A DNA stretch of 64,000 nt, taken from contig NZ_AJLL01000098.1 of NCBI RefSeq assembly GCF_000317225.1, positions 1 through 64,000 of the forward strand, given 5' to 3'. This DNA is from Fischerella thermalis PCC 7521 (GTDB lineage Bacteria > Cyanobacteriota > Cyanobacteriia > Cyanobacteriales > Nostocaceae). The stretch's first letter is position 1, and each line of letters starts with the position of its first letter. The notes beneath the pieces are model-generated. The model was given only the letters and a program-made list of their open reading frames with translations. It was not told the DNA's origin and made no database searches. Made by a program: the position numbers and the translations under genes. Positions 1 through 64,000 of this stretch are shown here, in pieces.

Positions 1-201
1 TCTCTTGCCCTCAAAGAAAGGTAGAGTAAAATAAGGATTTTGAGTAACTAATCGTTCGTAGGCATTTTTCCAGATAGTTGCGACAGTTTCTCCCTTCTCT
101 ATCACAATAAAATTATTAATCCCAAAATTTTTTAAACTTGCAGCTATAGTAATACCGCAAAAACCAGCCCCAATAATGATAACGTCTAGTTCAGCGTTCA
201 T
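1..201 (-). CDS. FAD-dependent monooxygenase/oxidoreductase, N-terminal part (cut by left edge)
   Basis: The reading frame starts with ATG at 201 on the minus strand and runs off the left edge after 67 codons, so only the N-terminus is visible. It begins MNAELDVIIIGAGFCGITIA, a Rossmann nucleotide-binding fold with the dinucleotide motif G-A-G-F-C-G. This is followed by an acidic strand end (FIVIEKGE) and then TIWKNAYERL. That arrangement (beta-alpha-beta FAD fold, then a W-x-x-x-x-Y stretch) is typical of flavin-containing monooxygenases and related NAD(P)/FAD oxidoreductases. The substrate cannot be inferred from this fragment. Nothing suggests co-transcription with cpcT, which lies 264 bases away on the same strand. 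Confidence 0.75.
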   Translation of the reverse strand, partial: MNAELDVIIIGAGFCGITIAASLKNFGINNFIVIEKGETVATIWKNAYERLVTQNPYFTLPFFEGKR

Positions 202-431
202 AAAATCAACTTTGATTGAAAATCTTTACTTTTATCTTTATAAAATTTGGGATTTCAATAGTCGATACAGATTAGTTAGGGATTTTGAGTCCTTACCAAC
301 CTACTTAAATCTCCTTTCTACCTGCCCTATTCATTAGTTAAGTTTATAAGTTAAGTCATTTTCTTCCTTATTTGCTTAACTTTTCTGTATCGACACTGCG
401 ATCGTCATAATTATGTAATTTCTTAAATTAC

Positions 432-457
432 CCACCATACCGCTTGGCGGTTGGTGG
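432..457. terminator. hairpin just downstream of cpcT
   Basis: CCACCA-ACCGC pairs with GCGGT-TGGTGG across a three-base loop with one bulged base, giving an 11-bp stem directly after the cpcT stop. There is no strong T-run, only AT-rich sequence, so it could be a weak terminator or an RNA 3'-end stabiliser. Confidence 0.45.
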
Positions 458-465
458 TGGTTACT

Positions 466-1056
466 TTACACTTTCACTTCATCTGCAAAACTCTGCCAAC
501 GAACAAAATGAAATGGTCCAGCGACAGATCCCCAAATATGTTCATCTGTTTCTGGATCACGTCCCCGATCCAGGCTAATAAATTTTTCTTCGTTAATCTC
601 AAACTCACTATCAAGGTAGGTTTTGTGACCTTTACGAAAGACGATACACGCTTTTCCTGGCTCTACCTTACCTTTGAAGCTGTTACCAGTCCACTCTACA
701 ATCATGTTGCAGCCTGGTAATTTTTCCAAATCATCAGCATTTAGCGTTTTCAGACGTTCGATGTTACGAGATGCACCGTAGAATCTTTGTTCTTCTTTAA
801 CAGTGTAGTTTTCGATAATGATGTGCTTCTGTGTCGTTAGTAACTTCAATACCCGCATACGATAGGGATCATTGAGCATGTAGTCATAAGCTTGCTCAAC
901 AAAAAAACTTACCCCTGATAGCAATTCTAAGGGGAGGGGACGCATACACACACGGATATGAGCATAAAAAGGTGGGTTTTCAAAAGCTTGTTCTTGATTG
1001 CTAAAGTCTGCTGCCATCAGGCGGGCTAAGGTAGCAATATCTGTGGAGCTAGTCAT
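466..1056 (-). CDS. cpcT: phycobiliprotein lyase CpcT (CpeT/CpcT family)
   Basis: This 196-residue protein matches the CpcT/CpeT chromophore lyase family in length and in its conserved blocks: LARLMAADFSNQEQAFENPP at the N-terminus, the R-V-C-M-R-P-L-P stretch, FVEQAYDY, YRMRVLKL, and the C-terminal block with D-R-G-R-D-P-x-T-x-x-x-W-G. Family members attach phycocyanobilin to Cys-153 of the beta subunits of phycocyanin and phycoerythrocyanin in the cytoplasm during phycobilisome assembly. The gene stands alone rather than in a cpc operon, which is usual for this lyase. I cannot separate CpcT from a close CpeT paralogue on sequence alone, but the family call is firm. Confidence 0.9.
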   Translation of the reverse strand: MTSSTDIATLARLMAADFSNQEQAFENPPFYAHIRVCMRPLPLELLSGVSFFVEQAYDYMLNDPYRMRVLKLLTTQKHIIIENYTVKEEQRFYGASRNIERLKTLNADDLEKLPGCNMIVEWTGNSFKGKVEPGKACIVFRKGHKTYLDSEFEINEEKFISLDRGRDPETDEHIWGSVAGPFHFVRWQSFADEVKV

Positions 1057-1391
1057 TACAAAAAATACACCAATCGTTTAAAAATTATCTGCGAGTATTG
1101 TAAAACTTGTGAGGATGTCAATACAAATTGAAGTCAATTGCTTAGTGCTTAGGAGCGCGATCGCACTTACCTATGTGAGCAATTGTATATGAACTACTAA
1201 CGCATTTATCATTGACTCAGTGTAGATGCGATCGCAGCACAACCTGTACGACAGCATTTTTTCTGCTATGATCCTGGCTCATGTCCTAACTTCTGGTGCT
1301 TTTGTCATCAGACACTGATAAAAATTTTTCAAGTCGTGCCAACCTGTCGCAAGAACTCGATATTTAGCTCTATTTATACAAATTTTGATAT
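1057..1391. other. gap between methyltransferase and cpcT
   Basis: 335 bases without a supportable gene. It holds two HIP1-type GCGATCGC sites (near 1156 and 1228) and presumably the cpcT promoter next to 1056. No hairpin or repeat was recognised. Confidence 0.5.
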
Positions 1392-2060
1392 TTAATCAGA
1401 CAAAGGCTTCATATAAAAGTTAAACACATGCCCAAACTTCTGATCATTGGATTGATCAGGTACTGAGTATTGTACAGTAGATAAAGGACTGAAAAAATAA
1501 GGTTCAAATTGTTGTAAGGTTTGACATTCTTCAATTACAGGAAAAGGCTTTGCTTCAGGAATATCATTCCATCCGAACACTAAAATTCCTCCTGGTCGCA
1601 GAGATTGAAAGCATTGCTGAAAAGAAGTTTCAGTATCTTCCCTGCTGTTGATGCCCCATCCAAAAACTCCGTTATAAATTATCACATCTAAATAATCATT
1701 AGTAAAATGATGGCTGAGGTTCAAAAGCGAATCAACAATGTGCCTTTTGGAACCATATTTTTTTCTCTTTTCATCAATTTCTATAGTCCAGTATTCTTTA
1801 TTTTTAAAGTAGTTATTGTAAGGTTTAGTGAACCAATCACAACCAACAAAGAGAATCTTATAAAATTCATTGCGTTCAAGCAAATATGGGATAATAATAT
1901 CTTCTAGTACATAGCGATCAGGGGTATTGAGATGTAAATTAAATCCCCGGAGCCGACTACTTGCAATCTGGGCAAGAAAACTCTGAATTCTATCAACTAC
2001 AGGTTTTGGCAGGATTGTTTTAACAAAATTTTTTACTTGTATAATTAATACCATGACCAT
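1392..2060 (-). CDS. class I SAM-dependent methyltransferase-like protein
   Basis: A 222-residue protein with a degenerate class I methyltransferase fold. A glycine-containing strand (KILFVGCDWFTKPY) occupies the SAM-binding motif I position. An acidic strand end follows (WTIEIDEKRKKYGSKRHIVD), then L-D-V-I-I-Y-N-G-V-F-G-W-G at motif post-I/II, and LRPGGILVFGWND at motif III. It resembles methyltransferases found among glycan-modification genes, but no substrate is visible. It stands alone, 335 bases upstream of cpcT on the same strand. Its motif I lacks the full GxGxG pattern, so activity is not certain. Confidence 0.65.
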   Translation of the reverse strand: MVMVLIIQVKNFVKTILPKPVVDRIQSFLAQIASSRLRGFNLHLNTPDRYVLEDIIIPYLLERNEFYKILFVGCDWFTKPYNNYFKNKEYWTIEIDEKRKKYGSKRHIVDSLLNLSHHFTNDYLDVIIYNGVFGWGINSREDTETSFQQCFQSLRPGGILVFGWNDIPEAKPFPVIEECQTLQQFEPYFFSPLSTVQYSVPDQSNDQKFGHVFNFYMKPLSD

Positions 2061-2617
2061 ACACTCACTGGCTCAACAACAGTGATATTTATGAACATTA
2101 GATACTAAAAATACTACTATGTGATTAATAACTAGATATTAAGAGTTTATTAACAAAGTTAATTTAATTTATTAAACAAGGATGCTTTCGTACATCATTA
2201 ACAAAAGAGTTAACATCATCACCTTGTGGTTGTTTCTCGCCGGAAAGCGCCTGTTCTACCACCGCCTTGCTTTTGCTGTGCGATCGCTAGTTGCAATCGC
2301 CCGAACCCTCGTTACTAAATTTAACTGATAAATAAGAAACACAGAGTTTTTAGATTTATATGTTGAGTAATACCAATGCAGGTGGAAACTAGTTCTGGGC
2401 CATTTGTCATAACTTATTGACAAAAATATATACAAATCGTTTTAAAGGGTAAGTAAGCTTGATTACAAGTAATGAAGTCAATATTTCTTGACTCACTTTG
2501 ATCAGAACATCTGTTCGAGACCTTGAGTTATCTTTAATTCATTTCTAGAATTAGTAAACTGGAATACAATTAAAAATTGCATTTCATTGTAACAGCTATC
2601 TTCAGGGGGAAGAAATC
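2061..2617. other. divergent promoter region with a possible gene remnant
   Basis: 557 bases between the minus-strand methyltransferase and the plus-strand kinase. The minus strand carries an open frame of 40 codons at 2164-2286 with no usable ATG. Its end reads ALSGEKQPQGDDVNSFVNDV followed by RKHPCLIN and a stop, which looks like a natural protein C-terminus and so may be a decayed gene. One HIP1 site lies at about 2279. The rest is AT-rich with no recognisable element. Confidence 0.35.
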
Positions 2618-3553
2618 ATGAGCCGTCCAATTATTCTTGGTATTGTTGGTGATAGTGCTGCTGGCAAAACTACGCTGACAAGAGGAATTGCTCAGGTACT
2701 CGGCCCAGAAAATGTCACAATCATCTGTACAGATGATTACCATAAGTACGATCGCAAGCAACGTGCAGAAATTGGTATTACGGCTCTCCATCCCGACTGC
2801 AACCATCTCGATATCATGCAGCAGCATCTATCGCTGTTACGGACTGGGCAACCTATTCTCAAGCCAGTTTACAGCCATACAACTGGTACTTTTGAAGCTC
2901 CAGTGTATGTTAAACCCAACAAATTTGTAATTGTAGAAGGATTACTCGGCTATTCTACCCGTGCTGCTCGCGATTGCTATGATGTAAAAGTTTACCTTGC
3001 ACCCCCTGAATCAATCCGCACCAGTTGGAAAGTCAAGCGAGATACCCAAAAGCGTGGTTACACAGAAGAACAAGTTTTGGCAGAACTAGAGAAGCGAGAA
3101 CCCGACTCAGAACAGTTTATCCGCCCGCAACGGCAATGGTCAGATATAGTAGTGAGTTTTTATCCACCTAGCGATGATATTAATAACACCAATGGACATT
3201 TAAACGTGCGTTTGGTACTACGTCCAACAATTCCTCATCCAGACTTTACCAAAATTCTTGATTTTTGTGATAATACTATGTCTGCCATCCGTTTGGGACT
3301 AGACCGCGACATGGGTAAACCAGTGGATGTGCTAGAAGTAGACGGTCATGCAACTCTAGAACAAGTCAACAAACTCGAACATTTGATTTGTTCTGATATG
3401 CCTTATTTAAAGAATGTATGTAATCGCGAAGTTAACCCAGAGATCGGCAAAGTTGCTGGTACTACCGGCGAAACAATCCAGAGTTACCCCCTAGCTATCA
3501 CTCAACTTCTCACTACCTACCACATATTAAAAGCAACACAGATTTATCAATAA
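2618..3553 (+). CDS. phosphoribulokinase family protein lacking one of the redox cysteines
   Basis: The 311-residue protein belongs to the phosphoribulokinase/uridine kinase P-loop family. The Walker A motif is GDSAAGKT (11-18), followed by IICTDDYHKYDRKQR (about 35-49) and GITALHPDCN, in the order of cyanobacterial PRK. Canonical PRK converts ribulose-5-phosphate to RuBP in the Calvin cycle and is inactivated through a disulfide between a cysteine in the P-loop (GDSGCGKS) and a cysteine before the DDYH motif. Here the P-loop cysteine is alanine (A15) while the second (C37) remains. It is also shorter than the usual roughly 330-340 residues. It is probably a paralogue outside thioredoxin/CP12 control, or has a different sugar-phosphate substrate. 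The start is set by ATG after GGGGGAAG at 2606-2613. Confidence 0.8.
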   Translation: MSRPIILGIVGDSAAGKTTLTRGIAQVLGPENVTIICTDDYHKYDRKQRAEIGITALHPDCNHLDIMQQHLSLLRTGQPILKPVYSHTTGTFEAPVYVKPNKFVIVEGLLGYSTRAARDCYDVKVYLAPPESIRTSWKVKRDTQKRGYTEEQVLAELEKREPDSEQFIRPQRQWSDIVVSFYPPSDDINNTNGHLNVRLVLRPTIPHPDFTKILDFCDNTMSAIRLGLDRDMGKPVDVLEVDGHATLEQVNKLEHLICSDMPYLKNVCNREVNPEIGKVAGTTGETIQSYPLAITQLLTTYHILKATQIYQ

Positions 3554-3554
3554 G

Positions 3555-3577
3555 TTGGTTGGTGGTTGGTGGTTGTT
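3555..3577. repeat. low-complexity TTGGTTGGTGG repeat
   Basis: Short run of TTGG/GGTGG units directly downstream of the kinase. It belongs to the same class of short tandem repeats seen in many gaps of this window. Confidence 0.6.
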
Positions 3578-3791
3578 GATCAATCATTCTCAACAGAGTA
3601 CAAGCCTCCAGATTTATCTCTAGGGTCAATCCAAAATCTAAAATCTAGATGGCTTGTGCTAAACAACAAACATCGAACAACCAATTTTAAACACCAAAAT
3701 ATTGAATATTTTATCAAAAAGGCATAGATTTTGAGAGCTTACGGGGGATAACTAGAGTATATGTCCTCCTTTGTTTTTATTCTCTTGAGCT

Positions 3792-4523
3792 ATGACCTAT
3801 TGCCTAAGAATTGCTGATATGCCAGAGACTGAGCGTCCACGGGAGCGCTTATTGGCTCATGGTGCAAAAGTTCTATCCACAGCAGAATTAATAGCAATTT
3901 TGCTTGGCACTGGTCAAGGCCCGGGAAAACTTTCTGCGGTGGGTTTGGGACAATACATATTACATGAATTGAGTAAATGCGATCGCGAACCTTTAGCAGT
4001 TCTACGAGAAATTAGCGCTGCTGAACTCATGCAAATACCCGGTATTGGCCCAGCCAAAGCAACAACAATTTTAGCAGCCATTGAATTGGGCAAACGCGCC
4101 TTTCAATCGCGCCCTGCGGATCGTACAGTTATAGATAGCCCAGCAGCAGCGGCGGCTGCTCTCAGTCAAGATTTGATGTGGCAAAACCAAGAACGCTTTG
4201 CAGTTCTGTTACTAGATGTGAAAAATCGCTTACTGGGAACGCAAGTCATTACTATAGGAACTGCAACCGAAACCCTCGCACCTCCCCGTGAGATTTTTCG
4301 AGAAGTGATTCGTCAAGGTGCAACACGGTTAATTGTTGCCCATAACCACCCTTCTGGTAACATCGAACCCAGTAGCGAAGATATCGAACTCACTCGCCAG
4401 TTACTAGCAGGAGCTGCGTTTTTAGGTATTCCCCTGCTTGATCATTTAATTTTAGGTAATGGCAATCATCAGAGTTTGCGGGAAATTACAACTTTGTGGG
4501 AAGAGTGTCCCCAAGGAGATTAG
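3792..4523 (+). CDS. radC: RadC/JAB-domain DNA repair-like protein
   Basis: At 243 residues this is a full-length RadC. The N-terminal part carries the helix-hairpin-helix ([20 protein letters not shown], about 80-99). The C-terminal JAMM metalloprotease-fold motif is complete: H184[13 protein letters not shown]197, with an upstream Glu in the [12 protein letters not shown] block. The family is named after an old DNA-repair phenotype, but its biochemical role is still unsettled; the JAMM motif predicts a zinc-bound hydrolase centre. The gene is monocistronic, with repeats on both sides. The ATG at 3792 gives [20 protein letters not shown], the standard family N-terminus. Confidence 0.92.
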
Positions 4524-4650
4524 ACTTTTTGCACAAATATCTTTTGCCCTATCCTAAATCTTACCCGTTTGCGGAGAGAGAACAAGTGGTATATGTCATT
4601 ATATCAAGTTCGGCTAATTGCTTACGATATTACCCTTCGGGTTCGCTACT

Positions 4651-4680
4651 TTGCCATCTCGGCATAAGCCAAGACGGCAA
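4651..4680. repeat. 30-bp imperfect palindrome after radC
   Basis: TTGCC-TCT-GGC arms face GCC-AGA-GGCAA with single-base interruptions. It lies after a CCCTTCGGGTTCGC stretch and looks like one of the dispersed palindromic repeats common in Nostocales intergenic DNA. It could act as a radC terminator. Confidence 0.5.
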
Positions 4681-4751
4681 GTAGTCTCACCAATTACCTA
4701 TTACCAATTACCAGCCTAGGCGATATTAGTTCTGACTCTTTGCGAGGGGCC

Positions 4752-4783
4752 AGATCCCCGACTTTTTAAAAAGTCTGGGATCT
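4752..4783. terminator. strong palindrome between radC and nnr
   Basis: AGATCCCCGACTTTTT faces AAAAAGTCTGGGATCT, 16-bp arms with a single mismatch and no loop spacer. It overlaps the last base of the nnr stop codon and lies between convergent genes, so it could terminate transcription from either side. The AGATCCCCGAC...GTCGGGGATCT pattern recurs in cyanobacterial genomes as a mobile palindrome (from memory, not searched here). Confidence 0.6.
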
Positions 4784-6489
4784 CACAGGCTATCAAAATC
4801 AGTGTGGTTGAGAACTAAATTCAAATACTGAGTCAACGTAAATGCATCAACCCCTAATTCTGTGCGTTCTTGGGCTGCTAAAATTCCAGCTTGAGCGTGC
4901 CACCAAGCAGCAGCTGCTACCATATCTTCGGCGGCTATTTGATGGGTAACAGCCTGAGCAATTAATCCACCCATTAATCCAGTTAATACGTCACCACTAC
5001 CACCCCGCGCCAAAGCAGGAGTACTTTCGGGAACAATCCATACTGCACCTTCGGAATTGGCGATCACTGTTCTTGCTCCTTTCAACAATACTACTGCCCC
5101 ACTTTGGGCTGCTGCTTCTCGTACTGCTTCGATTCTATTGTGTTTGGCATCTGGTAAATCAGGAAATAAGCGTTGGAATTCGCCTGTATGGGGTGTAAGT
5201 ACTGTTAATGCTTGTCGTATTCCCCCTTTCATCCCCCCCTTACTAAGGGGGGGATTAGCCAGAATATTTAAACCATCAGCATCAAGCACTAGAGGGATTG
5301 TGCTTTCTAACACCTGTTGAACAATTGGGCTAGCATCTTTGGTTAAACCGGGGCCACAGGCGATCGCATCAAAGGAATTTAAGTCTGTGTTTTCTGGTAA
5401 TTGTAATTGAGCGATCGCACCTGTTTGTGTCTCTGGACATCCGACAATCAGTGCTTCTGGCAAATGGCTAACCAAGATAGGTTTGAGAGATTCTGGCACA
5501 GCGATCGACAGCATACCAACTCCACTTGCCCTTGCTCCCAATCCAGTTAAAATCGCACCTCCAGCATAGCGACGCGAACCGCAAATTAATAATAGATGTC
5601 CTTCTTTGTACTTATGGGTGACAGCAGGACGCGGTAGAGGCAGAGTTGAAAACACACTATTTTTTGTGACACGTTTAATTCTGGGTGTTTCTCCCAGCAC
5701 TGCTTCCACATCCGCCAAAGGAATATCAAAATCAATTAACTCTGCCTTGCCCACATATTCTAAAGCCTGGTCTTGTAATAAACCCAATTTCCACAAACCC
5801 AGACAAAAAGTGTGGCTAGCACGGATAGCAGTTCCTAAAACTTTGCCAGTATCTGTATGCAAGCCAGACGGCATGTCGATACTAATAATAGGCACAGACT
5901 TGTGATTTAACTGATTAATAGCACTAGCAATAGGATCTTGGAGTTCTCTTTCTAACCCAAATCCAAACAGCCCATCAACCAACAAATCACACTCCGGCAA
6001 GTCCTCAATTGATTGATAACAGGGAATACCCAAACTCTGAGCATACTGCAAATGTTGTGAAGTTAATTCTTTGAGTTTGGCAAAAGGACTGTATATAAAG
6101 ACAGCATAACCGCGAAAGTACAATTCACGGGCAACAACCAAAGCATCCCCACCATTATGACCGGGACCGACAAGAATTCCCACACGAGGTCGGGAGTAGA
6201 AACGGGGCTGATCTCCCCACCTCCCCATTGCCCCTAATCCCCACTCTCTGTCGGTCGTGGGGGTTCCGAGTTCCCCACCTCCCCATCTATTGTCTTCTTG
6301 CCCGGGGTTGAGGTACATATCCAAAATCCGACGGGCAATTAGTCCTGCTACCTTTTCCATCAAAGCCGCCACAGGTATACCTGCTGCAAAGATACGCGCT
6401 TCAACCTCACGCATCTGTTGTGCTGTCACTACAACTTGCGAAATTTCAATTCTTCGTTGGTTGTTGGGTGTTGGGTGTTGGTTGTTCAT
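4783..6489 (-). CDS. nnr: bifunctional NAD(P)H-hydrate epimerase / ADP-dependent NAD(P)H-hydrate dehydratase
   Basis: The enzyme repairs damaged NAD(P)HX. The N-terminal YjeF_N epimerase domain (about 21-265) contains VGPGHNGGDALVVAREL and DGLFGFGL. The C-terminal kinase-fold dehydratase (about 275-560) contains VLDADGLNIL, LTPHTGEF and ARGGSGDVLTG, with the catalytic Asp in GSGD. At 568 residues it is longer than usual because of low-complexity insertions at residues 67-94 and 413-424. The first 13 residues (MNNQHPTPNNQRR) are also translated tandem repeat. The true start may therefore be internal, for example GTG at 6429 (V21) or ATG at 6414 (M26). Both catalytic domains look intact. Confidence 0.9.
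   Translation of the reverse strand: MNNQHPTPNNQRRIEISQVVVTAQQMREVEARIFAAGIPVAALMEKVAGLIARRILDMYLNPGQEDNRWGGGELGTPTTDREWGLGAMGRWGDQPRFYSRPRVGILVGPGHNGGDALVVARELYFRGYAVFIYSPFAKLKELTSQHLQYAQSLGIPCYQSIEDLPECDLLVDGLFGFGLERELQDPIASAINQLNHKSVPIISIDMPSGLHTDTGKVLGTAIRASHTFCLGLWKLGLLQDQALEYVGKAELIDFDIPLADVEAVLGETPRIKRVTKNSVFSTLPLPRPAVTHKYKEGHLLLICGSRRYAGGAILTGLGARASGVGMLSIAVPESLKPILVSHLPEALIVGCPETQTGAIAQLQLPENTDLNSFDAIACGPGLTKDASPIVQQVLESTIPLVLDADGLNILANPPLSKGGMKGGIRQALTVLTPHTGEFQRLFPDLPDAKHNRIEAVREAAAQSGAVVLLKGARTVIANSEGAVWIVPESTPALARGGSGDVLTGLMGGLIAQAVTHQIAAEDMVAAAAWWHAQAGILAAQERTELGVDAFTLTQYLNLVLNHTDFDSL
5218..5254. repeat. palindromic repeat inserted in frame in nnr
   Basis: The stretch around ATCCCCCCCTTACTAAGGGGGGGAT is a near-perfect palindrome. 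It encodes PPLSKGGMKGGI inside the dehydratase domain, immediately after the conserved DADGLNIL block. The CCCCCCTTA/TAAGGGGGG core is a dispersed repeat type in cyanobacterial genomes, so this reads as an in-frame insertion. Confidence 0.7.
6208..6291. repeat. CCCCAC/CTCCCC low-complexity insertion inside nnr
   Basis: 84 bases made of CTCCCCACCTCCCC-type units, translated on the minus strand as the Gly/Trp-rich stretch at nnr residues 67-94. The same base pattern occurs in intergenic DNA at about 11014-11068, which supports an origin from a spreading repeat rather than a functional domain. Confidence 0.7.
6455..6488. repeat. GTTGGTTGTTGGGTGTTGGG tandem repeat over the nnr start
   Basis: Seven-base-like TTGGGTG/TTGGTTG units cover the proposed first codons of nnr and continue to the gene boundary. 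This makes the annotated N-terminus doubtful. Confidence 0.65.
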
Positions 6490-6551
6490 GGTTGATAGCC
6501 AGTCTTCTTATAACCATTAACCACTGTACAGGTCCACAGTCGTACGCCCCT

Positions 6552-6968
6552 ATGGATGTATTTGTATCATCAAAAAAGGGGAATGGATTAACTACTAATG
6601 CCTTGTTTGCCTTAGCTTACCTGGCAGGGGAAGATTGTATTGCTAACGCTAGACCTGGGTCTTTTCTCGATGCCTTTTTCTTTAGTGTGCAAACTCTGGC
6701 TTCTATTGGCTACGGGGCAATGTTTCCTAAAACAACCTATGCTAATGTTGTTGTCACTATTGAAGCAATGATGGGTTTGGTGGGAATTGCGGTACTGACT
6801 GGTTTAGCATTTGCCCGTTTCTCTCGACCTACAGCCCGTGTCATTTTTAGCCGGGTAGCAGTAATTGCGCCTCACAATGATGTACCTACTCTCATGTTTC
6901 GCGCCGCAAACAAGCGCCGCAACCAGATTTTGGAAGCGCAGTTACGGGTTTACTTGATGCGCAAATAG
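6552..6968 (+). pseudogene. truncated inward-rectifier potassium channel (KirBac-type) relic
   Basis: The frame contains the pore region of a prokaryotic Kir channel: the end of outer helix M1 (NALFALAYLAG), a pore helix (FLDAFFFSVQTLAS), the selectivity filter S-I-G-Y-G (normally T-I/V-G-Y-G), the M2 helix (MMGLVGIAVLTGLAFARFSRPTAR) and the first strand of the cytoplasmic domain. It then stops at LRVYLMRK, where homologues continue for roughly another 150 residues of C-terminal gating domain. Upstream, most of M1 and the slide helix are missing and are replaced by unrelated sequence. Both ends are therefore truncated and a working channel is unlikely. It is divergent from nnr, with only 62 bases between. 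Confidence 0.75.
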
Positions 6969-6994
6969 TTGTAATTTAATTTTTGATTTTTTTT

Positions 6995-7087
6995 ATGAGT
7001 TTTAATGATCTTCCCAATCTTTGGGTTCCTTTAGCACTTTTGGGTTTAATTATTGCGGCTGCTGTGTTTTTCAGCCGCAGTAGCTGA
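6995..7087 (+). CDS. possible 30-residue single-pass membrane peptide
   Basis: An ATG-started frame of 30 codons encodes MSFNDLPNLWVPLALLGLII then AAAVFFSRSS. It has a short polar N-terminus, one hydrophobic helix (about residues 10-26) and a basic/serine tail, the shape of small photosynthetic or membrane-complex subunits. I could not match it to a known Psa, Psb, Pet or Ndh small subunit. There is no clear Shine-Dalgarno sequence, only a T-run upstream. It lies 26 bases after the Kir relic. It may be real or chance. Confidence 0.35.
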   Translation: MSFNDLPNLWVPLALLGLIIAAAVFFSRSS

Positions 7088-7416
7088 GTGGTGATAGTTT
7101 TGTCACTAAAATATTTACAAAAACCTAACTCACACAAAACAAAAAGCAAATAAAGATTTCTGAGGCTAAGATGCTGAAAGTGGAAGCTGGGGTTCGCTAC
7201 TGTTTGGGATTATAAACCATAGTAAAAAGGAGCTATGCTCACTTGAGGATATACGATCGCACACCACCAACACAATATCGAGCGATCACACCTTCTGAAT
7301 CACTAAGTGAAAATTCCTACCCTTCATCCTTCACCCTTCTTTTATGACTTAATGACTAATTTCTCCCTTTGAGGGGTACAATAAATGCCGATTGTCTTCC
7401 AAACTTTGAAAGCTTC
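7088..7416. other. efp upstream region
   Basis: 329 bases without a supportable gene. It contains CGATCGCAC (HIP1-like) near 7253 and presumably the efp promoter. A TTG at 7369 in frame with efp exists but would add 16 non-conserved residues. Confidence 0.45.
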
Positions 7417-7974
7417 ATGATCTCCAGTAACGACTTTCGACCTGGTGTCTCAATTGTTTTAGATGGATCTGTATGGCGAGTTGTGGAATTCCTCCACGTT
7501 AAGCCCGGAAAAGGTTCCGCTTTTGTGCGAACAAAATTAAAAAATGTCCAGAGTGGAAACGTGGTAGAAAGGACATTCCGCGCCGGGGAAACTGTACCAC
7601 AAGCGACTCTGGAAAAAAGCACGATGCAGCATACCTATAAAGACGGTGATGAATACGTTTTTATGGATATGGAAACCTATGAAGAAGGTAGATTAAGTGC
7701 AGCCCAAATTGGCGATCGCGTTAAATATCTTAAAGAAGGTATGGAAGCTAACGTCATCCGTTGGGGTGAACAAGTACTAGAAGTTGAACTACCTAACTCT
7801 GTAGTATTAGAAGTGGTGCAAACTGACCCTGGTGTCAAAGGTGACACAGCTACTGGTGGCAGTAAACCTGCAATACTGGAAACTGGTGCAGTTGTGATGG
7901 TTCCTCTATTTATTAGCCAAGGAGAACGCATCCGTATTGACACCCGTAATGACACATACCTGGGCAGGGAGTAA
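7417..7974 (+). CDS. efp: translation elongation factor P
   Basis: EF-P binds the ribosome between the P and E sites and relieves stalling at polyproline. Starting at the ATG at 7417 ([18 protein letters not shown]) gives 185 residues, the normal family length; an upstream TTG would add 16 unconserved residues. The three OB/KOW-like domains are present. The tip loop carries K-P-G-K-G-S-A-F near residue 30, with lysine at the position modified in gammaproteobacteria. The C-terminus has [16 protein letters not shown]. accB follows about 440 bases downstream, a neighbourhood (efp-accB) I recall as frequent in cyanobacteria. Confidence 0.97.
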
Positions 7975-8415
7975 ATTATAACTCAGCAAAGATGGAAATC
8001 TATATTTCTATCCCTAGCGGGGATTTCCATCCCTGCCTCGCTTAACCCTGTTCTGTCACTCTCGGAAAACAATAATCTCAGCCAACTTCTGAGACTTTGG
8101 TTTCATCCGGGTTTGAGGCTTTATTTTCTAACAGAAACTAAAATTTATAGACGAAAAGTGGAAACTAAAGCCCCGTAACTATTTGAGCGATTGGATTCTC
8201 CCAAAGTGACAAATGAGGGTTAATATTTATCTTTACCAAAAAGCCTATCTACCAGTAAACTCGTCATCAACTGCGTACACCAAAACGCACTGAAAAACTT
8301 GGTAATTGGTAATGGGTAATTGGTAATGGGTAATTGGTAATAAAAAATGATATTTATGAAATTTCTGCCCTCTGCCCTCTGCCTTTTTTAACGCATTATT
8401 GAGGTAATCAAAGCT
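7975..8415. other. efp-accB intergenic region with hairpin and repeats
   Basis: It holds a perfect 10-bp inverted repeat GATGGAAATC/GATTTCCATC (7991-8000 and 8022-8031, no T-run), a possible efp transcript end. It also contains a stretch (8263-8300) almost identical to one at 17684-17722, and the GGTAATT repeat before accB. Confidence 0.5.
8299..8341. repeat. tandem GGTAATT/GGTAATGG repeat upstream of accB
   Basis: About six units of the seven-base type TTGGTAA/TGGGTAA in a row, ending some 75 bases before accB. It is the same repeat class as at 9482-9510 and 18631-18718. Confidence 0.75.
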
Positions 8416-8967
8416 GTGCCATTGGACTTTAATGAAATTCGTCAATTGTTAGAAACCATCGCTAAAACAGACATTGTAGAAGTAGCACTCAAAAGCAACG
8501 ATTTTGAAATCACAATACGTAAAGCTGTTACGGCTACTGCTGGAGTTTTACCAGCAACCGTAGCAACTCCAAGCGCTGCTACTGGTGCTGGATTACCGCT
8601 TGTGAGCGCAATGCCATCAGTAGCATCTACTCCAACAACAGATGCAACTACAAACAGTACAGTTGATACTCCTACGAGTACAGGTGTAAAATCATCAGCT
8701 ACTCCCTCACCACTTGAGCAAAAAAAATTTACAGATGTTACTTCCCCAATGGTGGGAACATTTTATCGTGCCCCTGCACCAGGTGAGCCACCATTTGTAG
8801 AAGTGGGCGATCGCATCCGTAGCGGTCAAACTGTGTGTATTATTGAAGCCATGAAGCTCATGAATGAAATTGAAGCGGAAGTATCCGGGCAAGTGGTTGA
8901 AATTCTGGTTCAAAATGGTGAACCTGTAGAATATGGTCAGCCTTTGATGCGAATTAATCCAGATTAA
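8416..8967 (+). CDS. accB: acetyl-CoA carboxylase biotin carboxyl carrier protein
   Basis: BCCP carries the biotin that shuttles carboxyl groups in the first step of fatty-acid synthesis. The 183-residue protein has the N-terminal PLDFNEIRQLLETIAKTDI block, an Ala/Thr/Pro-rich linker (about 40-105) and the C-terminal biotinyl domain (about 108-183). That domain holds the biotinylation motif I-I-E-A-M-K-L-M-N-E-I-E, in which the lysine is the attachment site. The start is GTG at 8416, chosen because PLDFNEIR is the conserved family beginning. A GAGG at 8401-8404 could serve as ribosome-binding site at a rather long spacing. ArsR follows 69 bases downstream. Confidence 0.96.
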   Translation: MPLDFNEIRQLLETIAKTDIVEVALKSNDFEITIRKAVTATAGVLPATVATPSAATGAGLPLVSAMPSVASTPTTDATTNSTVDTPTSTGVKSSATPSPLEQKKFTDVTSPMVGTFYRAPAPGEPPFVEVGDRIRSGQTVCIIEAMKLMNEIEAEVSGQVVEILVQNGEPVEYGQPLMRINPD

Positions 8968-9036
8968 GTATTAATGTATATAACTGATGTCTAAAGTTGT
9001 AAAATTTCTCAGTTCAGTTCTTCCCGGACAATCCTG

Positions 9037-9381
9037 ATGAAACAAACGTTGCCTGTACCGCCAGAAGTTGTGCAACAAGTAGCTGAATACTTCAGCCTGT
9101 TGAGTGAACCAATGCGCCTGCGATTGCTGCATTTATTGCGGGATGAAGAAAAATGCGTACAAGAGTTGGTAGAGGCAACCCAAACGTCACAAGCAAATGT
9201 ATCAAAGCACCTGAAGGTGATGTGGCAAGCGGGGATTCTTAGCCGTCGTAGCGAAGGAACTTGTGCCTACTATCGGGTGGAAGATGATATGATTTTTGAA
9301 TTGTGTAACCGAGTTTGCGATCGCCTTGCCAGTAGGTTAGAACAACAAGCCCGGAGTTTTCGTGTATTGAATACTAAGTAA
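9037..9381 (+). CDS. ArsR/SmtB-family transcriptional regulator
   Basis: A 114-residue winged-helix protein. The HTH lies at about residues 38-65 (CVQELVEATQTSQANVSKHL) followed by the wing (GILSRRSEGTCAYYRVEDD). Cysteines are at 40, 76, 90 and 94. C40 sits at the helix position where arsenic/metal or persulfide sensors place a thiol, but the usual alpha3 CxC metal motif is absent. It could therefore be a redox or sulfide sensor of the BigR/YgaV kind, or a single-thiol regulator; this is inference. It lies 69 bases after accB on the same strand, with no obvious target operon beside it. Confidence 0.85.
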   Translation: MKQTLPVPPEVVQQVAEYFSLLSEPMRLRLLHLLRDEEKCVQELVEATQTSQANVSKHLKVMWQAGILSRRSEGTCAYYRVEDDMIFELCNRVCDRLASRLEQQARSFRVLNTK

Positions 9382-9384
9382 TTT

Positions 9385-9510
9385 AGTCATTAGTCATTTG
9401 TCCTTTGTCATTAGTCATTTTTCCTTTGCTCTACCCAAAACAAAGCTGAATAAAGCACGTTCATACTATTAGTATTTTTCCGATGACCAATGACCAATGA
9501 CCAATGACTA
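9385..9510. repeat. TTAGTCA / ATGACCA seven-base repeats
   Basis: Two runs: TCATTAGTCATTTGTC-type at 9385-9421, and four ATGACCA units at 9483-9508. They face each other as complementary arrays, so a transcript of this gap between convergent genes could fold into a long imperfect hairpin. Confidence 0.7.
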
Positions 9511-9515
9511 CACGA

Positions 9516-10124
9516 TTAAAGTTGAAAATTTTCCTTAAAGTTTTGACGTGTCAGTGGCTGTTCCAACTCCAAACCTTCACCACCCAACACATCTAGTTGT
9601 TTGCCGTCTACATCAATATACACTTTGGCGTTCGGATTTAAACTAGTGGCGGTGTAAACAATTTGACCAATACGCCCTTGCATAGAAGTGCTACCGCCGC
9701 CGCTGGTAAATTCTCCAGATAAATTGACACGAACAGTATCACCTTGAACATCTACACCCAGCAATTTTGTTCCCTGAGGAATTGTACTCGAACCACTACT
9801 TCCTTCTGTAGGTCCTTCTAATAAACGTTGGAATGCTGCTGTTAAAAATTGGTTGGGTTGGTTACGATTTGCTTGCACTTGAACTGATTGAGGAACCAAT
9901 TTAAAATTTGTGCCAGTATCTTGTAACCAATAAATTTGGGTAGTTTGTTCATTTCCTACCTGGGGTGGATTCCCTGGTACAAGGCGTTCTGATGGTGTAG
10001 GATTGGTGTTCTGATGAGAATTCCAAGTTAACCAGCCTACCCCCCCTCCTACCAACACAACTGCTGCTGAAATAGCTGCTATTACACCAGAAGAAACCCG
10101 TTTCGATCCTTGTTGTTGACTCAT
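9516..10124 (-). CDS. GerMN-domain membrane-anchored protein
   Basis: A 202-residue protein starting at ATG 10124, preceded by AAGGAAGG. A TTG two codons upstream is also in frame but less likely. Residues about 12-35 form a single hydrophobic anchor (VIAAISAAVVLVGGGVGWLT), followed by an Asn/Pro-rich linker. A GerMN domain (about 65-190) follows, with FQRLLEGPTEG, LLGVDVQGDTVRVNLSGEF and QIVYTATSLNPNAKVYIDVD. GerMN domains occur in spore germination and cell-envelope proteins; in cyanobacteria the role is unknown, probably periplasmic. DUF2993 lies immediately upstream on the same strand (68 bases), so the two may be co-transcribed. Confidence 0.8.
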   Translation of the reverse strand: MSQQQGSKRVSSGVIAAISAAVVLVGGGVGWLTWNSHQNTNPTPSERLVPGNPPQVGNEQTTQIYWLQDTGTNFKLVPQSVQVQANRNQPNQFLTAAFQRLLEGPTEGSSGSSTIPQGTKLLGVDVQGDTVRVNLSGEFTSGGGSTSMQGRIGQIVYTATSLNPNAKVYIDVDGKQLDVLGGEGLELEQPLTRQNFKENFQL

Positions 10125-10192
10125 ATGCAAAACCTTCCTTAAGCTCTTGATGCTATCTATATGAAGAGAAGTTTGGTTAACGACGAGACTTA

Positions 10193-10993
10193 CTAACGAC
10201 GAGTTTCCAAAAACTTAGAAGATGGTTCTAACCTTACAAATGCTGCCATTTCTAATTTCCCTGGTTTCATTTTCCATTTTAGAATTCGCATTTGGACTCC
10301 GTCACCTTCCAAATTACGTAAATCTAATTGTTGATTTATGTTACTAATAATCATATTGAGAAATTCTGTTGGGAACTCCTGTCCATCTAATGATACTTTT
10401 GGATCTACTAGTTGAAATTGTCTGCCACCAACTATATTTAACCCAGAATTGATTTTAATTAAAAGGGGTATTACCTCCTGCTCGTTTTGTAACTCTACCT
10501 GGAAACTAAAGCGATTATTGGGTAAAAATTCTACCTTAGGGTTAGCGAAACTGGAGGCTTCGGTAAACTCAAGAGCAGAAAAATTCCCTTTATTCAATTC
10601 TTGCAGCTGCTTCAGAAATTGTGGTGATTGTAAAAGTTTATTGATATCTTGCTCTGTTACAACTAAGCGTACTCCAGCCTGTAAAGGTTGTTTTAATTTG
10701 GGTAAGTTTTGCCTCAAACTAGTTGGATCAAATTCTATTTCATCGGTCTCCAATTCTAAAACTGCGATGCGGAAATCTTGTTGTTTTAGTTGCAAAGAAC
10801 GCCCTGCAATTAACACTCTTTCCACCTTACCTTGCAGTAATTGATAACTAGGAGCATTATCGACTCTTACTTGTAGTTGTTCCACTGTTGAAAACTGCGA
10901 ACGGATGGTATTTTCAGCAGTCTGATCAATTACCACTCCTACAGGAGCAACTACACCCAATAGGCTAGATATAAGGATTGTCAGAAGTTCCAT
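10193..10993 (-). CDS. DUF2993 (LmeA-like) protein
   Basis: A 266-residue protein with the DUF2993 pattern. It has an N-terminal hydrophobic segment (MELLTILISSLLGVVAPVGV), then TAENTIRSQFSTVEQLQVRV, a core of beta-strand repeats (VERVLIAGRSLQLKQQDFRI, TDEIEFDPTS), and a C-terminal LKWKMKPGKLEMAAFVRLE. Members are abundant in cyanobacteria; the actinobacterial relative LmeA binds lipids in the periplasm. A role in envelope lipid handling is plausible but unproved. The N-terminal segment may be a signal anchor. GerMN follows downstream. Confidence 0.8.
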   Translation of the reverse strand: MELLTILISSLLGVVAPVGVVIDQTAENTIRSQFSTVEQLQVRVDNAPSYQLLQGKVERVLIAGRSLQLKQQDFRIAVLELETDEIEFDPTSLRQNLPKLKQPLQAGVRLVVTEQDINKLLQSPQFLKQLQELNKGNFSALEFTEASSFANPKVEFLPNNRFSFQVELQNEQEVIPLLIKINSGLNIVGGRQFQLVDPKVSLDGQEFPTEFLNMIISNINQQLDLRNLEGDGVQMRILKWKMKPGKLEMAAFVRLEPSSKFLETRR

Positions 10994-11013
10994 TTTATTA
11001 TTTTGAAGGGAAT

Positions 11014-11068
11014 TGGGGGTGATGGGGCAATGGGGAGGTAGGGAGGTAGGGAGGTGGGGTGATGGGGA
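11014..11068. repeat. GGGAGGT/GGGGTGA low-complexity repeat
   Basis: Purine-rich seven-base-like units (GGGAGGT three times, GATGGGG twice) in the gap between proS and the DUF2993 gene. The same motif class is inserted into nnr at 6208-6291. Confidence 0.7.
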
Positions 11069-11122
11069 GAAAAATTTCTTTGTTGTCCTCGTTGTCCTCT
11101 TTGTCCCCCCTATCCCTAGTTC

Positions 11123-12928
11123 CTAACTTACTGCTTGCGAGATCCACCCTTTAAGAGTAGATACAACTTCCGTGATGTGGATTTCCTGAGAATTGCGGCT
11201 TTTTCTTTCGACTACTTCGACTTTGCCATTGGCGATCGCTCTTCCTGTGACAATTCTGTAGGGTATGCCAATCAAATCTGCATCCTTGAATTTTACTCCT
11301 GCTCGTTCGTTGCGATCATCGAGGAGGGTTTCAATTCCAGCTTGATTGAGTTCTGTGTAAAGTTGTTCGGCGATTTCTACTTGTTGAGCGTCGTTGATGT
11401 TGGGAATTGTGACAATGGCGTGATAAGGTGCGATCGCGACAGGCCAAATAATCCCGTCTTTATCGTAAGATTGCTCTACTGCCGCTTGTGCCAAGCGTGA
11501 CACTCCTACACCGTAACAACCCATCACAAGTGGTTTTTCTTCTCCCTGTTCATTGGTATAAGTTGCTCCCATTGCAATTGAGTATTTTGTACCCAACTGG
11601 AAAATATGCCCGACTTCAATCCCCCGGGCACTTTTTAAGGTTTGTTCGGGGTTATGTATGGCGCGATCGCCTGGTCTGGCTTTGCGTATATCTACGATAT
11701 TTTCTGGTAGTGTAAATTGCTTGTCCCAATTAGCACCAACTACGTGATAGCCAGACTCATTGGCGCCAGTGACAAAGTTCTTTAAATCAACGACGGTTTT
11801 ATCTGCCAAACGCAAAAATTTCGGTGCAACATCTTTAGTAGATTGAATATAATCATCGGCAATATCGGGCGCAACATAACCCAAAGGTAAAGGTTTCGCC
11901 GCCCATTTTTTCTGGGCATCTGCATCAGGTACTATTAACTTCAAAACCGCATTTCCACCATATTCAGAAGCTAATTTTGTCAACTCATTTTGTAACTTGA
12001 CTTCGTTAACTTCCTGATCACCCCGAATACTCACCAGTACCAAAACCGTTGTGTTGTTATCGTATAGTGCCTGGTAGAGAACATTTTTCACAACTTGAGT
12101 CGGAGAACATTTGAGGAAATCACAAAGTTTTTCAATTGTCTCAGTTCCCGGAGTTTCCCGTTTTTCATAACTTGTAAACGGGGAATTTTCCGCATCAGCA
12201 GGTAGAGAAACAGCTTTTTCCACATTAGCGGCGTACTGTCCATCTTCGGTATAGAGGACTTCATCTTCGCCAGCTTCTGCCAAAACCATAAATTCTGTGG
12301 AACCAGTACCACCAATCGCCCCAGAGTCAGCTTCTACAGCACGAAAACTCAAACCAGAACGCCGCAGCATATTGCTGTAGGCTTGGTACATATCCTGGTA
12401 AGTTTTTTTCAGGCTTTCTTCATCCGCATTAAAGGAATAAGCATCCTTCATAATGAATTCCCGTCCACGCATCAAACCAAAGCGGGGACGAATTTCATCG
12501 CGGAATTTAGTTTGAATTTGGTAGAGGTTCAGGGGTAGCTGTCGGTAAGAGCGAATCATATCACGAGCGATCATCGTGATCACTTCCTCGTGAGTCGGTC
12601 CTAATGCTAATTCTTGTTCGCGACGATCAGTGAGGGCGAACATAATACCCTCAGCTTTGGTGTAAGTATCCCATCTGCCAGATTCACGCCATAGTTCTGC
12701 TGGTTGTAATTGCGGTAAGAGACATTCTTGGGCGCCTGTGGCGTTCATTTCTTCCCGCACAATTTGAGAAACTTTTTGCAGTACCCGCCACATCAATGGC
12801 AAATATGCGTAAACACCGCTACCGATGCGACGAATGTAACCTGCGCGCAGTAGTAATTTATGACTGGGGATTTCAGCATCGGCTGGATCATCCCGCAGTG
12901 TAACGAATAACATTTGTGACAGTCGCAT
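11123..12928 (-). CDS. proS: prolyl-tRNA synthetase
   Basis: The enzyme charges tRNA-Pro. At 601 residues it is a bacterial-type ProRS. It has class II motif 1 (about 40-70), motif 2 ([20 protein letters not shown]), an inserted editing domain between motifs 2 and 3 (about 225-405) ending in K[14 protein letters not shown], motif 3 ([15 protein letters not shown]) and a C-terminal anticodon-binding domain (about 500-601). The N-terminus [20 protein letters not shown] is standard. It faces the acyltransferase gene divergently. Confidence 0.97.
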
Positions 12929-13092
12929 CGTTTATCCCTTTTTCAGTGTTGCTAATCTCTAAATAAGTGAAGTCTGAAGTATAAAGGATGAAAGACAAAT
13001 TATGAATTATTTAATCTGAACCACAAAAAATGAAAAAAAGAGTAAAAAAAAATAAAATTTCATAATTCATAATTCACATTGGAGAAGTTACC

Positions 13093-14472
13093 TTGCCTGA
13101 TGTTACTAATCAAGCACAGCCGCCCCTAGAATTTATTCCGCCAGCATTTAACCCCTTGGTTTTACGAGTTATTCAGCTAGGTTTACCCAGCTACTTACGC
13201 TGGAAAACAGCAATTAGCCAAATTGAAGCAGATAACGTAGAGGTTTTGGTAAATCTCTACCGTCAGTTTCAAGAGGGAAAGATTCGTTTTTTGATAGCAT
13301 TTCGCCATCCTCAAGCTACAGATCCACTGTGTTTGGGCTACTTGCTTTCCCAACTCGTGCCAAGGGTAGCACGACAGGAGGGAATATCGCTACAGCATCC
13401 AATCCATGCTCATTTTATCTACGATCGCGGTATTACTCTATGGGCTGGTTCCCAGGTAGGTTGGATTGCTTCTAAGTTGGGTGCAACACCTATTCAACGG
13501 GGTAAAGCTGACTGGACAGGTTTGCGTTCAGCACGCGATTTGTTTGCCAATGGGCGCTTTCCCATGGCTGCTGCACCAGAAGGTGCTACCAATGGGCTTT
13601 CAGAGATTGTTAATCCCCTCGAACCCGGAATCGCCCAAATGGGTTTTTGGTGTGCTGAAGACTTGCACAAAGCTGGACGAGATGAACAGGTTCTCATTGT
13701 ACCAATAGGAATTCAATATAGTTATGTTGCAGATCCTTGGGGTGCGATCGCCAATTTATTAACTAAATTAGAAACTTACAGTGGTTTACCTTCGACTTAC
13801 TCTCATCCCCATCTCCCTAGTTCCCTTTACCCCCGGTTGTTAAGCTTAGCAGAACGTTTGCTCAGTTTAATGGAAGATTTTTACACACGGTTTTATCATC
13901 AAAAATTGCCAGAAATTCCAGCAAAATCTGAAGAAATAAATATATTTATTGCTGCTCGTCTCAATGCACTTTTAAATGTAGTTTTACAAGTAGCAGAACA
14001 GTATTTTGATTTACAACCAAAGGGTAATTTTAATGATCGCTGTCGCCGAGTAGAACAGGCAGGTTGGAATTATATTTTTAGAGAAGATTATAAAGATGTA
14101 AAATCACTGTCATCTTTAGAAAGAGATTTAGGCGATCGCATTGCCGAAGAAGCGAATTTGCGGATGTGGCACATGCGTTTAGTAGAAAGTTTGGTTGCTG
14201 TCACAGGTAATTATGTACACGAAAAACCCACCGCCGAACGCTTTGCTGAAACAACATTACTCATTTGGGATGTAGTAACTCGAATTAGAGGTGGTAATCC
14301 TTTCCAGCGACCGCTTTTGGGTAAACAGAAAGCGAAAATAACTGTGGGTGAACCGTTATCAATTTCGGAACGGTATCTGGTGTATAAGGGAAGTCGTCAA
14401 GGTGCGAGACAAGCAGTTGCAGATTTTACCAAAGATTTACAGCGCGCAATGGAGGATTTGATTGTCAAATAA
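13093..14472 (+). CDS. PlsC-like glycerol-3-phosphate/1-acylglycerol-3-phosphate acyltransferase family protein
   Basis: A 459-residue protein with an N-terminal LPLAT acyltransferase domain. The HX4D catalytic motif appears as R-H-P-Q-A-T-D (about residues 75-81) and the phosphate-binding block as AAPEGATN. The C-terminal half (about 240-459) is helical and conserved-looking but unassigned. The start is TTG at 13093: GGAGAAG lies six bases upstream at 13081-13087 and no ATG fits. A segment at about residues 235-247 (TYSHPHLPSSLYP) resembles translated CTCCCC-type repeat and may be an insertion. The likely role is membrane-lipid acylation; the exact acceptor is unknown. Confidence 0.8.
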   Translation: MPDVTNQAQPPLEFIPPAFNPLVLRVIQLGLPSYLRWKTAISQIEADNVEVLVNLYRQFQEGKIRFLIAFRHPQATDPLCLGYLLSQLVPRVARQEGISLQHPIHAHFIYDRGITLWAGSQVGWIASKLGATPIQRGKADWTGLRSARDLFANGRFPMAAAPEGATNGLSEIVNPLEPGIAQMGFWCAEDLHKAGRDEQVLIVPIGIQYSYVADPWGAIANLLTKLETYSGLPSTYSHPHLPSSLYPRLLSLAERLLSLMEDFYTRFYHQKLPEIPAKSEEINIFIAARLNALLNVVLQVAEQYFDLQPKGNFNDRCRRVEQAGWNYIFREDYKDVKSLSSLERDLGDRIAEEANLRMWHMRLVESLVAVTGNYVHEKPTAERFAETTLLIWDVVTRIRGGNPFQRPLLGKQKAKITVGEPLSISERYLVYKGSRQGARQAVADFTKDLQRAMEDLIVK

Positions 14473-14506
14473 GGGTGATTGTAGCGATCGCCCTTTTTCT
14501 GAATTT

Positions 14507-15100
14507 TTAGAATTCTACTGCATCTTTTTGGGGAAAAACCTTTGATAAATCCAGAACTAAATCCGGAAAACACGGTAGATAAACTGATTCATTTGCCAGA
14601 TAAATTAACTTTTTGCGATAACCAAATTTACCTTGGAAATCATGTAATGGTTCACTATAATACTCTAATTGATTTTCTACTAAATTAAAAATCCAATAAT
14701 CAGCAATACCCGCTTCTGCATAAAGTGGTAACTTCACCTCTTGATCATATTTCAAAGAGGAATCGGCTATCTCAATTAACAGTAAAATATCATTTGGAGT
14801 GGGATGATTGCTAATATAATCATCAGGGCGATTTTTGACAATTACCCGATCTGGTTCCGGTTCGCTGTAGTCAGAAATAATAATCGGTTGCTGTCCCCGC
14901 AGTGTCGCTCTTTCTCCCACGAGCTTAAATAATTCTCGCTCTAAGCGTGTTTCACACACAAAATGCGGTTTGCCTTTAGATACCATCGAAATGATTTCTC
15001 CCCTAATTAGCTCAACTCGGTCATCTTCATTAAAAAAACCGAGTTCTGCTAAACGATCGTATTCGGCTATAGTAAAGCGTTTAGTTAAGACTGTAGTCAT
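14507..15100 (-). CDS. Uma2 family (DUF820) putative restriction-endonuclease-like protein
   Basis: A 197-residue protein with the Uma2 pattern. The N-terminus reads FTIAEYDRLAELGFFNEDDR followed by VELIRGEIISM. Then come DRVIVKNRPDD, LLLIEIADSSLKYDQEVKLP and the hallmark YAEAGIADYWIFNLVENQLE. The fold is PD-(D/E)XK nuclease-like and the family is hugely expanded in cyanobacteria, but its function has not been settled. It stands alone between the acyltransferase (convergent) and the KaiB-domain gene. Confidence 0.9.
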   Translation of the reverse strand: MTTVLTKRFTIAEYDRLAELGFFNEDDRVELIRGEIISMVSKGKPHFVCETRLERELFKLVGERATLRGQQPIIISDYSEPEPDRVIVKNRPDDYISNHPTPNDILLLIEIADSSLKYDQEVKLPLYAEAGIADYWIFNLVENQLEYYSEPLHDFQGKFGYRKKLIYLANESVYLPCFPDLVLDLSKVFPQKDAVEF

Positions 15101-15161
15101 AACATTTAAGATAGTGCAGGTCTACCTGCATGTTAACTCTTAACCCTTAACCATTGACTTT

Positions 15162-15926
15162 TTAACTCTGTTCTTTCGCACCCAACATCTGCAAAATTTT
15201 ATCTACATTATCCAAGTCGCCTACAATGCGCCGCACGGGGAGAGGCCATACTTTTACAAGGGTAGGGGTAGCTGTGACTTGATTTTTTTCTGCTTGTTCT
15301 GGATGGCTGATTACATCAATGACTTTCAGGGTGTATGGTTGGCCAAGGTATTGTTCTAATAGGTCGTGGAGACTCTCAAGTGTACGTTCTATACCGGGGC
15401 TATGGCCAGCTACAAACAAGCGTAGAACATAGCCTTGGGTGTTTGGTTGTATCTGTAGTTTTGTTGCTTCTTGATAGTATGGTACTGCTTCAAAAGGATC
15501 TAAACGTACGATTAAGTCGTGGTCTTCCCAAAGTTGGGGGAACGAGGAGCGATAACTATTTAATACCATGCGATCGCACAATCCTTCTTGCCAAGGTGCG
15601 CTTTGCCAAATAATGTCGCCTGTACCAAAAATGGCATTTAGTAACGCTTGATGTCGCATCACAGCTGGATAAGCTTCAGCAAAAGTGCGTATTTGTTGGG
15701 TACGTGGATCTAACCAATGATCAATAGTAGCTGTGTAGCAGGGTACTAAAAAATGAGGTGGTTCTGGCAAGTCTAAGATTTCCTGTAAAGTTGCACATAA
15801 ATTCAAATGCCATCGACCTTGCTTACTGGGGTCGATACAATAAATCAAATCTCCTCCGGGCGTAAACAGAGCAATGCCTTTAAATAACTGGGGTAGAATG
15901 AGTCTATCTGAAGTCAAGGGAATCAA
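15162..15926 (-). CDS. KaiB-domain protein with N-terminal extension
   Basis: Residues about 166-249 match KaiB: YVLRLFVAGHSPGIERTLES, then YTLKVIDVISHPEQAE, VTATPTLVKVWPLPVRRIVG and DLDNVDKILQMLG. The first 160 residues (LFKGIALFTPGGDLIYCIDP, then RWHLNLCATLQEILDLPEPP and HFLVPCYTATID) form a separate domain that I do not recognise. Standalone KaiB is about 100-110 residues and remodels the KaiC clock ATPase by fold-switching; SasA carries a KaiB-like sensor at its N-terminus instead. Here the KaiB fold is C-terminal, with no histidine kinase. It may bind KaiC or another partner. No kaiA or kaiC is nearby. Confidence 0.85.
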   Translation of the reverse strand: MIPLTSDRLILPQLFKGIALFTPGGDLIYCIDPSKQGRWHLNLCATLQEILDLPEPPHFLVPCYTATIDHWLDPRTQQIRTFAEAYPAVMRHQALLNAIFGTGDIIWQSAPWQEGLCDRMVLNSYRSSFPQLWEDHDLIVRLDPFEAVPYYQEATKLQIQPNTQGYVLRLFVAGHSPGIERTLESLHDLLEQYLGQPYTLKVIDVISHPEQAEKNQVTATPTLVKVWPLPVRRIVGDLDNVDKILQMLGAKEQS

Positions 15927-16056
15927 TAGGTTAGGGACTGGGGGCTAATAGTCAACCAGGAATTAGAAGCTAGTGTAGAACTATATTTTTATTGTCTAAT
16001 TCCTACTCTTATTATTATTTCCTAATCCCCTATTCCCTATCCTCTATCCCTAATTC

Positions 16057-17355
16057 TTACACTCGACCTCGCAGCATCTGGGCCATTTCGTTGGGAGTCG
16101 GTGACATCTCCAAGGCTGTTTCTTCAGTAATCCGACCTTCTTGGTAGAGGTTAAACAAAGACTGATTCATGGTAATCATGCCATCAAAACCAGCTTGTTT
16201 CATTAATTCCGTAATTTCATCGTACTTACCTTCTTTGATCCAGTCTTTAACTGCATCTGTGTTTATTAGAATATCGTGAAAAGCAGCACGTTTGCCATCT
16301 GTGGTGCGACATAAACCTTGAGCAATCACTGCTACCAGAGATTCGGAAATTGCCACCCGCATGGCATCCTGTTCATCACCTGAGTAAAGATTGAGAATAC
16401 GTTCAATCGTTTTCACAGCGCTGTTAGTATGCAGAGTTCCCATAACTAAGTGACCAGTTTGAGCAGCTTTGAGCGCTGTATTCACTGTTTCTTTGTCCCG
16501 CATTTCCCCTACTAGAATCAAGTCTGGGTCTTCCCGTAAAGCAGCTTTTAAGGCATTGTCAAATTTTCGGGTGTGCATTCCCACTTCCCGTTGTTTGATC
16601 AAAGACTTTTGACTCTTGTGAACAAATTCGATGGGGTCTTCGATGGTGATGATATGCTTGGGCATCTCTTTGTTGATGTAGTCAATCATCGCTGCCATTG
16701 TGGTAGATTTACCAGAACCAGTCGGACCTGTCACCAGAATCAAGCCTTTGTGGTAATGGCAAATATCTCTGAAAACAGGGGGTAGGCGTAACTGGTCAAT
16801 GGTTAAGATTTTGAGGGGAATTAAGCGCATGACCATTGCATAACCTTTGAGAGAATCAAAGATATTTATCCGCACACGGGCAAATTCGTATTGAGTTGCA
16901 CCATCAAATTCTAGGTGTTCTTCAAACCGTTGAATTTCTGCTTCCGTCAATATTTCCCGCATCCAATTCATAAAAGTCTCTTTATCCGTTTCTGGATAAT
17001 CTGTAGTCTGAATTTCGCCACGGTTACGGAAGCGGGGTGGTTCGCCTACACCCAAGTGAATATCAGAGATACCATTATCATAAGCTTCCCGTACCAACTG
17101 ATGTAAAGTTGGGTGTAAACTATTGTTTTTGACACGGGCAGGACTGGGACTAGGGATTGGTGGTGGTGTCCCAGGACGATGAGCAGAAGCAGGGGAAGCA
17201 ACTGGTGATGGGGTAGTACGACTTCTGTCAACTGGTATTTCTAAAGTTTGTGTGGACTGGCGCTGCGTACTAATTGTTGGTGGTGGTGGGGGAAGCGGAG
17301 GAATACCACGAGCTACAGTCGGGGCTGAATTTAATGGATTTTGTGATTCTGACAT
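16057..17355 (-). CDS. pilT: type IV pilus twitching ATPase PilT
   Basis: The retraction ATPase for type IV pili drives twitching and phototaxis and supports DNA uptake. In this 432-residue protein the first ~75 residues are a Pro/Ser-rich extension. They are followed by the N-terminal PAS-like domain (LHPTLHQLVREAYDNGISDI, about 80-180), Walker A GPTGSGKST (210-218), the Asp box (HIITIEDPIEFVH), the Walker B region DLILVGEMRD and the His box GHLVMGTLHTNSA. The C-terminal half matches PilT in length and order; the Pro-rich extension makes it longer than the usual 350-370. The gene is transcribed alone. Confidence 0.92.
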   Translation of the reverse strand: MSESQNPLNSAPTVARGIPPLPPPPPTISTQRQSTQTLEIPVDRSRTTPSPVASPASAHRPGTPPPIPSPSPARVKNNSLHPTLHQLVREAYDNGISDIHLGVGEPPRFRNRGEIQTTDYPETDKETFMNWMREILTEAEIQRFEEHLEFDGATQYEFARVRINIFDSLKGYAMVMRLIPLKILTIDQLRLPPVFRDICHYHKGLILVTGPTGSGKSTTMAAMIDYINKEMPKHIITIEDPIEFVHKSQKSLIKQREVGMHTRKFDNALKAALREDPDLILVGEMRDKETVNTALKAAQTGHLVMGTLHTNSAVKTIERILNLYSGDEQDAMRVAISESLVAVIAQGLCRTTDGKRAAFHDILINTDAVKDWIKEGKYDEITELMKQAGFDGMITMNQSLFNLYQEGRITEETALEMSPTPNEMAQMLRGRV

Positions 17356-18158
17356 ATATCTTTACAAATGATTTTGTGTGAACTTATGTAAAAGACAGGA
17401 AACAGAAGGCAGCTAGCTAAACGTCATCTCCCCTGCGAACGCTATAGTTGCGTATTCAGTTGCCACTGAAAACTATGGTCAATATTTATTGCTGTTATAT
17501 GTATTATTTTTAACTGATTCACCGAAAACATTTTCAGTTAAATATATACATTGTTGTTAACTTTACTTATGTCTAACACAATAAGTATATAATTCAGCCA
17601 TAGAATATATACTTATTTAAAAAGGTATAAAATAAAACTAAAATAATTTAATAAGATTTGAAATTTAGGTGAACTACGTAGCCATCATCAACTGCGTAAA
17701 CCAGGGCAGATGAAAAAACTTTACTTTCCACCTGCCATCTGCCTAATTTCCCAGACAACTTCGGTTCATGTTCATGTAGAGATTTTTGATGAGATGTCTC
17801 TACAAATTTTGCTTGCACACTACCCCAGCCACATCTTAAAATTATGAGAATCAGCTATGGTTTTGATAAGAAATATTAAGAAAGCTAGAAGCGAATTCTT
17901 AAGACACACTAAATAAGTAAGTAACTTATAGCTTATCTGTCTAAGGATAGATGGCAAAAAGAAGTTTTTAGCGAGAATAAGCTATTAGCGTTTATCCATA
18001 ATAATAAAAACTTAACTGTTAATTTTATTAAATAAATGCTCATCTTCTCAATTGGTTTTTATATACTGAACTTCACTAATTGTTGATCCCTTTGTTTATC
18101 AACATCAAGGAAAGACTTCTGAATTCCAAACTGATTTGCGTATTTAGGAGATATACTC
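17356..18158. other. 803-base AT-rich intergenic region
   Basis: No supportable gene. It contains a perfect 8-bp inverted repeat TGTAGAGA/TCTCTACA (17775-17804), a sequence at 17684-17722 nearly identical to one before accB (8263-8300), and the divergent promoters of pilT and the 124-residue membrane protein gene. Confidence 0.5.
17775..17804. repeat. TGTAGAGA...TCTCTACA inverted repeat
   Basis: Perfect 8-bp arms around a 14-base spacer. TGTAGAGACG...CGTCTCTACA hairpins are a dispersed repeat type in Nostocales (from memory); this copy looks degenerate in its centre. Confidence 0.55.
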
Positions 18159-18533
18159 ATGGCTCTCTCACAAACAGCTAATTTAAGCAAGACTGATTCC
18201 TTATTAATGGTTAAAAGCTTTTTAATATGGTCTTTCACATTGGCAGTATGCTTGCTGGTTGTCGGTTTTCCTTTGGTTGTTTTAATGGCTACGGTCGGAT
18301 GTCTATTGTCTATTGTTCTACAATCTGTGATGCCTGTTAGTGCCGTTTTACTTGTGGCAGGAGGTTTAATTCTGTTTAATGTTTTGGCTGTTGTTATTGG
18401 TGCGAGCGTACTGACCGCTAAGGGTATCCACCCCAAAGAAGTGAAGTGGTTAAGCTGGTTGCATGGAGAAACAGAAGAAATGCAGAAGACCGTTTATGCT
18501 GCTTGCCCACTAACATGTGACATCAAACTGTAA
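18159..18533 (+). CDS. small two-helix membrane protein of unknown function
   Basis: A 124-residue protein that I do not recognise. It has a polar N-terminus (MALSQTANLSKTDSLLMV), a hydrophobic stretch (about 20-58), a second (about 60-88), and a cytoplasmic-looking tail with W-L-S-W-L-H-G-E-T-E-E. It ends in AACPLTCDIKL with two closely spaced cysteines. The start is the ATG at 18159, after TTAGGAGATATACTC. A strong terminator sits 35 bases after the stop, so it is a single-gene transcript with a long AT-rich leader. Confidence 0.7.
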   Translation: MALSQTANLSKTDSLLMVKSFLIWSFTLAVCLLVVGFPLVVLMATVGCLLSIVLQSVMPVSAVLLVAGGLILFNVLAVVIGASVLTAKGIHPKEVKWLSWLHGETEEMQKTVYAACPLTCDIKL

Positions 18534-18567
18534 CCTAATTGCTGAATTCGACAAACAGTGCATCCTG

Positions 18568-18588
18568 CCCGGTTTTACCGGGTTTTTT
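18568..18588 (+). terminator. Rho-independent terminator
   Basis: CCCGGT-TTT-ACCGGG stem-loop followed by six T. It ends the transcript of the preceding small membrane protein gene. Confidence 0.92.
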
Positions 18589-18630
18589 CATGCTTTTTTG
18601 TCATTTGTTATTTGTAATAATTGACCATGA

Positions 18631-18718
18631 TTTGAACTTAACAATTATTGACAATTGACCATTGAACATTGACCATTGACAATTGACCAATGACCAATGA
18701 CTAATGACTAATGACTAA
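18631..18718. repeat. TTGACCA/ATGACTA seven-base tandem repeat array
   Basis: About twelve units (ATTGACC, ATGACCA, ATGACTA variants) run without a break into the first codons of wecB. They leave no room for a normal Shine-Dalgarno site. Confidence 0.8.
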
Positions 18719-19832
18719 TAACAAACTCGTTTACATTATTTTAGGTACTCGTCCAGAAGCAATTAAATTAGCTCCAGTCATTGAAATTTTCCAAAACTTT
18801 CCAGGCTTTGAAACACAAGTTATTTTGACTGGACAGCATCGTGAAATGGTTGAACAAGTGATGCAGCTTTTCAACCTTCAGGCAGATCGTGACTTAGAAA
18901 TTATGCAACGGCAACAATCTTTAACTGATATTACTTGCCGCAGCTTGCGAGGATTAGAAGAATTATTTCAAGAAAATAAACCAGATTTAATTTTGGTGCA
19001 AGGAGATACTACCACGGCATTTGCAGCAACTTTGGCAGCCTTTTACCAAAAAATTCCTATCGGTCATGTAGAAGCTGGGTTAAGAACAGATGACTTATAT
19101 AATCCTTTTCCAGAAGAAGCTAATAGAAGGTTAATTTCACAACTGACTCAATTGCACTTTGCACCAACACCTTTAGCAGTGCAAAACTTAAAAAATTCTG
19201 GTGTTTTAGGTCAAATTCATCTGACTGGTAACACAGTAATTGATGCACTGTTAAATGTAGCTGCAAAGGAACCAGCCTGTAATATACCTGGGTTGGAATG
19301 GAATAAATATCGTGTTTTGCTGGCGACTGTGCATCGACGGGAGAATTGGGGAGAACCACTCCAAGAAATCACCCAAGGATTTTTACAGATACTAGATAAG
19401 TTTCCTGACACAGCTTTATTATTGCCATTGCATCGCAATCCTACAGTACGAGAACCATTACAGGCAAGCTTGGGCAATCACCCTCGGATTTTTTTAACAG
19501 AACCTCTAGACTATAGTGAACTGGTAGGAGCAATTATGCGATCGCACCTTCTCCTTACAGACTCTGGCGGTTTGCAAGAAGAAGCCCCTAGTCTAGGTAA
19601 ACCAGTTTTGGTTCTGCGAGAAACTACAGAAAGACCAGAAGCAGTCACAGCTGGTACAGCTAAACTTGTGGGAACTAAATCAGAGACTATAGTGGCTAAT
19701 GCCGTAGAATTGCTAAGTAACCCGGATGCTTATGCAGCAATGGCAAATGCAATCAATCCTTTTGGAGACGGTCATGCAGCAGCACGAATTTTGCAGATAG
19801 TCCAGAATTATTTAGGGATAGGGAATCGGTGA
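18711..19832 (+). CDS. wecB: UDP-N-acetylglucosamine 2-epimerase (non-hydrolysing)
   Basis: The enzyme interconverts UDP-GlcNAc and UDP-ManNAc for surface polysaccharide synthesis. The 373-residue protein shows the family blocks LGTRPEAIKLAPVI, TGQHREMV, QGDTTTAFAATLAAF, GHVEAGLRT, PEEANRRL, TVHRRENWG, LTDSGGLQEEAP and RETTERPEA. The ATG at 18711 lies inside the last unit of a seven-base repeat array. The next residues (NNKLVYIILGTRPEA) are conserved, so the start is about right, but the leader has no visible Shine-Dalgarno sequence. The C-terminal LGIGNR also runs into repeat DNA. It could supply ManNAc precursor to the WecG-type transferase encoded at 54615-55430. Confidence 0.95.
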   Translation: MTNNKLVYIILGTRPEAIKLAPVIEIFQNFPGFETQVILTGQHREMVEQVMQLFNLQADRDLEIMQRQQSLTDITCRSLRGLEELFQENKPDLILVQGDTTTAFAATLAAFYQKIPIGHVEAGLRTDDLYNPFPEEANRRLISQLTQLHFAPTPLAVQNLKNSGVLGQIHLTGNTVIDALLNVAAKEPACNIPGLEWNKYRVLLATVHRRENWGEPLQEITQGFLQILDKFPDTALLLPLHRNPTVREPLQASLGNHPRIFLTEPLDYSELVGAIMRSHLLLTDSGGLQEEAPSLGKPVLVLRETTERPEAVTAGTAKLVGTKSETIVANAVELLSNPDAYAAMANAINPFGDGHAAARILQIVQNYLGIGNR

Positions 19833-20007
19833 TCGGGGATTGGGAATTGGAAGAGAGACAAGGGGACAAGGAGGACAAAGAGGACAAGGATAAAGATTTC
19901 TCCCACACTCCCTCCATCACCCCATCTCGCCACTATCCCCAAAATAGGGGTTTCTTCATGTTAAAATTAAGCGGCTTTCAAAGCAGTAGCAAGTTTCTTG
20001 CAAAAAT

Positions 20008-20487
20008 ATGGTTCAGTACACTCTCGCTCAAAGCCCAGATATCATCCTTACTGTACCTGGTAAAGATTCAGCTAAAGCCCGTGAGAAAGCGATGGATCAG
20101 CTGATGCAACTCATGGATGAAGGTAAGTTACCTACGGAACTCGAAGACGGATTTAGTGCCAAACAATTGATCGAGGTAAAAGAAGTATCAATGGATACTA
20201 CTAGCGGTGAGGACGAAATTACCCAAGCTGTTCAAATTCTTAGCAACCTAGCTACACTCAAGCTGAAAGTCCAAGACTCACGCGCCGAAGCATTGGAAAT
20301 TCGCAAACAAGTTGATATTCTCTTTTCAGATGATTCTGCGACAGAAGAGGAAATTACTCGCCTGAAGGAAGGTTTTAAGGTTCTCAAAACTTTTGCTCAA
20401 GCAAATTTACGTTACCAGGAAGCAAAAGCGAAAGCAGAACAGGCTAGGCAAATACTAGATCGTGCTTTGAAATCGGCGGATAAGTAA
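20008..20487 (+). CDS. conserved-looking hypothetical protein with coiled-coil C-terminus
   Basis: A 159-residue protein that I do not recognise as a named family. It begins MVQYTLAQSPDIILTVPGKD, followed by an amphipathic helix (AREKAMDQLMQLMDEGKLP) and an acidic middle. A long helical, coiled-coil-like C-terminus with many Lys/Glu and few Gly/Pro (about 80-159) ends in AEQARQILDRALKSADK. There is no signal peptide or membrane segment, so it is cytoplasmic. It is followed by a large inverted repeat that separates it from the convergent wzc-like gene. Confidence 0.75.
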   Translation: MVQYTLAQSPDIILTVPGKDSAKAREKAMDQLMQLMDEGKLPTELEDGFSAKQLIEVKEVSMDTTSGEDEITQAVQILSNLATLKLKVQDSRAEALEIRKQVDILFSDDSATEEEITRLKEGFKVLKTFAQANLRYQEAKAKAEQARQILDRALKSADK

Positions 20488-20490
20488 TAG

Positions 20491-20560
20491 CTGGTAGTTG
20501 GTAGTTGGTGGTTGGTAGTTAGTTATTAACCACTAACCACTAACCACTAACCACTACCCC
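20491..20560. repeat. large inverted repeat of GGTAGTT/AACCACT units
   Basis: GGTAGTTGGTAGTTGGTGG on the left faces AACCACTAACCACTAACC on the right around TTAGTTATTAA. The arms are over 30 bases with mismatches. It sits exactly between convergent stop codons, so it may act as a bidirectional terminator made from repeat units. Confidence 0.7.
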
Positions 20561-22773
20561 TTAATTTTCCTCACAGAAGAAGATGTGGGGACAGAGTTAT
20601 TTCTGATTTCTGTGTCATCATCACCAACACGTTCTACGCTCATGCTCTGCCTGTAATACTGCTGATAGTAGGTATAGGAAGCAGGTACGGCATCTCTGGA
20701 CTTGTTGGCTACCAATCCCAAGATGGGTGTGCCGGATATTTGTAGCTCTTCTAATGCTTGTTGGAAGACGGTACGCTTTAGCTTACCTAAACCAGCAACT
20801 AGTACCATACCATTGGTGTTAGCTGCCAATAAGGTTGCATCAGCAAATCCAACGAGGGGCGGAGTATCATAAATCACTAAATCAAAACTACTATGTAGGT
20901 CTTGCATCAAGTCCTGCATTTTCTGAGACGCGAGTAACCTAATTGAGTCTGGGGGAACAGGACCAGCCGAGAGGACATAGAGATTGTCTTCTAGAGGCGA
21001 TCGCTCAATCACGTTGCTCCAGTCTAAGTCAGAAGAAATAACATCAGTCAATCCCTGAATATTCATTAACCCTACGCGTTGGTGTAGGCTGGGAGAACGT
21101 AAATTTGCATCTACAAGCAAAACTCGGTGTCCCATTGCAGCTGCTGCTAAAGCTAAATGTACAGCAACTGTTGATTTTCCGTCTCCTTGTCCTGCGGAGC
21201 TGATCACTAGTGAACGAATTGGTGCATCAGAACCTAAAAGCAGAATGTTGGTGTAAAGAGAGCGAAATACTTCAAAAAATGAAGCGCGAGCTGCTTGCTG
21301 CAAACCACTGGAAGTATTACCTGCATTTGTGGAGAGGGCAATTTCTTTTCTGAAAGGAACTACTCCTAATAATGGCAGTCCTATAGTTTCCTTAAGTTCT
21401 TTGGAAGTATAGAAGACGTTGCTGAGTTTATCAACAACTAAAGCTGCTCCTACTCCCATTAACAAACCTAACATTCCTCCCAATATGAGATTTCTCTTCG
21501 CGCTATCAGAGATGGCTTCAGGTTCACTCACTTTTGTCAATTGAGGATCTAGTAATCTCCAAGGTTGTAATCTTTGAGCGTACTCGATTTGTAATGCTTG
21601 TTGCTTGGCTGTAAATTGGCTTAAGCCTTCGGTGGCAATTTTTAATTCTCGCTGAATGTTATCGTAATCACGACTAACTGCTGCTAAAGCTCGCAAATAG
21701 CCATTGAGATTATCTATTTTTTCACTAATAGCCAGATCACGTGCTTCCAATTCTCGGATGCGGCTTTGAAAATCTCTGTTGACTCGCGCTCTTTCTTCTT
21801 CCAACATCATAGTCATGGTATCTCTCTGTTGATAAAGGCGTACCATGCCTTCTTCTTCGTCGGTAAATATAGATCCTCTTTGAGCAATTTGGGCATTTAT
21901 TTGCTGGAGTTGATCGAGAATTTTTTGATAGCGGGGATTATCACTGAGTAGTGAATTGCTAGCTAATGCACCTGGTTGTTGCAAGAACTCTTTTTGTAAG
22001 TCTTGATACTTGGCTCGCATTTGTTCTAGCATCACACGATTTTCTAGTTGCTGCTGTGTCAATGTAGCAACATGAGTAGATACTTCCTGTGCTTTTTGGG
22101 CTGGTTCGACTAAATTATTCTTCTGTCTGATTGTTCGCAGTCTTTCTTGCCAATCTTTGACTCGTTGTTCTAATGGTTTTCTTTGCTTTTCTACAAATTT
22201 CAGTGCCTGCTCTACATCATTACGGCGTTCTGCCAAACTATATTGCAAATAAGCATCTTTAATACTATTTAGCAAATCTGTAACTAGCTGCTGATCTGCA
22301 TCGATATATTGAACTTGTAAAATATGTCGCTGTTTCGACTCAATCTCTAAGTTCTCAATTACATAGTCGTATTCTATTTCTGGGTACTTAGTCTGAAGCT
22401 TTTTGATGACTGGCTCTAGTATTCTGCGACTTTGTAAAACTTTTATTGTTGTCTTGATTTCTTCGGTGGTTTCTGGAGCTGCGATCGCGTCTTTGCCGTC
22501 TCCTATAGTTTGAGGAACATTAGCTATAACTTTACCCTCACCAGTCACAGGTTTGGTTAAAATTTCAAAGCTGCCTTGGTATATTGGTGGATCTGTTTCT
22601 GCTTTTAATGCTCCTGCGGTTGCTACTACGCCGGTTAAACCAGCTATTAGTAGCGCTCGTCGACGAAGGGCTGCTCCCACTTGACCTAAATTTAATCCGC
22701 CTTCATCAGCATCATTTAATTGAGCAGAGTTGGCTGTTAACAACGGGTGATGATATTTTTCTGATTTCAGCAT
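20554..22773 (-). CDS. Wzc-like polysaccharide co-polymerase / tyrosine autokinase
   Basis: A membrane protein controlling the length and export of exopolysaccharide. It has a Wzz domain with flanking membrane helices (about 63-80 and 452-471, numbering from an upstream in-frame start at 22845), long periplasmic coiled coils (210-420), and a cytoplasmic BY-kinase domain. The kinase carries Walker A SSAGQGDGKST (549-559), Walker A' VLLVDANLRSPSLH and Walker B LVIYDTPP. A C-terminal tyrosine cluster (Y724, Y726, Y727, Y730, Y731) supplies the autophosphorylation sites. I prefer the ATG at 22773 (MLKSEKYHHPLL); the 24 residues upstream look non-conserved. No phosphatase (Wzb) or Wza gene is adjacent. 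Confidence 0.9.
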   Translation of the reverse strand: MLKSEKYHHPLLTANSAQLNDADEGGLNLGQVGAALRRRALLIAGLTGVVATAGALKAETDPPIYQGSFEILTKPVTGEGKVIANVPQTIGDGKDAIAAPETTEEIKTTIKVLQSRRILEPVIKKLQTKYPEIEYDYVIENLEIESKQRHILQVQYIDADQQLVTDLLNSIKDAYLQYSLAERRNDVEQALKFVEKQRKPLEQRVKDWQERLRTIRQKNNLVEPAQKAQEVSTHVATLTQQQLENRVMLEQMRAKYQDLQKEFLQQPGALASNSLLSDNPRYQKILDQLQQINAQIAQRGSIFTDEEEGMVRLYQQRDTMTMMLEEERARVNRDFQSRIRELEARDLAISEKIDNLNGYLRALAAVSRDYDNIQRELKIATEGLSQFTAKQQALQIEYAQRLQPWRLLDPQLTKVSEPEAISDSAKRNLILGGMLGLLMGVGAALVVDKLSNVFYTSKELKETIGLPLLGVVPFRKEIALSTNAGNTSSGLQQAARASFFEVFRSLYTNILLLGSDAPIRSLVISSAGQGDGKSTVAVHLALAAAAMGHRVLLVDANLRSPSLHQRVGLMNIQGLTDVISSDLDWSNVIERSPLEDNLYVLSAGPVPPDSIRLLASQKMQDLMQDLHSSFDLVIYDTPPLVGFADATLLAANTNGMVLVAGLGKLKRTVFQQALEELQISGTPILGLVANKSRDAVPASYTYYQQYYRQSMSVERVGDDDTEIRNNSVPTSSSVRKIKG

Positions 22774-22845
22774 AGCTTTAGTAAATTTCACTACATTCCT
22801 GACCGAAATAATCGGATATTCAGAATTCAGAATTAGTAAACTCAA

Positions 22846-23332
22846 AAGTAAAAGCCCGCAATTTGATCATGTTATGGATCAAAAAAATTATTTTCGTTGT
22901 CTGGGGTTCCCAGCTTTAATTGTCGGGTAATTCTAAATACTGAATTCCTGATTTCAATTTATTGTCACCCTGTATTAAGTCTTGAAAATGCCCGTTAATT
23001 TGGAGCGATGCACTATACATACAGTAACATTACGTAAGGTAGATTGGTAGCTTAATTGAGACAGTTCATCAAGCTGTATGTATAGATTTTTTATACTGTG
23101 CATCGTGCCATCTATACCTGCGGGTACTTCCATCGAGCCTGTGATAGCACTTGATGGCAATGGGTGATGGCTGCTGTTGCCTATTACCAACTACCGCACA
23201 TTATATTTTGTAGTTTGGCGAAATTGCGATCGCTACCACAAGTTTGGTAAAATTACAGTTAAATAAGTTTGAAAACACCAAACTGTAAACTGTAAGGTCA
23301 AGTTTAGTGCTTTAGTTTTACCTTTGAATTAA
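22846..23332. other. upstream region of the wzc-like gene with a nested inverted repeat
   Basis: It holds the paired inverted repeat 23007-23104 (separate entry), one HIP1-like CGATCGCTAC near 23227, and tRNA-Gln at its right end. No gene is supportable; the open frame on the minus strand across the repeat has no homology signal. Confidence 0.5.
23007..23104. repeat. nested two-arm inverted repeat (possible structured RNA)
   Basis: Outer arms GATGCAC (23007-23013) and GTGCATC (23098-23104) enclose inner arms CTATACATACAG (23013-23024) and CTGTATGTATAG (23074-23085). Both pairs are perfect, with a 49-base loop. ATTTTTTAT follows the inner arm on the plus strand. It could be a terminator, a small RNA, or the folded leader of the wzc-like gene. 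Confidence 0.55.
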
Positions 23333-23404
23333 CTGGGGCGCTAGGATTCGAACCTAGGGATGGCGGGACCAAAACCCGCTGCCTTACCGCTTGGCTACGC
23401 CCCA
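23333..23404 (-). tRNA. tRNA-Gln (anticodon TTG)
   Basis: 72 bases. On the minus strand the 5' acceptor arm TGGGGCG pairs with CGCCCCA plus discriminator G. The D-arm is GCCAAGCGGTAAGGC. The anticodon stem-loop is CGGGTTTTGGTCCCG with anticodon TTG, and the T-loop is GGTTCGAATCC. No CCA is encoded. Confidence 0.95.
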
Positions 23405-23833
23405 CTGCGTTTTCGCTGTTTAACAATATAGCAGTTTCGACCATGGTTGTGTCAAGTACTTTAACCCAGAAATTTTGAGTGTATTAGTGGATGCACTGGG
23501 GAGTGTGAGGAGTAAGTATTAAACAACCACTAACCACTAACAACTAACAACTAACAACTAACAACCACCAACCAACAACAAAGGATATCAAACCAAAGCC
23601 TTGACTTGTGACAGTAGGATTACAGTTGACATTATTTTCATCTGGCTGCAATCTAAATGTGTGTATCCAGCAATTTTGGCTAGTTCAAGTGTTATCTGCA
23701 AGGGGAGAACTAGAAACATCAAGTCAAAATCAAAAGTCCTTGATTGTTTGCAGCTTGAGACTAGTTGTCGGTTGAATGATTACTCTGTGAACAGCATTAA
23801 TTTGAGACAAATTTTATTGATAAGCAAATAATT
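23405..23833. other. gap with repeat array
   Basis: Contains the AACCACTAACAACTA repeat array (23519-23580). A 76-codon open frame at 23601-23831 shows no family features and is not annotated. Confidence 0.5.
23519..23580. repeat. AACAACT/AACCACT seven-base repeat array
   Basis: At least seven consecutive units of AACAACTA/AACCACTA type ending in ACCACCAACCAACAAC. Confidence 0.75.
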
Positions 23834-24160
23834 ATGCCTTTTAGTAGGTCAGGGATTAGCATTAGTATTATTTATGAGTTAGTCGCGCAATTTATTTTTA
23901 CTATACCAACGTTCCAAAAACATAAAATACACGACTTTCGGGGATTGATTTATGGGCGCGACTATATATTTGAGCCTATAGAAGGTTTAAAAAAAGGTTA
24001 TATGACCGCGCAGTGTAAAGGTGTCAAGCGTGGTGACTGGATTATTTTAGAAGATGATAGTCGCTCTTATAGATATCAAGTTGAGCAGATTGATTACTAC
24101 TCAGAACCATCAGACATGTGGATAGCTTTGCTTAATCAAGCAATAGTGGAAGAAACTTAA
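23834..24160 (+). CDS. conserved-looking hypothetical protein
   Basis: A 108-residue protein. It has a short hydrophobic N-terminal half (SISIIYELVAQFIFTIPTFQ), then KHKIHDFRGLIYGRDYIFEP, KKGYMTAQCKGVKRGDWIIL and YRYQVEQIDYYSEPSDMWIA. The many conserved-type aromatic and Gly/Asp positions and the compact beta-rich second half argue for a real gene. I recall similar cyanobacterial hypotheticals but cannot name a function. ATG at 23834. Not obviously linked to the RiPP cluster, which begins 530 bases downstream. Confidence 0.7.
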   Translation: MPFSRSGISISIIYELVAQFIFTIPTFQKHKIHDFRGLIYGRDYIFEPIEGLKKGYMTAQCKGVKRGDWIILEDDSRSYRYQVEQIDYYSEPSDMWIALLNQAIVEET

Positions 24161-24691
24161 AAATTAGTTCAAAATTCCAGGTTTAGACCCCTACACCCCG
24201 ATTTCCATAAACTCCTCAGAGCAAACTTTACCCAAGATTAACCTAATTATGTTTTTTTGATGAACTTTACGTACATCGTGAGTGTTATGTATGTATACTA
24301 GTAGCTTAGAAAAGCTACGTAAGCATCTTCCGCATTCAGGGTTGTTAATTCGTCAAAGATCTACCTCTGCAACAATTAAAAACCGAGTTTTACGGTAAAA
24401 GTTTCACAAGTTTATACCATGGGTGTTAGTAAAACTAAAACTTTTTAGTTATACAAGTGTAACAAAATATACTTAAATTTCAGCCATACCTTATTTTCCC
24501 AAGGTAAGGCTCGGTTTTCGTGGGTGCAAAGAATAAAAAAGAAGTGAATCTATGAGTTGTTGGGTGCAAAGTTTGGGAAGTTATTCGCTTTTTTTACCTG
24601 AATATCCGGATAAGCACTGAGAAAGCTAGTTAGATGTTAACAGGAGCCATTGCATAGCCAAAATAGAATAGCCTAAGGAAATTGAGTAAAC
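24161..24691. promoter_or_regulatory. upstream region of the lasso-type RiPP cluster
   Basis: A 531-base leader before the first biosynthetic gene. It contains a hairpin GTAGCTT-AGAA-AAGCTAC (24301-24318), a smaller one TACCTT/AAGGTA (24487-24506), and a direct repeat TGGGTGCAAAG at 24521-24531 and 24561-24571, exactly 40 bases apart. The spacing would put both copies on nearly the same helix face, so they may be an operator. This is inference; no promoter box was assigned. Confidence 0.4.
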
Positions 24692-25006
24692 ATGAAATCA
24701 AAAACAGTAGAAGTTAATATCTCAGAAAATACAATTGTTGTGGCATCTGTTGAGCAAATTTCCTCTGATTTGGGAGGTGAAGCAGTAATTCTCAATCTGA
24801 AATCTGGTGTATACCACGGTTTGAATGAAGTAGGAACATTGATCTGGAATTTGATTCAAACACCCAAAACTGTCAAGGATATTAAAGCAGCTATCTTGGC
24901 AGAGTACGAAGTTGAAGCCGAACGGTGCGATCGCGATTTGCTCAAGTTACTTGAAGATCTTTTAGCTGCGGAACTAATAAATATTCAAAATGACGCTACT
25001 GTTTAA
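24692..25006 (+). CDS. PqqD-family RiPP recognition protein (lasso B1)
   Basis: This 104-residue protein is a PqqD/RRE-fold peptide-binding protein. The N-terminal strands (VEVNISENTIVVASVEQISS) lead to DLGGEAVILNLKSGVYHGLN, then EVGTLIWNLIQTPKTVKDIK and a C-terminal helix region (RDLLKLLEDLLAAELI). In lasso-peptide pathways B1 binds the precursor leader through its YxxPxL motif and presents it to protease and cyclase; both downstream precursors carry that motif. The start is ATG with AAGGA at 24675-24679. It overlaps the next gene by 17 bases, so the two are translationally linked. Confidence 0.92.
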   Translation: MKSKTVEVNISENTIVVASVEQISSDLGGEAVILNLKSGVYHGLNEVGTLIWNLIQTPKTVKDIKAAILAEYEVEAERCDRDLLKLLEDLLAAELINIQNDATV

Positions 25007-25430
25007 ATTTGTGAGTTTTAATGCAGGCGATCGCCACTTACTAATCATGACCTTGATTTTACTGGCAGCTATGCGCCTGGGATTGTGGTTATTACCGTTT
25101 CGCACTCTTTTAAAGCTGTTACCAAAAATAAGTCAACCAGTTAGCCTACAAACTACCAACCAAGTATCCATCCGCAAAATTGTCTGGGCTGTAGAGGTAG
25201 CCAGTCGTTACACGCCTGGCGTCAAGTGTTTAGCTCGTGCCTTGACTACGCAAGTCCTGATGAATAGATATAATCACCCTTGTCAACTCCGCATTGGTGT
25301 CGCCAAAGACAAGACAGGAATCCTAGAAGCTCATGCTTGGATAGAACATCAGGGAAAGATTGTGATTGGGAATCTCGCAGACCTTTCTCGCTTCATTCCC
25401 CTGCCAACCCTAGAAGGAGTCAAGTTATGA
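24990..25430 (+). CDS. lasso peptide leader protease B2 (transglutaminase-like)
   Basis: The B2 cysteine protease removes the leader peptide. The 146-residue protein has two N-terminal hydrophobic segments (about 14-46). The transglutaminase-like core follows: C80 in V-K-C-L-A-R-A-L-T as the nucleophile, H115 in L-E-A-H-A-W-I-E, and a polar partner in GNLADLSRFIPL. Length and motif order match B2 proteins in split (B1+B2) lasso clusters. Its stop overlaps the ATG of the cyclase (ATGA). The upstream start at 24990 is preferred to an internal ATG at 25047 because homologues have a basic/hydrophobic N-terminus before the R-L-x-L-W-L-L-P-F block. Confidence 0.92.
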   Translation: MTLLFKFVSFNAGDRHLLIMTLILLAAMRLGLWLLPFRTLLKLLPKISQPVSLQTTNQVSIRKIVWAVEVASRYTPGVKCLARALTTQVLMNRYNHPCQLRIGVAKDKTGILEAHAWIEHQGKIVIGNLADLSRFIPLPTLEGVKL

Positions 25431-27454
25431 GTGGGATGATGGGAATTTACTATCTTGACGGGCGTTCTGTAGACAAGCAAGATTTAGAAAAGATGGTAAA
25501 TACTCTCGCTCACCGTGGTCCTGATGGTGCAGACATCTGGCATGATGGAAATTTGGGTTTTGGTCATAGAATGCTGTGGACTACCCCCGAATCTCTACTA
25601 GAAAAGTTACCTTTAGTTAATCAAACGGGTGATTTAGTCATTACATCCGATGCTCGCATCGACAATCGGGAAGAATTATTATCTATATTACAAATAAATG
25701 ATTGTCCACTCGAAAAAATAACGGACACTCAGCTAATATTAGCTGCTTATCAAAAATGGGAAGAGCTATGTGCAGAGCATCTACTTGGTGATTTTGCTTT
25801 TGCGATTTGGGATAGAAAAAAGCAAACACTTTTCTGTGCAAGAGACCATTTTGGAGTCAGGCCTTTTTACTATTACTATCAACCAAATCAAGAATTCATA
25901 TTTGCTTCAGAAATCAAAGCACTCCTATGTTTACCACAGGTACCACGTCGCCTCAATGAAGTTAGGATTGGCGACTACTTGACATTGATGATGGAAGATC
26001 AAAAGATCACCACCTATAAAAATATTCTGCGGCTTCCTCCGGCTCATAGTATGGTGGTCAGTCAATCAGGAATACAACAATGGTCTTACTGGTCACTTGA
26101 CCCTGAGCATGAAATTCATTTAGCTGATAATGAAGCTTATGCTCAAGAATTTCGGCAGATCTTCACAGAAGCTGTCAAGTGTCGCTTGCGTAGCGCCTTT
26201 CCCTTGATCAGCCAACTGAGCGGTGGCTTGGATTCTTCGGCTGTGACTTGTGTAGCACGGAATCTGCTTGCGGAAGTAGGAAAAACTCCATTGCACACCA
26301 TCTCAAGTATTTTTGATAAAGTTACTGAATGTGATGAACGCCCCTTTATCAATGCTGTACTAGAACAGGGAGGATTCATTCCCCACTACATTCATGGTGA
26401 TGAATTTGGTCCTTTGTCTAATCTAGATAGTATTTTTCAGTATGAAGATGAGGCTTTATTGGGCCCGAGTCATTTCTATCCTTGGATGGTTTATCGCGCC
26501 GCCAAAGAACTGGGAATGCGGATTACCCTAGATGGCTTTGATGGCGATACCACAGTGAGCCACGGGATAGCTAGACTCACGGAATTAGGACGTCAAGGTA
26601 AATGGAAAGCTCTCATCCAGGAAGCTAAAGCCATAGCAGCACAGCACAATGTTTCGCCATACGTAGTTTTTCGGGGCCATGGTTTACCATATCTCCAAGA
26701 TTTAGTCAAGAAGTGGCAATGGATAGAGTTTGTTAAAACCGTACAGTTGATTCACAAACATTTTGGTGTTTCCCGGAAATTGTTAATTATCGCTCACGGA
26801 ATTAAGCCTTTCTGGGAACAAGTACGGTTATTCTGGAGGGGACAACACAGACAAAAAACATCTCCTGATTGGTCTTTACCTCAGACTCCTCTTGTCAACC
26901 GTAACTTTGCACAACGTATTTGTCTGGATGAACGGATGCAAACGTTAAGCCCTCCACGGGAAGCGCCCCTGACTTTAAGACAGGAGCATTGGCGTAGCTT
27001 AACTCAAGGAATACTAGCCTACACCCTAGAACAGATGGATCAATATGCAGCAATGTTTTCTTTGGAAGTTCGCCATCCTTTCATGGATAAGCGACTTATA
27101 GAATTTTGTCTAGCATTGCCTTCTGAACAAAAACTATATCAAGGATGGGGACGGATGGTCATGCGCCGTGCTTTAGCAGGAATTCTTCCAAAAAGCATTC
27201 AGTGGCGGACTGACAAAGCTGATTTGTCACCAAATTTTAATGATGGCTTTCTCAAGCGCGATCGCCAAATTCTCGATCAGGTGATGTCCCAAAAAATGAA
27301 AAACCTGGAGAAATACATTAATTTAGATGTTCTGCAAACAGCTTATCAGCGCATTCTTGCGGCAGAAAACCAAGCTAGCAACGATGATTGGATGGCAGTT
27401 TGGCAGGCAGTCATCTTAGCATCATGGCTGGACTTTAAAGGATTGACACCGTAA
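25427..27454 (+). CDS. lasso peptide macrolactam synthetase (asparagine-synthetase-like cyclase, C protein)
   Basis: The 675-residue enzyme adenylates the side-chain carboxylate of the ring Asp/Glu and closes the isopeptide bond. It has a class-II glutamine-amidotransferase-like N-domain (about 1-215: GIYYLDGRSV, LAHRGPDG, SDARIDNREEL, FCARDHFGVRPFYY) and an ATP-pyrophosphatase synthetase domain with S265-G-G-L-D-S-S271. The N-terminus is MSGMMGIYY, not MCGI, so the amidotransferase nucleophile Cys2 is missing and ammonia generation is not expected; this is consistent with an amide-forming cyclase using a peptide amine. The start is ATG at 25427 with GGAG eight bases upstream, overlapping the B2 stop. 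Confidence 0.93.
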   Translation: MSGMMGIYYLDGRSVDKQDLEKMVNTLAHRGPDGADIWHDGNLGFGHRMLWTTPESLLEKLPLVNQTGDLVITSDARIDNREELLSILQINDCPLEKITDTQLILAAYQKWEELCAEHLLGDFAFAIWDRKKQTLFCARDHFGVRPFYYYYQPNQEFIFASEIKALLCLPQVPRRLNEVRIGDYLTLMMEDQKITTYKNILRLPPAHSMVVSQSGIQQWSYWSLDPEHEIHLADNEAYAQEFRQIFTEAVKCRLRSAFPLISQLSGGLDSSAVTCVARNLLAEVGKTPLHTISSIFDKVTECDERPFINAVLEQGGFIPHYIHGDEFGPLSNLDSIFQYEDEALLGPSHFYPWMVYRAAKELGMRITLDGFDGDTTVSHGIARLTELGRQGKWKALIQEAKAIAAQHNVSPYVVFRGHGLPYLQDLVKKWQWIEFVKTVQLIHKHFGVSRKLLIIAHGIKPFWEQVRLFWRGQHRQKTSPDWSLPQTPLVNRNFAQRICLDERMQTLSPPREAPLTLRQEHWRSLTQGILAYTLEQMDQYAAMFSLEVRHPFMDKRLIEFCLALPSEQKLYQGWGRMVMRRALAGILPKSIQWRTDKADLSPNFNDGFLKRDRQILDQVMSQKMKNLEKYINLDVLQTAYQRILAAENQASNDDWMAVWQAVILASWLDFKGLTP

Positions 27455-27580
27455 TTTTCAAAACTTGGCAAATGTGGATTTACAAGCACTCTTAACATTA
27501 TAGCCACTGTAAATCCAATTAGCTGGGTGCATCACCACAAGTTTGCAGAAAATAGGTCAAAAATCAAAGGAGTTACAGCG

Positions 27581-27793
27581 ATGAAGAAAACCTATATTGC
27601 ACCAAAGCTAATTGCACACGGCAGTGTCGAAACAATCACCAACTTTTCTGGCAACCGGACACGCACGGATTTCGTATTCTTCAATGGTGATAACAATGCT
27701 GGTCTTTCTGGTCCAGTTAATCTGAATGGTAGTCTGGGTTCCATTGACCATTTTGATACTCCATGTCCCGAGAATCCAAGTAGATGCAAATAG
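27581..27793 (+). CDS. lasso-type RiPP precursor peptide 1
   Basis: A 70-residue precursor. The start is ATG at 27581 after AAAGGAG. The leader MKKTYIAPKLIAHGSVETIT carries the Y5-x-x-P8-x-L10-x-x-x-G14 recognition motif. Thr20 sits where lasso leaders place Thr at position -2. Next comes NFSGNRTRTD with Asp30, the likely ring-closing residue, then FVFFNG and a 34-residue Gly/Asn-rich tail with C62 and C69. If cleavage follows residue 21, Asp30 is core residue 9; if the conserved Gly24 is residue 1, the ring has 7 residues. The tail is much longer than in known lasso peptides. The gene lies 126 bases after the cyclase. Confidence 0.88.
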   Translation: MKKTYIAPKLIAHGSVETITNFSGNRTRTDFVFFNGDNNAGLSGPVNLNGSLGSIDHFDTPCPENPSRCK

Positions 27794-28174
27794 TGCTCAA
27801 ACTAGATCCATCAGAATTGGATAAAACGTCACTGGCTTAAGAGCCTAAAAGTAATTGTTCGATGGTCTTGGATTTAACCACCAACCACTCACCAGTACTT
27901 TCAGGCAGCTTAAGAGAGTAACAGCAGGCTACATCATTCATTATAGATAAGCACATGTAGTCTGATCCAGTTTTCAATCTTGGCAGGTCGTAGCTTAGGG
28001 AGTTTGGTATACATCACTCACGATGAAAATACTGCTAAATCCAGGTTTCCGGCAGACCTTGGTTGTAGATACTGCTGATCTAGCAACCACTAAGCTGCGC
28101 CGTAAGTCCAACAAGGGGCTCTACACTCAAAAACTACTAAGTCAACTTTATCACTCAAAACAAGGAGACAAAAC
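27794..28174. other. spacer between the two precursor genes
   Basis: 381 bases. A 51-codon frame at 28023-28178 starts MKILLNPGFRQTLVVDTADL and its stop overlaps the ATG of precursor 2. It has no Shine-Dalgarno sequence and no leader motif, so it is at most a coupling ORF or gene relic. No other element was recognised. Confidence 0.4.
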
Positions 28175-28393
28175 ATGAAAAGTACGTATAGTACCCCTGT
28201 ACTCAGTGTTTATGGCGATGTGACCGAAATTACCCAAATTCTTGGTAGTTCTGGACAAACAGATTTCCTGTTTTTCACTGGTAGTGGTCAGTCTGTATCT
28301 GGTGGCAATGATAAAGGTTCCCTGGATATCATCTGTGATGGTACAGGCTGGAGGAATTTAGGTAATTGCCGAACTGCTCCTACCAAGAAATAG
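28175..28393 (+). CDS. lasso-type RiPP precursor peptide 2
   Basis: A 72-residue precursor. The start is ATG at 28175 after AAGGAGA. The leader MKSTYSTPVLSVYGDVTEIT keeps Y5, P8, L10, G14, V16 and T20 of precursor 1. It continues QILGSSGQTD with G24, T29 and D30 in the same register, then FLFFTG. Identity then ends: the tail (residues 37-72) is Gly/Ser-rich, contains C54 and C65, and ends in APTKK. The shared first 36 residues indicate duplication followed by tail diversification, with one processing machinery serving both. Core boundaries are uncertain for the same reasons as in precursor 1. Confidence 0.87.
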   Translation: MKSTYSTPVLSVYGDVTEITQILGSSGQTDFLFFTGSGQSVSGGNDKGSLDIICDGTGWRNLGNCRTAPTKK

Positions 28394-28745
28394 TTTGGAT
28401 AATCACATTCATAAAGTCTTGGTGATTATACCTTCATTAATTTGCCAAAAAAAAATGATAATGTTGGTTAACTCATAGAAGGCTAATATCCTTCTTGATT
28501 AAATGTTTACCAACAGCATCATCAATTTCCTGGCAATTTCTTGGTTCAACATTGTAGGTTGTTTGAGGTTGTAAAATCCAAAAAACGTTCATTGATTTTG
28601 AATGCTACTTCACTCAACCTACAATTATTTTTTATCTTAGCGGAACATATGGAGTATGAGTTCGCTGTGAGGTTCGTCCCCACCGCCCCTAATTCCTACT
28701 CAGGGGCTGAGTTCCACAATCCCGATCCCTATTTCCAGACAGGAT
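28394..28745. other. gap before the kinase gene, with an inverted repeat
   Basis: 352 bases. It includes the ATTGTAGGTTG/CAACCTACAAT element (separate entry). The 72-codon frame at 28541-28759 crosses that repeat and is not considered a gene. Confidence 0.5.
28551..28625. repeat. ATTGTAGGTTG...CAACCTACAAT inverted repeat
   Basis: Perfect 11-bp arms around 53 bases. The arms resemble the widespread cyanobacterial GTAGGTTGGGTT...AACCCAACCTAC repeat (from memory), here degenerate. It splits the precursor genes from the kinase and could attenuate transcription into the downstream modifying genes. Confidence 0.6.
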
Positions 28746-29651
28746 ATGAAGTGTTATAAAGCCTATAATTTGTGCATTGCTTGCGAATTACCACTTCCAG
28801 AGTTGATGGAAAGTGAATCTGAACCAGATGTAATTGTGCGGTTTGGCGATGTTAATGACGCGATCGCCACACAACATGATGGTGGCACAAATATTGTGGG
28901 AGGAATACCAGAAGTAGGTAAATTTTTTATCCAAAATGGACGGGAAATTGTGATCAATCCTCTACCAGATGTGGATGAGGCTGTTCTGCGGACTGTACTT
29001 TTAGGTCCTGTATTATGCGCTCTGCTGCGACAAAGAGGACTGTTAGTTTTACATGCTAGTTGTGTTGACATCAATCATCAAGGAGTAGCATTTTTAGGTG
29101 GTTCCGGTTGGGGAAAATCTACCCTAGCAACTGCTTTTCATAATCAAGGCTACGCTGTTTTAACAGATGATGTTATGGCTATCCAAATTCAAGCGGGGCG
29201 ACCTTTAGTCTTGCCTGCTTATCCTCAGTTTAAAGTTTTTCCAGAAGCTTTGAGTTGCTTAGGATATGATACTAAAAATTTATCACCAGTTTATCAAAGT
29301 ACAACAAAGCTAGCTTATAAATTTACTCGTGGTTTCCAGCAAATTCCCCTACCACTACAACGTGTCTATGTCTTGGATAAAGGAAGTGAACATTTGATCG
29401 CAAAAATGCAACCCCAAGAAGCATTTGTCGCATTGGTGCGCCATACTCGTGCTATGGGTGTATTAACAAAAAAAGAATTTGTTGCTAATCATTTACGTCT
29501 TTGTAGCGAGTTAATTAAAAGTGTAAAGTTTAGCCGTTTCACTCGTAAACCTTCCTTGGAAGATTTACCGAATTTAGTGAAGTTAGTTGAGGATGATATT
29601 AGCAATACTCTGGAAAATTCCTCTGATTATTTATTAGCTACCAAATCTTGA
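28746..29651 (+). CDS. HPr kinase-like protein of the RiPP cluster
   Basis: A 301-residue protein with the HprK-type P-loop kinase core: VLHASCVDI, Walker A G118-G-S-G-W-G-K-S-T126, and VLTDDVMAIQ with paired aspartates. It lacks the N-terminal HPr-kinase regulatory domain and has instead a ~75-residue N-terminal extension. HprK-like kinases in lasso clusters (paeninodin type) phosphorylate a C-terminal serine of the peptide. Neither precursor here ends in serine, so a different Ser/Thr or another role is implied. Its stop overlaps the TTG start of the ABC transporter. A clear Shine-Dalgarno sequence is missing. Confidence 0.85.
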   Translation: MKCYKAYNLCIACELPLPELMESESEPDVIVRFGDVNDAIATQHDGGTNIVGGIPEVGKFFIQNGREIVINPLPDVDEAVLRTVLLGPVLCALLRQRGLLVLHASCVDINHQGVAFLGGSGWGKSTLATAFHNQGYAVLTDDVMAIQIQAGRPLVLPAYPQFKVFPEALSCLGYDTKNLSPVYQSTTKLAYKFTRGFQQIPLPLQRVYVLDKGSEHLIAKMQPQEAFVALVRHTRAMGVLTKKEFVANHLRLCSELIKSVKFSRFTRKPSLEDLPNLVKLVEDDISNTLENSSDYLLATKS

Positions 29652-31510
29652 ATTCACAGGGTCTTGATATTTTGAAGCGCAAATTTCGTAGTGCCAATAC
29701 TATCATAAATCATCTAATTCAAACTCTCAGTCTGGTCTGGGCTGCCTCTGGCTACTGGACTTTAGCGAGTATGGTAATGTTATTAGTGCAGGGAATACTG
29801 CCAGCAATTTCCCTTACTTTCACTCGTCAGGTCGTTGATAATTTAGTGGTAGTTGCTGGAAATGGTCTCTCTGTGGCAAATGTGCAAAAGATTTTGATTC
29901 CAGTGGCATTGATGGCGGGTATCATGCTGTTGGGAGAGTTTTTCAATAGTTCTGGCGAATGGATTCGCACTGCTCAATCAGAATTAGTAAATGACCATAT
30001 CACAGCTTTAATTCATAACCAGTCAGTAGCAGTAGATTATGGTTTTTATGAATATTCAGAATATAATGACAAACTGAATCGCGCCCGAGAAGGAGCAAGT
30101 GGGCGATCGCTAGCATTATTAGAAAGCATTGGTAGTTTGTTGCAAAACAGTGTCACATTGTTGGCAATGGCAACAATCTTAATTCCTTACGGTCTTTGGC
30201 TACCCACAATTTTAATTATCAGTGCTTTTCCGGCGTTCTATATATTAATGTATCTTAGCAAAATTCAATATCAATGGTCACAGCGGACAACAACTGACCG
30301 TCGCTGGCTGATGTATTATGACTATCTGCTGACAAACAGTTCTACCGCCGCAGAAGTACGATTATTTGACTTTGCTAATCATTTTCAGTCTGCTTATCAG
30401 ATTCTGCGTCGGCGACTTGTCAAAGAACAATTCCATTTATTAAAACTGCAAACTTTAGGTCGCTTTATTGCTGCCATAATTGCACTGATAATTACTGGTG
30501 GGGCTCTAGCTTGGATGGGGCGGCAAGTATTATTAGGTATTTTAACATTAGGAGATTTAGCTCTATTTTTCCAGGTATTTAATCAGGGACAAGGAATTGT
30601 TAAAGAGTTATTAAGTAATATTGGAAAAATTTATCGTAATAGCTTATTTATTGGTAATTTATTTGAGTTTTTACAAATCCAGCCCACAATTGTAGATCCA
30701 GAAAATCCAGTTGCTGTACCTACAAAACCTCAAAAAGAAATTCGATTTCGGCAGGTTACTTTCCGCTATCCTGGTGCTACAGAAGCTGTATTAGAGAATT
30801 TTAACTTGACAATTCCAGCTGGTAAAATTGTAGCGATCGTCGGTGACAATGGCGCAGGCAAAAGTACATTAATTAAGCTTTTGTGCCGTTTTTACGATCC
30901 AGATTCGGGAAGGATTGAATTAGATGGTATAGACTTACGTAACTTTGCCGTCAAAGAATTCCGTAGATTAATTACTGTTTTGTTCCAATCTCCCATTCCC
31001 TACTACACCACAGCAGGTGAAAATATTGCTTTGGGAGATATCACAGCACTATCAAATCAGGTAGAGATTGAATCGGCAGCTAAAGCATCGGGTATTCACG
31101 AAAAGATTATGCGCTTACCTTTGGGTTACAACACAATGCTGGGTAAGTTGTTCCCTGATGGAACCGATTTAAGTGGCGGTCAATGGCAACGCTTGGCACT
31201 AGCACGAGCATTTTTTAGACGCGCTCAAATCATTATTTTAGATGAACCAACAAGTGCTATGGATCCCTGGGCTGAATACGACTGGTTGGAACGTTTCCGC
31301 ACCTTAGCAGAAGGTCGTACTGCTGTTGTGATTACTCATCGTTTCACTCTTGCGATGCAAGCAGACATAATTCACGTCATGCGTGCTGGTCGGATTGTAG
31401 AGTCAGGGAATCATGACGAACTATTGGCTTTGGGTGGACTTTATGCTCAATCTTGGAAAGCACAAATGGAGTCCAGTTCGAGTCAGAAAGTGAAAAATGG
31501 GATTGCTTAA
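29648..31510 (+). CDS. ABC transporter, fused permease/ATPase (putative peptide exporter, D protein)
   Basis: The 620-residue half-transporter has six membrane segments within about 30-335. The ATPase carries Walker A G399-D-N-G-A-G-K-S-T407, signature LSGGQWQR, Walker B IIILDEPTSAMD and the H-loop VITHR. It lacks an N-terminal peptidase C39 domain, as expected when a separate B2 removes the leader. It most likely exports the mature peptide and may confer self-protection. The start is uncertain: TTG at 29648 overlaps the kinase stop, and TTG at 29672 has AGGG upstream. Both keep the first membrane helix. Confidence 0.9.
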   Translation: MNSQGLDILKRKFRSANTIINHLIQTLSLVWAASGYWTLASMVMLLVQGILPAISLTFTRQVVDNLVVVAGNGLSVANVQKILIPVALMAGIMLLGEFFNSSGEWIRTAQSELVNDHITALIHNQSVAVDYGFYEYSEYNDKLNRAREGASGRSLALLESIGSLLQNSVTLLAMATILIPYGLWLPTILIISAFPAFYILMYLSKIQYQWSQRTTTDRRWLMYYDYLLTNSSTAAEVRLFDFANHFQSAYQILRRRLVKEQFHLLKLQTLGRFIAAIIALIITGGALAWMGRQVLLGILTLGDLALFFQVFNQGQGIVKELLSNIGKIYRNSLFIGNLFEFLQIQPTIVDPENPVAVPTKPQKEIRFRQVTFRYPGATEAVLENFNLTIPAGKIVAIVGDNGAGKSTLIKLLCRFYDPDSGRIELDGIDLRNFAVKEFRRLITVLFQSPIPYYTTAGENIALGDITALSNQVEIESAAKASGIHEKIMRLPLGYNTMLGKLFPDGTDLSGGQWQRLALARAFFRRAQIIILDEPTSAMDPWAEYDWLERFRTLAEGRTAVVITHRFTLAMQADIIHVMRAGRIVESGNHDELLALGGLYAQSWKAQMESSSSQKVKNGIA

Positions 31511-31541
31511 CAAACTGAAAATCATTGAATAAGGCAGACAA

Positions 31542-32657
31542 ATGCAAACTCTACCAAAGTTAAATGCCAATATTTTAAATATCTATGTTCGCCCTGAAAT
31601 ACAGCTACTTCTTTATTGTGCTTCTACAAAAAGAGACGCTGCTAAAACCGAACAAATAAAAAGTTTGATTCAACTACCAAATTTAGACTGGCAAGATGTA
31701 ATTAGTCAGGCATATAAACATGGTTTAGTACCGCTTTTATACACTAACCTGAATACTATCTGTAAAGATGATATCCCCAAAGAAGCTATCAATCAAATTC
31801 GTCATCTTTCTTATGCCAATAGCCAACGCAACTTAGTTTTGTGTGCAGAATTATTTAAGATTCTGCATCTATTACAAGAAAAAGATATTAAAGGGGTTCC
31901 TTATAAAGGGCCAATTTTGGCTAGCACTGTATATGGCAATATAGCACTGCGCCCTAGTGGTGATTTAGATATTATAGTGCAACAGCAGCATGTTCTAGAG
32001 TTCAAGAAAATATTAATTTCTCTGGGATATCAACCATTAGTAGAATTAACTCAACGAGAAGAAATTGCCTTTCTTGAAGCGAAAAGCGAACATAGCTATA
32101 ACTTTTTTCATGATGAAAAGAAAATTCTGGTAGAGATTCACTGGAGAGTTAGCCCAGAATATACATCTCCAATCGAAACCAAACACTTTTGGAGTAAGCT
32201 AAAACCCTTCCCTTTTGCTGGCATTACAATACATAACCTACCGTTGGAGGATTGGTTGCCAATTTTATGTGTTCATGGTTCCAGACATCGTTGGGAAAGA
32301 TTAATTTGGCTTTGTGATATTGCAGAACTACTGCGGACTAATCCAGAAGTTAATTGGGATTATCTTATTCAAGTAACTACTGAATTAGACTGCAAGCGTA
32401 TGTTCTTTCTCGGTCTTTTTTTGGCTCATCATTTATTGGATGTCACCCTACCAGTAAAAGTGTTACGGCAAATCAAAGCAGATACAGAGGTAGTTGCTTT
32501 ATCTTCAGACATTTGTCAAAGTCTATTTACGAAAGATAATCATAACCCTAAATTTTTGGGCAGAACAATCTTTCATATGAGAGTCAGAGAACGCTGGCAA
32601 AATAAATTTTTGTATTTTCAATCGTTTCTACGCTGGTTAATGATTGTCAGAAAATAA
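31542..32657 (+). CDS. nucleotidyltransferase-family protein (NTP_transf_5-like) of the RiPP cluster
   Basis: A 371-residue protein of the putative nucleotidyltransferase family often found beside HprK-like kinases in lasso clusters. Visible features are the helical N-terminus (LLLYCASTKRDAAKTEQIKS), a nucleotidyltransferase core with G-V-P-Y-K-G-P-I-L-A and G-D-L-D-I-I-V (the D-x-D metal-binding pair), and later VEIHWRVSPEY and LCVHGSRHRWERLIWLCDIA. It probably modifies the peptide (nucleotidyl or further phosphoryl transfer); this is inferred from its position. It is the last gene of the cluster: 31 bases after the transporter and convergent with the polysaccharide locus. Confidence 0.8.
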   Translation: MQTLPKLNANILNIYVRPEIQLLLYCASTKRDAAKTEQIKSLIQLPNLDWQDVISQAYKHGLVPLLYTNLNTICKDDIPKEAINQIRHLSYANSQRNLVLCAELFKILHLLQEKDIKGVPYKGPILASTVYGNIALRPSGDLDIIVQQQHVLEFKKILISLGYQPLVELTQREEIAFLEAKSEHSYNFFHDEKKILVEIHWRVSPEYTSPIETKHFWSKLKPFPFAGITIHNLPLEDWLPILCVHGSRHRWERLIWLCDIAELLRTNPEVNWDYLIQVTTELDCKRMFFLGLFLAHHLLDVTLPVKVLRQIKADTEVVALSSDICQSLFTKDNHNPKFLGRTIFHMRVRERWQNKFLYFQSFLRWLMIVRK

Positions 32658-32675
32658 TAGTTGCACTTGTGATTG

Positions 32676-34013
32676 TTAGTTCAATTCTAGCTGGGGATTG
32701 CTATTGTAAATTAACTGTAGTTGTCGATCGCGCGATCGCTTGGTTAATTGTACCTCTTGCCACCGCAAACCCAGAATTGCAGCTACAGAGATGACATATC
32801 CTGGTTCTTCCATCTGGGTAAAAATAAAGCCAAACACGGCTACACTCATCAAAATCACTCTGCAAGCATCATCAACGCAAAATCGCCGCCAAGCGACAAA
32901 CATTACATAAATGAAAGCCGCTAAACCAAACAATCCCCAATCTCCCCAAATACCAGCCCAACCAAAAAATGGCGACCACAAACGACTTCTAGGACCAATC
33001 CAAGTAGACCAAACCGCATCCCATGCTTCCTGACTCGCAGGAAATTTTGTCACACCTAAAGGCTCTAATAAGCTGGCATAATCCCTTAAAATCCATCCCC
33101 CTAATCTACCAACAGTGTGTCCGGGTCCTAAACCAAAAAGTAAATTTAAGGGCGATTGATAGTGAGATGTCACAATCGAAAATATTGAGAATTTTAAATC
33201 TAAACCATCCTGCATTTGGTCTTCTCGGGAAAACGCAAGTAATGAAGGAGCTACCGTCTGAGATGCCAAATGAATTCCACCTAAAAATAAAATAGCTAAC
33301 ACCAAGTACTTCAAGAATAAAGTAATACTTTTATTTGTTAGTTTTAGTTTAGTTAACATCACTAATATCAAGGCGACTAAAAACACTAATAAGTGTGATT
33401 TTGCATCTGCAATAAAAAGATGTATAATTGCGAATACAGCTACAGCTATACGTATCCAGAGGGGAGATTTTTTAGAACTGGTGAAATAATAAATAGCAAA
33501 AATAATCGAAACTCCAGAAGAAACATCACAACCCGCACCTTGTCCAAGAAAAACTCCGGTGATGAAATCTCCTGCTGCTGGTTGACCTTCTCCCCAACGT
33601 AAAATAAACTTCTGTACAAACGCAAAAAATATATTAATAAAAGCAAATGATAAAAACCAAAAACGCAGACGCCTAAGACTTTTTTCTGTTGGTGTGATGC
33701 TAATCATGGCAAGTAAAAAGATGAACCACTCAGCACGCAACATATAGTCTAAAAAGACATTGACTACACCTGCTTTGTTGAGCAAAGCGCTAAAAATAAC
33801 GATTGCAAGTAAGCTCAGCAAAGCTGTTAACAATTCGAGTGCCATCTGCACTCGAATTTTGGATCGAATTTGTAAAAATGTGAAAATTCCTGCTAAAGGA
33901 ATGAAGACAAAGTGAGCAAAATTTACTACTGAAGGAAAACCAACTGCATCTAGAACTCGCGGTAGAAACGCACTAGCAAAGGCAAGCAACAAAATTACAG
34001 AATTTTTAACCAT
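32676..34013 (-). CDS. O-antigen polymerase/ligase-like membrane protein
   Basis: A 445-residue polytopic protein with about ten or eleven hydrophobic segments. A large periplasmic loop between the last helices contains FGLGPGHTVGRLGGWILRD, and the family-like block FGWAGIWGDWGLFGLAAFIY follows. This topology is typical of Wzy polymerases and WaaL-type ligases, which cannot be separated by sequence. It is the last gene of the minus-strand polysaccharide locus and faces the RiPP nucleotidyltransferase gene. Confidence 0.7.
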   Translation of the reverse strand: MVKNSVILLLAFASAFLPRVLDAVGFPSVVNFAHFVFIPLAGIFTFLQIRSKIRVQMALELLTALLSLLAIVIFSALLNKAGVVNVFLDYMLRAEWFIFLLAMISITPTEKSLRRLRFWFLSFAFINIFFAFVQKFILRWGEGQPAAGDFITGVFLGQGAGCDVSSGVSIIFAIYYFTSSKKSPLWIRIAVAVFAIIHLFIADAKSHLLVFLVALILVMLTKLKLTNKSITLFLKYLVLAILFLGGIHLASQTVAPSLLAFSREDQMQDGLDLKFSIFSIVTSHYQSPLNLLFGLGPGHTVGRLGGWILRDYASLLEPLGVTKFPASQEAWDAVWSTWIGPRSRLWSPFFGWAGIWGDWGLFGLAAFIYVMFVAWRRFCVDDACRVILMSVAVFGFIFTQMEEPGYVISVAAILGLRWQEVQLTKRSRDRQLQLIYNSNPQLELN

Positions 34014-34111
34014 ATCATGTTCATTTGAACACTTATATTATCCATTAGAGTTGGTCATAAGTAATTAATATTAGATGAAGTACACATCTATCTGTGTACC
34101 CTGCGTGAAGC

Positions 34112-34151
34112 CGCCCGTAAGGGCGTCTACATCTGTGTTCATCTGTGTTCG
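34112..34151. repeat. hairpin and ATCTGTGTTC direct repeat
   Basis: CGCCC-GTAA-GGGCG hairpin (34112-34125) followed by two copies of ATCTGTGTTC, between the polymerase-like gene and the GT4 gene at 34169. It is likely a dispersed repeat; it might end the GT4 transcript. Confidence 0.5.
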
Positions 34152-34168
34152 TTTTTTCCCTTAAAAAC

Positions 34169-35332
34169 TTAAAGATTACGAACTAAATCATAAATCTCCA
34201 TAAGTTTATGATAATTTTGTCTGGCTGTATATTTTATTTCATATTCCCTTCTAACTTCTTGACGCATCCGATTCAGTTCTTGGGGATTTTCCCACAACCA
34301 CGTAACTTTTTTCGCTAAATCTGCGGAATCAGCAGGTATAAATTTAAGTCCAGTACGCTTGTCCTCTACCAATTCTGCGATCGCACCGATATCAGAAGCC
34401 ACCACCGGTGTTCCCTTGGCAAAAGCTTCGACAGCTACCCTACCAAAGGTTTCATACCAATTAGAGGGAAAGATTAAAAACTTTGCTTCTCCAAGCAACT
34501 CATAAACCTCCGACATAGATTTACGACCCAACCATTCGATGTGGGGCATATCTTGGGTATCTGCTGCCAACTTCCCTGCTAACGGTCCATCACCAATTAT
34601 TTTTAAAGGTAGTCGCATCGGTAATTGCTTCCAAGCCGCCAGTAAGGTATTCAAACCCTTTTCCACAGATAACCTACCGACGTATAAAGCATAGCCACCC
34701 TTACCCTCTCCAGGTTTGGGATCGGGATGAACGAAGTTGGATTTTACGACGATTTTTTCTGCGGGTAACCCCCCTTGAATAAACTTCTGGCGGGCAAACT
34801 CAGTTAAAGCAATGTAGACATCAACCATTTTTGTCCAGGTGCGAAGCGTGCGGTGGACTGTTAGCATACTAGCAACTGCGACACTCGCTACCCGACTTTC
34901 GCGGTAACAACCATGTATCACTCCTGGTAAGGGCAAAAATTTACCCAGACAGTCTTCGCAAACTTGCCCATCGCGAAAAAACAAAGCATTAGGACACAAC
35001 AAACGGTAGTTTCGCAGTGTCTGAACTACAGGCACACCCTGAGCTTTGGCAGCATAATAAACTGAGGGAGAAATTAAAGGGAAAAAATTTTGGACGTGAA
35101 CGATATCCTGGGGTTGTTCTTTGAGTCGCCGTTGGATAATTTGGTATGCTTCTTGTGACCAAATTGTTCGTGATGCCACCTGTAACTGATTCATCTTGGC
35201 AATGCGATCATTGTGTTCTTCGTACACTGTCACTTCATGCCCCATTTCTCGCAGCAGGTTTTCTTCGGCTTGGCGAGATTCATCTTCGCCGCCGCGAATT
35301 TGATAACGGTTGTGTACGCTGAGAATCCGCAT
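34169..35332 (-). CDS. glycosyltransferase family 4
   Basis: A 387-residue GT-B enzyme. The N-terminal domain starts MRILSVHNRYQIRGGEDESR. The middle contains a cysteine cluster (LLCPNALFFRDGQVCEDCLG, then HGCYRES) found in a subset of bacterial GT4 enzymes. The C-terminal nucleotide-sugar domain has LYVGRLSVEKGLNTLLAA, the family E-x7-E region FGRVAVEAFAKGTPVVASDI and GAIAELVED. The donor sugar cannot be told. It directly abuts the next gene (no gap) and follows the same minus-strand transcript. Confidence 0.9.
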   Translation of the reverse strand: MRILSVHNRYQIRGGEDESRQAEENLLREMGHEVTVYEEHNDRIAKMNQLQVASRTIWSQEAYQIIQRRLKEQPQDIVHVQNFFPLISPSVYYAAKAQGVPVVQTLRNYRLLCPNALFFRDGQVCEDCLGKFLPLPGVIHGCYRESRVASVAVASMLTVHRTLRTWTKMVDVYIALTEFARQKFIQGGLPAEKIVVKSNFVHPDPKPGEGKGGYALYVGRLSVEKGLNTLLAAWKQLPMRLPLKIIGDGPLAGKLAADTQDMPHIEWLGRKSMSEVYELLGEAKFLIFPSNWYETFGRVAVEAFAKGTPVVASDIGAIAELVEDKRTGLKFIPADSADLAKKVTWLWENPQELNRMRQEVRREYEIKYTARQNYHKLMEIYDLVRNL

Positions 35333-36586
35333 TTAAGCCCCCTGATGAACGATTTCCGTATAAAGTTTCCTCAAAAACTTGCCTTTCATTTCCCAACTGT
35401 AGAGTTGGTTTACTCTTTGCCTACCTGCCTTTCCCATGCGAACTCTTAAATCTGGTTCCACAGCCAAACGCTGCATGACTTTTGCCATGTCTACGGTAAC
35501 TTGCTCCGGAGTATGGGCAGGAATTTTGAATCCGGTTTCTGCGGTGATTTGAGTTGCTGGTCCCCCTAGTTCCAAGCAAATTACTGGACGACTGGCTGCC
35601 ATTGCTTCCAAACAAACTGTGGGGGAGAAATCATGCAAGCTGGGGTGTACCAAAACATCACACTCTCCCAATTTGCTTAAAGTCAAATCTCGTGGCAAGT
35701 TGCCAAAAAAATGGACGCGATCGCTAATTTGTAATTCTCGGCTCAGGTTTTCTAAACGCTTTCTTTCTGGCCCGTCACCCACAATCCAGAATTCTCCATT
35801 TGGTAAGTTGGCTTGGGCAAAAGCCCGCAAACCCAGGTGAAAGCCTTTCCAATGTAACAACCTGCCAATACTAATAAAGCGGATAGATGTTGCCGACGCC
35901 TCCACGGGTAACTGCCCCAACTGGGCAATTTCTTGTTGATTGATACCAGTTTGCCCGTATATTACCTCAATGCGCTTCGCACCTAAGGCACTGACACGGG
36001 CAGAAGTTTCGGGTGTGGCTACAATTGCTACTTGGCTGCGCTTGACTGTGAGATGAACAAATGGATCGCGCTCCCCTACCCAAGCAGCAATATTACGGAG
36101 AAATTCGTAAATTTTATTACTTGTACTAAAGTCTTGCCAGAAAGGCGTGGGTGCAGATTCACCACCGCCCACAGGTCCCCAAACAAAAGGTATAGGTAGC
36201 AAAGACAGAAAACTAGGAGCGGAATACCTACCGTAGGTGACATGGTGGACTAAATCAAAATTGATTTGGCGATGTAAATTTTGTGCTAAGAAGTAAACGC
36301 CGATCTGCCAAAGATAATGATGCAGGTGGACGCCTCGGTTCTTTCCTTTCCACCAACGCGCCCAAGCTGGTAGGTCGTAGTAAATGACTTCTAAACCGGG
36401 AATGGGATTTTGTGTCAGTTCCGCCTCAATGAATGGGCGATTTTCAGCACGAGTGATGACCCAGATTTTGTAGTGTTTGACCAACTCTCGCGCCATGTTC
36501 CAACCAACACCCGGTTCCGAACCCATATCCGGTCTGCAAGCATAGGCAGAGAGGAGAACTTTTAAGGGTTTTTGTTGATTTTCCAT
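35333..36586 (-). CDS. glycosyltransferase family 4
   Basis: A 417-residue GT-B protein. The N-terminus LLSAYACRPDMGSEPGVGWN is typical of a GT4 subgroup (SEPGxGW acceptor-site motif). HHVTYGRYSAPSFLSLLPIP and FVWGPVGGGE follow. The C-terminal domain holds SIGRLLHWKGFHLGLRAFAQ, HPSLHDFSPTVCLEAMAASR and PVICLELGGPATQ. It sits two bases from the neighbouring GT4 gene, so they are translationally coupled. Confidence 0.9.
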   Translation of the reverse strand: MENQQKPLKVLLSAYACRPDMGSEPGVGWNMARELVKHYKIWVITRAENRPFIEAELTQNPIPGLEVIYYDLPAWARWWKGKNRGVHLHHYLWQIGVYFLAQNLHRQINFDLVHHVTYGRYSAPSFLSLLPIPFVWGPVGGGESAPTPFWQDFSTSNKIYEFLRNIAAWVGERDPFVHLTVKRSQVAIVATPETSARVSALGAKRIEVIYGQTGINQQEIAQLGQLPVEASATSIRFISIGRLLHWKGFHLGLRAFAQANLPNGEFWIVGDGPERKRLENLSRELQISDRVHFFGNLPRDLTLSKLGECDVLVHPSLHDFSPTVCLEAMAASRPVICLELGGPATQITAETGFKIPAHTPEQVTVDMAKVMQRLAVEPDLRVRMGKAGRQRVNQLYSWEMKGKFLRKLYTEIVHQGA

Positions 36587-36588
36587 AC

Positions 36589-37743
36589 CTAGACCATAGA
36601 TTGTTGTAAGGAATAATCTCGCTGCACGCCAACCAAACTTTCATAAACTTCAGCCACTTGAGAGGCGGCTTTTTCCCAGGTAAACTCTTTCGCCCGAACT
36701 CGTCCCCGCTCAATTAGTTGTTGATGGTAGCTAGAATCTTGCTGAATCTGCTGTATGGCCTCAACCATAGCTGACACATCCAGAGGCTCGACTAAAATTC
36801 CTGCATCCCCCACTACTTCTGGTAAAGAAGTCACATTAGAGCTAATAACTGCCGTCTGACAAGCCATTGCTTCTAAAATGGTGATGCCGAAACCTTCATA
36901 AATGGAAGGTGCTAGCAGAATGTCTGCTGCGTTGTAAATTTGTCTGAGTGTATTTTTATCTGGCTTACCTAGATACTTGATACAGGAGGTAAGGTTGTGC
37001 TTCTGGATAAATGTTTTTTGTTCTTTGGTGAAATCTGCGCCTGTTTTCCAAAAATGAACGCCCATTCCTTGGGAATTTAAGTTTTGTAAAACTTGGAGTA
37101 TTGTTATGACATTTTTCCGGGGATGGTTTGACCCTACATTCAGCAGGCAAATCGTATCTGGTGTCAATCCCTGCTGCTGGCGAAAAGCTAAAATTTCCTC
37201 TGCTGGTAAGGGATAAAAATCTGACTCTACGCCGTTGTGTACTACTTTTAGACGTGTTGCTGGTGTGTGCAACAACTGCATCGCATCTTTGGCTGTATGG
37301 TTCGAGACACAGATAATGCGATCGCTCTGTTTGAGTCCTTTGATGGCATACTTCCAAGCAGCCATGCTGACTACTGGTAACTTTGCTTGGTCTTGAATAT
37401 TTTCTGGGTAAATAAAATTTATTAGGTCGTGGCAGGTAACAACTACGGGTCGATGAGTTTGACGCAGCCATTGGACAATATGGGCATCACTATGGTCAAT
37501 AATATGAAAAACATCAGCTACCTGTTGCCTGACAGTGGCAGGATAGCGCCAGTAACGCTCGTAATACTTCCCAATTCCTTGAAGCCAGGAAGTTTTTTTA
37601 TGACTGAGAGAATACGAGCGTGGAGTTAATTCGATAATTTCCCAGTCTGGACGAACTGCTTTGAGGCCACTAACCAAACCATCAGCATAGACATCCATAC
37701 TAAAGGAGGCTTTGGGCAGCCTGCGGACAATTGCTACACGCAT
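36589..37743 (-). CDS. glycosyltransferase family 4
   Basis: GT-B glycosyltransferase of 384 residues from the ATG at 37743 (MRVAIVRRLPKASFSMDVYA). A TTG seven codons upstream would overlap the preceding gene and is less likely. The C-terminal domain has LLNVGSNHPRKNVITILQVL, the E-x7-E region YEGFGITILEAMACQTAVIS, and SLPEVVGDAGILVEPLD. The sequence resembles mannosyltransferase-type GT4 enzymes, but the donor is not certain. Confidence 0.9.
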   Translation of the reverse strand: MRVAIVRRLPKASFSMDVYADGLVSGLKAVRPDWEIIELTPRSYSLSHKKTSWLQGIGKYYERYWRYPATVRQQVADVFHIIDHSDAHIVQWLRQTHRPVVVTCHDLINFIYPENIQDQAKLPVVSMAAWKYAIKGLKQSDRIICVSNHTAKDAMQLLHTPATRLKVVHNGVESDFYPLPAEEILAFRQQQGLTPDTICLLNVGSNHPRKNVITILQVLQNLNSQGMGVHFWKTGADFTKEQKTFIQKHNLTSCIKYLGKPDKNTLRQIYNAADILLAPSIYEGFGITILEAMACQTAVISSNVTSLPEVVGDAGILVEPLDVSAMVEAIQQIQQDSSYHQQLIERGRVRAKEFTWEKAASQVAEVYESLVGVQRDYSLQQSMV

Positions 37744-37747
37744 GTTT

Positions 37748-38908
37748 TTATGTGTTTGTATCAACGACTTGATGCCAAAGATTAACTAGTTTTTGAGCAA
37801 TACTTTCGTGTGTATACTGTTGCTGCACTCTTTGCAGGCTGTATTCTCCTGCGGCTTTCCACCAATCTGGTTCGCGGATCATGCGTTCGAGAATAGCAGT
37901 TAGCGCTTCGCTATCTTCCTGGGGAAACACTAAATCTGGACGACCAATAACGTTCGGGATTTCTCCACAAGTAGACCCAACAACAGGGATACCCATTGCC
38001 ATAGCCTCAATAAGTACATGGCCAAATTGTTCTTTCCAGGTGGGAATGCTACGAGAGGGTAACACCAAGACATCAAACTGACTCATGACTTGGGGTACTT
38101 GATCATGGCGGACTACACCATACCAAACCACCAAGTCTTCTACTTGTTGTCTGTGTGCTTCTTGGCGTAGTTCTGCTTCATGGACACCAGTTCCACACAA
38201 AATAATCTTCACGGAGTAACCGCGATCGCGCAGGTTTTTGGCAGCTTTTAAGATCAAATCAACACCTTTTTGATGTACCAAACGCCCTACAAAGCCGATG
38301 CGGAATTCCTGATGAGGATGTTTTTTTGGCTGGGGAGCAAAGAACTGGTTGTCTACTCCCATTTGGGGCATAACTTCAATTTGACCTTTGTAACCCCACC
38401 TCCGGATAATATCAGCCCCTTCTTGGTTCCCTGCAATAATTAACTTGGCGGAATTCAGCACAAATTTATACATCCAGCTGCGATACCAGGGGAGTTTGCG
38501 GTCAATGTTTTCCCAACAGAAGACAACTAGGGTTTTACCTGTTAATCTTGCCCAAACTGCCATTTCAAAGGCAGAAATCGCCAGTACTTCTTGTTCAACT
38601 TGTAGAATATCTGGTTTAAAATTCCGGAGGGCGCGCAAAGTTGCTAGTGGTGGATGAAAATATACTGTACTGCGCCCGTTAAAAAATACCTTAGTCGGGA
38701 ACATGTGAATGTGGGGAAAAGGAGTCTCTAATTCCATGACCTTTCCCCAAGCGATCGCCCGCCATCTACTAGGGGTGAGTAAACCAACTTCTGCTTTCCC
38801 GGTAGATGCGATCGCATCTAGTTTCCCTTGGTTGACACCAACCATATAAGTATGGGTAATAAACAGAACCCGCAGTGGTGAAATTTTCTCAGTAATTACT
38901 TGACTCAT
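37748..38908 (-). CDS. glycosyltransferase family 4
   Basis: A GT-B enzyme. I chose the start at 38908 (MSQVITEKISPLRVLFITHT), since the in-frame ATG at 38923 would overlap the methyltransferase stop by eight bases. The N-terminal domain has LVVFCWENIDRKLPWYRSWM. The C-terminal domain has IGFVGRLVHQKGVDLILKAA, the E-x7-E region FGHVLIEAMAMGIPVVGSTC and GEIPNVIG. It lies four bases upstream of the next GT4, so it is in the same operon. Confidence 0.9.
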   Translation of the reverse strand: MSQVITEKISPLRVLFITHTYMVGVNQGKLDAIASTGKAEVGLLTPSRWRAIAWGKVMELETPFPHIHMFPTKVFFNGRSTVYFHPPLATLRALRNFKPDILQVEQEVLAISAFEMAVWARLTGKTLVVFCWENIDRKLPWYRSWMYKFVLNSAKLIIAGNQEGADIIRRWGYKGQIEVMPQMGVDNQFFAPQPKKHPHQEFRIGFVGRLVHQKGVDLILKAAKNLRDRGYSVKIILCGTGVHEAELRQEAHRQQVEDLVVWYGVVRHDQVPQVMSQFDVLVLPSRSIPTWKEQFGHVLIEAMAMGIPVVGSTCGEIPNVIGRPDLVFPQEDSEALTAILERMIREPDWWKAAGEYSLQRVQQQYTHESIAQKLVNLWHQVVDTNT

Positions 38909-38915
38909 ATAAACT

Positions 38916-39704
38916 TCACACACTTAGCTTTGTACAAAAATAAATATCTTCAGTGTTGGAATCTTCACTCACCAAACGATATTTTTCTGTTAAGTCATCA
39001 CCTAATTCGTGAATATAATCTTCTACTTTTACCTGGAATCCTGCTGCTTCTAGCCTATTTTTATAATCACGTCCGTAGAGTCGCAGATGGTCTTTTTGTC
39101 CGTAGAACTTTACTCTATCTTCTTCAGAAGTGATATTCGGATCTTCAAATGTTTCAGCAATGTTTTTATCTAAAGGAACTTGGAGAATTGCCCAACCATT
39201 TGGCTTGAGGACTCTGTATAATTCTTTTATGGCCTTGGCATCATCTGGTACATGCTCTAATACGTGATTGCAGAGAATCACATCAAAAGAAGCATCGGCA
39301 AAAGGTATATTAGTAATGTCCATATTCATCATTACCCGTGGTGCTGATAAATCAGCAGTTAGGTAATCAATATTGGGCAATTTCCGAATCAGTCTGTAAA
39401 GTTGGAATTCCGGTGCAAAATGTAGCACCTTCAATTTTTCCGACAACAAATTAGTGCGATTTTTCAGATATAACCATAACAAACGATGTCTTTCTAAAGA
39501 AAAGCATTTCGGACATTCAGCCTTTGGTCTATGATTAATTCCCGCAGGTAAAAATGTCCGAAAACTTCCTTCACAACAAGGACAAGTATATTCTTTCCCT
39601 GCATAAGTCACAGATTGTATAGCTGATATACAGCTTTTTGCTATTTGTGACAGGTAATATTTGGTTTGTAAGACTTCTCGATATGTCTTGGTATGACTCA
39701 TCAT
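38916..39704 (-). CDS. SAM-dependent methyltransferase with zinc-ribbon N-terminus
   Basis: A 262-residue protein. Residues about 35-70 carry two CxxC pairs (YTCPCCEGSFRTFLPAG and ECPKCFSLERHRLLWLYL), likely a zinc ribbon. A class I methyltransferase domain follows, with LKVLHFAPE, MNMDITNIPFADASFDVILC, NHVLEHVPDDAKAIKELYRV and LKPNGWAILQVPL. Such proteins are frequent in glycan clusters, where they may methylate sugars; the substrate is not visible. It lies between a GT4 and a second methyltransferase. Confidence 0.85.
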   Translation of the reverse strand: MMSHTKTYREVLQTKYYLSQIAKSCISAIQSVTYAGKEYTCPCCEGSFRTFLPAGINHRPKAECPKCFSLERHRLLWLYLKNRTNLLSEKLKVLHFAPEFQLYRLIRKLPNIDYLTADLSAPRVMMNMDITNIPFADASFDVILCNHVLEHVPDDAKAIKELYRVLKPNGWAILQVPLDKNIAETFEDPNITSEEDRVKFYGQKDHLRLYGRDYKNRLEAAGFQVKVEDYIHELGDDLTEKYRLVSEDSNTEDIYFCTKLSV

Positions 39705-39767
39705 TATTGTTAATAAAAAAAATACTGAATTTACTCTAATTTTTAGTATTCTCAGCCTATTTATTGA

Positions 39768-40448
39768 TCATGCATTACCTACTAGAGAAACTGGCTGTGA
39801 GCTTTCTTGCAATTTGGGTGCATGGTCAGTTATTTTTTTTCCTTCAACAATGACAGCATTCACTGTCCGGCTATATTGTTCAATAATGGCGACATCCTCA
39901 ATATCGCTTTCTAAACCTTGCTTACTTGCTACTTCAAAGCCAATTTCTGACATAACTTGTAATAGTGCATTAGTATCATACATGCACTTATGAGGAAAAC
40001 GAATAAAAGGTGCTAATTTACGTTTGAGGAATCCATCTGCTGAATCTTCGTAGCTAACTTCAAGTGCATCAAGGAATTTATGTGCTGGTATTTCACCTTG
40101 CAGATAACTTTTGACTATGACGCTCAAGTCAGGAACCACTATGCGAATAATGCCATTCGGCTTCAAAACCCGATAGCATTCTGTTAAAAATTTTTGTCCT
40201 TCAGTGCGTGAGAAATGCTCCAGAGTATGGGAGCTATAAACTACATCCACAGAATTATCCGCCCACGGAAAACTTTTTCGCAGGTCATAAATAAAAATAT
40301 TATCTGGCCAGTCGAGATTGATAATTTTGAGATATTTATTGATGGTAGAAAACACAGGTAGCTTAGCTAACCAAGAACCAAGGGCATAGTCTACATTTAA
40401 CCAACCATCTGGAGTATGAGAACCGCAACCAAGATTGAGTTTGAGCAT
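39768..40448 (-). CDS. SAM-dependent methyltransferase
   Basis: A 226-residue class I methyltransferase with motif I KLNLGCGSHTPDGWLNVDYA, the central DLRKSFPWADNSVDVVYSSH, TLEHFSRTEGQKFLTECYRV and LKPNGIIRIVVPDL. The LNLGCGxxxxxGWxNVD signature marks a subgroup common in LPS/EPS clusters. It lacks the zinc ribbon of its neighbour. Substrate unknown. Confidence 0.87.
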   Translation of the reverse strand: MLKLNLGCGSHTPDGWLNVDYALGSWLAKLPVFSTINKYLKIINLDWPDNIFIYDLRKSFPWADNSVDVVYSSHTLEHFSRTEGQKFLTECYRVLKPNGIIRIVVPDLSVIVKSYLQGEIPAHKFLDALEVSYEDSADGFLKRKLAPFIRFPHKCMYDTNALLQVMSEIGFEVASKQGLESDIEDVAIIEQYSRTVNAVIVEGKKITDHAPKLQESSQPVSLVGNA

Positions 40449-40519
40449 TTATACAAATTCCTATTTAATACACTATATTTTTAAGATTCAAAACTTTATA
40501 CAATTAGCGTGCAACAAGT

Positions 40520-41632
40520 TTACCCATGTACAAAGCTCGCATTTAGCTTTTTTCTAAGCAGCCATTTCCCCAAGCGTTTAAGATGACCCTGTCCATATAT
40601 TTGTTGAAATAAGAATGTAAAAAGCACATCTGGGAGATCATATTGCACTAGCCATCTATGAGGTTTGTACCAGCTAAATGTCGTATTAAATTCTGGGTGT
40701 GTGATCAGTCGCTGATGCGCTTTTGCGCGCGCTGCTTTCGATTCTTTTTTCAGACGAGAAAGCAAGTAGCACTCGTGGCAAAATATTATGTTCTGATGCT
40801 GATCTGTCAACTGATCTGCAATTTCTGAACCATAGAAATCTTGGAGAAATTTTTTCTGCTCTTCATGTACAAGCTTGGCACTAACCTGTCCCCGCTCTAT
40901 TAAATCCGGGGTTATTGTTTTCGCACTTGTGGCATTTGCTCCATGCAAACGAAACTTACTTAAAATTTCTTCTATGGCTGCAATTTCTGTAATTAATGGG
41001 GCAAGACGATATATTAGGCTATCTGTGTTTCTCACCATTGCTGGATTTAAAGGAAATATTAGATTTGTGATTTCCCGTCGAAGACAGAGTGCAGAAGCAG
41101 GTGGTATATGCTTGACTAAGCCACCATTAGCTAAAGCATAGGGTGCCATCCATCCTGAAGCTAAACGTTCCAGCTTAGGAGCTAACTTCACATAGTTCCC
41201 CTGTCCATCGATTTCAACTACATTGTGAATGACAAAACCGGACTTTGGATTGCATTTAAATGCTTCGATAACCTTTTGCAATTTGTTATTTATCCAAAGA
41301 TCATCGGCATCGAGTATGCAGACAATCTCTCCTTTACTTTGCTCATATGCTCTATTGAGAGCAATAGCAACACCTGCATTTTTCTTACGTATTAACTTGA
41401 TCCTATTGTCTTTTTGAACATAGGTTTCAATAATTTCACAAGAGTTATCGGTAGAACCATCATCACAAACAATGATTTCAAAATGGGGATAAGTTTGACA
41501 AAGTACGCTTTCTATCGTTTCTCCGATGTATCTGGCATAGTTGTAGTTTGAAATTAAAACTGAGACTGTCGGGGTCTCTGGAAGTGGTGATAGTTGAACT
41601 GGTTTAAGTTTCTCAGTTTGAGATTGTTGCAT
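40520..41632 (-). CDS. glycosyltransferase family 2
   Basis: A 370-residue GT-A enzyme: VSVLISNYNYARYIGETIES, CDDGSTDNSCEIIETYV, GEIVCILDADDLWINNKLQK (DxD metal site). A long C-terminal region with RLHGANATSAKT and a basic end (KRLGKWLLRKK) follows. It is a clear paralogue of the next gene (41649-42767) in both the catalytic and C-terminal parts, separated by only 16 bases, so it arose by tandem duplication. Confidence 0.9.
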   Translation of the reverse strand: MQQSQTEKLKPVQLSPLPETPTVSVLISNYNYARYIGETIESVLCQTYPHFEIIVCDDGSTDNSCEIIETYVQKDNRIKLIRKKNAGVAIALNRAYEQSKGEIVCILDADDLWINNKLQKVIEAFKCNPKSGFVIHNVVEIDGQGNYVKLAPKLERLASGWMAPYALANGGLVKHIPPASALCLRREITNLIFPLNPAMVRNTDSLIYRLAPLITEIAAIEEILSKFRLHGANATSAKTITPDLIERGQVSAKLVHEEQKKFLQDFYGSEIADQLTDQHQNIIFCHECYLLSRLKKESKAARAKAHQRLITHPEFNTTFSWYKPHRWLVQYDLPDVLFTFLFQQIYGQGHLKRLGKWLLRKKLNASFVHG

Positions 41633-41648
41633 ATATTTATCCTTACTA

Positions 41649-42767
41649 TTACTCAGCTACACGACTAACAAATAGCTTTTTCCGGCGGAACCTCCCAACA
41701 AAACGTCTGAGACTACCTGAACCATAAATTTGGTCAAATAACATTTTAAAGATTGCATCTGGTAGAAATTCACCCCATTTTAATAGCCATGTGTGAGGTG
41801 TATTTCGACCAAATAGCTGATAGAATTCTGGGTGATTTATGAGTTGTTGATGTGTTTTTCTAGTTTCTAATTTGGATGCACCTTTGAGACGAGCAAGTAG
41901 ATAAAGATTTTGACAAACTATCAAACTGCATCGCCAATCTTTCAACCGCTCTGCAATTTCAGTTCCATAAACTTTTAACAGAAACTGTTTTTGTTCTTGA
42001 TGTACGCGAGCTATGGTAGTTTGTGATTTCTCAATGAAGTCTGCCGACACGATCGCTACGCTTGTGGTGTTACTTCCGTGCAAGCGGAACTGATTGAGTA
42101 CATCGGGTACAGATCCGATGACTGTTATGTAGGGTGCACAACGGAAGATTAAACTATCGGCATTGCGTCTAAATTCTTCATTCAGGGGAAATATATAATC
42201 AGCAATTTCTCGACGAAGACTCAGGGCTGAAGCTTGAGGAATATTGTTAATAAATCCACCGTTTTCTAAAGCGTGAACTCCCATCCAGCCAGAAGCTAGA
42301 TTTTTATACATGGGGTGAGGTTTAATCAACTTCCCCTCACTATCAATTTGAACAACATTGTGAATTACAAAGCCAGCTTGAAGATTGGTTTTAAACTCAT
42401 TGACAACCTTCTCCAACTTTCTATCCATCCAAATATCATCTGCATCTAGTAAGCAAATGATTTCACCTTGACTCTTTTGGTAAGCTGCATTTAAAGCACT
42501 AGCAACTCCACCATTTTGTTTGCTGATTAATTTAATTCTAGAATCTTTACGAACGTAGTTGGCAATAACATCACAGGAGTTATCAGTGGAACCATCATCA
42601 CAAACAATGATTTCAAAGTTTTGATATGTCTGGCGAAGGACACTTTCTAAGGTCTGACTGATATATTTTTCATAATTGTAATTGGCAATCAATACGGAGA
42701 CTAAGGGGTTATCAGGAAGCTGGGGTAGTTTAATGGGTTGTAGCTTTTCAGTTTGCAGTTCTAACAT
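41649..42767 (-). CDS. glycosyltransferase family 2 (paralogue of the neighbouring GT2)
   Basis: A 372-residue GT-A enzyme with VSVLIANYNYEKYISQTLES, CDDGSTDNSCDVIANYV, GEIICLLDADDIWMDRKLEK and RLHGSNTTSVAI. The C-terminal half aligns with that of the gene at 40520-41632 (YGTEIAERLKDW, HPEFYQLFG, IYGSGSLRRFVGRFRRKK). The pair may add two successive similar residues or have diverged in donor or acceptor. Confidence 0.9.
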   Translation of the reverse strand: MLELQTEKLQPIKLPQLPDNPLVSVLIANYNYEKYISQTLESVLRQTYQNFEIIVCDDGSTDNSCDVIANYVRKDSRIKLISKQNGGVASALNAAYQKSQGEIICLLDADDIWMDRKLEKVVNEFKTNLQAGFVIHNVVQIDSEGKLIKPHPMYKNLASGWMGVHALENGGFINNIPQASALSLRREIADYIFPLNEEFRRNADSLIFRCAPYITVIGSVPDVLNQFRLHGSNTTSVAIVSADFIEKSQTTIARVHQEQKQFLLKVYGTEIAERLKDWRCSLIVCQNLYLLARLKGASKLETRKTHQQLINHPEFYQLFGRNTPHTWLLKWGEFLPDAIFKMLFDQIYGSGSLRRFVGRFRRKKLFVSRVAE

Positions 42768-42902
42768 TAGCTGAATCCTTGAATTTTACTTCACCGGCGT
42801 CTGTACATTATTGTTTTTTTGCTCATACCAAGTTGTGCTTAAAACCTCACCATGCCTTCCGCTCTCCCTTTTTTTCCTGCGTCAGAGGAGTGAAGTAACA
42901 TC

Positions 42903-44744
42903 TTATGAATGTAACTTGGTCTCATTCAGCTTGAGATATTCTTGCCAAAACTCAATAGAGGTTAAATCTTGAAAAGAACTTCTCCATTCTGCTTGTATGA
43001 AATGCCATTTAAGATAACTCTTTATAATAGTTTGTAACCATCTCATGAAAACTTTGATACCACTTGCGTGGCTCAATTCATTCTTTTCAATGGAGTTGTT
43101 TCCTTCTCGAACAATGATAACTCTTTGTTTCGCAAATGCCTTATCCCATCTGTCTGTATAATCCGAGCCTATCCATAATAGTGCGTCCTGATTGGAAATT
43201 AATGAATTGGGATATAGATGACCATTTAAAGTTAGCAAACGAAATAATTGCTGGTAAAAATTAACATTATTTTTTTGTTTTTTCGGTTGTTTATAAACTT
43301 GATTATCACCATATTCAATGGTTTGATTTTTATATTTTTTGCTTAGTTCTACAATGTTTTTATGCAGATTTTCTGGATCACTATTTTTAATTATCTTTGG
43401 CCCTTTTATATAATCTTCAAATCCCTTGATTACCATTTCTGCTGAGTTATAATCAAATATAAATAGTTTATGAAGTAAGATCCTAGTTATAAAATTTACT
43501 GCCTCTAAATATTGCAAAGAACTATGCAAAGAATGAGTAACTAGCTGATTACGAATTAGATAATAAGTAACCCATGTATGATTTTTTGTATAGAAAGGTT
43601 CATGCCAAATGGCTATACCAGGAAAAGCTATTATTGAATTACCAATAAATTTTTTTATTCTTAAACCAAACTCCATATCATCGCCCCTAATAAAATAGGG
43701 CATAGGTAATCCAATTTTTTCTACTATTTGCTTAGGAAAACCGAAAAACCAAAAGGCTCCGTAGTCTGGACTTTCCTCTGACAAAAAGAGGTTAATGCTA
43801 TTTTTTTCAAGATTAATATTATGCTTCAAAGAGATATGTCCAAAAGGAGAAGCTACAGAACTTTTATTAGTGCCTAAGTTTACCCCAGATAGCCCTCCTG
43901 CCTCATGTACTATACATTTTTTATACAAGTCTAGCATTGCTCCAGAGATTGCAAAATCTTGAGTTGCATATTCATACAAAGGGAAAAGTCTATAGATAGA
44001 TTCGCTGTCTAGTTCTACATCATCATCCATCAATAAAAAATGTGTGTAATTTTCATGCAGAGCTTGAATTAAGCCGCGAGTAAATCCTCCCGCACCGCCT
44101 AGATTCCTATTTGGTATTAATTGCACTTTTCGGCTATCAAACTCATCTTTTTTTAAGGTACTACCATTATCAACAACAAAAACCTTAAAGTTTTTACTTT
44201 GTAGCAAACTGTCTTTTAAGATAGTATTAACTGTGTTTTTTACGTATGTTTCTTTTTTAAAAGTGCAAATAACAATGCCCAAGGAAACTTCTTTACTCTT
44301 TGGTTGATCAGTTGCAATTACACCCTCTGTAAATAAGCCATGCTCACCTAAACAAGTAATTTCAAGATAAACTCTACCTGCATCTTCACTCTGCCAAGAA
44401 TCTGGTAGTGAAATTTTCACAGGTTCAGATAGTTGGCATTTATCAAAACTTTCTGTATGTATCAACTCTCTAGTCTCTTGATGAGGATACTCTCTATAAA
44501 GATCAATCTGAAAGTTACCCTCAAGAGTTAATAAATAATATAAAGAGGATATCTGGGTATACTTGGCATAGAATTTCTCAAAAAACGAATTAAAATAGGT
44601 ATTTAAAGACAAAACACTATTTTGAGTGAAAACAATATCTTGGTGTTCTGTACATGAATTGAGATATGCACCTCCGGAACATTTTATGTACAAGCTAGAG
44701 GTTTCAGATGTCGAGGGAAATTTAATTCTGTTGACTACGGTCAT
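42903..44744 (-). CDS. GlfT2-like galactofuranosyltransferase
   Basis: A 613-residue protein. An N-terminal beta-rich domain (about 1-150) precedes a GT-A domain with LGIVICTFKKETYVKNTVNT, VDNGSTLKKDEFD, NLGGAGGFTRGLIQAL, HFLLMDDDVELDSESIYRL (D-D-D metal site) and YFIRGDDMEFGLRIKKF. Then IAIWHEPFYTKNHTWVTYYL and IRNQLVTHS give the W-H-E and Y-Y-x-x-R-N pattern of GlfT2, the polymerising galactofuranosyltransferase. The Glf gene lies just upstream, which supports UDP-Galf as donor. The gene is markedly AT-rich compared with housekeeping genes here, a possible sign of transfer. Confidence 0.82.
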   Translation of the reverse strand: MTVVNRIKFPSTSETSSLYIKCSGGAYLNSCTEHQDIVFTQNSVLSLNTYFNSFFEKFYAKYTQISSLYYLLTLEGNFQIDLYREYPHQETRELIHTESFDKCQLSEPVKISLPDSWQSEDAGRVYLEITCLGEHGLFTEGVIATDQPKSKEVSLGIVICTFKKETYVKNTVNTILKDSLLQSKNFKVFVVDNGSTLKKDEFDSRKVQLIPNRNLGGAGGFTRGLIQALHENYTHFLLMDDDVELDSESIYRLFPLYEYATQDFAISGAMLDLYKKCIVHEAGGLSGVNLGTNKSSVASPFGHISLKHNINLEKNSINLFLSEESPDYGAFWFFGFPKQIVEKIGLPMPYFIRGDDMEFGLRIKKFIGNSIIAFPGIAIWHEPFYTKNHTWVTYYLIRNQLVTHSLHSSLQYLEAVNFITRILLHKLFIFDYNSAEMVIKGFEDYIKGPKIIKNSDPENLHKNIVELSKKYKNQTIEYGDNQVYKQPKKQKNNVNFYQQLFRLLTLNGHLYPNSLISNQDALLWIGSDYTDRWDKAFAKQRVIIVREGNNSIEKNELSHASGIKVFMRWLQTIIKSYLKWHFIQAEWRSSFQDLTSIEFWQEYLKLNETKLHS

Positions 44745-44865
44745 CTTTTATTGAGTGTTTATATACTTAAATATTGTTTTGGTAGATGCAGACTTTTGAT
44801 GGAATCAATTTCTAATTTCTATACAATAGAAATCTACTATTTTTCTCCGAGCTTATTTACCATTC

Positions 44866-45996
44866 CTAAACTCTGGAATTGGCTATCTCTTTCTCAAATA
44901 GACCTAGCGCACGCAATACAGCTTGATCCATATCGTAGTACTTATAATCTGCAAGCCTTCCTGCAAAAATTACTGTTCCATTGAGTTTCTCTACTTCTTT
45001 CAGGTAAAGGTCAAGGCGATCGCGATTTTCTTCATTGAGAATGGGATAATAAGGATCATTCTTTCCTGGTATATAAGCTTGAGGATATTCCATCACCAAG
45101 GTAGTTTTAGGTGAGGTTTGCCCTGATAAATATTTCTGTTCGGTAATGCGGGTGATATCGTAGTCGTTGGGGTAATTGACCGTTCCCACTTCTTGATACC
45201 ATTCCTGGTCTAATGTCTGAAACTCAAAATGTATGCTACGGTATGGCAATTCACCATACATATAATCGAAGAATGTATCAATCGGACCAGTGCAAATGAT
45301 TCGATTGAATTGAACGTCGTTGATAATTTCGCGGTAATCTGTGTTTAGCAGTACCTTAATGTTAGGATGAGCCAACATCCGACGAAACATTTCAGTATAG
45401 CCAAGCTTGGGCATAGCTTGATAGGGGTCTTGAAAATAACGATTATCCCGACTGATGTAGACTGGAACACGTCCTGTAACTCCCCGATCAAGTTCTTCTG
45501 GTTTGACTCCCCACTGCTTCATTGTGTAGCGGAGGAAGACATTTTCATAGATGTAATCAGCTAAGAAAGTCAGGTCTCCACTAGCACTTTCACGTAGTTT
45601 GAGAATGGGTACTTTGACTCCAAAACCAAAGTTTTCTAGAAGCAAGTTTTCTAATTTTTCTGCATATTTTGGAGGAAAAAGGGCGTAGAGGGAATTGAGA
45701 TTAAAAGGGATAGGAACTTTTTTTCCTTCTAACACTCCGAGTACGTGATGATAGTAATGTCTCCACTCTGTAAATTGTGAAAGATAATCCCAAACTTTTT
45801 TAGATTTGGTGTGAAAAATATGGGGACCGTATTTATGTACTAAAATGCCATGTTCATTGTAGTAATCGTAGGCATTACCGCCAATGTGGTCTCGCCGTTC
45901 TACAATTAAAACTCTTTGTGCAAGTTGAGTGGCAATTCTCTCAGCCAGCACACAGGCTGAATATCCAGCTCCTATTATTAACCAATCGAATTTCAC
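44866..45996 (-). CDS. glf: UDP-galactopyranose mutase
   Basis: This flavoenzyme converts UDP-galactopyranose to UDP-galactofuranose. The 376-residue protein shows the FAD site WLIIGAGYSACVLAERIA, VERRDHIGGNAYDYYNEHGI, VHKYGPHIFHTKSKKVWDYL, YTMKQWGVKPEELDRGVTGR and VPVYISRDNRYF. It also has the PYRSIHFEFQTL and FAGRLADYKYYDMDQAVLRA C-terminal blocks. It ends about 120 bases before the GlfT2-like gene, and its ATG overlaps the stop of the small gene at 45993-46382 (ATGA). Confidence 0.96.
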   Translation of the reverse strand: MKFDWLIIGAGYSACVLAERIATQLAQRVLIVERRDHIGGNAYDYYNEHGILVHKYGPHIFHTKSKKVWDYLSQFTEWRHYYHHVLGVLEGKKVPIPFNLNSLYALFPPKYAEKLENLLLENFGFGVKVPILKLRESASGDLTFLADYIYENVFLRYTMKQWGVKPEELDRGVTGRVPVYISRDNRYFQDPYQAMPKLGYTEMFRRMLAHPNIKVLLNTDYREIINDVQFNRIICTGPIDTFFDYMYGELPYRSIHFEFQTLDQEWYQEVGTVNYPNDYDITRITEQKYLSGQTSPKTTLVMEYPQAYIPGKNDPYYPILNEENRDRLDLYLKEVEKLNGTVIFAGRLADYKYYDMDQAVLRALGLFEKEIANSRV

Positions 45997-46382
45997 GAAA
46001 TTTCTCCTTGCTTGAGACTAAGAGATTTGGAAGTTTCACACTCAACTAAAGATTGTGTATTTTTTTCAAGGTGTAACTCACTGAAAGTATTTTCTGGTAA
46101 GTTTTTTAGGAGAGATTGCAATTTTAGGCGATGAATGTATGGCCAACCACCTTCCTCTTCAATATTCTTTAAAAGGGTGTAAAGGGTCTGGCGATCGCGT
46201 GGTAAAGATTCCAGAAATAGACTATCTCGAATTTCTCGATGTAAACTCTCTAGCAAACGTAGTAATGCCAGTAGTTTTAAAGTATCTTCCTGATATTTTT
46301 TGGCTACTGACTGAACCATCTCCGCAATCGTTTCTAACCTTGGATTATTCTCTTGTTGTTTCAGCTCTGTATTGACGTACAT
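45993..46382 (-). CDS. small hypothetical protein coupled to glf
   Basis: A 129-residue protein, almost entirely alpha-helical by composition (ETIAEMVQSVAKKYQEDTLK, LLALLRLLESLHREIRDSLF, RQTLYTLLKNIEEEGGWPYI). It has no motif I recognise, no signal peptide and no membrane segment. Its last codon overlaps the glf start by four bases, so glf translation probably depends on it. It could be a small partner or regulator of the galactofuranose step; that is inference from position only. Confidence 0.65.
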   Translation of the reverse strand: MYVNTELKQQENNPRLETIAEMVQSVAKKYQEDTLKLLALLRLLESLHREIRDSLFLESLPRDRQTLYTLLKNIEEEGGWPYIHRLKLQSLLKNLPENTFSELHLEKNTQSLVECETSKSLSLKQGEIS

Positions 46383-46451
46383 GCTGGATACCTTAGAACG
46401 AAGTTGGGATAGTATTGATGTTTAGAAAAATCACAGTAATAAAGGCTAAAA

Positions 46452-48485
46452 TTAAGTAGGTTGACTTACTTTTGCAGTTGCATGAGTCACTTTCGGTTTG
46501 ATAAATTTCCTCCTAATTTGGCGAATTTTATTCACCATTTTGACTCCAAATACACTTCCCATAATCGGATTAGCTCTAGCAACTGAAGCAGGAAACCAAG
46601 CATCTACATGTGGATGTCTGCTCAAAACCAGCAGCCGCCACCAATCAACTAAACTGTAAATTGGTGCTAGTTCATAGAAAGAATTTTCAGTTATATCCCC
46701 AGATATCAGGAAGGATCCAAATACTTTTGCTTCCTGGTAGGAAGGATGTAAGACAAATTCTCGTGATAAAATTTCAGTTGCTTCAACTAAATGATTAGTT
46801 GTACATTCTTGCGCGCTTAGATTAGTAGTGAATTGCTTTGCAAATTCAACCGCAGCATTTTGTAAGACGTATAACCCCCAAGCAATTGCTTCTTCGTTTT
46901 TTTGCCGGCGAAGAACTGGAATATATTTGTGATCATGTGAATCGTAGCACTTAGTGCTGCCATGATCTGCTGACATGAAAAGTTCAAACAAGCATCTATA
47001 CTTGCAGAGAAAATAGCGATCGCTACGTTTTTCCTCTACATCATAAAAATAAGCAAATAATTTATCATCCTTAAATGGTTTAACCCGGTTTTCTAATGCA
47101 AAGTAAAAACCATAAACACCAGATTCTGGATAAATACCAGCGATGTTCAATAAATTACTAAAAGATGATTGTGTTTTTCCACTCCAGCCAACATCTACTA
47201 AAGCAAAAGGAACTCCATCACCTATACCTTCTTGATGAAAATAGCCAATAGCTTTCTCACGATAGTGAGCAGCATTGGCGATGATCAGTTCAGTAACTTT
47301 TTTCTCAGTAAAAATCTGCTTCAATAACTTACGTTCGTGCTGCTGAAGATTAACATCCCATTTTTTGGCTGGGAAACCATAGCGGCTGAGTACATCTTGA
47401 ATTTGTTCTGGTAATATATGAACCCGATCGCAGACAGAACGAATTGATGTAAACTGAGTGAGGACCTCAGTCTGAAGCAAAATCCAATCAAATTCGGATT
47501 CACTAATACCTTGAGTAGCAGGCATATGCCATGCTTGACGAGAACCATATAAGTAGCGACAATCGATGGTAAATCCCCAATTTTGGCAGATTACCTGAGC
47601 AATTTTATGTAATATCTGCCCATCTCTAGCAGCAAAATATAGTCTTTGAATTCCTCTTTTTTGCGCTTCGACTAAGCACCAGTAAACAAAACCAAACAAC
47701 ATTGGAGCGATCGCACTTGCTGTCGTCTCCCAAATAACTTTTTTATGAGGAGTTGTTTCTTGAGACTGCAAACGAGTCAGCCTACTCGCACCAGCAAGTA
47801 GGGATCTAAACTTTAAAGGAAATTGAGTTGCTTGTGTGATTAGTTGCTCGTAGCGATTCAGGTGAGCTTGAGTAAAATATTCAACTGCAATACCAAGTTT
47901 TTTGGGAACTTTTACGTCTGCATGTCGGTTATCTCCGACATGTTTCAGTTGCGATCGCTTGACTGCTTCTTGTGCTAAACAGTATTTAAATAACTCACCA
48001 CTGCCTTTATTTATTCTTGTTTCTGATGAAACGTATAAAGTACTACCTGGAGTCCACACTTTGTTTTCTTTCAAAAAATTCCGAATAACTTCTTCCGGCA
48101 GATACATATCGGAAATATAAATTACTCGTTCATTTGCTTGATAGAGCGACTGAATGCGCTTTTGGATGGCGGGTACTGGACGCAAACTCAATAGCTCCAT
48201 TTCTATTTCTTTTTGTTTTGCTCTTTCAACTTCAGCGGTTGACCAGTTTAGGGAACGAGCGATGTATTCATATATTTCGTCTAGTTTAACTTCATAAACA
48301 GGCCCTGTTTCTCTGACAATTCTTTCAGCCTCCATTCTCAGGTGAGACCAAGATTCAGGTGACATTTGAATTAAATTTTCTTGTCGGAGTTGATCACCTA
48401 ATTCCCAGAATAGGTCTGTTGGTTTTGCCCAAATTCTGGTTATGGATGTATCAAACACGTCAAAGGAGTAAACAATCTTTTTCAT
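46452..48485 (-). CDS. HAD-superfamily protein with large C-terminal domain (COG5610-like)
   Basis: A 677-residue protein. The N-terminal HAD hydrolase (about 1-220) has motif I S-F-D-V-F-D-T-S-I, motif II V-I-Y-I-S-D-M-Y-L-P, a lysine region, and motif IV H-V-G-D-N-R-H-A-D-V-K. The C-terminal 450 residues (LYFAARDGQILHKIAQVICQ, DVGWSGKTQSSFSNLLNIAG) are conserved in polysaccharide clusters but have no assigned chemistry. A phosphatase or phosphosugar-handling role is likely. The intact catalytic Asp pair suggests activity. Confidence 0.8.
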   Translation of the reverse strand: MKKIVYSFDVFDTSITRIWAKPTDLFWELGDQLRQENLIQMSPESWSHLRMEAERIVRETGPVYEVKLDEIYEYIARSLNWSTAEVERAKQKEIEMELLSLRPVPAIQKRIQSLYQANERVIYISDMYLPEEVIRNFLKENKVWTPGSTLYVSSETRINKGSGELFKYCLAQEAVKRSQLKHVGDNRHADVKVPKKLGIAVEYFTQAHLNRYEQLITQATQFPLKFRSLLAGASRLTRLQSQETTPHKKVIWETTASAIAPMLFGFVYWCLVEAQKRGIQRLYFAARDGQILHKIAQVICQNWGFTIDCRYLYGSRQAWHMPATQGISESEFDWILLQTEVLTQFTSIRSVCDRVHILPEQIQDVLSRYGFPAKKWDVNLQQHERKLLKQIFTEKKVTELIIANAAHYREKAIGYFHQEGIGDGVPFALVDVGWSGKTQSSFSNLLNIAGIYPESGVYGFYFALENRVKPFKDDKLFAYFYDVEEKRSDRYFLCKYRCLFELFMSADHGSTKCYDSHDHKYIPVLRRQKNEEAIAWGLYVLQNAAVEFAKQFTTNLSAQECTTNHLVEATEILSREFVLHPSYQEAKVFGSFLISGDITENSFYELAPIYSLVDWWRLLVLSRHPHVDAWFPASVARANPIMGSVFGVKMVNKIRQIRRKFIKPKVTHATAKVSQPT

Positions 48486-48545
48486 CAGAGTCTCACCAAT
48501 GCTGCTAAAGGATTCAACAAAAAATACAAGGCTTGACTTGTGGAT

Positions 48546-49799
48546 TTATTGCAGGTTCTTTTGATCTGAAGAATTGTTAGTCACAAAATTCTGATAGAGT
48601 TGTAGATGCTTTTCTAGAAAAACGGTTCTTGAAAATTTATTTTCAATATCTCTTCTTGCTTGCTGACCGATTGCTTCCAAATCAGAAGCTGATAATACTT
48701 GGCGCAAGGCTTGATTTAGGGCTTGTTGGTTAGTAGGTTCAACCAAAATACCGTTGTGTCCATTTTGGATGATCTCTGGCACACCTCCTGTAGAAAAACC
48801 AACGACTGGAGTAGATGCAGCCATTGCTTCTAGAACAGTCAGTGGTAGGTTATCAGCAAGGGTACAAAAAAGCATAACGTCTGCTGCTGAATAGGCTTTT
48901 GCTAATAAGTGAGGGTCGCAAATATAACCCATCTCTTTGTATTCAAGTCCCTTGAGTGAGTGCTTTAACTCATCGTTACAAAGTCCGACAACTATTACAA
49001 ATGGAGATAAATCACCTATACTTTGAAGTGCTGCGATCGCATACTTCACACCTTTACGAGGATCGTCAAGAACATGGGCAGAAATTGCAACTACTCGGCG
49101 ATTTTCTGGAATTCCTAAACTAGTTTTTGCTTCTACTTTTTTCACTATCGGGAAAAAACTTAAATCCAGACCATTAGGAATAACCACAGGTAAAGATTGA
49201 AACTTGAGAGCTTTTTGAGCCTCTTGAAGCATCCAGTGGCTGGGAAAGATATAGCGAATATTAAATTTTCCCGCAACCCATCTTTTGATTGCTTGAACTT
49301 CTCGTGTGCGATCGCGTAGCTGATTTTTCCATCCATCTTGAGATAATTGGGGACATTTGTGACAATAGCTAGCAAACTTTTCACACCCCATTGGATAAAG
49401 ACAACCGCCAGTAAAAGCAGAACAATCATGTACCGTGAAAAATGTCGGTTTGCGTCGAGAAGCTAGAGCTAAAGTTACTGGAGATATAGCAGTATATAAA
49501 TCATGAAAATGGACTATATCGTAATCATTGAGAATTGCGTTGACCTTAACCCAGTATTCAACAGGCAGTAACTCTCGAAAACCATATTTATTCGTTTTTC
49601 TATGAACAGTTTTACATAATCTGAATTTAAGACCTTCTCCGTAAAGGCTGTATTGAAATGAAAGAGGTTCTTTGAAATTAAAGGCAATAAAATGATCGGT
49701 TGGATGCCCTGCATCATTTAACCAAATAGCGAGATCCTCAGCAACTCTGCTTGCCCCACCCCCTTTTCTATCAGATTTGCTAATAATAGCTACTTTCAT
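48546..49799 (-). CDS. glycosyltransferase family 4
   Basis: A 417-residue GT-B enzyme. The N-terminus is MKVAIISKSDRKGGGASRVA. A cysteine cluster (CSAFTGGCLYPMGCEKFASY, then CHKCPQL) resembles that of the GT4 at 34169. The C-terminal domain has VAISAHVLDDPRKGVKYAIA and the E-x7-E region ADNLPLTVLEAMAASTPVVG followed by GGVPEIIQNGHNGILVEP. Confidence 0.9.
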   Translation of the reverse strand: MKVAIISKSDRKGGGASRVAEDLAIWLNDAGHPTDHFIAFNFKEPLSFQYSLYGEGLKFRLCKTVHRKTNKYGFRELLPVEYWVKVNAILNDYDIVHFHDLYTAISPVTLALASRRKPTFFTVHDCSAFTGGCLYPMGCEKFASYCHKCPQLSQDGWKNQLRDRTREVQAIKRWVAGKFNIRYIFPSHWMLQEAQKALKFQSLPVVIPNGLDLSFFPIVKKVEAKTSLGIPENRRVVAISAHVLDDPRKGVKYAIAALQSIGDLSPFVIVVGLCNDELKHSLKGLEYKEMGYICDPHLLAKAYSAADVMLFCTLADNLPLTVLEAMAASTPVVGFSTGGVPEIIQNGHNGILVEPTNQQALNQALRQVLSASDLEAIGQQARRDIENKFSRTVFLEKHLQLYQNFVTNNSSDQKNLQ

Positions 49800-49825
49800 A
49801 TATCCAGAATAATTACTATTTAAAT

Positions 49826-50815
49826 TTATTTAGCTAGCACAAAAAATATATTTTTGAGCATCAGTCTTACTCGTTTTCGCATACCCCAAATTCTCCAAGC
49901 AGAAAATGTTAATTTTTTGAAATCCTTTAGGGATATTAATCTATAAATTAACGCATTTAATATTATTTTCTGTGCATATAATTTTTCTCCTCTTTCAATT
50001 AACAAAGGGAGTACTTGTGTGAGCATAAAACCTGTACTTGCTCTGGATGATATCGAGGACTTATACTCACGAATCCAGTTTACTGATATTTGATAATCAG
50101 GCATTCTCGATATGCGATCTTTGCGTGGATCTGCATTCCAAATTACTAAAGGTTTTTTAATGAAGGTAAAAATTGCTCCTTGAGCTTCAAGCCTGAAGCA
50201 GAAATCCCAGTCTTGGTGTCTTTTTAAGCCTGGACGAAAACGAGCAGCTAAAGCAAGCGATCGGTGCATCATCAAAGAGCTTGTGTGAAGTTCCCCATGA
50301 TGGCAAAACAGATAGTCTGCTATAGTTTCTACTTCACCCTTACCTTTTTCTGGAACTATATGTAAAGTTTCAGTGTTAATTGCAAGTTGATCATAGCTAG
50401 ATACTCTTGTGAAACTAAACACTATTTGAGTATGACAAACTACTTTTTGAGGATTAGGATGTTTCTGAATTGAAGCCAGTTGCAATTCTATTTTTTCAGG
50501 TATCCAGAGGTCATCTGAATCCAAAAATGCAATATACTCTCCTCTAGCATTTTCAATACCAGTATTGCGGGCAACCGAGCCTCCACTATTGGTTGGAAGA
50601 CGAATATATCGAATCCTAGAATCACCAATAGCTTTTACAACTTCCTCGGTGTTGTCTACGGAGCCGTCGTCAATGACGATAATCTCTAAATTTTTGTAGG
50701 ATTGCCTGATAGCACTATTTAAAGTGTGCCTAATTAAATCTGCGCGATTGTAAGTTGGTATAACCACACTTACAAGGGGTTCTCCCGAAAAATTATTCCT
50801 ATCTATCAATTCCAT
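49826..50815 (-). CDS. glycosyltransferase family 2
   Basis: A 329-residue GT-A enzyme with VSVVIPTYNRADLIRHTLNS, IVIDDGSVDNTEEVV and GEYIAFLDSDDLWIPEKIEL. The acceptor half contains LKRHQDWDFCFRLEAQGA. It overlaps the upstream GT2 gene by ten bases, so translation is coupled. Confidence 0.9.
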   Translation of the reverse strand: MELIDRNNFSGEPLVSVVIPTYNRADLIRHTLNSAIRQSYKNLEIIVIDDGSVDNTEEVVKAIGDSRIRYIRLPTNSGGSVARNTGIENARGEYIAFLDSDDLWIPEKIELQLASIQKHPNPQKVVCHTQIVFSFTRVSSYDQLAINTETLHIVPEKGKGEVETIADYLFCHHGELHTSSLMMHRSLALAARFRPGLKRHQDWDFCFRLEAQGAIFTFIKKPLVIWNADPRKDRISRMPDYQISVNWIREYKSSISSRASTGFMLTQVLPLLIERGEKLYAQKIILNALIYRLISLKDFKKLTFSAWRIWGMRKRVRLMLKNIFFVLAK

Positions 50816-51804
50816 AATAGCTTCATCGATTTCTTAATTAAATTTCTTTCTGTAAAACTGTAAAAATACCGAGCTAATTTAATTATTTTTGGATATTTGA
50901 TGATTAACAACATCATTACAATAAATTTATGTAATTTATAAAAAATTTTGTGTATTAAATCAGTTTTTCCCCCTAAAGATTGATTTGTGAGACTGTCAGC
51001 ATATTGACTAAAAAGTAAAGCTAACTTTCTTGGTTCTAATCTGTTCTTATAGCCCCATATGAATAATGTTTCCCACCGGGGTAAATTACTGTAGTAGACT
51101 AATTTCTCATGAAATCTTGTCACATGATTATGACTATGCACTCTCCTCATGGCAACTGGTACGTCTAAACTTCCAGGGAGCAATTTACCAACAGCCGCCA
51201 TTTTGAACCACATCACAATATCTTCGCTAAATTCCAGATTCTCATCGAAATAACCTGTTAAATTAAAAATCCTTCTGCGAACTAGTAATCCATTAGCATG
51301 GAACCAACCAACTTCCTTATTAAGGAGTAAAGTTTCAAATAATAATTCGGGATTAATTATTTCATTAATAGTAGTTAGTTTATTATCGCCACGACCAATA
51401 GAAATCCATGTATTCTTACTATTTTCATCTTCAAAATAAGTTCCAACTGCCTCATATACGCCATCTATTTCAGGATATTTATTTAATTGATCACATGCTG
51501 ATTTAAAACGTCCTGGTAAGTAAAAGTCGTCAGCATCTAAAAATGCAATATAATCACAATTAGCTTTTTGGATTCCTACGTTTCTACTTGCACTTGCACC
51601 ATGATTTTTTTGATCACTATGATAAAATAATTTAACTAGAGAATATTCATCAGCTAATTCTTGACATACCTTGAAAGATTTATCTGAAGAAGCATCTTCT
51701 ATCAAGATTACCTCTCCAACCTCTGGTTGAGATAATGCAGATTCTACAGCTTGTCGAACATATTTTTCCGCATTATATACAGGAATGATGACTGAGATTT
51801 GCAT
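50806..51804 (-). CDS. glycosyltransferase family 2
   Basis: A 332-residue GT-A enzyme with ISVIIPVYNAEKYVRQAVES, ILIEDASSDKSFKVC, NCDYIAFLDADDFYLPGRFK and a later GYFDENLEFSEDIVMWFKM. The C-terminus is basic and hydrophobic. The gene is AT-rich. It ends in a ten-base overlap with the next GT2. Confidence 0.88.
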   Translation of the reverse strand: MQISVIIPVYNAEKYVRQAVESALSQPEVGEVILIEDASSDKSFKVCQELADEYSLVKLFYHSDQKNHGASASRNVGIQKANCDYIAFLDADDFYLPGRFKSACDQLNKYPEIDGVYEAVGTYFEDENSKNTWISIGRGDNKLTTINEIINPELLFETLLLNKEVGWFHANGLLVRRRIFNLTGYFDENLEFSEDIVMWFKMAAVGKLLPGSLDVPVAMRRVHSHNHVTRFHEKLVYYSNLPRWETLFIWGYKNRLEPRKLALLFSQYADSLTNQSLGGKTDLIHKIFYKLHKFIVMMLLIIKYPKIIKLARYFYSFTERNLIKKSMKLLWN

Positions 51805-51933
51805 AGATTTATTTGTTTCTAAGCTTTTGCATTATTAATTTTTGTTGAACATAATTGAAATTTGTCTGAAATTTGTCACTCACCTCAAAATCAGAAAAAT
51901 ATTAATATCATCAACTTATAGGTATTGAATTTG

Positions 51934-53259
51934 TCACTTAGTCTCTAATCCTTGAACATCATCAATTACATGCCAATGTAGCGGTTGATAAAATAGATTA
52001 TTGCTGATAACAATAACTTTTTCGTCCGGTTGTTTTACGCTAAATTTAAAAGAATTGACTATATCAAGATTAGCAGTTGGTTCTGTTTTTTTCAGGTAAA
52101 TTCGCATATCATAAGTGCTAGGACGTAAACCGCAATATGGCATTTTAACCTGTATTTCATTATTACCTTTCTTCAGGTATAGAGACTGCCTTTCGTTTTG
52201 ACTCTCTATTAGCAATACCATCTCTCCTTCCCGAGTCAAATCTCTAATTTCAATACCCAAAGCAAGATTTTTAAATTTTTGGCGAACTTTGCAGCCTACA
52301 CAGAAATAAACTAGATTACCAGTTTGAGGCGCGTCCAAAACTTTCCCATCTTCGTTTTTGAAACAGAGATAGGTAATATCCACACCTAAACTATCTTGGT
52401 CAGTTTTTTCTGGCAAAATAAGAATTCCAGTTTCTGATACATCTACACCGCTTGAAAATAAATCTTCTTCATATTTTTTGACTACTATATCTGCCACTCC
52501 TTTTGTCACCACCTGGCCTTGAGAAAGGTAAACAGCAGATTCGCATATAGCGAGGATGGCAGATGAATTGTGAGCAACTAATATAAAAGACGTTCCCTGT
52601 TCGCGAAGCTTAGATAGTTTATACGAACACTTTGCTCTAAACCTAGCATCACCTACTGACAGCACTTCATCAATCAGAAGAATATCTGGATTAGTATGAA
52701 TGGCGCTGGCAAATCCTAACCTTGCAGCCATTCCAGAACTGTAACTTTGTACTGGTGCATCAATCGCATCTCCAATTTCTGCAAACTCTACAACTTGATC
52801 AAATCGCTCATCAATTTCCTTTTTAGACAAACCCAAAATCGACATATTGGCATAAATATTTTCCCGCCCTGTCAAGATTGGATTAAATCCTGCTCCTAGT
52901 GCAATTAATGGTGCGACGCGACCGTAAACTTCTACAAATCCAGTATCTGGTTTAATCAAACCTGCGATAATTCGCAGCAGGGTTGATTTTCCACTGCCGT
53001 TTTTTCCAACTAAACCTAGTGCTTCTCCTCGTCGCAATTGAAAACTTACATTGTTCAGCGCCCAAAATTCTTTGGGGCGTAATTTATCACTCTTTTCTCG
53101 TAGTCCTAATAGTTCAGAGGTGATATCTTGAACACCATAGAACAAAGACCGTTTCAAATCCCGACAAAACTTTTTAGAAACTCCATTCACTGAAAGGACA
53201 ATATCACTCTCACTATCTTGCGGCTTTGCTGTCATATCTTGTTCATTGATGCTGATCAT
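51934..53259 (-). CDS. wzt: polysaccharide ABC exporter, ATP-binding subunit (Wzt)
   Basis: A 441-residue ATPase with Walker A GLVGKNGSGKST, the PLIALGAGFNPILTGRENIY motif typical of Wzt/TagH, signature YSSGMAARLGFA, Walker B ILLIDEVLSVGD and the H-loop VAHN. A C-terminal beta-sandwich domain (about 275-430) follows. Such domains bind the exported glycan's modified end and decide chain recognition. It is paired with the permease gene, two bases away. Confidence 0.93.
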   Translation of the reverse strand: MISINEQDMTAKPQDSESDIVLSVNGVSKKFCRDLKRSLFYGVQDITSELLGLREKSDKLRPKEFWALNNVSFQLRRGEALGLVGKNGSGKSTLLRIIAGLIKPDTGFVEVYGRVAPLIALGAGFNPILTGRENIYANMSILGLSKKEIDERFDQVVEFAEIGDAIDAPVQSYSSGMAARLGFASAIHTNPDILLIDEVLSVGDARFRAKCSYKLSKLREQGTSFILVAHNSSAILAICESAVYLSQGQVVTKGVADIVVKKYEEDLFSSGVDVSETGILILPEKTDQDSLGVDITYLCFKNEDGKVLDAPQTGNLVYFCVGCKVRQKFKNLALGIEIRDLTREGEMVLLIESQNERQSLYLKKGNNEIQVKMPYCGLRPSTYDMRIYLKKTEPTANLDIVNSFKFSVKQPDEKVIVISNNLFYQPLHWHVIDDVQGLETK

Positions 53260-53261
53260 GA

Positions 53262-54173
53262 TTACGAACTAATCCTCTCAACTACAAATGGCATTGCTAA
53301 ACGATAGATAATCCAAGCTAGCAGCAATCCTAATATTGCGATCAGACTTGCAATCCAAAATCCTTGAGGATTAGATATAACACCTGTTGTTGCTAATTCT
53401 CGTGTTGTTACTAATAAAGGTGTAACGGGATTTAGCTTTACAATGCTGCCAAATACTCCACTGTTGGGAACTGGATAGACAACTGGGGTGAGAAACAACC
53501 AAAGTCCAGAAATCAAAGTCAGTCCCATGGAAAAATCCTGATATAAAGCACCCATCGGTGCTAATAACAAACCAATAAATGTTCCTAGTAACACCAGATG
53601 GATTAAGGCAACTGGTGCTAATATAACGCTCCAGGTAATTGGTATTTTAAACCAGAGAAATAAACCAAAAATTAGAATCAGCTTGATGCCAAAGTTGAAA
53701 AATACTTCACCCAACTTGGCAATAATTAGGGCTTCCCGAGGAAAGTTAATTCTTGCCAGCATTGGCTTGGCAGATGTTACTGCTTGTACTGGGCCATTTA
53801 ATGCTTCGACAAAAGTTTGCCATAAGGTCATGCTGAACATGACATAAGCAGGATAAGGTAATTCTGTATTACCAAGATTGACAACGCCGCTACCTTTAGC
53901 AAAGGTAAAACCAGCTGCCATGATGACAGGAGGAATAATCGCCCAGAAAATTCCTAGAAAAGATTGACGATATTTCGCGCTAATATCTCGAACTAATAGC
54001 CTCCAAGCTAATTCTCGTGATGCCAGCAAGTCATATACCATTGCCCTAAATAACTGAAGCGGATGTCTCATTCGACTTTCGGGCCGATACACTTCTCTAG
54101 GCGAATTTTTAATTTCTTTTCGAGTCTGGCTTGAGACTTGATCTCGTCTAAAGTTATGCTGGCTGTGTTGCAT
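53262..54173 (-). CDS. wzm: polysaccharide ABC exporter, permease subunit (Wzm)
   Basis: The 303-residue ABC-2 permease has the N-terminal amphipathic stretch LRHPLQLFRAMVYDLLASRE-like sequence (RPESRMRHPLQLFRAMVYDL), then LLVRDISAKYRQSFLGIFWA and about six membrane helices, with LFLTPVVYPVP in the conserved periplasmic part. Together with Wzt it moves undecaprenyl-linked glycan across the inner membrane. Confidence 0.92.
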   Translation of the reverse strand: MQHSQHNFRRDQVSSQTRKEIKNSPREVYRPESRMRHPLQLFRAMVYDLLASRELAWRLLVRDISAKYRQSFLGIFWAIIPPVIMAAGFTFAKGSGVVNLGNTELPYPAYVMFSMTLWQTFVEALNGPVQAVTSAKPMLARINFPREALIIAKLGEVFFNFGIKLILIFGLFLWFKIPITWSVILAPVALIHLVLLGTFIGLLLAPMGALYQDFSMGLTLISGLWLFLTPVVYPVPNSGVFGSIVKLNPVTPLLVTTRELATTGVISNPQGFWIASLIAILGLLLAWIIYRLAMPFVVERISS

Positions 54174-54614
54174 AATTAGTGTTAAGGTTTACTTTATTTT
54201 CTTGCTGAACAAAATTTTTTCAAATTTATTCTAGCCATACTGATTGATCAGTAGATTAAGCTACCTCTTCTACAAGACTAAAACTAGCAGACTAATTAAT
54301 TTTTAGTAATTATCCTAGTTACTAAAGCTGTAATTTTTGTGATCAAAGACTACCAGCAATTAGTAATTATGACAATTACGATATCTTAGTTTTTTTACAA
54401 TCCTGTTATGTGAGTGGTGATAGCCATAGTAATAGTTAAGAAACCAGGATCTAGATACTGTTATAGACTTAGCCACTCAGGATGGTTTTTGTTTGGCTAA
54501 TAATTTTGTGGGAATAATTCAACAAAAGTTAGTTCAGCTTTTTGGTTGCATCACCTCCATCAAAACTAAATCTGTTTGAGCAACGTTTAATTAATAGAAC
54601 TACAAGACTTTAAT
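54174..54614. promoter_or_regulatory. leader region before wzm
   Basis: 441 AT-rich bases between wzm and the WecG-like gene. It probably carries the promoter of the main polysaccharide operon. No operator or terminator was identified. Confidence 0.4.
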
Positions 54615-55430
54615 TTACTCAACCCTCCATCCAAAGTAACGTTCGCGGATATGAAATGGAGTACTAAATGAGCTTGACATCAATATTTGCTTAAAAGCTA
54701 ACAATAAAAAGGGTGGGATTGTTGTAACATAGCGATTCCAAAGGCGGCGGGGTTCTTGAATCCATCTATATAACCATTCAAAACCTAGATCCCGCACCAT
54801 ACGAGGCGCTCTTTTGTGAATCCCTGCGTATACCGGAAATACCCCACCTAATCCAATCATCACTGCCTGGATTTTACCTTGGTGTTGCTCCATCCACTTT
54901 TCTTGTTTGGGACATCCTAAGGAGACAAAGACAATACCAGCGCCACTGGCGTTGATCTTTTCTATGAGGGCTTCGTCTTCTTTAGTAGTTAAGGGACGAA
55001 ACGGTAGGGGTTCCATTGCAGCAACTTTCAAGTTCGGGAATTCATTCTCTAGCCTTTTTCTCATCCGAGACAAAATTTCTGTTTGAGAACCCACAAAAAA
55101 AACACTTACGCCAAGTGTTTGAGCTAGTTGACATGATTCTAATAAAATATCCATCCCCGCTACACGGTTTTGGTATCGCGCTCCTTGAAGCCTCATCATC
55201 CAAACCAATGGCATTCCGTCAGGAGTGACTAAGTCTGCGTTCTGTAATATGCTAGCAAACTCTGGATTCCAATGAGCTTCCATGAGCATATGCACATTGG
55301 CTACACATACAGTCTTGCTCTCGCGCGCGATCGCCCACCTCAGTATCGTCTGTATTTGTTCATCTAAACGTAAGGCAGTAATTGGAAACTCTAGTACTTT
55401 CTGAGTAGGTAGAAAAGTTCTTCCTACCAT
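54615..55430 (-). CDS. WecG/TagA/CpsF family glycosyltransferase (GT26)
   Basis: A 271-residue protein with NVHMLMEAHWNPEFASILQN, ADLVTPDGMPLVWMMRLQG, VFFVGSQTEILSRMRKRL, FVSLGCPKQEKWMEQHQGKI and GFEWLYRWIQEPRRLWNRYV, all GT26 signatures. Members transfer ManNAc or ManNAcA onto undecaprenyl-linked GlcNAc. The donor fits the WecB epimerase encoded at 18711. The start is ATG at 55430, with AAGGAG six bases upstream. Confidence 0.92.
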   Translation of the reverse strand: MVGRTFLPTQKVLEFPITALRLDEQIQTILRWAIARESKTVCVANVHMLMEAHWNPEFASILQNADLVTPDGMPLVWMMRLQGARYQNRVAGMDILLESCQLAQTLGVSVFFVGSQTEILSRMRKRLENEFPNLKVAAMEPLPFRPLTTKEDEALIEKINASGAGIVFVSLGCPKQEKWMEQHQGKIQAVMIGLGGVFPVYAGIHKRAPRMVRDLGFEWLYRWIQEPRRLWNRYVTTIPPFLLLAFKQILMSSSFSTPFHIRERYFGWRVE

Positions 55431-55942
55431 AAGTCACTCCTTGTGTCACAGATAAAATCAAAGAACCGCAAAACTATTGCCAATACGTCAAAACTCAAGC
55501 TTAGACTAAACTTTGACTTTTTAGGCATTTAGGAAACGGTAGGCAGTTAACACATGGAGATGCAATTTGTCTTTACAGTAAATTACTGCTTCCCTGGTAA
55601 TAATTTAATCAAGCCACCTGTATCCTACCTTACTCCACATTCGTACCATGTCAGTAGTTTTTTAGTAAACTTCATGTTTTCTTTATATTTGCTTTAATGT
55701 TTTTTTATAAATATAAAATAGAAATATATTCTTTATGTAAAAACTATTACTTGTCTAATGACAACAATATTTTGATATTGGGTGGATACACTAGCTGTCT
55801 TATGGATATTCGTTATAGGCAATTTCTTTAAATCAGTAATTTTTATTGCCAAGTAAAACTTAACTACTTGATTAACAGCAGTGTGCTAGTGAAATAACTG
55901 TCACTTGGTAGCGTGAAACTAACAGCTTTATTTTTTATCATC
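55431..55942. other. AT-rich gap with no recognised element
   Basis: 512 bases. Nothing was seen apart from AT-rich tracts and the likely promoter of the WecG-like gene. Confidence 0.4.
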
Positions 55943-56146
55943 CTAAAAAAGCCCAAAAAAGAGGGGGAAGCTAAAATTTTCTTCCCCCGTTCCCTGATTG
56001 TTATTTTGATTGGTTTCTTTGTCTGTCTTCAGTCTGTGCCTTAGCATTTGCTGCTGTTTCTTCAGTTGTCGTTTTCTTGCTGAGCCGCCTTTACCTTTAT
56101 GATTTCTGCCCTGGCGGCGAGGAGATTCCCATCTTTTTAGTCTCAT
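55943..56146 (-). CDS. small basic protein, possibly ending in a terminator
   Basis: From the ATG at 56146 the frame encodes a 67-residue protein beginning MRLKRWESPRRQGRNHKGKG and rich in Arg/Lys/Gln, like a nucleic-acid-binding peptide. The last ten or so codons lie inside a strong hairpin and T-run (55952-55988), so the natural transcript would end at or before the stop. I do not recognise the family. It is either a real small basic protein with an overlapping terminator or a chance frame. Confidence 0.45.
   Translation of the reverse strand: MRLKRWESPRRQGRNHKGKGGSARKRQLKKQQQMLRHRLKTDKETNQNNNQGTGEENFSFPLFFGLF
55952..55988 (-). terminator. Rho-independent terminator
   Basis: On the minus strand GGGGGAAG pairs with CTTCCCCC around AAAATTTTAG, followed by TCTTTTTTGGGCTTTTTT. 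It ends minus-strand transcription and overlaps the end of the small basic frame. Confidence 0.85.
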
Positions 56147-56776
56147 AATGATTGTCCTTTGAGTTAGCGATAAATCCAATATTTGGACAAAGTAAAGATT
56201 TTAGTTGCGACATTTTTATAACTTAGAGTAACAACTTTCACTACTATATATATATTGTAATTCATTGTTATCTAAAGTGTTAAATTATCAGTAAATTTTT
56301 GAGACTAAAAAATACACTGTTTTGTCAAAAAAAATGAAGTAATAAATATCACTAGTCAAAAAGTTAAAAGCAGTTATTTATAACCTGAATGTAGTTATTA
56401 CGTAGAAATTTACTTATGCTAACTCTTAACTTAGTAAAAAATTAAACAGTGAAACTTAAGTAACAAGATATAAGTGTAAAATGTTACTTAAGTTATATAA
56501 TTATGTTAAAGGGTATACCTTTGTTATCTGCCATAAGCAGTATTCAGAATTTTGCAGGTATGACCCGGAAAAAAGCTAGAATTTTACGATATGATCACAA
56601 ATTTATCTGAATCATGAAATAATTTCAGACATGTTTTATGAATGGTATGTCAATTACTTGACACTCTATGGGTGCAAAAACAGCCAGATGTCCATAGGGT
56701 AAAATTTGCAAAAGCCATCTTTGCAGATAGCTAATACAAAATCTCTAGCAATAGTTTATTACTGTAACCATGACAG
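56147..56776. other. AT-rich region with a 12-bp inverted repeat
   Basis: 630 bases without a supportable gene. AACTTAAGTAAC (56453-56464) and GTTACTTAAGTT (56483-56494) form a perfect inverted repeat with an 18-base loop. It could be an operator or RNA hairpin. Confidence 0.45.
56453..56494. repeat. AACTTAAGTAAC / GTTACTTAAGTT inverted repeat
   Basis: Perfect 12-bp arms, AT-rich, with each arm containing the palindrome CTTAAG. No T-run follows, so a protein-binding site is as likely as an RNA stem. Confidence 0.5.
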
Positions 56777-56860
56777 TGGGCAGGAGGAGAATCGAACTCC
56801 TATGAGCGCAAGCTCGCCACATTTTGAGTGTGGTGCGTCTACCAGTTTCGCCACCCGCCC
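56777..56860 (-). tRNA. tRNA-Leu (anticodon CAA)
   Basis: 84 bases with the long variable arm of class II tRNAs. The acceptor arm GGGCGGG pairs with CCTGCCC, discriminator A. The D-arm includes GAAACTGGTAGACGC. The anticodon stem CCACA/TGTGG holds loop CTCAAAA (anticodon CAA). The variable stem is CGAGCTTGCGCTCA, and the T-loop is GTTCGATTC. No CCA is encoded. Confidence 0.95.
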
Positions 56861-57598
56861 TTAATTTGCAACTTCATCATTATACTATATTTTTTGATTT
56901 TGCAACAAGTTTTGCACTATTTTTTGTGTTGAGATAGTGCAACGGTACAAATACTTACGTGAGCAGCTTTTTGGGGATTGTTGAAATAGGCTGGTCAAAC
57001 CCAAATCCTATATTTTTGGGTGTTGCAGAGAAAGCAGGATGTTTTTGAATTGTTGTAAACGAAAAAATCTAGCTTCTTCGCGCACTTCGCGTCTAACACG
57101 GTTCAAGAATCCATCCCGATTTTATGCAACGCCTATTTTTGAAAAACTCAATGATTTTGTCTTTCACGACTGTTATTGATTGGCTTAGGATTAAAAGTTT
57201 GGTGATATGGGAAGCTTGTCAAAAAAGTTGTGGGATAATCCAAACTTTAAGATTTTTTAAAATTGTAAAAATACTGGTATGATGTCTACATGCTAATCAA
57301 ACACATAAGCAGTTTCACGTAAGTTTCATATCGTCAGTTTTTATGCAAAATTAAACGGCAGAATAGAATCTCTTGACCTAGCTTAGGATTTACCAAGATA
57401 GTAATTTTTGCTATCTGACAACTTCCGTTGCAGGTGTTAAAAATATTTCTTCAAAAAATATTAGGAACTATTTAATTTTTCAACCGTCTTAATTCGATTT
57501 CTAAAAAGTCTACTAACTCTTTTAGATTTTTCGGATAATACTGAGATTTATTCCGGATCTACTGAGATAAATCTGAAAATCTGTGCAAGTAAATTAGT
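56861..57598. other. 738-base gap with no recognised element
   Basis: No gene or clear hairpin is supportable. It is AT-rich and probably contains the promoter of the AMIN/beta-lactamase-fold gene at its right end. Confidence 0.4.
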
Positions 57599-58927
57599 AT
57601 GAATAAGAAGATGAGATTACGCTTTTTATTACTTAGCGTCGTCAGTATTGTGCTGCTATCTTCTCCAATCAAAGCAGCTCAATTGCAATCTTGGAGCTTT
57701 GATCAGGCGCGCAATCAACTACATTTAACTACTGATTCTGGAGTTCAACCAAGAGCTTTTTTAATTAAAAATCCTACAAGACTTGTACTAGATTTACCTG
57801 GAACTAATCTCAATCGTGATACAGTTCGCCAAAGTTTTGGGTCAGCCATTAAAGAAATTCGGATTGGACAGGTTGACTCTAAAACTACCAGAATGGTAAT
57901 TGAATTAGCACCAGGTTATACAGTTTCTCCCGATAAATTACTGATAAAAGGTGATTCTTCCTCTCACTGGATAGTAAACTTTTCATCAATTGAACGTGTA
58001 ACTGCTAACAATTCATTTGAGCAAAGTGCAAATAACAAGTCTAACGAAGAACAATTTCCTATCCAGATTGGTGATGCTTCTTCCTTTGTAGGAGGAATTC
58101 GTTTAGGTAAAGATATATCTCAGTTAAATACTCAAGTTAAAGGATTAATGGCTCGCTACAGCTATCTTCAACCTGGGATGTTCTTTCTAGATTTGGATAC
58201 AGGTAACTATCTAGATTTGAATGGAGAAAAGATATTTCCTGCTGCTAGCACCATTAAATTTCCTATTTTAGTGGCTTTGTTTGAAGAAGTAGACGCAGGT
58301 AGAATCAAACTGAATGAAACTTTGGTCATGCGACGTGACTTGATGACTGGAGGTTCGGGAACATTGCAGTACAAACGCCCAGGAACTAAACTGAGTGTTT
58401 TAGAAACCGCTACCAAGATGATTACCATCAGTGACAATACTGCAACCAATATGATTATTGATCGTTTGGGTGGTAAGGCGAAATTAAATCAGCGGTTTCG
58501 GAGTTGGGGACTGCAAAATACAGTTATTCGTAATTTATTGGGTGACTTTAAGGGAACAAATACAACTAGTGCAAAAGACTTGGTGAGACTAGGTGCTTTG
58601 CTAGCTAATAATCAATTGTTAAGTGATACAAGTCGTTCCAAGACATTGGATATCATGCGTCGTGTAGAAAACAGAAGTTTATTACCAGCAGGTCTTGGTA
58701 AAGGTGCGGTGATAGCTCACAAAACTGGTACACTTGGGATTATTCTTGGAGATGCAGGTATTATTCAAACATCCACAGGTAAGCGTTACCTAGCTGGAAT
58801 TATGGTTCGCAGACCCTTTGGTGATAAAAGAGCAAAGTCTTTTATTAATCAAGTTTCCCGACTAGTCTATAGCTACATAGAACAAAACACCATTAACGCA
58901 TCTAGTCCTCCACCACAGCAACTTTAA
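57599..58927 (+). CDS. AMIN-domain protein fused to class A beta-lactamase-like serine hydrolase
   Basis: A 442-residue secreted or periplasmic protein. Residues 1-27 are a signal peptide (LRFLLLSVVSIVLLSSPIKA). An AMIN domain (about 28-130: LQSWSFDQARNQLHLTTDSG, PTRLVLDLPGTNL) targets cell-wall sites. A transpeptidase/beta-lactamase fold (about 160-430) follows, with S217-T-I-K220, S278-D-N280 and K375-T-G377. The omega-loop region (NLLGDFKGTNTTSAKDL) lacks the deacylating Glu of class A beta-lactamases, so hydrolysis of beta-lactams is doubtful. Peptidoglycan processing or penicillin binding is more likely. Confidence 0.85.
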   Translation: MNKKMRLRFLLLSVVSIVLLSSPIKAAQLQSWSFDQARNQLHLTTDSGVQPRAFLIKNPTRLVLDLPGTNLNRDTVRQSFGSAIKEIRIGQVDSKTTRMVIELAPGYTVSPDKLLIKGDSSSHWIVNFSSIERVTANNSFEQSANNKSNEEQFPIQIGDASSFVGGIRLGKDISQLNTQVKGLMARYSYLQPGMFFLDLDTGNYLDLNGEKIFPAASTIKFPILVALFEEVDAGRIKLNETLVMRRDLMTGGSGTLQYKRPGTKLSVLETATKMITISDNTATNMIIDRLGGKAKLNQRFRSWGLQNTVIRNLLGDFKGTNTTSAKDLVRLGALLANNQLLSDTSRSKTLDIMRRVENRSLLPAGLGKGAVIAHKTGTLGIILGDAGIIQTSTGKRYLAGIMVRRPFGDKRAKSFINQVSRLVYSYIEQNTINASSPPPQQL

Positions 58928-59262
58928 CAGTTATCAATATTAAATTCAAAATAAAAAATAAAAAAGGAAAGTCGAGGTACACCAAACCTATAAACTGCAA
59001 CAAGTAGAGAAAACCCTCAGAGGATTCCAGAGTTAATAGTCAAGTGTCTAGAGTTAGCCCTCATAAAACCTCTTTTTTCTCTGCTAACTCTGTGTTCTGT
59101 GGTTTAAAAGTATTTTTTTTAACCGTAGAGTTGCAGAGAACGCAGAGGAAAGAAATGATAGAGGAATTGATTTTCGAGAATTTTTACCCACCTTGAAAGA
59201 GCTAGCGTCCAGATTTTCACTATTGACTATTGACCTATTACTATGTCGCAAAGGAGAAAAAA
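58928..59262. other. gap with no gene
   Basis: 335 bases. A stretch GTAGAGTTGCAGAGAACGCAGAGG near 59120 resembles a common cyanobacterial dispersed repeat. The Shine-Dalgarno sequence of the next gene (AAGGAG, 59251-59256) is at its end. Confidence 0.4.
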
Positions 59263-59607
59263 ATGACGGATTTTCAAGATTTTCTCAGACATCAATACGT
59301 TTATGTAGCGACGGGAGAGTTTAAACCAGGTAAGTTTGAAGAAGCCAAGCAACTTTATGAACAGGCTGTATCAATGTATACTAAGGGCTTCCAAAAAGCA
59401 TATCTCTTACAGCAACCAGGAACTGACAAAGGTATCGCAATAATTTTCTGGGAAAATATCGGTGACATGGAAGCTAATTACAGCGAAGCTTATCAAAATA
59501 TCTTAAAAAAGATGAGCCACTTGTTTGCTCACGCTCCAACCACCTCTTATTATGAACTTGTTTGCGAAATCCAACCAGCTTTAGAGCAACAGATTTCAGT
59601 TCAGTAA
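59263..59607 (+). CDS. small hypothetical protein, possible antibiotic-biosynthesis-monooxygenase-like fold
   Basis: A 114-residue protein from the ATG at 59263, chosen because AAGGAG lies seven bases upstream; a TTG at 59230 in the same frame is unlikely. The sequence QYVYVATGEFKPGKFEEAKQ, LYEQAVSMYTKGFQKAYLLQ and GIAIIFWENIGDMEANYSEA has the strand-helix-strand pattern of dimeric alpha/beta-barrel proteins. W-E-N-I-G-D-M resembles the FWES-x-x-D block of that fold. The assignment is by pattern only. Confidence 0.6.
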   Translation: MTDFQDFLRHQYVYVATGEFKPGKFEEAKQLYEQAVSMYTKGFQKAYLLQQPGTDKGIAIIFWENIGDMEANYSEAYQNILKKMSHLFAHAPTTSYYELVCEIQPALEQQISVQ

Positions 59608-59874
59608 TCAAGGGGTTTAGTGCTACCAGCTTTTGTAAACAGCGATCGCCTCCTTACTTTAGACTACATTTTTGGCTATGGTGGGCGATCGTTTGTTTGT
59701 TATAACTTCATTAAGATGCAAAGTAAAACAAAAAATTTTGAGTAATGCAAGCTAAAGCTTAGCCTTACTCAACCAAATCCTTCATCCTCTTGGCAGCAAA
59801 GAATGAATTATCAGTGTAGTGATGTAGTGAGGAGCGAAGTCAACGCCCTTAATGAACTAATGTGAAACTACGAG

Positions 59875-60051
59875 CTAGGGAGTAGTAGCAGGAGTAGCAG
59901 GAGTAGTGGTTGCGGGTGTAGTAGCGCCAGTATCAGCGGGTTCACCTGGAGTAGTAGTGGTAGTGTTAGGAGTATCAGTACCACCTTCGCAAGCTCCAAG
60001 AGCAGCAGCTAGACCGAGTAAGAGAGCAAAACCAAAGATTTTTATTTTCAT
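59875..60051 (-). CDS. small Thr/Pro-rich lipoprotein
   Basis: The 58-residue protein begins MKIKIFGFALLLGLAAALGA followed by C21. It has a short basic N-region, a hydrophobic core and the lipobox L-G-A-C, so a lipidated N-terminus is predicted. The rest (EGGTDTPNTTTTTPGEPADT, GATTPATTTPATPATTP) is Thr/Pro repeats, as in wall-spanning spacers. GAGGAG lies just before the ATG. Function unknown. Confidence 0.7.
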   Translation of the reverse strand: MKIKIFGFALLLGLAAALGACEGGTDTPNTTTTTPGEPADTGATTPATTTPATPATTP

Positions 60052-60494
60052 AACTCCTCTGTCACCAAATGCGGCAAAAACTATTTTAGGCCTGTTGAAT
60101 AAGATACCGTATTTGTTGCTTAATTTTAATAATTTTTAGATCATATCTTTATAAAGATGATTTTTGCCTTTGGCCTATCTTAAATACTATCACTAGAGCA
60201 TGTAGTTTTATTGTTAAACAGATGACATAGCTGTAATTTATAACAGCACTAGAACTATATATTTTTAATAGAACACACTACAATACCAGAAAAGAAGATT
60301 TTAGACAATCTCTTGCTCTTGCTATTTTGCATTGCCATACTTAGATGCGATATTGACTACTGAGGATTGGACATCAGGATCGAGAATAAGGAAAGAATTT
60401 TAGATTTTAGATTGAAATCCAAAATATCTTGTCCCCTTCCCCTGTCCATCTAATCCCCAGTCCCTACTCGCAAAGATATATTTCCCAAAAAATT
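60052..60494. other. gap before the FtsL-like gene
   Basis: 443 bases, AT-rich. Its right end contains CCCCTTCCCCTGTCC-type repeat DNA in frame with the next gene, which argues against the earliest in-frame start at 60429. Confidence 0.45.
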
Positions 60495-61088
60495 ATGGCT
60501 GTTGCTCGCAAATCAGATGTTTTTACAAAGCGTAGTTGGTTCCAGAGAAATTCTTTGAGAACCAGAAATTCTGCCACACTCAAGCAGTCCATTGCAAGGG
60601 GAATGATCGCAGACAAAACCCTATCTCCTCCAGTTTCTTCCAGAAGATACAGGCGCTCGTCTGGCACAATACCAGTATCCACTTCGACACCTATCCCCGA
60701 TTTAAACCAACAAGGAACAACTCCGACGTGGTTGTTACGCTTGTATGTAATACATCGTCATTCAGGAATAATGGCGTTTGTGTTGGTAGCAACAACACTG
60801 GTAATTTATGGTTGGACAGTATATTCTCAACAACTTTGGAGTCAGTCGTATCGCAAACTGCAAACCTTACAGCGCGATGAGCGACAGTTAACGACAACTA
60901 TCGAAGTATTAAAAAACAAAATGGCTCAGGAAGCACAAAAGCCAGCAGCAGGACTGGTATCACCATCCCCCGCATCGGCAATTTTTTTGCCTCCAGCACC
61001 AGAGGATTCTAGCTCGTTACCATCTACCACAACTTCTGAATCCAACTTTCAACCACAACAGCAAGACTCTGCACCAATTGGGTATTAA
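60495..61088 (+). CDS. FtsL-like single-pass membrane protein
   Basis: A 197-residue protein from the ATG at 60495 (MAVARKSDVFTKRSWFQRNS). An upstream in-frame start at 60429 would add repeat-encoded residues (SPSPVHLIPSP). A basic cytoplasmic N-terminus (about 1-85) precedes one membrane helix (IMAFVLVATTLVIYGWTVYS). A short coiled coil follows (LQTLQRDERQLTTTIEVLKN) and then a Pro/Ser-rich tail. Size, topology and position directly before ftsI match the divisome protein FtsL, whose sequence is poorly conserved. No enzymatic motif is present. Confidence 0.65.
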   Translation: MAVARKSDVFTKRSWFQRNSLRTRNSATLKQSIARGMIADKTLSPPVSSRRYRRSSGTIPVSTSTPIPDLNQQGTTPTWLLRLYVIHRHSGIMAFVLVATTLVIYGWTVYSQQLWSQSYRKLQTLQRDERQLTTTIEVLKNKMAQEAQKPAAGLVSPSPASAIFLPPAPEDSSSLPSTTTSESNFQPQQQDSAPIGY

Positions 61089-61101
61089 AGTCAATAGTTA
61101 T

Positions 61102-61230
61102 TGGTTGGTGGTTGGTGGGTAGTCAGTAATGGGGAAGTGAGGAGTCTGAAGAGAGTGAGGACAGGGAAGACAAGGGGGAGAGTGAGGAAATAACCACCAA
61201 CAACCAACGACCAACAACTAACCACTAACA
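61102..61230. repeat. GGTTGGTGGTT ... AACCACCAACAACC repeat region upstream of ftsI
   Basis: GGTTGGTGG units at the left (61106-61120) face ACCACCAACAACCAACGACC at the right, around a purine-rich centre. A long imperfect inverted repeat of seven-base units ends just before the ftsI ATG. Confidence 0.65.
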
Positions 61231-61237
61231 AACAAAT

Positions 61238-63064
61238 ATGCAAAAATCCCCCAGTAGAAGGAGATTGAGAAAGTCTCGGAAGGTAGAATCACCAAAGCGA
61301 GAGGGTCAAAAAAAAAGACGAAGGTTTTTACCCTCGTTTAATTTTAATAGCCAACCGCAAACACCCAACATTAAAACTCGGCTTTTGATAGTCTGGGGTG
61401 TATTAGTTGCTGCTGGATTGGGGCTAGGTATGAATTTGTATAATTTACAAATTGTACAAGGACCAAAGCTGAAGGAAAAAGCGCGAAACCAACAAATGGT
61501 AAATTTGCGCCCTTTTGTACCTCGTCGTCAAATAATAGACCGTAATCGAACTGTACTGGCTATAGACCGACCAGTGTACACTGTTTACGCTCATCCCAAA
61601 CTATTTAATAAATCTAATCAAGAAATTGCCAAATTACTAGCCCCAATAGTAGATAAGGACGTCACTGAATTAAAGAATAAATTTGACAATAAAAAAAGTG
61701 GTATTCTACTGGCATCGGCAATGCCTGAAGAAATAGCCAATCGCATTTTTGCATTGCGCCTCAATGGTTTAGAGTTGATTCAAAAATACTCTCGATTTTA
61801 TCCACAACAAGATTTAGTGGCGGAGGTAGTAGGGTATGTTAATCTTGATCGTCGGGGTCAGGCAGGTGTGGAATATAGTCAGGAAAAGTTATTAGAACGT
61901 TCTGTCCAAGCAGTACGTTTGAGTCGGACTGGTAACGGTTCTTTGATGCCAGATTATGCTCCGGATGGTTTTCCCTATTCTGATGATCTACAACTACAAT
62001 TGACTATTGATAGCCGCTTGCAACGAATTGCTCGTGCTGCACTCAAACAACAAATGGATAAGTATAGTGCCAAGCGTGGGGCGGTGATTATTATGGATGC
62101 TTGGGATGGTTCTTTACTAGCCTTAGCTTCTTTGCCTACCTACAATCCCAATGAGTATTCCAAAGCCGATATTTCGCTGTTTAAAAACTGGACTGTAGCG
62201 GATCTTTATGAACCTGGTTCTACCTTCAAACCTTTGAATGTAGCGATCGCTCTAGAAAATGGTGTCATTACAGCCAATGATACTTTTAACGACCCCGGTT
62301 ATATTCAAGTAGGCGATCGCACAATCAAAAATGCTGAGAACAAAAGTTACGGACGTATCAATATTGCCCAGATTCTCCAACATTCCAGTAACATCGGCAT
62401 GGTGCAGATTATTCAACGTTTGCAGCCTTCTATTTATTACGGTTGGTTAGAAAAACTGGGACTAGGACAAGCTGTATCTACAGATTTACCCTTCGTTGTA
62501 GCCAGTCAACTCAAAAGTCAAGAAAAATTTATTACCTTACCGATTGAACCGGCAACAACTTCTTTTGGTCAAGGCTTTTCCTTAACACCGTTGCAACTAG
62601 TACAAATGCACGGAGCTTTAGCCAATGGTGGTAAATTAGTCACACCCCATGTAGTTAAGGGTCTGGTTGATAGCAAAAATCAGATGCACTATACACCAAC
62701 AAGACCCGCACCACGGCAAATTTTTTCATCCATCACCGCCCAACAAGTAGTAGAAATGATGGAAACTGTTGTTGCTGATGGCAGTGGCAAAGCATCACAA
62801 ATTCCGGGTTATCGCATTGCTGGTAAAACTGGTACAGCCCAAAAAGCTAGTAGTTCAGGTGGTTATATTAGCGGTGCCAGAATAACCAGCTTTGTAGGCA
62901 TATTACCAGTAGAAGCACCCAGGTATGTAGTATTAGCCTTAGTAGATGAACCAAAAGGTGCAAACGCATATGGTGGTACTGTCGCCGCACCAATTGCCAA
63001 AGCAGTCATGGAAGCATTAATTACCATAGAACAACTCCCACCAAGCCAGGCAATTAGACAATAG
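61238..63064 (+). CDS. ftsI: peptidoglycan D,D-transpeptidase FtsI (PBP3)
   Basis: The septal peptidoglycan transpeptidase. The 608-residue protein has a basic cytoplasmic head (about 1-46), a membrane anchor (LLIVWGVLVAAGLGLGMNLY, about 49-68), a PBP dimer/pedestal domain and a C-terminal transpeptidase with S328 in P-G-S-T-F-K-P, S383-S-N385, and the K-T-G-T-A-Q box near residue 530. It lies 149 bases after the FtsL-like gene, separated by repeat DNA, so it is likely a divisome pair. Confidence 0.95.
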   Translation: MQKSPSRRRLRKSRKVESPKREGQKKRRRFLPSFNFNSQPQTPNIKTRLLIVWGVLVAAGLGLGMNLYNLQIVQGPKLKEKARNQQMVNLRPFVPRRQIIDRNRTVLAIDRPVYTVYAHPKLFNKSNQEIAKLLAPIVDKDVTELKNKFDNKKSGILLASAMPEEIANRIFALRLNGLELIQKYSRFYPQQDLVAEVVGYVNLDRRGQAGVEYSQEKLLERSVQAVRLSRTGNGSLMPDYAPDGFPYSDDLQLQLTIDSRLQRIARAALKQQMDKYSAKRGAVIIMDAWDGSLLALASLPTYNPNEYSKADISLFKNWTVADLYEPGSTFKPLNVAIALENGVITANDTFNDPGYIQVGDRTIKNAENKSYGRINIAQILQHSSNIGMVQIIQRLQPSIYYGWLEKLGLGQAVSTDLPFVVASQLKSQEKFITLPIEPATTSFGQGFSLTPLQLVQMHGALANGGKLVTPHVVKGLVDSKNQMHYTPTRPAPRQIFSSITAQQVVEMMETVVADGSGKASQIPGYRIAGKTGTAQKASSSGGYISGARITSFVGILPVEAPRYVVLALVDEPKGANAYGGTVAAPIAKAVMEALITIEQLPPSQAIRQ

Positions 63065-63134
63065 TCAATGGTAGGTTGCTTGTCGTTTGTTGGTGGTTAT
63101 TCACTACCTACTCCTCACACCCCCCACACTCCAC

Positions 63135-63175
63135 GCCAGTTGCTCTTTGTTGGAAACCAACAAAACCGCACTGGC
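63135..63175. repeat. long two-step hairpin
   Basis: GCCAGT-T-GC pairs with GCACTGGC outside, and TTTGTTGG pairs with CCAACAAA around an AAA loop inside. About 16 bp of stem with a small internal bulge. Located about 70 bases after ftsI, it could terminate the ftsI transcript. Confidence 0.6.
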
Positions 63176-63201
63176 TCCCCCACCTCCCATAATACCCACT
63201 C

Positions 63202-63390
63202 CCTGACGGGGTGACAAAGCGGCTGAAGCAGAGAAAATAGAGGAGTGTGACCGTTCAAATCCTACCCTTGCAATAGATAAAAATACCCTTTGGCAATTTT
63301 CAATCCTTCCTTTTGATAGAGATAAATGAAATGTATTTGAGTTGAATGGAAAGTATAACAGCGCCCCGATACACAGGTCACCCCGTCAGG
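63202..63390. mobile_element. possible MITE with 14-bp terminal inverted repeats
   Basis: Perfect 14-bp arms CCTGACGGGGTGAC (63202-63215) and GTCACCCCGTCAGG (63377-63390) enclose 161 bases without a coding frame. Total size and structure fit a miniature inverted-repeat element. No convincing target-site duplication was found, so this may be only a repeat. Confidence 0.45.
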
Positions 63391-63612
63391 AGATACGCTT
63401 AACTCCCTCCTCTAGCCTGCTCAAGGTAGAGCAAAAAACTATCTTCCTCTTTGTGTCTTAGTGTCTTAGTGTTTCAAAAATTCTTTATTTCACCACAAAG
63501 ACACCAAGAAAAACCTATTTCCACAACCTCCCTCCTCTTACCAAAGAGAGTCTTGGGGTGGAGATTTAAAGATTCATACCACACGTTTATTGCATAAATT
63601 AGGGGTAATACA

Positions 63613-64000
63613 ATGGAAAATATTAACGCAGCAAAAATGACAGAGCGTTACTGCGCTTTAACTATCGGAATTCTCTATCTCATTTTAGGCCTGGCTGGAT
63701 TTATACCAGCTTTTGTTTCATTACCAGGGACAACAGCATCTTATATTCCTCCTGATGTCGCTCCTGGGGCCTATTCTGCGGGATTTGGTTACATATTTGG
63801 ACTTTTTCCCACTAATTTTTTGCATAACCTTGTACGCTGTGCAGTGGGTTTGTTAGGAATTGCTTGCTATACGAGTTCCACCAGTGCGCGACTTTTCAAC
63901 GCCACTTTTGCAGTTGCTTATATTATCATCGCCATCATGGGATTACTGCCCTTTGGTAAGACGATGTTTGGCTTAATGCCTCTGTTTGGTAACAATGTTT
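63613..64000 (+). CDS. DUF4383 membrane protein, N-terminal part (cut by right edge)
   Basis: 129 codons from the ATG at 63613 to the window end, still open. The sequence has four hydrophobic stretches (ALTIGILYLILGLAGFIPAF; GYIFGLFPTNFLHNLVRCAV; GLLGIACYTS; FAVAYIIIAIMGLLPFG). GLFPTNFLHNLVR matches the DUF4383 signature (L-F-P-V-N-x-x-H-N). These small integral membrane proteins are frequent in cyanobacteria and actinobacteria, with unknown role. Confidence 0.8.
   Translation, partial: MENINAAKMTERYCALTIGILYLILGLAGFIPAFVSLPGTTASYIPPDVAPGAYSAGFGYIFGLFPTNFLHNLVRCAVGLLGIACYTSSTSARLFNATFAVAYIIIAIMGLLPFGKTMFGLMPLFGNNV

Follow-up and report, generated by a model that had tools for sequence, protein, structure and literature searches.

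Two lasso peptide precursors of Fischerella thermalis with a predicted nine-residue ring and a very long tail

Introduction

Where does the core begin in the two lasso peptide precursors, A1 and A2, that share one operon in Fischerella thermalis PCC 7521? We analysed the stretch of 64,000 nucleotides that carries them (the window, meaning this whole stretch), for which a sequence-only reading had set out two competing answers: (i) a core that starts at residue 22, with Thr20 at position -2 and Asp30 closing a ring of nine residues; (ii) a core that starts at the conserved Gly24, with Thr at -4 and Asp30 closing a ring of seven residues. The two readings were correctly stated, and the ambiguity resolves toward the first. 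Alignment with homologous precursors makes it highly probable that the core runs from Phe22 in A1 and Ile22 in A2, with Thr20 at -2 and Asp30 as the acid that closes a nine-residue ring.

The prediction of the core start concerns a family of precursors that is widespread in cyanobacteria (63 of the 217 genomes searched in the window's taxonomic family exceed the cut-off of the family model), and a wrong core start gives a wrong mass and hides the product in mass-spectrometric searches. The predicted ring of A1 and A2 is ordinary. What is unusual is their very long tail, with a second conserved block that had escaped the sequence-only reading; the tail is the part worth experiment. Its conserved block is a candidate site, open to testing, for the kinase; the positions at which such kinases are known to act do not fit these peptides.

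Materials and Methods

Searches with the family model returned members in 23 of the 386 genomes of the phylum-wide search (E <= 0.01; 10 over the cut-off). Within the window's taxonomic family 90 of the 217 genomes matched (E <= 0.001), the 63 mentioned above with scores over the cut-off. From the genome matches 80 stretches were picked by hand and 10 named loci were added; an eleventh named locus, a distant Bacteroidaceae match, was excluded. The six operon proteins were mapped onto the fetched stretches by tblastn, and the loci were grouped roughly into 85 distinct clusters. Some loci represent one contig taken twice, and precursor counts rest on distinct sequences.

The initial search for precursors required Thr or Ile near position 20, and Pro was also part of the search pattern. 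The 137 candidates were reduced to 123: three ORFs of L115, L118 and L127 were judged not to be precursors, and 11 candidates lacked a nearby match to C (one each in L101 and L103, three in L124, and two each in L145, L147 and L148). Among the candidates excluded for this reason, L103 has Asp9, L101 has Asp10, and those of L124 have acids from position 11 onward. A Thr-independent pass covered 171 ORFs in the C-K intervals, 38 of them outside the set. Three were judged genuine by eye, bringing the set to 126, and all three have Thr; the other 35 were unrelated or out-of-frame ORFs, counted precursors read from a different start, or a single masked copy (L138, with N after residue 19). At L138 (5833-7750) five similar precursors and the masked copy form an array behind one cyclase. 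An orphan precursor with Ile at -2 was seen at L129 (9508), where the six operon proteins have no match in 19 kb, and it is uncounted.

Results

The operon consists of the following features, all on the + strand, with the B1, B2 and C genes adjoining A1 and A2:

24692..25006, + strand: B1, PqqD-like RRE predicted to bind the leader (PF05402, 71.8 bits)
24990..25430, + strand: B2, leader peptidase (NF033537 lasso_biosyn_B2, 119.2 bits, cut-off 33; PF13471, 84.8 bits)
25424..27454, + strand: C, macrolactam (isopeptide) cyclase (NF033535 lass_lactam_cya, 1103 bits, cut-off 525)
27581..27793, + strand: A1, precursor peptide gene, 70 aa (NF033528 lasso_cyano, 60.5 bits, cut-off 33)
27581..27643, + strand: A1 leader, residues 1-21, Thr20 at -2 (register from homologues, published leader positions and humidimycin)
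27644..27670, + strand: A1 predicted 9-residue ring FSGNRTRTD, residues 22-30 (family counts and alignment)
27671..27790, + strand: A1 loop and tail, 40 residues, with GSID (27737-27748), Cys62 and Cys69
28175..28393, + strand: A2, precursor peptide gene, 72 aa (NF033528 lasso_cyano, 80.1 bits, cut-off 33)
28175..28237, + strand: A2 leader, residues 1-21, Thr20 at -2 (alignment)
28238..28264, + strand: A2 predicted 9-residue ring ILGSSGQTD, residues 22-30 (family counts and alignment)
28265..28390, + strand: A2 loop and tail, 42 residues, with GSLD (28316-28327), Cys54 and Cys65
28746..29651, + strand: K, HPr-kinase-like lasso kinase with conserved H103, K124, D141 and D142 (weak family matches)
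29648..31510, + strand: ABC exporter (D), start TTG at 29648 (PF00005, 112.6 bits, query 29675-31507)
31542..32657, + strand: N, nucleotidyltransferase-like protein (PF14907, 209.2 bits)

B1 scores 77.1 bits against NF033536, slightly below the cut-off of 80, and matches by sequence the solved lasso RREs TbiB1 (5v1u, E 1.2e-11) and TfuB1 (6jx3, E 0.0013); the comparison of B2 with solved structures gave nothing useful. The cyclase and its counterpart in Fischerella muscicola PCC 7414 share 94% identity. The family matches of K are weak (TIGR04352, 33 bits against a cut-off of 200; PF07475, 27.4 bits against 33.3), and no peptidase domain is among the families listed for the ABC exporter (query 29675-31507). 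The arrangement recurs among the 85 clusters in counts that contig edges make lower bounds: at least 70 have B1-B2-C-A-K, at least 84 have K, at least 69 have an ABC relative downstream, at least 48 have an N relative within 8 kb downstream, and at least 37 have the full gene order of the window.

A1 and A2 are further members of the known lasso precursor family lasso_cyano (E-values 1.1e-16 and 8.3e-23), and the family model finds two matches in the genome (E <= 0.01), both inside the window. A search of the whole genome with A2 found A1 above chance (E 3.0e-5) and only one further match at E <= 10 (E 0.09), which contains internal stops. Each gene is preceded by an AGGAG stretch resembling a ribosome site, and both end with a TAG stop. 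As had been proposed, the peptides align without gaps through residue 36, and all 13 residues listed as conserved are identical (Y5, P8, L10, G14, V16, T20, G24, T29, D30, F31, F33, F34, G36); with M1, K2, T4 and I19 the identities number 17.

Which of the shared residues belong to the family was asked of the 126 distinct homologous precursors. In this set, which was gathered with a model containing the Thr, Gly and Asp columns and is biased toward all three, Thr20 and Pro8 are kept in 126/126, Asp30 in 112/126 and Gly24 in 101/126; at 70% redundancy, from the 123, the counts are 62/62 for Thr, 62/62 for Pro, 50/62 for Asp and 45/62 for Gly. Aligning more homologues had been suggested as a way to see whether T20 or G24 is invariant, and it is T20. 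The statement that Thr20 and Asp30 are fixed stands for Thr20 and is too strict for Asp30 in the wider family. Similarly, Thr29 is identical in A1 and A2 and occurs in only 18 of the 123 homologues, so that it is no family feature. Loss of both Gly24 and Asp30, which the sequence-only reading had named as counting against its proposal, does occur (8/123), with an acid in those members at core position 7, 8, 10, 11 or 12; 5/123 keep Gly24 and lose Asp30.

The register of the leader gives the core start directly. Published leader positions are Tyr(-17), Pro(-14) and Leu(-12), and YxxPxL is said always to span -17 to -12 (PMC10368454). Placed at these positions, Y5, P8 and L10 each make residue 22 the first core residue and T20 position -2. 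Humidimycin, with a 21-residue leader (MSAIYEPPALQEIGDFDELTK), the core CLGIGSCDDF... and a ring from Cys1 to Asp9 (PMC7168211), aligns with A2 without gaps, sharing Y5, P8, L10, G14, T20, L23, G24, D30, F31 and three more residues; on both A1 and A2 its leader Tyr, Pro, Leu, Gly and Thr align with Y5, P8, L10, G14 and T20, and its Gly3, Asp9 and Phe10 with G24, D30 and F31. The sole PDB match at E <= 10 for residues 1-38 of A2, the MS-271 precursor (8itg), agrees in register and is weak (E 0.12). The sequence-only reading regarded both outcomes as departures from the usual pattern, which is wrong for a start at residue 22: counted from there, A1 and A2 have YxxPxL at -17 to -12, Thr at -2 and Asp at core position 9, as is usual.

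A core from Gly24, with a 7-residue ring closed by Asp30, has on its side the frequency of that glycine and the fact that, counted from residue 24, an acid falls at 7-9 in 122/126; members with Asp at core position 10 would become ordinary 8-residue rings, and a published cyanobacterial lasso prediction, Cyanocohniella LLY, has an N-terminal Gly and a 36-residue product (PMC9332814), whose precursor may belong to this family. However, it demands Thr at -4 and YxxPxL at -19 to -14, where the published positions are -2 and -17 to -12; Gly24 is not kept wherever Asp30 is (17/123 lose Gly24 and retain Asp30); and the aligned Gly of humidimycin is ring residue 3. We regard this start as very improbable. 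A cut after residue 22, giving an 8-residue ring and Thr at -3, would bring most homologues (124/126, counted from residue 23) within the published ring range of 7-9. No precedent for Thr at -3 was found in the portion of the literature covered, however, and the cut clashes with the YxxPxL register and with humidimycin, so that we give it hardly any credence. Counted from residue 22, an acid falls at 7-9 in 118/126; the ring-size range on its own does not separate the candidate core starts.

The start at residue 22 leaves some points less well explained. The conservation of Gly24 (101/126) is accounted for only by analogy with siamycins. Fourteen members lack Asp9. An acid at 7 or 8 is present in six of them; in another six, acids occur only from position 10, and in the last two (L150) only at 11-12. 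The latter eight members therefore need rings above the published 7-9, or a shifted cut there. The members with Asp at 10 and no acid at core 7-9, outside the published range, are found at L069, L082, L107, L116, L119 and L142; the one of L119 shares its cluster with two Asp9 members.

The first residue of such a core had been called unusual. Among the 126 it is Ala in 45, Ile in 21, Val in 18, Phe in 10, Gln in 8 and Leu in 7, others being rarer; Gly at residue 22 together with Asp at core 9 occurs in L084, three L146 members and L105 (GFGASSQTD). Published first residues other than Gly include Ala, Ser, Cys and Leu (PMC6856326) as well as Asn (PMC12670498); an experimental lasso with Phe1 or Ile1 was not found in the parts of the literature searched. 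The readings are distinguishable by mass. With lactam and disulfide and no phosphate, we calculated 5250.41 Da (A1) and 5242.52 Da (A2) for the start at residue 22, 5016.31 and 5016.35 Da for the start at Gly24, and 5103.34 and 5129.44 Da for the one-residue shift.

Clusters L145, L147 and L148 serve as a natural control. They have relatives of B1, B2, K, ABC and N by tblastn, and no tblastn match to C within the fetched 19 kb. All six of their precursors keep the YxxPxL positions, the leader Gly and Thr at -2, and none of the six has Asp or Glu at core 1-14; an acid is present at core 7-12 in 126/126 precursors beside a C gene. Where a cyclase match is lacking, the Thr is still present and the acid is not, which ties the Thr to the peptidase and the acid to the cyclase. 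It should be noted that the six are closely related and represent one event or few, not six. The precursors of these clusters (QVGGSGGFGTT...) lack the ring acid, and one that was tested scores 25.8 against the lasso_cyano cut-off of 33. The L145 cluster (3543-11748) also has GT4-like and GT2-like glycosyltransferases, and these three clusters may make linear sugar-modified peptides.

Starting from residue 22, the predicted cores of A1 and A2 are 49 and 51 residues long. Past residue 36 both tails carry GS-x-D (A1 53-56; A2 48-51) followed by two cysteines, C62 and C69 in A1 and C54 and C65 in A2, the first of them 8 residues after the motif Ser in A1 and 5 in A2. In the family, a GSx[DN] block is found in 77/123 tails, compared to a shuffled mean of 7.7 and maximum of 17 (kinship of the sequences ignored), and the looser form [GDST][ST]x(1-2)[DN], for which there is no shuffled control, holds a Ser/Thr in 101/106 long cores. 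A published description of the GSx[D/N] block was not found in the portion of the literature covered, which is weak evidence of absence. Core cysteines number 0 in 72 precursors, 2 in 53 and 1 in 1 (n=126), i.e., 0 or 2 in 125/126, where random placement reaches 74 on average and 90 at most (kinship of the sequences again ignored). Among the 90 cysteines counted in motif-bearing tails, 37 sit 4 or 5 residues past the motif Ser. The tail pair could form a disulfide.

The tail evolves under coding constraint. The A1 tail differs from its L070 relative at 0.45 per synonymous site and 0.16 per non-synonymous site (uncorrected), and six Fischerella pairs of A2 relatives give 0.20-0.31 and 0.05-0.16, respectively, for the tail; the nine ring codons have 1 and 3 changes, too few for a rate comparison.

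Such lengths raise the possibility, compatible with a core from residue 22, that the long C-terminus serves for recognition or protection and is then removed, leaving a product of ordinary length, with GSxD as a site of processing and not of modification. Predicted cores exceed 33 residues in 106/126 (median 43), beyond the long lassos in a review, pandonodin with 33 and achromonodin-1 with 30 (PMC13352647); the same review mentions carboxypeptidase trimming of tails, and anything from 13 to 30 residues separates Asp9 from the motif Ser. Conversely, 87 of the 90 cysteines come after the motif Ser, which with the strict pairing of cysteines suggests that the segment is kept; non-synonymous differences in the A1 tail stay below synonymous ones; and a tail protease was not recognised among the operon genes tested. 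We consider trimming unlikely on balance. Equally tentative is the fuller proposal that A1 and A2 yield full-length lassos of 49 and 51 residues, in which the internal Ser of GSx[D/N] would be phosphorylated, and perhaps sugar-capped, beside a disulfide loop, and that the six Asp10 relatives would make 10-residue rings.

Among 97 K relatives (90 distinct) H103 is kept in 97, K124 in 97, D141 in 95 and D142 in 96. Lasso kinases are described with His, Lys, Asp and Asp residues (PMC9266682), to which these four would correspond; the residue-by-residue match is our own assignment. Among solved structures K has matches to HPr kinases, dephospho-CoA kinases and isocitrate dehydrogenase kinase; all of them are weak, with E-values of 0.015 or higher. 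Known lasso kinases target a C-terminal Ser (PMC9266682), and BsfK targets core Ser3 (PMC10368454). Neither position fits as the target of K: A1 and A2 end in Lys, and 13/123 homologues end in Ser against a shuffled mean of 12.1; core position 3 is Gly in 101/126. The Ser of the GSxD block (Ser54 in A1, Ser49 in A2) is the target that we propose, with a likelihood a little short of even. In a FastTree tree of 90 kinases, the labels C-terminal Ser and internal Ser change 11 times, compared to 19.1 when shuffled, a stronger grouping than by chance that is equally explained by common descent and carries little weight; the C-terminal-Ser label there also covers long-tailed peptides whose last residue happens to be Ser (L064, L081, L096 and L098). 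Short-core members, some or all of them ending in Ser and paeninodin-like, occur at L107, L125, L130, L131 and L146, and in this rough tree their kinases are set apart from most of those that accompany long-tailed precursors.

Discussion

We propose the following model for the window. A1 and A2 would be two lasso precursors processed by a single enzyme set. B1 would bind the leader at Tyr5-x-x-Pro8-x-Leu10 (-17, -14, -12), and B2 would read Thr20 at -2 and cleave after residue 21. The cyclase would then form the bond between the new N-terminus (Phe22 in A1, Ile22 in A2) and the Asp30 side chain. In the resulting 9-residue ring, the conserved Gly24 would be residue 3. The tail would presumably thread through this ring, and its two cysteines may form a disulfide that closes a class IV-like tail loop. 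K would phosphorylate the Ser of the GSxD block. PsmN of pseudomycoidin adds a hexose to a phosphorylated Ser (PMC9266682), and N, which we liken to PsmN by published description only, may next add a sugar or nucleotide to that phosphate. The ABC protein would export the product last.

Among known systems, the family model NF033528 lasso_cyano has the same leader, Thr(-2), Gly3 and Asp9 region as A1 and A2; it comprises 35 positions and stops short of the GSxD and cysteine block of their tails. Siamycin-type precursors (humidimycin, MS-271) are alike in their reported 21-residue leader, the core from residue 22, and Gly3, Asp9 and Phe10 in register. They differ in that their core has 21 residues and two disulfides connecting to the ring (class I), whereas the rings of A1 and A2 lack Cys and their predicted cores have 49 and 51 residues.

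The long tail has its nearest counterpart in pandonodin, which is described as class IV, with a tail-tail disulfide and 33 aa (PMC13352647), and which resembles A1 and A2 in a long tail to which the Cys pair is confined. In comparison, A1 and A2 have predicted cores that exceed it by 16-18 residues, genes for a kinase and a nucleotidyltransferase-like protein accompany them, and their disulfide is putative.

With respect to the tailoring genes, the paeninodin and pseudomycoidin clusters have, like the window, an HPr-like kinase with His-Lys-Asp-Asp, and that of pseudomycoidin also has a nucleotidyltransferase-like gene (PMC9266682). Their kinases are reported to modify a C-terminal Ser, whereas in the family of the window a C-terminal Ser occurs at chance. 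The Bradymonas Bsf cluster has the same set of B1, B2, C, D, K and N, and a kinase target other than the C-terminus (PMC10368454), as proposed here for the window; BsfK hits core Ser3, whereas core position 3 is mostly Gly in this family (101/126).
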